From: Treponema sp.
GTDB taxonomy: Bacteria; Spirochaetota; Spirochaetia; Treponematales; Breznakiellaceae
Length of the DNA stretch: 33,516 bases
NCBI GenBank assembly: GCA_031255285.1
Contig: JAIRSU010000035.1
Span: forward strand, 1 to 33,516
Direction of reading: 5' to 3'
Positions 1-33,516 of this stretch are shown in pieces. Under the pieces are notes generated by a model. The model worked only from the letters and a program-made list of their open reading frames with translations. It was not told the DNA's origin and did not search any database. Every line of letters starts with the position of its first letter. The first letter of the stretch is position 1. The translations under genes and the position numbers were made by a program.

Positions 1-10
1 CATCTTCGCA

Positions 11-1684
11 TCAATTCGTTGACCTTCTTGAAGTTTCAAGCAAAATCTTGTCGTTAGGCTCGATAGTCACACCTGGGACAATATCTACCATCTTGGCGAT
101 GAATACACGATCAGAACCAGAAATTGTTACGGTTCCCACATATTCATTGCCAGTTCTAAAGACAAATGCCTCCTGATTCTCAAATGAAAGCCCAAACAAT
201 GGGTCAATGTAGACGAGAATATTCGTTCTATCCTGCGGGTCAATGACATACCCCGCCGCACCGTTTCTTTCCGTTATCGCACGAAAATATCGACGATTTC
301 GGGTAAGTAGATTATTTATAGCGTCTAAATTATGGGAAAGCATCGAGTTTTCGCGGATGAGAGTATCTCGTTCTTGAGTAAGCATCCGTTTATCTACGGA
401 CAAAGCATCTCTCTCGCAGGTGAGTGCCAGCTTATCAGCGGATAGAGTTTCTTTCTCCGCGGTTAGCGCCACTAAACGCATGGACTGCTCCGCAACATCT
501 GCCCTGGCGGCTTCGGTTTCTGCTGAAAGCTCATCAAGCAAAGCTTGCAGTTCAGCGATCTGCGTCTCAAACGCCTGTTTTTGCGCGGACATATTATCGG
601 AGAGCTGTCGAATCTCGTTAGCCATAGATTGCACTGTCTCATAGAAAAGCGTGTCCATAGCTCTAATATAAGATGGCGTGTTGTTTTTCCACGGGATAGT
701 GAGCAATTCTGAAGAAAGAGCGTTCATATTACGATAAGCGATATTCAAATCAGTGAATACCTTCAATCTTTCGTCTGACAAAGGAATCTCCGAATCCGGC
801 GTACTCACGCTTGCTAAGATGGATGCATTCCGTTCATTGTTCCACACTGGGTCGAGCGCTGCGATTTCCGCCTTGTATTTTGAAGACACTGTATCGACGC
901 TTTCCAACTGTGTCTGCAAGCCAACCTTTTGAGACTCGGTAAGCACGGCGAGAAGATTCGTTATAGTCTCCTCGTATTGAGCACGTATCGTCTCTTTCTC
1001 ATGTTCGAAACGTAGGTATTCAGCATTGGCGGTCTTCCGTTGTTCCTCCGCCTGCTCAATACGCGCTGTATCAAAGGATGCAAGCTGGATCCGGTACTCT
1101 TCAAGTTTTGTATTCAACACGCCTAATGACTCCGCATATCTTGTCCGTACTTCTTCCATATCAGCGTTCAGTCTCGCGTTCACTTGGGCGATGCGAGCGT
1201 TCTCCTCGGTGCGGGACAGAGAGAGCGAGCGGATAGTCGCCCGGTCGGCTTCGGCATTTGCTTCAAGCTTACTTATCTCCACAACCAGCTCACCTTCAAG
1301 CATGGATTTTTCTGTGAGCGTGCTTTGGTAAGAAAACTCAATGCGACTCGCCATATCCAGAAGGTTCTTGAGGTTCAAGTCGTCGAAGGTATTGATGCTC
1401 TCCGGTACATTCCGCGTTCGCGTGTTGATAACCCGCGTCGTAATAAAGAGACCGCAGACAGTTACTACAATGGCCCCTAATATAATTAGAATAACGAACC
1501 ACGAACGGTTATTCTTCGCCTTGGCGAATTCTGTTTCAAGGTCGTAGACATCTGGCGCATCGCCTCTGAGGGTTCTTATAGCCTCTTCACGGAAGAATAG
1601 GCGCGTTTCCTTATCCATGAAATCAAAGCTTGATGTAGACGTCAATGCGGTCATTTGCTTGTCATTGTCCATATTCCATTCCAT
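11..1684 (-). CDS. Membrane-anchored coiled-coil protein of unknown function (one N-terminal TM segment, long Glu/Ala/Leu-rich heptad region)
   Basis: Long ORF (557 aa). TM segment SWFVILIILGAIVVTVCGLFI near the N-terminus, then an extended coiled-coil-like region. The start may be the internal Met (MDNDKQMTAL...) at about 1672. Confidence 0.85.
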   Translation of the reverse strand: MEWNMDNDKQMTALTSTSSFDFMDKETRLFFREEAIRTLRGDAPDVYDLETEFAKAKNNRSWFVILIILGAIVVTVCGLFITTRVINTRTRNVPESINTFDDLNLKNLLDMASRIEFSYQSTLTEKSMLEGELVVEISKLEANAEADRATIRSLSLSRTEENARIAQVNARLNADMEEVRTRYAESLGVLNTKLEEYRIQLASFDTARIEQAEEQRKTANAEYLRFEHEKETIRAQYEETITNLLAVLTESQKVGLQTQLESVDTVSSKYKAEIAALDPVWNNERNASILASVSTPDSEIPLSDERLKVFTDLNIAYRNMNALSSELLTIPWKNNTPSYIRAMDTLFYETVQSMANEIRQLSDNMSAQKQAFETQIAELQALLDELSAETEAARADVAEQSMRLVALTAEKETLSADKLALTCERDALSVDKRMLTQERDTLIRENSMLSHNLDAINNLLTRNRRYFRAITERNGAAGYVIDPQDRTNILVYIDPLFGLSFENQEAFVFRTGNEYVGTVTISGSDRVFIAKMVDIVPGVTIEPNDKILLETSRRSTN

Positions 1685-3384
1685 CCTTCGGGAACTTCCC
1701 TTTCATTAACGCGCTGTTTAAATACCTCGGCCACCGGAATAGTCAACGAGTTGAAACCAATGCGCGCCATATCCCAATTTCCATCGTAATAACGAGTCAA
1801 AGCCTTTTCAAAGGTCTCCCATTCGGCTATTTCCTTGTCTCCCGACATCTCTACGTCCAAGGGGTAAAACACTTTTTTCCCCTTGGTTTTACCTTTCACC
1901 TGCACGGTGTCTATCTCGAAGAAACGGAAGCGATCGGTCTCTCCTTGGATATCATCCTTCACATATTCTGAAACGATGATTGGGAGCTGGTATATGCGGG
2001 TTAACCCTTCGATACGGGAGGCAGAATTCACATTATCTCCGATGACAGTATTCGTCATACGCTCATTTGAGCCTATAGTGCCATAGAACACGGTACCGCC
2101 ATCTATACCTACGCCTATAGCGAGCATCACGGCTTTGAACACATCTTCTTCGCGAGGCGTGAGAGCGCGGGACTTTTCAATCGCATTGCGACTTTCGAGC
2201 ATACTATTCCGCAGTTCAGATGCTGCATCTTGCAGTTTCCATGCGGAGAGTAGAGCCGCTAAGGATTTATTTTGGTCCGTCATTTCTTCATCCGCGCCAT
2301 AAACCGCGAGCAGGGCATCTCCAATAATAGAACCGACAATGCCGCCCTTGTTGTGGATGATATGGATCGCACTGTTGTAATGTAGGTTGAGCAAATCTAT
2401 AATATCGTTTCCCAATGTTTCCGTCATATTAGTGAAGCTACGAATATCAGTGAAAAGCACGGTTAACTCTCGTTGTTCGCCTTCAAGGTTCACGATACGA
2501 TCGCGGTAGGCTTTGTTTACCACATCGCGGGATGCGAACTTGCGGAATATGCCAAGCAAGTTGTTGATAGAAGACGCTAGCGAATTGAACGAGACGCCCA
2601 GATAAGTAATATCATCCGCCGGGGCTTCCTTCAAGTCTATGAGGGTAAGTTCCTGTCTCTGTTGCATATTATAAAGGGAACGGCTTATGACCTTAACAAA
2701 ACGCAGGATACGGAGTAGAGCGAGGAAACTCACAGTCATGAATATAATGGTCAACACCACGATAATAATAACTATTCGTTTAAAGACCTCGTTTGATTCA
2801 TGCATAAGGTCAGCCATCAAGTCAGCGCGGAGCAGAAATACGTCCCATTCTTCGTGGTATTTGTAGACCCCGAAATATTCACCATACGGTGTATCGAAGA
2901 AGCGTGCTCCTTCGGACGTTCCATTTTCTTTAGCTTTAATTATCTCATCTAACAGTGTCTTATCGGGCAATCGTTCAGGCGTTACCCCTTTAGTCTGGAA
3001 GAGAAATTCCCCCGACGGGAACACACCCACAGCCCAGCTTCCCTGATGAGTCATACTCTTTTCCGCAGCAAGTGCGATAAAATTTGTTACTTCTTGTTTG
3101 TTTCCTGAAAATAGAAATATTTGATATTGGTTTCCCGCGTTTATGTATATCTCTTTCAGTTCTCGTGCCAGCAGTCGGCTGTTCATCTCCATGGTTTCCC
3201 TGCGAAGAAGAGAAATGGTTAAATAATTGGTGGCAAAATTTGAAATCAACAAAAAAACAGATACGATAATCACTATTTTTGCAGAAATAGGAATCATCGA
3301 AGTATCGCCAATTGTTTGAAATAACCCTCTCTTTTTATCGCTTTCCATAACTATATTTTTATACCCCTTGCGAGGAAAAGTCAA
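1651..3384 (-). CDS. Membrane-bound class III adenylate/guanylate cyclase with an N-terminal sensor region flanked by TM segments
   Basis: ELTVLFTDIRSFTNMTE, GGIVGSIIGDALLAVYGA and NTVIGDNVNSASRIEGLT are class III cyclase catalytic motifs. TM segments lie near the N-terminus and before the linker. The likely true start is the internal MESDKKRG (about 3349). Confidence 0.9.
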   Translation of the reverse strand: MTFPRKGYKNIVMESDKKRGLFQTIGDTSMIPISAKIVIIVSVFLLISNFATNYLTISLLRRETMEMNSRLLARELKEIYINAGNQYQIFLFSGNKQEVTNFIALAAEKSMTHQGSWAVGVFPSGEFLFQTKGVTPERLPDKTLLDEIIKAKENGTSEGARFFDTPYGEYFGVYKYHEEWDVFLLRADLMADLMHESNEVFKRIVIIIVVLTIIFMTVSFLALLRILRFVKVISRSLYNMQQRQELTLIDLKEAPADDITYLGVSFNSLASSINNLLGIFRKFASRDVVNKAYRDRIVNLEGEQRELTVLFTDIRSFTNMTETLGNDIIDLLNLHYNSAIHIIHNKGGIVGSIIGDALLAVYGADEEMTDQNKSLAALLSAWKLQDAASELRNSMLESRNAIEKSRALTPREEDVFKAVMLAIGVGIDGGTVFYGTIGSNERMTNTVIGDNVNSASRIEGLTRIYQLPIIVSEYVKDDIQGETDRFRFFEIDTVQVKGKTKGKKVFYPLDVEMSGDKEIAEWETFEKALTRYYDGNWDMARIGFNSLTIPVAEVFKQRVNEREVPEGWNGIWTMTSK

Positions 3385-3541
3385 GGGGATATATGATGAG
3401 TTTGTCTAATAAACAACTGCATTAGTTTAAACTATAGATAGGGCTACGCTCTAATAAATCTTTGACCTGCTACACACAAAGAATACTTCCCCTCCCCTTG
3501 TGGTCTTATACTTACAAAACAAAAATAGAATGATTCAAAAG

Positions 3542-3939
3542 AAGCGATGAACCATAAGCCGGGTTCTGTAACGTTCTTATGAACGTTAGGCCGCCATCTA
3601 TCTTACCGTCATCTTCACAGACAACGTCTTCGCAGTTTACCCGCGGCTGAACGGGCAGTTCGGGCGAAGCATTAAATACGCCTCGCATATGCGCCGCTGT
3701 TTAACTTTGCTCCTGACGAGGCTTGCCGCGCCGAGTTTGTCGCCAAACCCGCGGTGTGCTCTTACCACGCCGTTTCACCCTTACCTGCCAATAAATCGGC
3801 AGGCGGTTTACTTTCTGTTGCGCTTGCTGTCGGGTTTTACCCGCCCGGGAGTTACCCGGCGTCACGCCCTATGGAGCCCGGACTTTCCTCAATGCACATG
3901 GACATGTCCATCGCATCGCGGCGGCCTGGTTCATCGCCA
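3542..3939 (-). ncRNA. rnpB: RNase P RNA (bacterial type A)
   Basis: The minus strand carries GAGGAAAGTCCGGGCTCCATAGGGCG, GGTAAGGGTGAAACGGCGTGGTAAGAGCACACCGC and the 3' end CAGAACCCGGCTTATGGTTCATCGC. P1 closes perfectly: GCGATGAACCA (complement of 3927-3937) pairs with TGGTTCATCGC (complement of 3544-3554). Ends are approximate. Confidence 0.97.
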
Positions 3940-3955
3940 TACTCTCATTATCGGC

Positions 3956-5080
3956 TTATTTTACCACAATCAATTCATAAACACTTGAACCAAGCCCTAT
4001 TTTTTCCCCGTGGCTTATCTGAAACGTCCAATCTGTTGTGGGGTGAATGTCGGTAAAGTGATCGCTCCTGCCTTCTTTGTCTTTATGGGAATGTTGTCGT
4101 TCTGACAAGACTGTATTCGCGATTTCCGGAGCCTCGTTTACCGCATCAATACACGCCTTGTCCAAACTCACCGGGTCAAATCCTGCGAATACACCAATAT
4201 CCGGTACGATCGCCGCATCGTTTTCCCCATGACAATCACAATAAGGCGACACTTGGTTCACAATGTTGATATGAAAATTAGGGCGTCCGTCAACTACAGC
4301 CATTGCATATTCGGCGATTTTACTGCCGAGCATAGCTGAGGTGGACTCGGTCACGTTAGATATTGCATCAAAATTACACACCCCGATACACCGCCCACAT
4401 CCAGCGCAAATGTCCTGGCTGATGACGGCTTTCCCGTCCACTCTGAAATTAATAGCGCTTTGATTACAATACTCGGCGCAGTTTTTACACCCTCGGCACA
4501 GTGTCGGGTCTATCTGAGGCTTGCCGTCGTTGTGCATGAGCATCTTTCCCGCCCTGCTCCCGCATCCCATGCCCAGATTCTTTATCGCACCGCCAAACCC
4601 CGCTCCTTCATGCCCTTTAAAGTGGTTGAGAGACACTACGATGTCCGCATCCATTATCGCTCGCCCAATCTTTGCAATTTTGCAATAGACGCCATTCCGC
4701 ACAGGCATTTCCATATCGTCCAAGCCTTTTAAACCGTCCGCAATGATGTTCTGGCATCCTGTCGATAATGGGAAATATCCATTCTCGTTAGCCGCATCCA
4801 AGTGGACAAGCGCGTTGTTCCGTCTGCCCACGTAAAGAGTGTTGCAGTCCGTCAAAAATGGTTTCCCCCCGAAAGACTTAATCTTATCTACGACGACCTT
4901 CGCCCAATTCGGACGCAAAAACGCCAAATTTCCAGGCTCTCCAAAATGTATCTTAACAGCGACGAATTTACCATTAAAGTCAATCCGTCCGATACCCGCC
5001 TTCTCAATAAGCCTATCCAGCTTCGCGAGAAGATTGTCCCCTACTCTACACCGCAAATCGGTAAAAAAAACTTTACTCAT
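3956..5080 (-). CDS. DUF362 domain-containing protein with two 4Fe-4S ferredoxin motifs
   Basis: 374 aa. CRGCKNCAEYCNQSAINF and CAGCGRCIGVCNFDAI are 4Fe-4S motifs; VSLNHFKGHEGAGFGGAIKNLGMGCGSRAGK is typical of DUF362. SD AAAAAGGAG lies upstream of ATG. Confidence 0.9.
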   Translation of the reverse strand: MSKVFFTDLRCRVGDNLLAKLDRLIEKAGIGRIDFNGKFVAVKIHFGEPGNLAFLRPNWAKVVVDKIKSFGGKPFLTDCNTLYVGRRNNALVHLDAANENGYFPLSTGCQNIIADGLKGLDDMEMPVRNGVYCKIAKIGRAIMDADIVVSLNHFKGHEGAGFGGAIKNLGMGCGSRAGKMLMHNDGKPQIDPTLCRGCKNCAEYCNQSAINFRVDGKAVISQDICAGCGRCIGVCNFDAISNVTESTSAMLGSKIAEYAMAVVDGRPNFHINIVNQVSPYCDCHGENDAAIVPDIGVFAGFDPVSLDKACIDAVNEAPEIANTVLSERQHSHKDKEGRSDHFTDIHPTTDWTFQISHGEKIGLGSSVYELIVVK

Positions 5081-5132
5081 ACTTACACTCCTTTTTGAAA
5101 TATATCAAATAAGCGCGGTTTTAGTAAAGAGT

Positions 5133-5232
5133 AATACGGGGTTGTTACGGAAATGCTTGGTGCCAGACACACGGAAATGGTACCTGCTTTCTAATAGCGC
5201 TCATTGTGAAGTATTAAAACAGACGAAGTCTG
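5133..5232 (+). repeat. Diverged REP-like intergenic repeat (RAYT-associated family)
   Basis: 5133-5170 (aatacggggttgttacggaaatgcttggtgccagacac) aligns with 33384-33423 just upstream of the transposase gene. 5203-5232 is an inverted copy of 13403-13432 (27/30 identical) and contains the hairpin cagac-gaa-gtctg. Confidence 0.75.
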
Positions 5233-5279
5233 GATTGCCTGCTGTTGAAAAAACAGCCCGAAAAGAGTATGATAGCCTT

Positions 5280-6632
5280 ATGGAAACAGTTCTCGAAAAA
5301 TATCTGAAAAAAGCCGATGGAGTTGACCCAATAAAGTGCATCGGCAGAGTCTCTAAAGTGCAGGGACTCCTCATTGAAAGCGTGGGTCCATCGGCTATCA
5401 TTGGAGAAATGTGCAGTATACGGACGAGCAAAGAACAAGACTGTATCTACGCAGAAGTGGTAGGGCTTCGTTCCGAGGTCGTCCAACTCATGGCTTACTC
5501 TGAAACAGACGGCATACAGGTCGGAGATAAAGTAACGGCGTCAGGCACGAGCCTTGAGATAGCCGTGTCTGATGCGTTACTGGGACGGGTGCTTGACGCA
5601 CAAGGTAGGGCTGTAGACGGTAAGGGTGAAATCGAGAGCATCATCCGTTACCCGGTGACCGCGAACCCTCCACCTCCATTGCAACGTCCTCGCGTAACAA
5701 AACGCATAGCTACAGGAGTACGCGCTATAGACGGACTTCTTGCGGTGGGATGTGGACAGAGGCTCGGTATATTCGCCGGCTCCGGTGTGGGAAAATCTAC
5801 CTTGATGGGCATGATAGCTCGTAATACCAATGCGGACGTCAACGTCGTCGCCCTTATCGGCGAGCGCGGACGCGAAGTCAATGACTTCATAGAAAACGAT
5901 CTTGGACCCGAAGGACTCGCTCGAAGCGTGCTTATCGTTACTCCGTCCAATTCGCCGCCTCTCTGCCGTCTCCGCGGCGCATACACGGCAACGGCGGTCG
6001 CCGAATACTTCCGCGACCAAGGTAAGGATGTGATGCTTCTTTTTGATTCGATTACTCGTTTTGCACGGGCTATGCGGGAAATAGGACTTGCGCGGGGCGA
6101 ACCGCCAGCCACGCGCGGCTATCCGCCGAGTATGTTCGACCAAATGCCGAAACTATTAGAACGCTCCGGCACATCAGATAAGGGTAGCATCACGAGCTTT
6201 TATACTATCTTGGTCGACGGCGACGACTTGGACGAACCGGTGTCAGACACGGTACGCGGTATTCTTGATGGACACATCGTGCTTTCCCGTACGCTTGCCC
6301 AACATTACCACTACCCAGCTATCGACGTACTTGCAAGTGTTTCCCGATTGGCTAACGTTGTATCGGGCGCGAAGACAAAAAAGGCCGCGGGTGCACTCCG
6401 AACTCTGATAGCGACTTATGCAGAAAACGAAAAGCTCATCAACGTCGGCGCATACCACGCCGGCACAAACCCGTCTATCGACAAAGCTATCGCAAAACAC
6501 GATGTCATAGAAGACTTCCTTACCCAAGACGTCGGTGAAAAAGCGCCACTCAAAGAAACATTCAAACAAATGAGCAGCATCGCGGAAGAGGAAATACCAG
6601 AAGAGGAGATAGACGGCGCTTCAAACGATTAA
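5280..6632 (+). CDS. fliI: Flagellar protein export ATPase FliI (F1 beta/RecA-like, type III secretion ATPase)
   Basis: Walker A GIFAGSGVGKSTLMGMIARN; VALIGERGREVNDFIENDLG; RGYPPSMFDQMPKLLERSG; SFYTILVDGDDLDEPVSDTVRGILDGHIVLSR. The tracked ORF (4839) extends upstream antisense to the previous gene; ATG at 5280 gives about 450 aa, normal for FliI. Confidence 0.93.
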   Translation: METVLEKYLKKADGVDPIKCIGRVSKVQGLLIESVGPSAIIGEMCSIRTSKEQDCIYAEVVGLRSEVVQLMAYSETDGIQVGDKVTASGTSLEIAVSDALLGRVLDAQGRAVDGKGEIESIIRYPVTANPPPPLQRPRVTKRIATGVRAIDGLLAVGCGQRLGIFAGSGVGKSTLMGMIARNTNADVNVVALIGERGREVNDFIENDLGPEGLARSVLIVTPSNSPPLCRLRGAYTATAVAEYFRDQGKDVMLLFDSITRFARAMREIGLARGEPPATRGYPPSMFDQMPKLLERSGTSDKGSITSFYTILVDGDDLDEPVSDTVRGILDGHIVLSRTLAQHYHYPAIDVLASVSRLANVVSGAKTKKAAGALRTLIATYAENEKLINVGAYHAGTNPSIDKAIAKHDVIEDFLTQDVGEKAPLKETFKQMSSIAEEEIPEEEIDGASND

Positions 6633-6657
6633 CGCCCTCCCCTCCCCTAGAGAATAC

Positions 6658-9600
6658 CTAGAAGATATTGAACCTCAATCCACCCGTTACGTGAAATACA
6701 GTAGTTGGCACGCTAACAACCGATGTATCGACATCCGTAGGCGTAAACCATAATTGCAATTCCGTGTAGAATGCAAATGCTCTGAATTGCTTTAGCTTCA
6801 CTTTAGGGAATTCCAGTTGCATAATCATGGCGGACATCACGGTCGGGGAACCGCTTTGAGTTTTTATGAAGTACGAGAAGTTTGCGCCTATTGCGACCGA
6901 CACGCTAAGCCATTCCCAATCATACCCTCCAAAAGAAGCAAAAGGTAGAGAATACACATTAGCGAGGAGCTTCAAACCAAAGACATCGCCCCCATAACGC
7001 ATCTCGTTGTCCGAAAACCATGACCACATCTCATCGGAGAACTGTCCGAACTGCACCTGTAGCTTCACGTTGTCATCAAAGAAGGTCAAACCCAATCCTA
7101 CGTCGTAGAAAGTCGCACCCCAGAAATGCCCATCAAAGTAAAGCCCTTGTATGAAGCCCGGCACCGCATACAAACCCTTATCACCTCGGCGCAGCGTATA
7201 AAGAACGGACTTGAGTGCGACATCATCGCTCGACAATGCCGTGAATTCAAGACTCTGGTTGTACCTCCCACCGGACTCTGGAGCAATTACCCTTATCTGC
7301 GGGGACGTCTTGTCGATTTGGATGAGCGTCCGTGAAACGGCTGTTTCGCCATTCGCCATAGTAGCCCGCAGAACAAGGTCATAGACACCTTCCCGCATAT
7401 CTATGTTTTCAATCCGGTAACGCCATCCGTCAGTAGGCTTACCGTCCGGAGCCTTGACCTTACGCCGCTTCACTTCGGTAAAGGTTATACCGTTGTCAAA
7501 ACTGATTTCAACAAGAGATGGCTTTTTCTGCGCTATCGCGGTTTTAATCTTTTTATCTGTCGTCTTGTCTTCCAGCGACTGCAAATCAATCTCATTCAAC
7601 ACGTAGCCCATACGCCCCGAGAGCCACGGACGCTCAAAGGCAAAGTCCCCCATTGTGAAGCTATCTATCGTTATCCATGCGCCGACTGCATTGTATTCGA
7701 TATTCCGCAACGGTGAGAACACTGCTTCTTTACCATCAAAGTCGCTCATGACCGAGAGTATATTCTTTCCATTCTTCAGCTTATCCTTATTTAAATGGAA
7801 ACAGAAGTAGCCGGTTTCTGTTACTTTGACAGTATCAATAGGAGTATCGTCAAGGTAGAGAGTAGCATAACTCGCGGTATCGGTACCGCCCAGGTAACCG
7901 TAGAGGTTGAATTCGCCTTGTATATATTCGCCGTTCAGAGGATAAAGCACATCCACGAAGTTACGCTGTATTTCCCGCGACAGTAGTACGTTCCGTGACT
8001 GGTGAGAGATGTTTTCAGCGAAATCTTCAGCCCAGACGTCAATGTTGTAAAGACCATCCGTCAGGGAGGAAAGGTCTAGGTCGGTGGTAAAGATAGAATC
8101 TGGTTCAATACTGATATTGGCCAGCTCGGGCGGAACCTCAGCGCCGTCCATGCTTCTGATGTTGATGTTCATTTCTTTCAAGCCCATACTATCTATGGCT
8201 CGTCCTGACAGGAACACCGGCCCCACAGAAGTCAAGCCGTCCATTGGAGACGCTATTTCGAGCTCCGGCGCGGTGTTATCTACGTTTATCATACCTGAAT
8301 ACATAGCCGAGATGTTGTATTTATCCCAGACCTTTATGAAGACCACGTGGGTGCCGTCCTGAAGAATTTTGGTATTAAAGATATATGACCACTCGGTGGT
8401 TCCCACGACATTGTTATAGGTATTTCCGTTGTCAATCGAGACCTGTACTGCTAATATATCGTTTTTATCTGAAGACACGCCTTTGAGTTCGAGTGTACCT
8501 CTTGATATAGCATCGAATGATGGCAGGGTCATGGCGGCTTTCGGCTCTTCAAGAGACACACGGAAGCCGCATTTGACCGGATCGCCTCGTATGCCGTAGA
8601 TGTCTTCAGGTATAACCGTAATCGAGTGTTCATTATCAACGAGGCTCAAAAGCTCGATAGGTATGGAGTAGGAATTATCGGCCGCAACCTCAATTTCCAC
8701 ATTATCATCAATGAAGTACCAAATCTTGGCGACTTTGTCATCGTCGTAGACGATGCCGCTTATCATGAAGTCTCTTGTAATGACTTCATTCTCTGACGGA
8801 AGATTTATCTGCGCTATAGGCTTATCCATCTCCCGGCTTATCAAGAATTCCCAGTTCTCCAGTACGGCGATATTGCCAGATGCGTCCGTGAATGTAAACT
8901 TCATGTCCGCGGAGAGCGGATGTTCATTAATACCTACCATCAAAGTCAAGAAAGACGACGTTATAAAGTATTCAGACATTTCCTGCTTAAACTCCTCGGC
9001 GTTGTCGTTGATTGCAGAAACAGAGTCTTCAGGCGGCATTTCGCCGCTCGGCGGGTCTTCATAGAATGAGGATACAAGCTTGCCTTTCTCCTCAACCAGA
9101 ATACCCAAGCGTATGATTCCATTTACCTCTTCACCAGAGAGCGGCACAATGAGGCGTGGAGACGGCGCTACCGTATCTTTGTTGACGTCAAACGACACGG
9201 ACGTCTCCCTCTGGGCAGAATCGCTTGCTCGAGCCAGAATACGAACAAGCCCATCTTCCACCGATGAAATATCTATACTCATCAAGACCGTATCATCGAC
9301 CCATTTGCCATCGCAGACGGACCAGGTTTTCCCCATGTCCAGACTGTATTCCACAGCGCCAAGGTTGGCGTCCCCAAACTTTAATTCGAACACAACCTCG
9401 CCCTTCACCCACGAACCGTGAACTTCGGGCGTAGTTATTTCGAGAGACGGATCCTCCGAGTCCACAAGAACAGTGTAGCTTTCTGTCGTATAAACCCTGC
9501 CGTCAACATCGGACATCGTAAGGGCAAAAGCATACTGCCCGTCTTCCGTGAACCTGACGTTGATCCGCTTATAGCTGTCGCTTTCATCAAATTGAACCGC

Positions 9601-12327
9601 TTCCAGAGAAATCGCCGCGTTCTCCTGCGTTACAGCGGCGTCGTTCAAAGGTCTGCCGTTATAGACGCCGGTAAGGACCGAGTCTTTATCCATAACAATA
9701 ACGCCGTTCTCAATAGTTTTAGCATTGAGCCAGCGGAAGCTCTGTTCGTCATAAGCCGCTCTGTCCGCAGGGCGCAAGACAAAGAACCCGCCTTCCAGAA
9801 ACGTTGCAAAAGACGGCTCAGTTTTAGAGGCTTTCGTGGAAACGTCGAGGCGGGTCGGGACAAAGCCAGGCGGCAGGTCCTGCGGCACCTTGACGCTTAT
9901 ATCCCACGTCGTCGTCTTTGGCACCTGTTTTACGACGCCGTTGACCTTATGACCACCAAAGTCAAAGACCGTGGACTGGAGGACCGCAGTTTGAGATGCA
10001 GTTTCCACAGTTGCAGTAAGCGTATAGGGCGTTTTGAGTCCGCCTTTGGGCATGATAAGACTCATACCCGGTATCCACTCTTGTCCATCAAGCGTATTTA
10101 TCGTAATTTTCAACGGCAGTTCCGTAGACCCTCCAGCCGTGAAGATAAAAGGCTGGGACTTATAGACAAAGCCCTCTTCACTCTCAACCACAACGACGAC
10201 GCCTGGCGGCGCACCGCCGAGTATCGCTTCAACCGCCTCGTCAGATACAGTGTCCGCCGAAGTGGACTCCTCCATTTCCAGCGTGGGCAGCTCATCAGCA
10301 ACTATAGTTTCCTCAAGAATCGGCTCCACGGCAGCTGCGCTTCTCGCCGCTATCTTTACCGCATTACCAATCAGTTCTACGCTATAAGCGCGGCGAACCT
10401 CGTCTGTTTCAGGTTCAAATCTCACGGTTTTTGCCTTTATACCCGGCAGGTAGCCCCAGAGCGGATAGTCCAGAGAAACGCTCTCCCCTTTGGTCCTCTC
10501 GTCGAAGAAGCGGATACCAGGCAACTCTGTTGCATGAACGTGAGGCTTGCTCAAGTCCTCAATTCTGATGATATCCTCAACAACCGCCTTTCTTTCGTAC
10601 ATATCAGACGCTTCGATATGGAGAACAACCTGTCCATAGCCCGTATCGGAAGGAAGCGGTATATCCTGTATGAATTCGCCGCTGGTTTTCGCCTTTACAG
10701 ACACCGTTACCGACTCACTATGTCCAAAGCGGTAGGAGACGCTCGTTAGGACACTGTCCGAATTCACCATGAGCGTGAACGATGGGTTTGTCTCGCTATT
10801 GATTTCCATACCCGAATAAAACGCGGACCTTTCCGCGGTCTTACCGTTTCCATGGACCACTTGCGTTATAGCTGCGGACGGCTTTTTGCCGCCAGAAACC
10901 AGGTTCTTGATTTCGGTTTTGGGACCCTCTACCCCGTAGATATCCTTCGCCCACACCGACAAAGAATGAATACCAGCCGGCGGGTCTTCGAGGAGGGTTT
11001 GGAACCAGCCCGTTGTAACAAGCTCAGTCGGAGCGCCATTATCCACAGAGTAGTAGACCGCGGCCACCCCGTCGTCGTCTTCGGCAAGCCCGCTCACACG
11101 CAGTTTCGCCAAACCTTCACCCAGAACGCCTACAGGAATCAGTGCGCCTTTACCGGAAGGTGGAGAGGCCAGAGCAGGCTCCGTCAGCGAAACCCGCGGC
11201 AGATCCGCGTCTCTATCAATGATCAGACGGCGCTTTGCCACGCCCACATTACCAGACACATCCACAGCGCGGATTTCCAGGTCTATGGTCTTGAGTTTCT
11301 GGTATCTTTCATCGCGGATGTCGAATACTTCGACCCACCAGGGATTACCTATGACCAAATCGAAGTCTCCCGTTTGGTCGCCGAGCTTCCACGAAACATT
11401 CGTGAGACCCACCGTATCTTTGACGAATCCGGCGACTGAAAACAAGCCGTTTACCGGATCCGCGGGATTTTCAGGATAGGTTATCTTAACGTCAGGCGCG
11501 GTATTATCAACGAATATGAGGAACATATAGGCGCCTTCTGTGTTCTGTTTGTCAACGGCTTTGAACCAAATAATCTCCGGTCCATCATTGAACCTCTTCG
11601 TATCCAATGACAGACTGAAGTCGACCGTTACCGCTTCTTTTTTCGCTTTGAAAGGAATATTGACGTATGATATGCCTTCGTTCATTGAATAAGACAATCC
11701 CGCAATACCATTACCATCGTATATCGCGCCTTTTATATTGATTTTACCATTTACCAGAGCGCCAAGCGTATGACTCTGAACTTCGATTTGGGGCTTGTTG
11801 CGGTCAAGACTCCACATAACAACAAAAGCCCTCCCCTTCAAGCCGTTCACATCGACGCCGTAAGCGCTTATCGAGTACCAGCCATCCTTGAGTTCAGACG
11901 TATCCAGATAGTATGACCAAAACTCCGTGCCTTGGGCGATGACAGGATGTTCCGGGTCATGGCTAAAGACGAGCTCCACACGGTCTACCGCGTCGTCGTC
12001 GGTACAAGTTCCCACGATATTAAGATTACTAGGAATACGCATATTTTGGCGCGGGTTTGTCATCCGCACTACCGGAAGGTCAGATTCAGGGTCAAGGAAT
12101 ATATTTTCAGGACCTGCTATAGACACATTGCCGCCCTTGTCGTGAGCTTCAATGAAGAAGTTGTACTTACCCGGCTTCTTATTTTCGATGTCTATGCGTT
12201 CCTTAAACCCCTCCATCGCGGCGACTTCGTGGGTTTCCACATCCTTTTTCCCTCCAGCCCACAACAGACTGAAAGAAGAAACCGTGAGTAATAAGACCGA
12301 CAACCGCGTTACTTTTCCATAAATCAT
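6658..12327 (-). CDS. Large secreted multi-Ig-like-domain protein with a C-terminal predicted outer-membrane beta-barrel
   Basis: 1889 aa. Signal peptide MIYGKVTRLSVLLLTVSSFSLLWAG. Repeated Ig-like motifs (DNTAPDVKITYP, DKTSPQIRVIAP, VDNTAPELEIASP). The C-terminal ~160 aa are alternating aromatic/hydrophobic strands ending GGLRFNIF with a terminal Phe. SD AGGAG upstream of ATG. Confidence 0.88.
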   Translation of the reverse strand: MIYGKVTRLSVLLLTVSSFSLLWAGGKKDVETHEVAAMEGFKERIDIENKKPGKYNFFIEAHDKGGNVSIAGPENIFLDPESDLPVVRMTNPRQNMRIPSNLNIVGTCTDDDAVDRVELVFSHDPEHPVIAQGTEFWSYYLDTSELKDGWYSISAYGVDVNGLKGRAFVVMWSLDRNKPQIEVQSHTLGALVNGKINIKGAIYDGNGIAGLSYSMNEGISYVNIPFKAKKEAVTVDFSLSLDTKRFNDGPEIIWFKAVDKQNTEGAYMFLIFVDNTAPDVKITYPENPADPVNGLFSVAGFVKDTVGLTNVSWKLGDQTGDFDLVIGNPWWVEVFDIRDERYQKLKTIDLEIRAVDVSGNVGVAKRRLIIDRDADLPRVSLTEPALASPPSGKGALIPVGVLGEGLAKLRVSGLAEDDDGVAAVYYSVDNGAPTELVTTGWFQTLLEDPPAGIHSLSVWAKDIYGVEGPKTEIKNLVSGGKKPSAAITQVVHGNGKTAERSAFYSGMEINSETNPSFTLMVNSDSVLTSVSYRFGHSESVTVSVKAKTSGEFIQDIPLPSDTGYGQVVLHIEASDMYERKAVVEDIIRIEDLSKPHVHATELPGIRFFDERTKGESVSLDYPLWGYLPGIKAKTVRFEPETDEVRRAYSVELIGNAVKIAARSAAAVEPILEETIVADELPTLEMEESTSADTVSDEAVEAILGGAPPGVVVVVESEEGFVYKSQPFIFTAGGSTELPLKITINTLDGQEWIPGMSLIMPKGGLKTPYTLTATVETASQTAVLQSTVFDFGGHKVNGVVKQVPKTTTWDISVKVPQDLPPGFVPTRLDVSTKASKTEPSFATFLEGGFFVLRPADRAAYDEQSFRWLNAKTIENGVIVMDKDSVLTGVYNGRPLNDAAVTQENAAISLEAVQFDESDSYKRINVRFTEDGQYAFALTMSDVDGRVYTTESYTVLVDSEDPSLEITTPEVHGSWVKGEVVFELKFGDANLGAVEYSLDMGKTWSVCDGKWVDDTVLMSIDISSVEDGLVRILARASDSAQRETSVSFDVNKDTVAPSPRLIVPLSGEEVNGIIRLGILVEEKGKLVSSFYEDPPSGEMPPEDSVSAINDNAEEFKQEMSEYFITSSFLTLMVGINEHPLSADMKFTFTDASGNIAVLENWEFLISREMDKPIAQINLPSENEVITRDFMISGIVYDDDKVAKIWYFIDDNVEIEVAADNSYSIPIELLSLVDNEHSITVIPEDIYGIRGDPVKCGFRVSLEEPKAAMTLPSFDAISRGTLELKGVSSDKNDILAVQVSIDNGNTYNNVVGTTEWSYIFNTKILQDGTHVVFIKVWDKYNISAMYSGMINVDNTAPELEIASPMDGLTSVGPVFLSGRAIDSMGLKEMNINIRSMDGAEVPPELANISIEPDSIFTTDLDLSSLTDGLYNIDVWAEDFAENISHQSRNVLLSREIQRNFVDVLYPLNGEYIQGEFNLYGYLGGTDTASYATLYLDDTPIDTVKVTETGYFCFHLNKDKLKNGKNILSVMSDFDGKEAVFSPLRNIEYNAVGAWITIDSFTMGDFAFERPWLSGRMGYVLNEIDLQSLEDKTTDKKIKTAIAQKKPSLVEISFDNGITFTEVKRRKVKAPDGKPTDGWRYRIENIDMREGVYDLVLRATMANGETAVSRTLIQIDKTSPQIRVIAPESGGRYNQSLEFTALSSDDVALKSVLYTLRRGDKGLYAVPGFIQGLYFDGHFWGATFYDVGLGLTFFDDNVKLQVQFGQFSDEMWSWFSDNEMRYGGDVFGLKLLANVYSLPFASFGGYDWEWLSVSVAIGANFSYFIKTQSGSPTVMSAMIMQLEFPKVKLKQFRAFAFYTELQLWFTPTDVDTSVVSVPTTVFHVTGGLRFNIF

Positions 12328-12375
12328 ACTATCTCCTAAACATTACAGAATATCTCTTTCTAAAATACCCCAGAT

Positions 12376-13290
12376 TCATTTCCCGAATGACTGGACAGTC
12401 CACACGAATGCGGCTCTGGCGCATACCATTTGAACGGCGCGGGCAAGCGCATTAGCCGGCGGGACCTCTGGACGCGCAGGAAGCCAGTTAAACGCCTCCG
12501 CTATGCGTTTTTGGGTATCCACGTCTACTAGCCAAGCCGCGGCCGCTTCCAATTTAGCTTCTTCTTTCTTGTTCTTAAAGAAGGGAACCGCCCACAGCAC
12601 CGCGGCTTGAACCCCGTAAGACTCCCAGTCAGCCGGAATGGGGAATCGGTGCGCCTCGAAACCCGCGGTTTTGACCAAGGACATGGCGCGAACCGCGCTA
12701 TAGGGCGCATAAATCCATGACGGCGAGTGATCGAAGAAGATTTCCCAAGCGTTTATCCAGTTATAGGTACGCGCACCCGCTTGGAACCTATTGTCTGCGA
12801 ACAGCGTCTCGGACGCGCGGTCCCAGTCTGATTCCGCCAGGGCGGGGAACACGCCCGGTCTGGATTGCAGGAACTGCGCGGTCCACGCCAAAACCGCATC
12901 CGCCTCCACGCCGGGCAGAATCAAGAATCCTTGACCAGGCTTTTCTGCGCGGGCGCGGGACAGAGAAGAAGCTGTAAATTCGTGAAACACGACCCACGGG
13001 TCAACGGCAAGGACAATGCTCTCTTGGTATCGGCCTGCCTGGTATAAGCCGGGGTACACGAACACAGACTCGCCCGTCTCTTCCGCGGAGGCTGGGCGCG
13101 TCTGTGTGATGATAAACCCGTAGCGGTTCTTCGGCAGAGTCCCGTGTTCAAACAGTGCGGTTTCGGTAAACGGAGCGCGCCCCGCAACTATGGACTGCCA
13201 TTTGCCGTCCACATCTTGGTCAGCCAACCAGAGCGGTTTGGAACAGGAAAGCAAAACCAGAACGACCGTGCCCATCAGCAACTTTTTCAA
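12376..13290 (-). CDS. Lipoprotein resembling an ABC extracellular solute-binding protein
   Basis: 304 aa. Signal MKKLLMGTVVLVLLSCSKPL with lipobox LLSC. C-terminal AAAAWLVDVDTQKRIAEAFNWLPARPEVP resembles solute-binding proteins. TTG start with upstream GGGGAGAG. Confidence 0.7.
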   Translation of the reverse strand: MKKLLMGTVVLVLLSCSKPLWLADQDVDGKWQSIVAGRAPFTETALFEHGTLPKNRYGFIITQTRPASAEETGESVFVYPGLYQAGRYQESIVLAVDPWVVFHEFTASSLSRARAEKPGQGFLILPGVEADAVLAWTAQFLQSRPGVFPALAESDWDRASETLFADNRFQAGARTYNWINAWEIFFDHSPSWIYAPYSAVRAMSLVKTAGFEAHRFPIPADWESYGVQAAVLWAVPFFKNKKEEAKLEAAAAWLVDVDTQKRIAEAFNWLPARPEVPPANALARAVQMVCARAAFVWTVQSFGK

Positions 13291-13360
13291 AATACTCTCC
13301 CCTCTTTATGTTCAGCGCCGAAAACATCTCTTTTCAAACAGCGCTCGTATGAAGTCCTCC

Positions 13361-13496
13361 CACAGGCGAAGCCTGTGTCTGGCACCACGAAAGTGTCTGG
13401 CACAGACTTCGTCTGTTTTACGACTTCGCAATGCACGTGATAAGCAAACTTGTCTGTCCCCCTCTGGCGCCGCCACACACTCACCCGTAGGTGAGT
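13361..13496. repeat. Intergenic REP-like repeat/hairpin cluster
   Basis: cacaggc-gaa-gcctgtg (13361-13377); two direct GTGTCTGGCAC copies (13375-13385, 13393-13403); acagac-ttc-gtctgt (13402-13416); actcacc-cgta-ggtgagt (13479-13496). 13403-13432 is an inverted homologue of 5203-5232. Confidence 0.75.
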
Positions 13497-13517
13497 ATCA
13501 CCCTCACGGTATCCATC

Positions 13518-16500
13518 CTACTTCACGTAGTAAGAAATGCGGTAGTAGTCCCCGGAGACATAGGCGAAAGCCGCATCCCAGCTCCGCCCAGCTCCGGTAT
13601 CACACTCAACTTGGGTGCGCACATCGTTGACCACATAGCGGCCCGGCAGGGTAACGTGGTCCCAGCCGTTGCTGTCGAATACTGCGGGGTTGTGAATAGC
13701 CATCTTCAAGCCGGTACGGGAATCTATGCCGCCCTGGTCAAGATAAGAGACGACCGGGTTCCCGTCCGCATCAATTGCTATATCTGCCCATTTACCCACG
13801 TTGCCTACACTGTCAATAACAATCGGGTCGGCGAAGCTGTACGCGCCGGTCGTCCCCTGCGGTGTGCCTTTGACATAAACCAAGTCCCCGTTATCACTGT
13901 CCATGAACACGATGTGCATGACGTTTTGCCTGCCTGCCGTGGTATTTTTGTCGATACGCATGGAGACGTAACGTCCCGCGGTGGATATGCCCTGAGTCGA
14001 GACGTCCGCGGTAGTAAAGGTCGTCGCATTAGCCTGGTTACCGTACGCGTATCTCAGCTTTTCTGTACCAGCTGCTTTGTCCTGCACCAGGTAAACGATG
14101 ACCGGTATTCTCGTACTGTTCACGTCTATCGCGTTGTAATTACCCGCATCGGTTCCTGTTCCCACGGTCCGCGTTCCGTCAATTATTACACCATAGATAT
14201 TATTACCATTACCGGCTGCGTTTTTATCAGAGTTCCAGTACCGGAGCAATTGGTATTTAGCGTCATAATAGGTGATATGGCTCCTAGTGCCGTCATGCAC
14301 TATCCGCGGATTGATAAACTGGAGCAACATTTGATTACCGGTATTGTTAAACCGCTCTATCCACGTTCCTTTATGATTGGCTGCATTCGCCCTGGTACCC
14401 GGTATCAGCGTCAGTCCTCCCATATCATAGTTGGTCTGCATATAGTTTTCCAGCACCACCATATTCCATCTAGTATTGCTGGTATCCCATGCAATGTCCG
14501 TGTCCTCAGGCGGATCGGCGCTCCAGGTTATCGACATAGCACTGCCATTTCCGTTGTTCTGGCTGTAGTACGTGGGCATATTATTTCCACCTGTACCGCC
14601 ATTATTGTAGGCGCTCCCATTAATCAGGTAACTGCTCCATGAAGCCCACAACTCGCCGGTGGTCGGGTTAATCGTCATGGCGGGCTTGACTATGGAGCCG
14701 ACAACGGTCGGGTTCCTGAAGTGTCCCTGATTATTCCCGTTTTCAATATTATGGCTGTCAAACAGGTGTACATACCGATCGTCGGTCCAGAGGGCTGAAG
14801 AGTCGTTGCCTGCTATGGCTTCCTGACTCGTGTTCCAGCTGTTGGCGTTGTTGTTACGGTTATTCACCGCCTCAATGTTGCCAGCAGTGTACGTAACAAG
14901 TCCGCTGGTCGCGCCCGCGGGGACGTTGATGTAGTAATAAGTCCCGTTCGGCGTACCCGCTCCGGCATTCGCCGTGTCTATGATCACCAATCGATTCGTA
15001 TCCGTAAGGTTGAATCCTTCTACCTGTAATCTTTCATTGTCTCCGTTGCTTCGCCTGAAGCTGAACCAGCCGTTCTTGGAGCGCAGGACCGGCGCCTTGT
15101 CCGCGTCCGTCGTCCCGGTGCTATTCTTGAACCGCGTCAATGTCGTGATATAGGGCGCAAGGTCCAGCCCTATGCTGTTGTAGTCCGCGTTGTCTGTTGT
15201 ATTGGTTTTATCCGCACTGATTCCCTTCGCGGCTCCTGCAACCGCCGCGCCCGCGTTGTTCTGCGGTGCGGAAGCGTCCTCTGCCCGTACCGTAACCGTA
15301 ATGGCTCCTAAAGTATCTGTCGTTACGCTGCCTATGAGCGTCCCGGTATCCCACCGATACGTCCATTCAACCAGATGTCCGTCAATGCTCAATTCTTGGT
15401 ACAATCCCACGTCGGTTTCTACCAACCCCGCCGGGCGTTTGAGTTTTCCATCGGTGTCAGACTCAAGTATTTTGAGCCTAGCCGTACCCCCAAAGTCAAG
15501 GTAAAGCGCGGTGATGCGCTGGTCGTCCTGCGCCCGCCCTCTCAAGGTTACAACGCCGGAGACCGTGTCCACCGCAAAGCCGGTGGGATTAATAATGCCT
15601 GTGTCATTTCCATCCACGTCAAGTTCATGTTCCAGCCAGATGTTCGCCTTGTCTGTGGCTATGTCCGAACCATTACCTACGCCGTCCCGCGGCTCAATGT
15701 GTCCGGAAATCTTCCCGTCCCTCATGTAGAGCGAGCCTTTGGTCGTGTTCTGCACTGTTGTCGTGGACCCAGCCGTTACTACCGGGTTGACGCTGGCGGC
15801 AAGACTATTCTCCGCCTTGGGGTTCAGGTCGTAGAGCTGCGTTACCGGCGGCCGCGTGTCCGCATTCTCAACGCGCACCGCAAGCATCACAAAGTCGCTG
15901 AGCTGGTCTTCTTCACTCCCGCCTGTCAGGGTACTGTCCCACACCTTAACAGAGAAGTACCGGTCGCTGCCTGAAACAGCCACACCCGTACCTGTCAAGG
16001 TTATGTCTCCTGACGGGATGAAGGTAGAGCCTTTCTCCGGGTTGACAAGCCCCGTAAGGCTCGTCCAATTCGTGTTTCCCAATTCCTCAATGCGATATGT
16101 ACGTCCCATCACCAGTGTCCCGCCGTTCCTTACAACCGTGTACTCTTCTGAATCTGTTATCTTTCCGTTTCCAAAGTCTCCAGTATCGAAGTCCACGTCC
16201 ACGCTGATAGTGTTATCGGCGCCGGCGTCTCCCTCCTCTTTGATAGAAGTCTCGGTATATTCAAAGACAGATGCACCATTGAGAGAAGTAGCATCCACGT
16301 CTTTAGTCGCCACAAAAGGCGCCCCGACCGCGTTATCCTTCGCACCGACTGTCTTGAAGTCAAATCCTGCATTGGTCTGCGCGATGGTGTATATCTTACC
16401 CTTTGTGAGGGTCGTTGCTACACTCGTGGAGCGCGTGAGGTACTGTACGCGGTAATGCTTCTGGCCGTTGCCCCCGTTTGTGTTGAGTCCTATACGGAAC

Positions 16501-19500
16501 ATACTGTTCCGCACCGTGAACTGTGTGTCCAGATATCTGTCGCTTATGGTCTTTGTTCCCGCATTCGTAAAGTCTGTGCCAACCAACGGGGTGGCAAGGG
16601 ACAGAGACGTGATTGACGGCGCGTTATTCTGGAAGTAAACGTCCTGTTCCGCGTAGGTCCTGTTGCCCGCGCGGTCCTCAACTATGTAATGCACGGTTAT
16701 CTTACCATCGGCTATCTTGGTCGAGTCGAAAGTTGCGCCCCATACCTTTTCCGAGCCTGCATTGTCGTACCAGTATTCAACAAAGTTGTCACCGTCCCTT
16801 TCGCCTGTCGCGGACTCGTCGCTGTCAATCACAATGCCGTAGCCACTATACGAAGGAGTCGCAGCATACTTAGGATACTTCACGTCCGCCGGATCGGCGA
16901 GCATCGTCCCGTTCCACCGGCGTGCACTGACGGTCGTAAACGAGCTTGCATCATCTGTCGTAACTGCATGGGTTATTGCGCCGCCATCCTTCGTCCCATA
17001 GGGTGCATAGAAAGTGGTGTTTCCGCCCACAGTTCGGCTGAAGTACACAACAACGGATTTCAAGCCTTGAATACTGCCTGAAGGAGGCGCATCGTTCGCG
17101 GTTCCCCGCAAGGTGTAGTCCCCGACCGCAGTAACGGCCGCGGTATAATCGGCGCGTGGGAAGTAGTTGTCAATCTGGAAGCTCATAGCAAAGCTCGCCG
17201 AAAGAGGCGGAGACGCATCATCCATTGTAGCCAAAGTCAACCCGTAAGTTCCGGTGGTATCCTTAAAGAGCTCATCGCTGTTTATCGCCATATTTACGTG
17301 GTACGTGAAGTAGCCGCTGTCGTCTGCCGCGTAGAGCATATTGTCTGCCGTTTCATTCTGCCCCGCAGTAAAGGTCTTGGATTGTCCATCCGCCGCATTG
17401 ACGCGGTAGTATCTCTTCCCCGCTGTGAGGCTCTGCCCGGCGCTAATGATATTGCCCGCGTCGACTTTTGCGGTAACGGTGAGTTTATCGATTATCATAC
17501 CGTCCGCATCCTTAACGGAAATCGGCGCCGCCGTTCCTGTCGGTTGAACCGTAATATCAGAAATCCCGTCAGAGTCCTTCACCTCGGCCGTGATGGTAAC
17601 GGTCTTGGAAATCTGCATCTGGTACGTGTAATCCTCCGGGGTTCCGTCCTGCGGCGTTACCTTGATATTCTCTATGATGGGTACATTACTGCTGAACCTG
17701 AGAATATGGCGGGTGATGTTGCCGTTCACGCTGCTTTGTTCGTCTATGTAATTACCTTCGCTTTTCGTATCACGCGCGAACACCTCAATGTAGACTGTCC
17801 TTTCAGTATCACTCCCTGACGGGTTCAGCTTGCCGTTAGCGTTGAGGTTAATATACCAGTTCACGAATCCGCTGCCTGGGCTCTGAATAGTAGCCGCGTG
17901 CCAGCCTACGCCCGGCTCCCTATGCAAGTCAGAGCTTGTCGTCCCCGCATAGGTTGTATCGGCCGCGGGATTGCCCGTCCCGTCAGTCCAATCGTACCAC
18001 TTATCGCCCGCCGAATCTGCGTCGTCTGCCATCCATTCGGAGAAGCTCCAGTTCTTGTATCCTTTTGTCTTGTCGGCAGGGTCCACCCAGACGTCCGTCT
18101 CGTCGTGCGCCGCGCCGCTTACGCGCACCCACACGCTGCTTACGATGTTGTTGTCCGATGACGTCCCGGTGAGCCTGACCGTACCGCCGACTGCTTGATT
18201 GCCGTCCGGCGTGAGGATTGTGCTCGTGGCTTTGTCCATGTGCGGGTCAACGGTGATGATGAACTCGCAAGGGGTCGCATTGCCCGCCAAGTCAAATATC
18301 AACACGTTGACGGGAATATCCCATACATTGTTTTCAGGCGCGTTGTCAGTCAGTTCAGCCTCATTTCCATCGGTATATTCAACAAGCGCATCGTTGCTTG
18401 ACGAGGTATACCGGTAGCGTTTCACGCCATATCTCTCCCCTGCCCCATTTGCGCCGTCATAGGCGGCTAGCCCGTTGCTGTTCACAAAGTACTTGACTTC
18501 GTTAAAGGCAACGTTCCATGCGTATACGCCGCCGCTCCACCTTATTGAAAGGTTTCCGTAGTTCTCTTCCGCCACGTTTCCTGAGTCTAGGTTGGTATCT
18601 TTCCACTCGCGAACGGTACCACTGTCCACGGGTGTGGTCTTCGTCGCTATGAACGACGTTCCTATCGCCGCGCCTGTCGGCGCGCCGACATCCGTCCAGT
18701 CGTAACTGCCAAGGTTCGTTATGGTATAGGCTTTGCCTGTAGTAATCGCCGTAGTCTCGGCTAGGTCAGGTTTGCCTATCTGGTAGAAGACCTTGGACAC
18801 AGAGTTGTTATCGCTTGCGACTCCGCTCACGGTGAGGCTACCAATGACGCGGTTAGGAGCGCCGGGTTGTTTCACGGTAACCTCATGAGGTTGGGTTGTA
18901 TCAAGGGCGAAGTTCAACTGTCTGGTCGTCGTGTGTCCCGCCTTGTCGTATGCTGTAACGTTGATGGTCTGCTGCCCTTCTGCAAGTGCATCTACCGGCA
19001 TGGTTATTGACCACGCACCATCTGCGTCTAACTGCGGCGTCTCTCTTTGTGTCGAAGAGTTGAACCAAACCTCAAGCTTCTCAACGCCGTTGGCGTCTGA
19101 CGCAGTTCCTTTCAAGGGAACACCCCCGTTGTAGAATTGCTTTATCGTCTCAACGGTCAATTCCGGGTTTACGGTGTCCAGAACAAAGTATATCCATTCG
19201 GGTAAACCTGTTCCATTGACTGTCTTGTTGGGTGCGTCCGCATCGCCGGTCTTTTTCGCCCTATCTTCTGCGGTTACCTTGATGCGGTAGACTCCATCTG
19301 ATAGGCTCAAGCCGCCGGTCCCGCTTCCCAATACGATGTTCCATGTGGGCGCGGCAGTAAGCGGTTGGTTTTCTGCTCTATTCTCCCAAGCATCCCCGTT
19401 TTTCGCCTGTAGGGTGTATGTCAGAGACTTGAGTCCGCTTGTTACGTCTGATGTTGAACCCATTATCCTTGCGGACCCATCCCCAAAGATAAAGGGAGCG

Positions 19501-22500
19501 TCTTCTGTGTTGGCGCTCAATTGATCGCCCATGTTGAGGAAATTGTTTTCAGGAGGAGTCGTATCTTTGACGAAGGTCCACGCCGTCTGCGCGTTGTTTT
19601 GTGCAATGTCCGTTGCGTTAAGGGTGAAGGTATGGGAGCCGTCCGCCAGCGCCGTAAATTGCACCTTTGTTACCGTAATGGTAAAGTCTTTCCCGCCTTC
19701 GGTCTCATTGCTTGGCGTAAGGGAGATGCCCGCGACGCCTGTAAGGTTCAGTGTGTCGATATTCGCATCCGCGATGCTCCCCTTCAAGGTGAATACGACG
19801 TCGTTGTCGTTGTTTATACCCACGACGCTGTAGGCTGTTCCTCCATTATCATTGCCGCTCGCGTCACCTGCGAAGGTATTCAGGTTAAACAGGGGACCTT
19901 CCCGGTCAAGGTAGAAAGCTATATCCGGCTTTGCGGTTACGTTGTCGAGTGCGTCATATACGCGGATGCTTACGCGGCGAACCCCGTCCTGTACGGGATA
20001 AGTGGAATTCTCACTATGATAAGGAGAGCCGCTGTCTGGGTCATTCTTTGCTGGTATGGGTATGACCCAACTGGTATTCTTCGCGCCACCACTGCCTAGT
20101 TTGCCGCTTCCAGACCGCCATAAAGTCTTAGACGTGTCGTCTATAGCGTTCTCGTCATACGGGTCTGTGTCAAATCGATACTCAAACCGCACAATACCTG
20201 AATACTCATCCGTGAAGGTACCCCGCAGGTTTGCGTCCGTATGGCGAATAATATCGGTAATGGTTCCCTTGCTTTCCGCGTAAACTTCAAGCGCCTTTGT
20301 ATGAATCTCCGCAGGGGTCGCCGAGGCGTCCAAACCGTGCGCGGTCCAGCCAGTATAAGCGCTGCTGTCCGTGCTGTCGTCCGCTACTTCAAGCATAAGT
20401 TCCCTGCCAAGTACTACTTCTTTCGAGAGGTTTGAGAACGCTACGGCAGGACCTTTAACGTCTTTGTTGAATACTGTCTGCACAGTTCCGCTGTGCTCCT
20501 GCGTACCTACCTTGTCTACGGCTTCCACAATCACGGTGTAAGGACCGTCCGGCAAGTTAGCGAATGGGGTGCCGCTTGTCCATCCCCATTGCCAGTCCTT
20601 GACGGATGCTGCATCCGGGGTTAACGCCGCTTCGTCAAACTCGGTGGACGCAACTACCGTACCGGCGCTGTCCTTTACCGAGAGCGTGAGTCTCAAGGGG
20701 TTGGTTTCAGTCAGGCTTCCTTTTATAGACGGCGCCTCCTTGACGGTCGCGGCTATTTCATTGTCCGTCCCGACCGCGGTAATGGCTGGTACCGGCGGGG
20801 TCTTGTCTAGCGTGAATTGCACATACGGCGAGTTAAAGAGCTTATCCCCTTCGCCAACGCTCACTTTCTTTGCGCCGTCATCTGTCGCTTTTAGGCGTAT
20901 ATAATATACGCCGTCAGACATAGACTCGGGTAATCCCGTGGACCACTTGATTTCACGCGCACCAATTCTCGTCCGTATCAGCTCAACTCCTGTCAGGCTC
21001 CACTCCCCGAGTACGCCGCCGTTATCAGCCGCAAACTCAACGACAAGGCTATTCTCGTCTGCAAAGCCGTCATCGTCAACCGCTACTCCGCTCAAAATAC
21101 CGCCGGCTATAAAGTTTGCCGAAGCGTCCTCAACGTTCAAGTTGTCAAACGTCCATGTCGGCTCATCGGTGGACTGATTGACGATAAAGGAATAGTCCTT
21201 ATCCTCTGCGGGTCTGTAAGCGATAACATCTATATTGCCTGCTTTATCCATAGCGCTGATATAGAGCGTATACGCGGATTCGTTTTCAGTCCCTGTTTGG
21301 TCAAAGGCTTCATTATTAGTCGTGTCGATTAAGGGCTGCGCGGAGCGGCTGAAAGCCGTCCCGCCGGCGGTTTCCCATACAGGGGCCTCAGTAGCTCTGG
21401 GCAGTATCCAGTACTGCAAGGGGTTCCCCGCGGCAAGCCCGTTCTCGTCAGACGCGGAGACCGTGAACTGAATCACGCCGTTTACATAGTTCAGAACGCC
21501 TGAACCTAAATCACGGGTCGCCAGCTCAGTGAATTTTGTTACGTCAATCGAAGGCGCCGTGCTGTCAACAGTTATCGTAACAGTCTTGGACACAACTCTG
21601 CCGCCCGCATCTGTTACGGTGATAACATAATCGTATATCCCGTCCTCCAGATGTCCGCCTATCGTATCGCCGCCCCTTGCCAAGTCATTCTGGTTTAACG
21701 CAACGCCCCAAACCTTTTCCACGCTGTACCCGTTGATAGACGGATTCCGCGCGTTCAATACCCCGGTATACGAACCGCCGATAGTGAGTGTATTTCCGTG
21801 CTCATCCGTGTAGGTATCTCTATTGGCAGAATCAGCGAAGTGGTCGCTCACCGTATAGGAGTTGAAGACCTCGACCGAGTTGTCGCCGTTTATCCGCTTG
21901 ATGACGACGCCCGCGAGCCTGCCTGCCTCATCATCGGTATCATTCGAATTAAGTATATTGCTGTCAAACGCGGTGAACTTGATTGCAAATTTATCATTTG
22001 CATATTTCTCTGTCGTAATGCCTGTGTAATTGTCGTCGAGAATCTCCGGATTAGAGGCGTCTACATAGAAGTTCTGCACTTTCGCGGCGCTTCTGTTGCC
22101 CAGAACGTCTTCCGCAAACGCAGTGAATTTCAATTCGCCTTCAATAGAGCCTATATTAACGCCGTTCTTGAACCATTGGGACGTCCCGTCCGCTTCCTTC
22201 CAATCGGCGCTTATTGCGCCAATTGGAGCGTCATAGCCCGTTGCGCCTACACGGAAGTACACCTTGGATACACCCGCGCCATTGGTCCCATCATCTACAG
22301 TACCGGTAACGGTGATAGTGGGGGAGTTAAACGGCTCGTCTTCACCGGGCGATGTTATCGCTACGATAGGACCGCTTTGGTCCACCGTGATGGTCTGGGT
22401 CAGCCTTACGGTATGGTTTAAGCCTATGCTCTCGTCCTTAACTTCAATGGTATAGACATAAGCGCCCTCAGGATTAGTAAGCGGCGTGGACAGCCCTTCT

Positions 22501-25500
22501 GTCGATGGGTCACGGGGCAAGCCTGCAAGATTCACGGTCCATAACTTACCGTTTGTCTTGACAAGCTCTTTGCCTGTAAGCGTTATCTCTTCGCTGTTCT
22601 GTTTCACGACCAGAGAAGCCAATACATTGGTGTCTGTTACCTCTCCGTAGAGGGTGAAGGTCTCTTTAATAAAGGACTTGTCCGCAAGCGCTGTGGCGTG
22701 GTTCGTATCCGAAGTCTTGTGAATTCCTAACTTTGATATGTCTGGCACGGCACGGTCCACACCGAAAGTGAGAGTAGACGCGGCTGTGTTTCTGTCCGGA
22801 GTCTCCCCCGCCCACGTCCCCGACCAAGTAGGCGCACCACCGTTCCAATTCCCAGCGTTCCTATCAGGACCATTACCCGCCGCATCGTAGCCTATCACAT
22901 AAAGGACGTTCTCTCCTTCCTTGACCGCCGCATCGTCGTTCAATTCCATCATAACCGACCACGTATTGCCGCTTATAACAGCCTCCCGCCAGCCGGCCGC
23001 ATGAGCCGCCGCTTCTTTGCTTGCATCAAGCGGAGACGTCGGTACCGCAGGTACCTGCGTAACGCCCGGCTTCATAATGAAGTAATACACCTTCTGTAGG
23101 TCTTTTTGGCTGTTATCCCTCAAAGAACCGCTGAATGATGTGGTAACGCCTTCAAACCAGTTGTTTACGACAGGCTGTTTTATGGTGACAGTCGGCGCTT
23201 CATCGTCAAACTCAACTTTGAAATCGTCTATCATCTCCTTGTGGAATCGGTCGCGTACGATGATTCTTACGGTCTTGTTGTCGTTGCTTATACCTTTTAC
23301 CTCATACGTCCAGTTCCATTCTCCGGTGCTCGCATCATAATTCGCAGCTTTTAGAGTGATTTCCTCCGCAGTACTGGGATCAGGGTCTCTGATGATGAGA
23401 CGAGGCGACAGAGTCGGATCCTTATTACTATTGTCCGAAACAGTTCCAGTCAGGGTAAATGTATTGGATTGATAAGAATTGCGCACAGGCGCTGTAACGC
23501 TAATCTTGGGATCATCCGTATCAACTGCAAAGCAGAATGGACCAACCTTTGTTGTCTTTGCGGGCGTTACCTCGAAATCGCCGCTTGTGGAGTCGCTGAC
23601 CTCAAGTGTGAAGAAGTAGATACCTTCCGCAAGGTCTGCGTCTATTCCGCCGTTAAAAGCCCCGCCAAGAGTTTGACTGCTCGCATTGAAACTCACGGTT
23701 CCTCCGCCTGAAAGCCCGTTCAACTCAATGGTCTTCTTGTCGCTTTCCTGATCGTTTTCTCGCCAAATAACAAGTTTGGGCTTTACATTCGTTACATCAA
23801 TCGCATCGTCGTCGGTGAACGTCCCGCGTATCTTGACATCTGCCCCAAATAGATTGACAGGGGTTTGTCCCATCAAGTCGTCTACAGTCACAATAGCTGT
23901 ATCAATATCGATAAACGCAATAATCGGGTCGTCAGTACTCTGGTCAATGCGGAGCGTTGTTTTGGAATAGCCAAAGTTTCCTGCACGGTCCTGCCCCGCG
24001 ATATAGAGATAGACGTCCGTCTTATCGGTAAGTTTCTGTGTGTCAATGTACAGGGACTTGGGCTCCGAGGCTTTTACCATTACACTGCCGCTCTTGCCGT
24101 CATTGTAGTTCAGGTTCAGGGTATCCACAAACACCGCGCCTTCGTCAGTATTATTGTAAATCGCTTCCGCGTCCGTGAGGTCTCTGCTTGCTGATATGAG
24201 ATACTTGATTTGCCGCTTGGGATAATCTCCGTAGTTATCTTCGCCGATGCCCTCGTTATCAGAGGCGTTAAAGTTCACGCGCACAATGCCATTCACAGTG
24301 TAGACTCCGCTTGATTCGGCGACAGTCGGAGTTATGCCGGTAACTTCGATTTCAGGCGGGGTTACGTCTACCGCTATCGTAAAAGTCTGTGTCGCGGTCT
24401 TGTTCGCTATATCTTTCACCAGAATCGTATATTCGTAACTGCCGCTGCCAAGCTCTCCCGCACCGGTTCCGGCTTTTTGCATCAAAGTTGCACCCCACAG
24501 CTTCGTCCCGTTATAGCCGCTTTGTGTGCCGTATCCTGCGGCTGAAAAGTCGCCTTTGTAATATCCACTCTTCACCAGAACAGGCGTAACAGGCTCGCTT
24601 ATCCCGCCGCTCTTCCGTATTATGGAAACCGCGTCGGTGAGATTCAAGGCGTTGCTGTCAAACACACTGAACTTCAAGGTGAACTCTCCATTCACATAGC
24701 GGGTTGCGCCGACTTGAACAGCATTCTCCCACAGAACGTCGCCTATTTCCGGGTTTTCGGTATCAACCTCGAAACGAGTGGACTTTACCACTCCTGTATT
24801 ATGTACAGCGTCCCGCGCAAACACGTGAAGATACTGACTCCCCTGTTGCGTAGACGATAGCGTCTCTACAGCGCTCCACTTGGATCCGCCGTTAGCCAAC
24901 TTCCACCCATTGAGTGAGCTATCGTAATCCACGGGCTGAAGCGGCGCGGCTGCCGATTGGGTTATCTGATAGAATACCTGCTCTACCCCACTTGCGGAAC
25001 CTACAGGGCCGTCGACGGACGTACCATTTATGGACAAGTCGGCGCTCATCACCGAAGATACGGCAGGCGGATTCCCCTTGTTCTCAACTGGAAACTTTAT
25101 CAAATCCACGACCGGCGCTTCACGGTCAATCTGCATCGTGAGCTGTCCTTTAGCCGTCCTGCCGAAGCGGTCCTTGGCTTCCAGTGTAATCTGCCGATTT
25201 GTCTCATCAATCACTGTCTCTTGGTCGAACGTAATGGTCCAGTCGCCGTTCCCATTAGGCGCGACTGCTATATAATCCTCTTCATTCGGCTCTTCTCCAA
25301 GCGCATGAGGCTTACTTATCTTCAAAGCCGCGTTGTTTGCTTCTACCAGCGTACCTTCTATAGTGAGGACAGAAGCCGGGTCCACAAAGGCGTTATCCAG
25401 CGGCGCCGCTACAGAGATTTCCGGGTCTCTCAAATCCACCGCAAGGTAGTAGATATCGGTTTCCTTTGTTACCGCTCCAAGTCCATTCTTCGCAGACGCC

Positions 25501-27575
25501 AGGTCGCTCATCTCCAATGTGTAATAGTAACCCCCTTCCGGCAGCGATAGATGGTTCTCTTCCGTTCCCCCGCCTATCTCTTCACCCGCTTCGTTCCTCG
25601 CCATACCCATCTGGTCAAGGGTTATATCGAACTTTACAGACTTGCTGCCGGTAAGCCCGGGAACCGTATAGGTATATTTATCCGCAGACACGGGGGTCTG
25701 ACCTTTCTCTTCCTTCCAAATAGAGAACCGCAAACCGCCGCCTGTGTCTACATCCACATGGAGCGCATCATCGTCTTCAATCGTACCCCCCAGACGCGCA
25801 TTAACGCTTCCGAACACATTCGGTGTCTGGTACGGCGTCTCTCCTAATTCTGCAAAGCTACCCACCGGGTCGTTGGTAAACCTAAACGTAGGATAATCCG
25901 TTGACTGGTCAATATTCACCACCCTCTCGACAAACGCCGTATTCCCCGCCTTGTCCTGGGCTGTCAGATAAATGTAGAGCGGACTATTATCTCCATAGAG
26001 CGCCTGTCCATTGTCAGGGCGGATATACGCTGTATTTACGGTCATCCGCTTGGCAGAATTGATTGTAACAGGACCATTAGACGGATAGCTGTCAAACCAC
26101 TCGCCCTTCTCGTATAGTTCATCTGCGGAACCGGTTTGCGGCGTCTGATTCACATAGTATTTCAAGCGCCGTTTCCCATCGTCTTCCAAGCCCAGCCCGT
26201 TATCGTCTGTCGCCGCAAAGTCTACGAGTACCTTTCCGTTCACGTATTCGCGATCAGTATCCTCATCCCTTGAGGATGTGGGCGCTACGTTGGTAATCTC
26301 GACCGTCGGCGCCGCCGTGTCAATGATCACATTCGCATAGCTCGCCGCCGCTCTGTCGGCCCTGATACTTACCGCTTCCACATCAAAGTCGTAAGTATCG
26401 TCAGGAAATATAAATGTCCCCCCCCCCCCGCCGCTTGCGCCGTTTACTACCGCAAGATTTGCGAGGGCTGCTCCAGGTGTTATCGGGAGACTCTCAAACA
26501 CGACCTTGCGGTCCCCTTCTTCCACATCAAGAGTGATAGATGCCCACGGAATCCCGTATTTCACCCCCTCCTTGGTGAAGGTGAGGTTTGTGGAGTATTC
26601 ATTAAAGACGTCTACATATCCAGCATGAATCCCCACCGAATGGGTTACCTCAGCTCTTATGGTAAACGCCCCGTTCTGCTGTTGATTCGCCAGACGAGTA
26701 ATCGTTATCTTGGGCGCCTCGGCGCTGGTCGTTATATTCATCAGCGCGGAACCTGTCTCTGGATAGGTAGCTTCCAATCCATTAATGTCTACTATCTGGA
26801 ACCTGATATGGTAGAGACCGCTCTCCATATATTCCTTTGTGTCGAAAGTTTCATTACCGCTGTTGGTCGTGTAATACCGAAACGCGAAACTCTTCCCCCC
26901 CTCATTAGGCTCCGGGACAGGAGGCCGCATCCAGTCAGGCTCGGCTTCGCCGTCTTTCCACAGCTTAAGCAGGGGATACCCCGGCTCAACGCCCTGCAAG
27001 TCAGACGCAACCCCGGAGAGAAAACCTGAATTCAGCACCTCAGGCGCTTTCTCTGGATCTGTTTCAAGATTCTCCCAATCCAGTTTCGGGATGAGCAGCT
27101 CGACAGTCGGCAGACCGTTCTTCACCGTATATACAAGATCGTCGGACTCAAAAGGCGGGCGTCCAGACTCGTCGCGCGCCCTTATCTTGAAAGAATACTG
27201 CCCGTCAACGAGATTCGTTATCTCACGCGTATCTATAGAGACGTGATACAGCTTGTCGGCTGCATTATATATCGCAGGTCTCCAGGGATCATCCTTTATC
27301 TCGCCGTTGATATAATCGGTAAGTTCACTCGCAAGCACGATGGACACCGGGTTGTTTTTGGCGAGTCCCACGTCGTCCTCAGCCTTTATCTTGAATAACT
27401 GCTCGCCCGTGATAAAACTGCTCGGCAGAGGTTCTACTATTGAAGCGGTCGGCGCTTTTGTGTCAACCACCTTACCCAGACCAACATTTCCCAACCCTGC
27501 ATTCTCACAGGTCAAAAGGAAGAATACCAAAATAGCGATTCCCGCTATCCAGCCTCTGAAAGATCTGCTCTCCAT
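13518..27575 (-). CDS. Giant (4685 aa) surface lipoprotein with many bacterial Ig-like repeats and a beta-propeller-like C-terminal region
   Basis: One uninterrupted 14-kb ORF. Lipobox in GWIAGIAILVFFLLTCENAG. Repeated DxxAPxxxIxxP...VNGxxxVxFxAxDxxGL...AGNxxxxxxxVxIDQSTDxP modules. SD AAAAAAGGAG upstream of ATG. C-terminal blocks such as IPVIVYLVQ..LRYAYG / MHIVFMDSDNGDLVYVKG / KWADIAIDADGNPVVSYLDQ. Confidence 0.92.
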   Translation of the reverse strand: MESRSFRGWIAGIAILVFFLLTCENAGLGNVGLGKVVDTKAPTASIVEPLPSSFITGEQLFKIKAEDDVGLAKNNPVSIVLASELTDYINGEIKDDPWRPAIYNAADKLYHVSIDTREITNLVDGQYSFKIRARDESGRPPFESDDLVYTVKNGLPTVELLIPKLDWENLETDPEKAPEVLNSGFLSGVASDLQGVEPGYPLLKLWKDGEAEPDWMRPPVPEPNEGGKSFAFRYYTTNSGNETFDTKEYMESGLYHIRFQIVDINGLEATYPETGSALMNITTSAEAPKITITRLANQQQNGAFTIRAEVTHSVGIHAGYVDVFNEYSTNLTFTKEGVKYGIPWASITLDVEEGDRKVVFESLPITPGAALANLAVVNGASGGGGGTFIFPDDTYDFDVEAVSIRADRAAASYANVIIDTAAPTVEITNVAPTSSRDEDTDREYVNGKVLVDFAATDDNGLGLEDDGKRRLKYYVNQTPQTGSADELYEKGEWFDSYPSNGPVTINSAKRMTVNTAYIRPDNGQALYGDNSPLYIYLTAQDKAGNTAFVERVVNIDQSTDYPTFRFTNDPVGSFAELGETPYQTPNVFGSVNARLGGTIEDDDALHVDVDTGGGLRFSIWKEEKGQTPVSADKYTYTVPGLTGSKSVKFDITLDQMGMARNEAGEEIGGGTEENHLSLPEGGYYYTLEMSDLASAKNGLGAVTKETDIYYLAVDLRDPEISVAAPLDNAFVDPASVLTIEGTLVEANNAALKISKPHALGEEPNEEDYIAVAPNGNGDWTITFDQETVIDETNRQITLEAKDRFGRTAKGQLTMQIDREAPVVDLIKFPVENKGNPPAVSSVMSADLSINGTSVDGPVGSASGVEQVFYQITQSAAAPLQPVDYDSSLNGWKLANGGSKWSAVETLSSTQQGSQYLHVFARDAVHNTGVVKSTRFEVDTENPEIGDVLWENAVQVGATRYVNGEFTLKFSVFDSNALNLTDAVSIIRKSGGISEPVTPVLVKSGYYKGDFSAAGYGTQSGYNGTKLWGATLMQKAGTGAGELGSGSYEYTILVKDIANKTATQTFTIAVDVTPPEIEVTGITPTVAESSGVYTVNGIVRVNFNASDNEGIGEDNYGDYPKRQIKYLISASRDLTDAEAIYNNTDEGAVFVDTLNLNYNDGKSGSVMVKASEPKSLYIDTQKLTDKTDVYLYIAGQDRAGNFGYSKTTLRIDQSTDDPIIAFIDIDTAIVTVDDLMGQTPVNLFGADVKIRGTFTDDDAIDVTNVKPKLVIWRENDQESDKKTIELNGLSGGGTVSFNASSQTLGGAFNGGIDADLAEGIYFFTLEVSDSTSGDFEVTPAKTTKVGPFCFAVDTDDPKISVTAPVRNSYQSNTFTLTGTVSDNSNKDPTLSPRLIIRDPDPSTAEEITLKAANYDASTGEWNWTYEVKGISNDNKTVRIIVRDRFHKEMIDDFKVEFDDEAPTVTIKQPVVNNWFEGVTTSFSGSLRDNSQKDLQKVYYFIMKPGVTQVPAVPTSPLDASKEAAAHAAGWREAVISGNTWSVMMELNDDAAVKEGENVLYVIGYDAAGNGPDRNAGNWNGGAPTWSGTWAGETPDRNTAASTLTFGVDRAVPDISKLGIHKTSDTNHATALADKSFIKETFTLYGEVTDTNVLASLVVKQNSEEITLTGKELVKTNGKLWTVNLAGLPRDPSTEGLSTPLTNPEGAYVYTIEVKDESIGLNHTVRLTQTITVDQSGPIVAITSPGEDEPFNSPTITVTGTVDDGTNGAGVSKVYFRVGATGYDAPIGAISADWKEADGTSQWFKNGVNIGSIEGELKFTAFAEDVLGNRSAAKVQNFYVDASNPEILDDNYTGITTEKYANDKFAIKFTAFDSNILNSNDTDDEAGRLAGVVIKRINGDNSVEVFNSYTVSDHFADSANRDTYTDEHGNTLTIGGSYTGVLNARNPSINGYSVEKVWGVALNQNDLARGGDTIGGHLEDGIYDYVITVTDAGGRVVSKTVTITVDSTAPSIDVTKFTELATRDLGSGVLNYVNGVIQFTVSASDENGLAAGNPLQYWILPRATEAPVWETAGGTAFSRSAQPLIDTTNNEAFDQTGTENESAYTLYISAMDKAGNIDVIAYRPAEDKDYSFIVNQSTDEPTWTFDNLNVEDASANFIAGGILSGVAVDDDGFADENSLVVEFAADNGGVLGEWSLTGVELIRTRIGAREIKWSTGLPESMSDGVYYIRLKATDDGAKKVSVGEGDKLFNSPYVQFTLDKTPPVPAITAVGTDNEIAATVKEAPSIKGSLTETNPLRLTLSVKDSAGTVVASTEFDEAALTPDAASVKDWQWGWTSGTPFANLPDGPYTVIVEAVDKVGTQEHSGTVQTVFNKDVKGPAVAFSNLSKEVVLGRELMLEVADDSTDSSAYTGWTAHGLDASATPAEIHTKALEVYAESKGTITDIIRHTDANLRGTFTDEYSGIVRFEYRFDTDPYDENAIDDTSKTLWRSGSGKLGSGGAKNTSWVIPIPAKNDPDSGSPYHSENSTYPVQDGVRRVSIRVYDALDNVTAKPDIAFYLDREGPLFNLNTFAGDASGNDNGGTAYSVVGINNDNDVVFTLKGSIADANIDTLNLTGVAGISLTPSNETEGGKDFTITVTKVQFTALADGSHTFTLNATDIAQNNAQTAWTFVKDTTPPENNFLNMGDQLSANTEDAPFIFGDGSARIMGSTSDVTSGLKSLTYTLQAKNGDAWENRAENQPLTAAPTWNIVLGSGTGGLSLSDGVYRIKVTAEDRAKKTGDADAPNKTVNGTGLPEWIYFVLDTVNPELTVETIKQFYNGGVPLKGTASDANGVEKLEVWFNSSTQRETPQLDADGAWSITMPVDALAEGQQTINVTAYDKAGHTTTRQLNFALDTTQPHEVTVKQPGAPNRVIGSLTVSGVASDNNSVSKVFYQIGKPDLAETTAITTGKAYTITNLGSYDWTDVGAPTGAAIGTSFIATKTTPVDSGTVREWKDTNLDSGNVAEENYGNLSIRWSGGVYAWNVAFNEVKYFVNSNGLAAYDGANGAGERYGVKRYRYTSSSNDALVEYTDGNEAELTDNAPENNVWDIPVNVLIFDLAGNATPCEFIITVDPHMDKATSTILTPDGNQAVGGTVRLTGTSSDNNIVSSVWVRVSGAAHDETDVWVDPADKTKGYKNWSFSEWMADDADSAGDKWYDWTDGTGNPAADTTYAGTTSSDLHREPGVGWHAATIQSPGSGFVNWYINLNANGKLNPSGSDTERTVYIEVFARDTKSEGNYIDEQSSVNGNITRHILRFSSNVPIIENIKVTPQDGTPEDYTYQMQISKTVTITAEVKDSDGISDITVQPTGTAAPISVKDADGMIIDKLTVTAKVDAGNIISAGQSLTAGKRYYRVNAADGQSKTFTAGQNETADNMLYAADDSGYFTYHVNMAINSDELFKDTTGTYGLTLATMDDASPPLSASFAMSFQIDNYFPRADYTAAVTAVGDYTLRGTANDAPPSGSIQGLKSVVVYFSRTVGGNTTFYAPYGTKDGGAITHAVTTDDASSFTTVSARRWNGTMLADPADVKYPKYAATPSYSGYGIVIDSDESATGERDGDNFVEYWYDNAGSEKVWGATFDSTKIADGKITVHYIVEDRAGNRTYAEQDVYFQNNAPSITSLSLATPLVGTDFTNAGTKTISDRYLDTQFTVRNSMFRIGLNTNGGNGQKHYRVQYLTRSTSVATTLTKGKIYTIAQTNAGFDFKTVGAKDNAVGAPFVATKDVDATSLNGASVFEYTETSIKEEGDAGADNTISVDVDFDTGDFGNGKITDSEEYTVVRNGGTLVMGRTYRIEELGNTNWTSLTGLVNPEKGSTFIPSGDITLTGTGVAVSGSDRYFSVKVWDSTLTGGSEEDQLSDFVMLAVRVENADTRPPVTQLYDLNPKAENSLAASVNPVVTAGSTTTVQNTTKGSLYMRDGKISGHIEPRDGVGNGSDIATDKANIWLEHELDVDGNDTGIINPTGFAVDTVSGVVTLRGRAQDDQRITALYLDFGGTARLKILESDTDGKLKRPAGLVETDVGLYQELSIDGHLVEWTYRWDTGTLIGSVTTDTLGAITVTVRAEDASAPQNNAGAAVAGAAKGISADKTNTTDNADYNSIGLDLAPYITTLTRFKNSTGTTDADKAPVLRSKNGWFSFRRSNGDNERLQVEGFNLTDTNRLVIIDTANAGAGTPNGTYYYINVPAGATSGLVTYTAGNIEAVNNRNNNANSWNTSQEAIAGNDSSALWTDDRYVHLFDSHNIENGNNQGHFRNPTVVGSIVKPAMTINPTTGELWASWSSYLINGSAYNNGGTGGNNMPTYYSQNNGNGSAMSITWSADPPEDTDIAWDTSNTRWNMVVLENYMQTNYDMGGLTLIPGTRANAANHKGTWIERFNNTGNQMLLQFINPRIVHDGTRSHITYYDAKYQLLRYWNSDKNAAGNGNNIYGVIIDGTRTVGTGTDAGNYNAIDVNSTRIPVIVYLVQDKAAGTEKLRYAYGNQANATTFTTADVSTQGISTAGRYVSMRIDKNTTAGRQNVMHIVFMDSDNGDLVYVKGTPQGTTGAYSFADPIVIDSVGNVGKWADIAIDADGNPVVSYLDQGGIDSRTGLKMAIHNPAVFDSNGWDHVTLPGRYVVNDVRTQVECDTGAGRSWDAAFAYVSGDYYRISYYVK
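26418..26429 (-). repeat. Homopolymeric (G)12 tract on the coding strand of the giant lipoprotein gene
   Basis: The plus strand reads tgt-CCCCCCCCCCCC-gccgcttg. The coding strand is GGC GGG GGG GGG GGG ACA, encoding ...GASGGGGGTFIF.... Confidence 0.95.
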
Positions 27576-28028
27576 AAGAAACTCCTTTTTTTCTCTCTTT
27601 ACCGCGGATATTAAGAATAAAGAACTCTCAACATCTCACAACGCTTTCTGTATCTATATCCTTTGAAAAATCTATCTATGATTTAGAAACTATCATGCAG
27701 AATAACCCATTTCATTCAATTCATGGCTTCTCTTCGGTATTTCAAATGCCGTACAGCAGCGCCCTCAGGAACGGACTTTCCCAAAGCGCCTGTTTTGCGG
27801 ACGTCTCTTCATGACAAACAATGAGCGGGGAGGTGGGGCATATAACCCTCACATATAATCGACGTGAAAATAACTATTTGTACTGAACATACTTTTCCCA
27901 GATACGCCATATTTCTTAAAGTTTCCTCTTTTTGTATCAACTTATATCAATATACAAAGCCGCACTATCTCTATATGACCATGAGTGTACAAAAGAATGC
28001 AAGGGTTGTCAAGTGCGGTTTCTTCTTT

Positions 28029-28886
28029 TTATCTAAAGACCCTCTCGTTAAGCGCGAATACGATGCGCGCTTCTTGAAGAAGCTTCCTGTTTGCTTCTGA
28101 AGAAAGAATAAGCAGGGCGTCTTCTCTGCTAATGATAATATCCGTGGGGGAGACGCCGAACGCGCCGACCGCCATGATGCGCAAAGGCTTGTTCCCAACA
28201 AGGGTTTCAAGACTTTCGTCCATACCCGAAGGCGTATTCATGAGAACCGCGGCGGATGGCGCATAGCGTATGGACATGGCGTTCTCGGGAGCGGCCATGG
28301 ATTTATCGTAAAACAGATTCATGTCAGAATCCCAGATTTTCGGGAACAGGCAGGGCTGGGCAAATGCAGCGGTGTTCCTCCCATGTACCGGTAATTCCCC
28401 TGCGGCAAGGATGACGATACCGGTATATACCGGCGCTTGGGGCGCGGCGAGAGGCGGCTTGATGGACGCAGGGCGGCTATGCTTCAGCAGGGACGCGCCG
28501 ATGTTCTTGAGGCTGACGGTATAAGACGCCATGATCCTCGTCAAATCGGACGACAGAGCCGGGGTTACGCGGCGAATCGGCGCGCCTAAAGCGTCTACCA
28601 CACCTAATGAAATCTCGCCCGCGTTCAGGAGATCGCCTAAGGTATGGGAGGAATCCGCTTGTATGCCCAGAATGGCCGGACGAATCAGATCCGGGTACTG
28701 CCATTCTAGCGATTCCTCCGCGAGAACCTTTCCGCCCGGCAATTTTATGTTCATTGCCGCGACGTCCAGAGACATCTGCGCGGTGATTTCCATAATCGTC
28801 CAGTCAACAGACGTATTCACTTCGACGGATTGGGCGAAGACTGCCTCGCCAAAAACAACAAATAACAGTATAAGCGGCTTTCTCAT
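28029..28886 (-). CDS. Secreted/periplasmic protein of unknown function
   Basis: 285 aa. Signal peptide MRKPLILLFVVFGEAVFAQS; no family recognised with certainty. Confidence 0.8.
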   Translation of the reverse strand: MRKPLILLFVVFGEAVFAQSVEVNTSVDWTIMEITAQMSLDVAAMNIKLPGGKVLAEESLEWQYPDLIRPAILGIQADSSHTLGDLLNAGEISLGVVDALGAPIRRVTPALSSDLTRIMASYTVSLKNIGASLLKHSRPASIKPPLAAPQAPVYTGIVILAAGELPVHGRNTAAFAQPCLFPKIWDSDMNLFYDKSMAAPENAMSIRYAPSAAVLMNTPSGMDESLETLVGNKPLRIMAVGAFGVSPTDIIISREDALLILSSEANRKLLQEARIVFALNERVFR

Positions 28887-29013
28887 AGTACCTCATTATA
28901 CCGCTTATCGCGCAAACAGTAAAGACTTATTTTAAAGATGAGGAGTCGGACTTTGGGGCGGGAAACGCTCTTGCAATGTAGACAAAACCCGCGCTTTGCT
29001 CTATTATTAAAAA

Positions 29014-29964
29014 ATGTTTCTGTTTCTCTTAAAAAAGACCTTTTACGACTCATGGGACAATATGTTCAGGATAGTCCTTGTCAACATAGGCTTCATTGCG
29101 ATAGCGGCGATTCCTATATTTATCCCTCCCCTACTGCCGGGGGTGCTGTCCATCGCGGTTTTGTCGGCCGGGGTGTTGTGCTGTTTCGTCTATCTCGCGG
29201 CCGCAGCCCAATGCTTCAAAAAAGTATCTGATTACGCGGCGTTTGGTTTCGCTGACTTTTTCGCGTGTTTCAAGGAAAGAAAGATATGGGCTTCAGGAGC
29301 CGTCGTGGGCGGAGCGGCTCTGTTCGCGGCTCTTGTCGTGTCCATCGTCATTCCATTTTACTTGAACATAAACACAACGAATGACTCATTAGTTACAACG
29401 GATAACTCATTAGTTACAACGGATGACTCATTAGTTACAACTAATGACCCATTAGTTACAACTAATGACTCATTAGTTACAACGGATAACTCATTAGTTA
29501 CAACGAATGACCCATTAGTTAAAACGGATAACTCGTTCGTTAAGATGGCAGGTGTAATCATGGCTGTGACGGTCTTCTGGCTTCTTCTGATCGGCGTCGT
29601 GTCGTTTCAGTTTTTCCTGCCGTTTCGCAGCCGTATGGACAACACAGTCCCCAAAACGATAAAGAAATGTTTCATTATCTTCTTTGATAACACGGCGTTT
29701 TGTATCATGTGCCTGTTCTACGCCGTTGTTTTGATGGTACTCTCGGTTATTTTGGTCTTTCTGCTCCCCGGACCGGCCGGGATTGTACTCTTTTTAGACG
29801 AGGCTTTGCGCCTACGCCTTCTCAAGTACGACTGGCTTGAAGAAAACCCGCCGCCTCCAGCCGTCAAGCGTCCGAAGATACCGTGGGACGCTATCCTTAT
29901 AGACGAGCGGGAAAACACAGGGCACCGCTCGCTCAGAAATTTCATTTTTCCATGGAAGGATTAA
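29014..29964 (+). CDS. Multi-pass membrane protein with an internal heptapeptide (T-x-D-x-L-V-T-type) tandem repeat
   Basis: 316 aa with several hydrophobic segments (IVLVNIGFIAIAAIPIFIPPLLPGVLSIAVLSAGVLCCFVYL, GAVVGGAALFAALVVSIVIPFYL, GVIMAVTVFWLLLIGVVSFQFF, IMCLFYAVVLMVLSVILVFLLPG). Confidence 0.85.
   Translation: MFLFLLKKTFYDSWDNMFRIVLVNIGFIAIAAIPIFIPPLLPGVLSIAVLSAGVLCCFVYLAAAAQCFKKVSDYAAFGFADFFACFKERKIWASGAVVGGAALFAALVVSIVIPFYLNINTTNDSLVTTDNSLVTTDDSLVTTNDPLVTTNDSLVTTDNSLVTTNDPLVKTDNSFVKMAGVIMAVTVFWLLLIGVVSFQFFLPFRSRMDNTVPKTIKKCFIIFFDNTAFCIMCLFYAVVLMVLSVILVFLLPGPAGIVLFLDEALRLRLLKYDWLEENPPPPAVKRPKIPWDAILIDERENTGHRSLRNFIFPWKD
29374..29541 (+). repeat. Tandem repeat, 8 units of 21 bp, in frame
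   Basis: The unit acaacgaatgactcattagtt and close variants is repeated without a break from 29374 to 29541; the last unit is the most diverged (aaaacggataactcgttcgtt). Confidence 0.96.
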
Positions 29965-30065
29965 ACGGCGGCTTATGGCTTCGCAGACGCCTCCTTAAAG
30001 GAGGGTATCGGCTTCGCCGTAAAGCCTCCGTCTTCTTGACCCGCAGAGTCGTATAAAGCAGGCGG

Positions 30066-30419
30066 TCAGCCGATGGCCAAGGTCAGGACGATGAGCGCGG
30101 CCGTGGCTATGACCGCACCTATGCCGCTGATTACCGCATAGAGAACAAAGCCGCCCGCGTAAGTTAATTTTATACGAAAAATCATAAACAGGTCGAGAAT
30201 AAGCCCGACCGTTCCAAAAAGAAAGAGGCATATGCCAGTTGCGACGGCAACGCGGAGCAACAATACCTGAGTCCTGTCCATGAAGCCGTTGAAATTACCG
30301 TGAATGTACAGCCCCGCGGATAAAAAGCTCATAATAAGAAAGAAAAAAGACGTCCGCTCGACAAGAAGAACGATAAGCGGCTTTTCTGCTTCTCTCTTGA
30401 GAAGCTTCGAGGATTTCAA
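30066..30419 (-). CDS. Small multi-pass membrane protein
   Basis: 117 aa with three or four hydrophobic segments (VERTSFFFLIMSFLSAGLYI, LLLRVAVATGICLFLFGTVGLIL, GGFVLYAVISGIGAVIATAALIVLTLAIG). Confidence 0.75.
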   Translation of the reverse strand: MKSSKLLKREAEKPLIVLLVERTSFFFLIMSFLSAGLYIHGNFNGFMDRTQVLLLRVAVATGICLFLFGTVGLILDLFMIFRIKLTYAGGFVLYAVISGIGAVIATAALIVLTLAIG

Positions 30420-30434
30420 ATCTCTCCCTCTTCC

Positions 30435-30917
30435 CTATTTCAATAATTCCTTCACCCACGCGCCAACCTTTTCAGCGGTTGCGTTTTTGCCGCTGTTTAG
30501 CGGGTTCTGGAAAACCTTCTCTCCTGTAACCATATTGCCTCTCAAGAGCGCCCGCATCTGCTCCAGCGCTTTCCCCGCGTCTCCACTCGCGCAACAGAAA
30601 AAAAGAGCGGTCTTCCTGCTTTTCAGGGGATATTTTGTCAAGAACGACGCCAGGGCAGGCGCGGGCGAGCCAGCCCACACGGGTCCTCCGATAATGATGA
30701 GTTCGTACTCGTCAAGATTGACCGTGAACGGCTTGAGCGCAGGTTTCTTACGCCCCACTGCCTGCAAACCGCCGAAAAGATACTTGAGGAAGCCTTTGTG
30801 CCGTTTCTCATTTTCAACCTCAAGCCTGAACGTATCGGCGTTTGCCGACATTTTCAGCAGCTCTGCAATCAGCGCCGAATTCCCGTCATAAGAATAGTAA
30901 ATCGTTAATATTTTCAT
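30435..30917 (-). CDS. Flavodoxin family protein
   Basis: 160 aa. MKILTIYYSYDGNSALIAELL (FMN phosphate-binding loop position), YELIIIGGPVWAGSPAPALASFL, KTALFFCCASGDAGKALEQM. Confidence 0.9.
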   Translation of the reverse strand: MKILTIYYSYDGNSALIAELLKMSANADTFRLEVENEKRHKGFLKYLFGGLQAVGRKKPALKPFTVNLDEYELIIIGGPVWAGSPAPALASFLTKYPLKSRKTALFFCCASGDAGKALEQMRALLRGNMVTGEKVFQNPLNSGKNATAEKVGAWVKELLK

Positions 30918-30922
30918 AATTG

Positions 30923-31132
30923 TTATTCAATATAATAAAATAGACGAAGAGAGTAAAGCCGCCAGAGGCGTTTACCTGACGCCGCGGTCCGCAACGTGGA
31001 CGTCCCACTCGCATTCTGCTTGCATAGGGCAAAAAACGTGAAACGCACGACGGGGCGTTTGCCTGCGTTCTCGGTCTCTTGCAGCGCCGCCCGGACGCGC
31101 TCAAACGTTAATCCCATTTGCGGTTCCATCAT
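30923..31132 (-). pseudogene. Possible remnant of an 'MMEPQ(M/T)GLTFE-KV-A-(F/L)QETD'-type coiled-coil/nuclease-like ORF
   Basis: The short ORF begins MMEPQMGLTFERVRAALQETENAGKRPVV, resembling the N-termini of a family I associate with spirochaete genomes. It then becomes non-protein-like (FALCKQNASGTSTLRTAASGKRLWR...). Confidence 0.35.
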
Positions 31133-31254
31133 TTTTATCTCCCTGCTGTAATGTACAGGTCATGCCTTTCAGCTCCATTATACCATGCTTTTATCTTTCA
31201 GCAACCCTTCTTCAATAGTGAGAGAACGCCGCAGTATCGGATATATTGAATGTA

Positions 31255-31283
31255 TAGACATTTTGACGGCTATTATATATAAT
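31255..31283 (+). promoter_or_regulatory. Candidate sigma-70-type promoter for the EamA-DJ-1 gene pair
   Basis: TAGACA (31255-31260), 17-bp spacer, TATAAT (31278-31283), followed by GAGGGA and ATG at 31312. Confidence 0.5.
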
Positions 31284-31311
31284 CAAGCAATTTTGAGGGA
31301 ATAAATTCGCT

Positions 31312-32316
31312 ATGAATAAGAAAGCATTACGAGCGGACGCTCTGTTATTGCTGACCGCTTTGATCTGGGGCTCAGGTTTTGTGGCGCAAAGGTCGGGCAT
31401 GAAATATGTGGGACCCTTTACCTACAACGCCATACGTTTTTGCTTGGGCAGCCTCTCCCTATTACCAATTATGTTTTACCGCACGAGGGAAAATCTCACG
31501 AGACGTACAGACGGCTCAAGGAGGACGTTCGTCTTGTCGTCTCTGACGGCTGGGACCTGTCTCTTCTTCGCGGTCATGCTTCAGCAAATAAGCCTCATGT
31601 TCACTACAGTTGGAAATGCGGCATTCATAACCGGGCTTTACACAGTATTGACGCCTATATTCGGCAGTTTCTGGGGACAGAAGACCGGCGTGTGGACATG
31701 GGTGGGCGTCTTCTTCACATTAATAGGGCTTTACTTTATAAGCGTGGTTGGTAGTCTCCATGCGATCAACGTCGGCGATGTATTTGCTTTCGTCAGCGCG
31801 TTCTTCTGTGCGGTTCATCTCCTGTTGATAGACCGTCTAGTGTTACATAACGATCCAATCCGACTATCTGCGGGACAGTTTGCAGTATGCGGTCTTCTTT
31901 GTTTTCCATTCGCATTTCTAGTCGAGCCGCGTATAAACGATTTTATAGCGAATACCATGCCTGCCTTCCTTGAAAAAGGGGCGTTTGCGTGGCTTCCCAT
32001 CACGGATATAGCCGCAGGGCTTACAGGCGCCTCGGCTATTGATATTACCAACCTGCTCATACCCATACTTTATGGGGGAATCGCTTCTGTAGGCGTAGCC
32101 TATACCCTGCAAGTCATAGCGCAGCGAGATGCGCCGCCTGCACATGCAGCCGTCATCCTCTGTTTTGAAGGATGTTTCGGAGCGTTATGCGGGGTCTTGA
32201 TTCTGGCTGAACCAGTCGGGCGTTGGACCCTGCTTGGATTCGCGCTGATGTTTACAGGGATGCTTTTGAGCCAATGGGAAGTGATCGTCAAGAGCAGGCG
32301 GAAGGGGGTAACATGA
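31312..32316 (+). CDS. DMT-superfamily permease (EamA family)
   Basis: 334 aa. RADALLLLTALIWGSGFVAQRSGMKYVGPFTYNAIRFCLG is the characteristic EamA N-terminus; GGIASVGVAYTLQVIAQRDAPPAHAAVILCFEGCFGALCGVLILAEPVGRWTLLGFALMFTGMLLSQ is the second EamA unit. Confidence 0.95.
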   Translation: MNKKALRADALLLLTALIWGSGFVAQRSGMKYVGPFTYNAIRFCLGSLSLLPIMFYRTRENLTRRTDGSRRTFVLSSLTAGTCLFFAVMLQQISLMFTTVGNAAFITGLYTVLTPIFGSFWGQKTGVWTWVGVFFTLIGLYFISVVGSLHAINVGDVFAFVSAFFCAVHLLLIDRLVLHNDPIRLSAGQFAVCGLLCFPFAFLVEPRINDFIANTMPAFLEKGAFAWLPITDIAAGLTGASAIDITNLLIPILYGGIASVGVAYTLQVIAQRDAPPAHAAVILCFEGCFGALCGVLILAEPVGRWTLLGFALMFTGMLLSQWEVIVKSRRKGVT

Positions 32317-32852
32317 AAGCTATTGTTTTATTAACAGACGGTTTTGAGGAAGTGGAGGCGGTTACGCCTATTGACTATTTACAAAGGGCGGGCGTTGAGG
32401 TTTGTACCGTTGCTTTGAGCCCGGACAAGCGGGCGGTAGGCTCACACAACATTACGATTACAGCAGACAAGCATATTGCGGAACTAGAAGGGAGCTGGGA
32501 TGCGGTTCTAGTACCTGGCGGACCGGGCGCGAGCGGTTTTGCGGAGTCCGACGAGGTTTGCGCTCTTTTACGGAAGACCGCAGAGGAAGGAAAGCTGGTC
32601 GCGGCTATATGCGCGTCTCCTGTAGTTGTTCTTGCGCCGTTGGGGCTCTTGAAAGGCAAGCGGTTCACTTGCTTCCCCGGCATGGAAGGAATAGTCAAGG
32701 ATGCTTTCTGGCAAGAAGAAGACGTTGTAGTTGACGACAGTATAATCACCAGCCGCGCGGCTGGAACTGCGGCCTCATGGGCGCTTGCGATTATCGCTTA
32801 TCTAAAAGGACCAACCGCAGCGAGTCAAGTCGCGGAGAAGTGTCTGATATAG
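32313..32852 (+). CDS. DJ-1/PfpI family protein
   Basis: MKAIVLLTDGFEEVEAVTPIDYLQRAGVEV; VLVPGGPGASGFAESDEV; VAAICASPVVVLAPLGLLKGKRFTCFPGME with nucleophile-elbow Cys AICASP. The ATG at 32313 overlaps the upstream stop (ATGA). Confidence 0.94.
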   Translation: MKAIVLLTDGFEEVEAVTPIDYLQRAGVEVCTVALSPDKRAVGSHNITITADKHIAELEGSWDAVLVPGGPGASGFAESDEVCALLRKTAEEGKLVAAICASPVVVLAPLGLLKGKRFTCFPGMEGIVKDAFWQEEDVVVDDSIITSRAAGTAASWALAIIAYLKGPTAASQVAEKCLI

Positions 32853-32904
32853 AAAAGCATCTGATGCCGACTGCCGAGGTCCGGCGGCGTCAGGCACCCT
32901 GAAA

Positions 32905-32939
32905 GTGTCAGACACCGGCACCAGTGGCATCAGACACCG
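32905..32939. repeat. REP-like palindromes downstream of the RAYT gene
   Basis: GTGTC-A-GACAC (32905-32915) and a partial copy catcagacaccg (32928-32939). Confidence 0.8.
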
Positions 32940-33383
32940 ACAATATCAGGCTCGTCTAGTAAACCAGATTGCCGATGCAGACGGTAGTATAGACTCCCGA
33001 ATATCCACTCGGCGGCTCGTTCCGCAAGCCCAGCCTTCACAGGATTTTCCGCTATATATTCCCGTACCCGCAAAAAGTCTGTTATACCGCTGATTATTCG
33101 CGAATAGAAGCGTTCTCCCCATATTAGCAAAATTGCACTTTATCCACTGCATTATCTCGGATAGATTGCCGTCTTTCCCCGGCTTTATCAAGAAATGGAT
33201 GTGATTTCCCATGACGCAGAAGTCCCATAACTGGAAATAGAACTTCCGCTTCGCTCTCTTAACAAAGGAGAGGAATAACATCTTGAATTGCGGTTCAAGA
33301 AGACACATGTCGTCATGGTCTATTTTTGACGTAACGTGGTACGTCGCTCCTTCGAGGAGTACGCGGCGCTTTCTCATACCCAC
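32935..33383 (-). pseudogene. REP-associated tyrosine transposase (RAYT / TnpA_REP, IS200-like), apparently frameshifted
   Basis: Frame 1: MRKRRVLLEGATYHVTSKI...LWDFCVMGNHIHFLIKPGKDGNLSEIMQWIKCNFA (HUH motif HIH). The C-terminal half continues in another frame: LIWGERFYSRIISGITDFLRVREYIAENPVKAGLAERAAEWIFGSLYYRLH. Confidence 0.85.
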
Positions 33384-33411
33384 AATACGGAGTTGTCACG
33401 GGAATTGCTTC

Positions 33412-33503
33412 GGTGTCAGACACCATGTCTTGTCTCGATGTCTCGTCGGTGTCTGACACCGCACCTCCGCCCTCGTCACGCAGCCTGTGAAAGTGTCTGG
33501 CAC
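33412..33503. repeat. REP-like palindromes upstream of the RAYT gene
   Basis: GGTGTC-A-GACACC (33412-33424), GGTGTC-T-GACACC (33448-33460) and GTGTCTGGCAC (33493-33503). Confidence 0.85.
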
Positions 33504-33516
33504 CCGCCGCACCCAC

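Follow-up and report, generated by a model that had tools for sequence, protein, structure and literature searches.

A run of 12 Gs within a giant predicted lipoprotein gene of a gut Treponema is best read as a phase-variation switch that operates by slipped-strand mispairing, an interpretation that sequence comparison makes highly probable. In the window (the whole 33,516-nucleotide stretch of DNA that was analysed), the run is written as C12 on the plus strand, corresponding to G12 in the coding sense (26418–26429, minus strand). It forms codons 383–386 (four GGG codons, in the context GGC-GGG-GGG-GGG-GGG-ACA) of a 4685-codon open reading frame on the minus strand (13518..27575). The coordinates and the reading frame bear out the earlier note, which had placed a 12-G run at about codon 383 of 4685.

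The effect of tract length was evaluated by in silico translation of alleles carrying 7–17 Gs. The long frame was kept by G9, G12, and G15 only, and the G12 allele as assembled encodes the 4685-aa protein in frame (ON), while all other lengths in the series yielded products of 389–403 aa, or about 8% of the protein. Loss of one G (G11) led to a TAA stop (26369..26371, minus strand) and a 401-aa product, and gain of one G (G13) led to a TGA stop (26401..26403, minus strand) and a 391-aa product; the stop positions and the loss of about 92% of the protein that had been worked out before were right. A change by one or two units therefore destroys the frame. In addition, the uninterrupted repeat within the ORF is longer than expected by chance, as no run of 12 was found among dinucleotide shuffles of the window and a G run of at least 12 was reached in 8 of 2000 synonymous-codon shuffles within the gene.

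In the proposed mechanism, slipped-strand mispairing at replication would add Gs to the tract or remove them. Lengths of 9, 12, and 15 would keep the Ig-like lipoprotein in frame, and other lengths would bring in a stop codon at most about 20 codons further on, so that only an N-terminal stub is made (OFF). Slippage is probably frequent, ON and OFF states presumably occur together in the gut population, and the benefit may be a variable surface in encounters with phage, other microbes, or the host.

The nature of the gene product was assessed using a Pfam scan, the N-terminal sequence, and orthologues in three genomes of the genus. The scan of the 4685-aa protein identified Ig-like domains only (Big_13 and Big_7) and no Tpr-like domain. 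The N terminus, MESRSFRGWIAGIAILVFFLLTC-ENAG, resembles a lipoprotein signal with Cys23, and a heuristic lipobox test recognised a lipobox-like LLTC motif at residues 20–23 (27507..27518, minus strand) behind a hydrophobic stretch; the corresponding motif in the orthologues is LLTC or LLAC. The gene is thus predicted to encode a surface or interaction factor, as expected of a contingency locus, and the label of surface lipoprotein given to it in the earlier note agrees with the lipobox-like N terminus and the Ig-like domains. An AlphaFold model of residues 290–440, made to see whether the tract falls in a loop, was uninformative (mean pLDDT of 40). A promoter-like TTGACA-17-TACACT lies between the upstream gene and the leader (27984..28012, minus strand); about one such site is expected by chance in the region, making it weak alone, and the orthologue L033 carries a similar TTGACA-17-TATACT. 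Nearby, the window contains a second giant Ig-like gene (6658–12327; 1889 aa, Big_7) without a long homopolymer, and a FliI/T3SS-type ATPase gene (4839–6632), probably flagellar, lies next to the giant surface genes but on the other strand.

The 4685-aa gene also contains a G7 run (26895–26901, minus strand). The run exists as described before, but its suggested role as a weaker switch was not supported: runs of at least 7 were reached in about 65% of the synonymous shuffles of the gene, and synonymous changes interrupt the G7 run in all three orthologues. The G7 run was therefore judged to be due to chance and was ruled out as a second switch.

The orthologues are L031, L032, and L033, with about 60–76% identity, and close relatives of the gene were found in MAGs labelled 'Treponema sp.'. 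In L031 (genome G011; about 74% amino acid identity), an uninterrupted G12 occupies the identical codon, with a 4-aa indel just before the tract and a differing codon just after it relative to the window. Tract length, which the earlier note proposed to compare across related strains, is 12 against 12 between these two species. No homopolymer is present at this site in L032 and L033, and the coding tract is therefore found in two of the four orthologues, 12 long in both. Between the window and L031, 55% of four-fold sites are identical, 12 of the 23 GGG codons elsewhere in the gene are kept, and retention of all four tract GGG codons has p about 0.07. Because GGG is kept at so many other sites, the conservation of one tract alone is not strong evidence. 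The site also bears on the explanation that the tract is part of an ordinary, stable Gly-rich linker in which five glycines happen to use GGG. The linker of L032 is Gly/Glu-rich here without a homopolymer, as such an explanation allows, but the rarity of runs of 12 in the synonymous shuffles, the tract at the same codon in L031, and the genome-wide length mode of 11–12 make it very unlikely.

The leader of the gene contains an interrupted tract, CCCCACCTCCCC (27827..27838, minus strand), which reads as a decayed second tract since L031 has C12 (at about −250) and L033 has C14 (at about −187) at the homologous site. An intact promoter-region homopolymer of the T. pallidum type is thus absent from the window, whereas the leader tract is intact in L031 and L033. 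L032 carries another tract, C15, at about −481. At least one G/C tract of at least 12 was found within the gene or up to 500 bp upstream in all four orthologues. The leader site varies with the species, being C12 or C14 in some and decayed or lost in others, and the place of the tract moves among the four orthologues.

Tract loci were further compared between the window genome (G000) and G011, counting as matched those non-repetitive loci for which the other genome had a tract no farther than 250 bp from the corresponding position. Thirteen loci were matched in position where 1.2 were expected (Poisson p about 3e-10), and tract length differed at 9 of the 13. In a HAMP/nucleotidyl-cyclase gene (L066/L175), the G12 allele of G000 is open through the tract, while the G10 allele of G011 meets a stop directly after the tract, with the rest of the conserved protein encoded in another frame; judging from the frames, the cyclase looks ON in G000 and OFF in G011. 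Moreover, a GH18 enzyme (L075/L169) and a pectate-lyase lipoprotein (L114/L149) each carry an in-frame tract in both species within the same linker and at different positions, and these shifted tracts look like repeated recruitment. Together with the G12 of L031, the leader tracts of the orthologues, and the genome-wide class of tracts, these differences in length and frame support the contingency-tract reading put forward in the earlier note.

The window genome is MAG-like, 79% complete, and totals 2.15 Mb in 131 contigs, and we infer a termite host from the style of the sample code and the kind of relatives. It contains 60 G/C runs of at least 9 and 29 A/T runs, and the other 11 genomes of the genus contain 36–180 such G/C runs each. 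G/C run lengths in G000 are bimodal, with a trough near 8–10 and a mode at 11–12, whereas A/T lengths fall monotonically; the distribution in G011 is likewise bimodal, with a mode at 12. Run lengths were counted in regions chosen around runs of at least 9 and counts below 9 cover those regions alone, but the dip at 9–10 relative to 11–12 is unaffected by this choice. MutS is present in all genomes of the genus, ruling out loss of mismatch repair as the cause of the tract.

The fragmented assembly (131 contigs) raises the question of whether the tract arose in assembly or sequencing, for example as dark-cycle poly-G or through a collapsed length. In G000, half of the tracts (30 of 60) lie no more than 600 bp from a contig end, as against an expected 7%, and the C/G runs of 18–34 at two contig ends (L095:61-117 and L106:4955-5014) are probably artefactual. 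However, the window tract sits between unique coding flanks at a distance of 7 kb from the end of the window, keeps the long frame, and is single copy, with no second contig of another length in its own MAG. An independently named MAG also has the tract at the same codon. Furthermore, in G049, a relative assembled as a single contig of 4.06 Mb, G runs of 15–21 form a class of their own and a few runs are longer still, and a short-read artefact is disfavoured because a single-contig genome carries G runs of at least 15. An artefactual tract is accordingly extremely improbable, although the exact length of 12 could be off by one base. In G000 (e.g. L073, L078, and L092; L076/L086; L077/L087/L094), several tracts also sit in dispersed, nearly identical repeats that vary in tract length from copy to copy (L073 G11, L078 G12, and L092 G11).

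The bases flanking the tracts follow a rule that is new and unexplained. Among 38 non-redundant G runs of at least 11 in G000, the 5′ base is C in 35 (p = 7e-13, background 0.36), and the base before it is a purine in 35 of the 38. Summed over the 12 genomes of the genus, the 5′ base is C in 558 runs, T in 347, and A in 41, as against C in 333, T in 342, and A in 249 at the 3′ side, which was counted from reversed-pattern matches (5′ vs. 3′, p about 1e-44) and is nearly free of bias. The 5′ flank bias is absent from short G runs, and other genera of the family show different biases. The window tract (AGC-G12-A) fits the pyrimidine rule.

So strong a 5′ rule suggests a context-dependent mutational process, and the tract might be a by-product of a lineage that expands G runs, tolerated by the linker and of no adaptive use as a switch. 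The presence of 36–180 tracts per genome, including C-terminal and intergenic ones lacking an obvious target, is in line with this idea. By contrast, tract positions recur between species far beyond chance, and the moved tracts in L075/L169 and L114/L149 suggest selection on the gene and not on the site; any slipping tract would, moreover, switch the gene regardless of its origin. We consider a mere by-product unlikely and phase variation by slippage the better account of the G12 tract. More speculatively, and at a level we would rate as possible rather than probable, termite-gut treponemes may possess a slippage phasome that ranks among the largest known, in which tract length is held at 11–12 Gs and tracts arise or persist through a context-dependent process requiring a pyrimidine (mostly C) immediately 5′ of the run. 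The same gene would then be made switchable repeatedly, and in the course of species divergence its tract would shift between leader and coding sequence.

Tract genes encode glycosyltransferases, a hexapeptide transferase, a solute-binding lipoprotein, GH18 and pectate lyase enzymes, sensor kinases, and an AraC regulator, classes typical of phasomes. Others encode a cytidylyltransferase, further lipoproteins, and the HAMP/nucleotidyl-cyclase protein. Lipobox enrichment among tract genes was about two-fold and weak (pooled p = 0.03). Some tracts are C-terminal or intergenic without an obvious target. Leader or promoter-side poly-C tracts stand upstream of many genes in these treponemes. The intergenic tracts, read in the C sense, are followed directly by AT-rich sequence, and some have −10-like hexamers at an offset of 1 or 13–14; a single promoter architecture was rejected, as no one spacing was found. 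Small paralogous gene families, one comprising L065:645-1310, L085:2860-3813, and L105:2628-3422 and another comprising L067:505-1290 and L077:5122-5883, carry poly-C about 150–480 bp upstream of each start.

Poly-G contingency tracts are known in T. pallidum at tprE/G/J, tprL, and tp0126, and they occur inside ORFs there too (PMC7864442). The present case resembles that system in its homopolymeric G, the related spirochete lineage, and the involvement of outer-surface genes. In contrast to the characterised T. pallidum switches, which are promoter-located and transcriptional, the intact tract here lies within the reading frame for a giant Ig-like lipoprotein, in which Pfam detects nothing Tpr-like. 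Campylobacter jejuni NCTC11168 has 29 poly-G/C loci of at least 7 (PMC4965091), and shares intragenic G/C tracts (about 8–11 there), the frame-switch logic, and many surface-structure genes. Unlike in C. jejuni, MutS is present here, each genome contains 36–180 tracts of at least 9 with a modal length of 11–12, and the bacterium presumably lives as a symbiont of insects. Promoter-side tracts are known from the poly-C promoters of Bordetella fim. Those at the promoters of Neisseria porA and opc are discussed in PMC7864442. The poly-C on the leader or promoter side of many treponeme genes, and of the 4685-aa gene in two orthologues, is similarly placed and may act in a similar way, but the window leader tract is interrupted. 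The literature searched, in which subscription journals were thinly covered, yielded nothing on phase variation in termite treponemes.

The poly-G/C contingency mechanism is known; what is new is its scale in uncultured insect symbionts, which, as far as genome sequences indicate, seem to have an extensive and so far undescribed set of phase-variable genes. Slippage-driven phase variation has been studied mainly in pathogens under immune pressure. If our reading is true, each symbiont genome holds dozens of switches on surface proteins, glycan enzymes, and sensors, and contact with phage, protists, or other microbes can select the same bet-hedging as immune pressure. ON/OFF heterogeneity would then be hidden in metagenome assemblies of these symbionts. 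With tracts turning over among the four orthologues, how contingency loci arise and decay can be tested directly. Outside the genus, a genome from another genus of the family (G019) contains 304 G/C runs of at least 9 in 2.3 Mb, the top count among 99 genomes.
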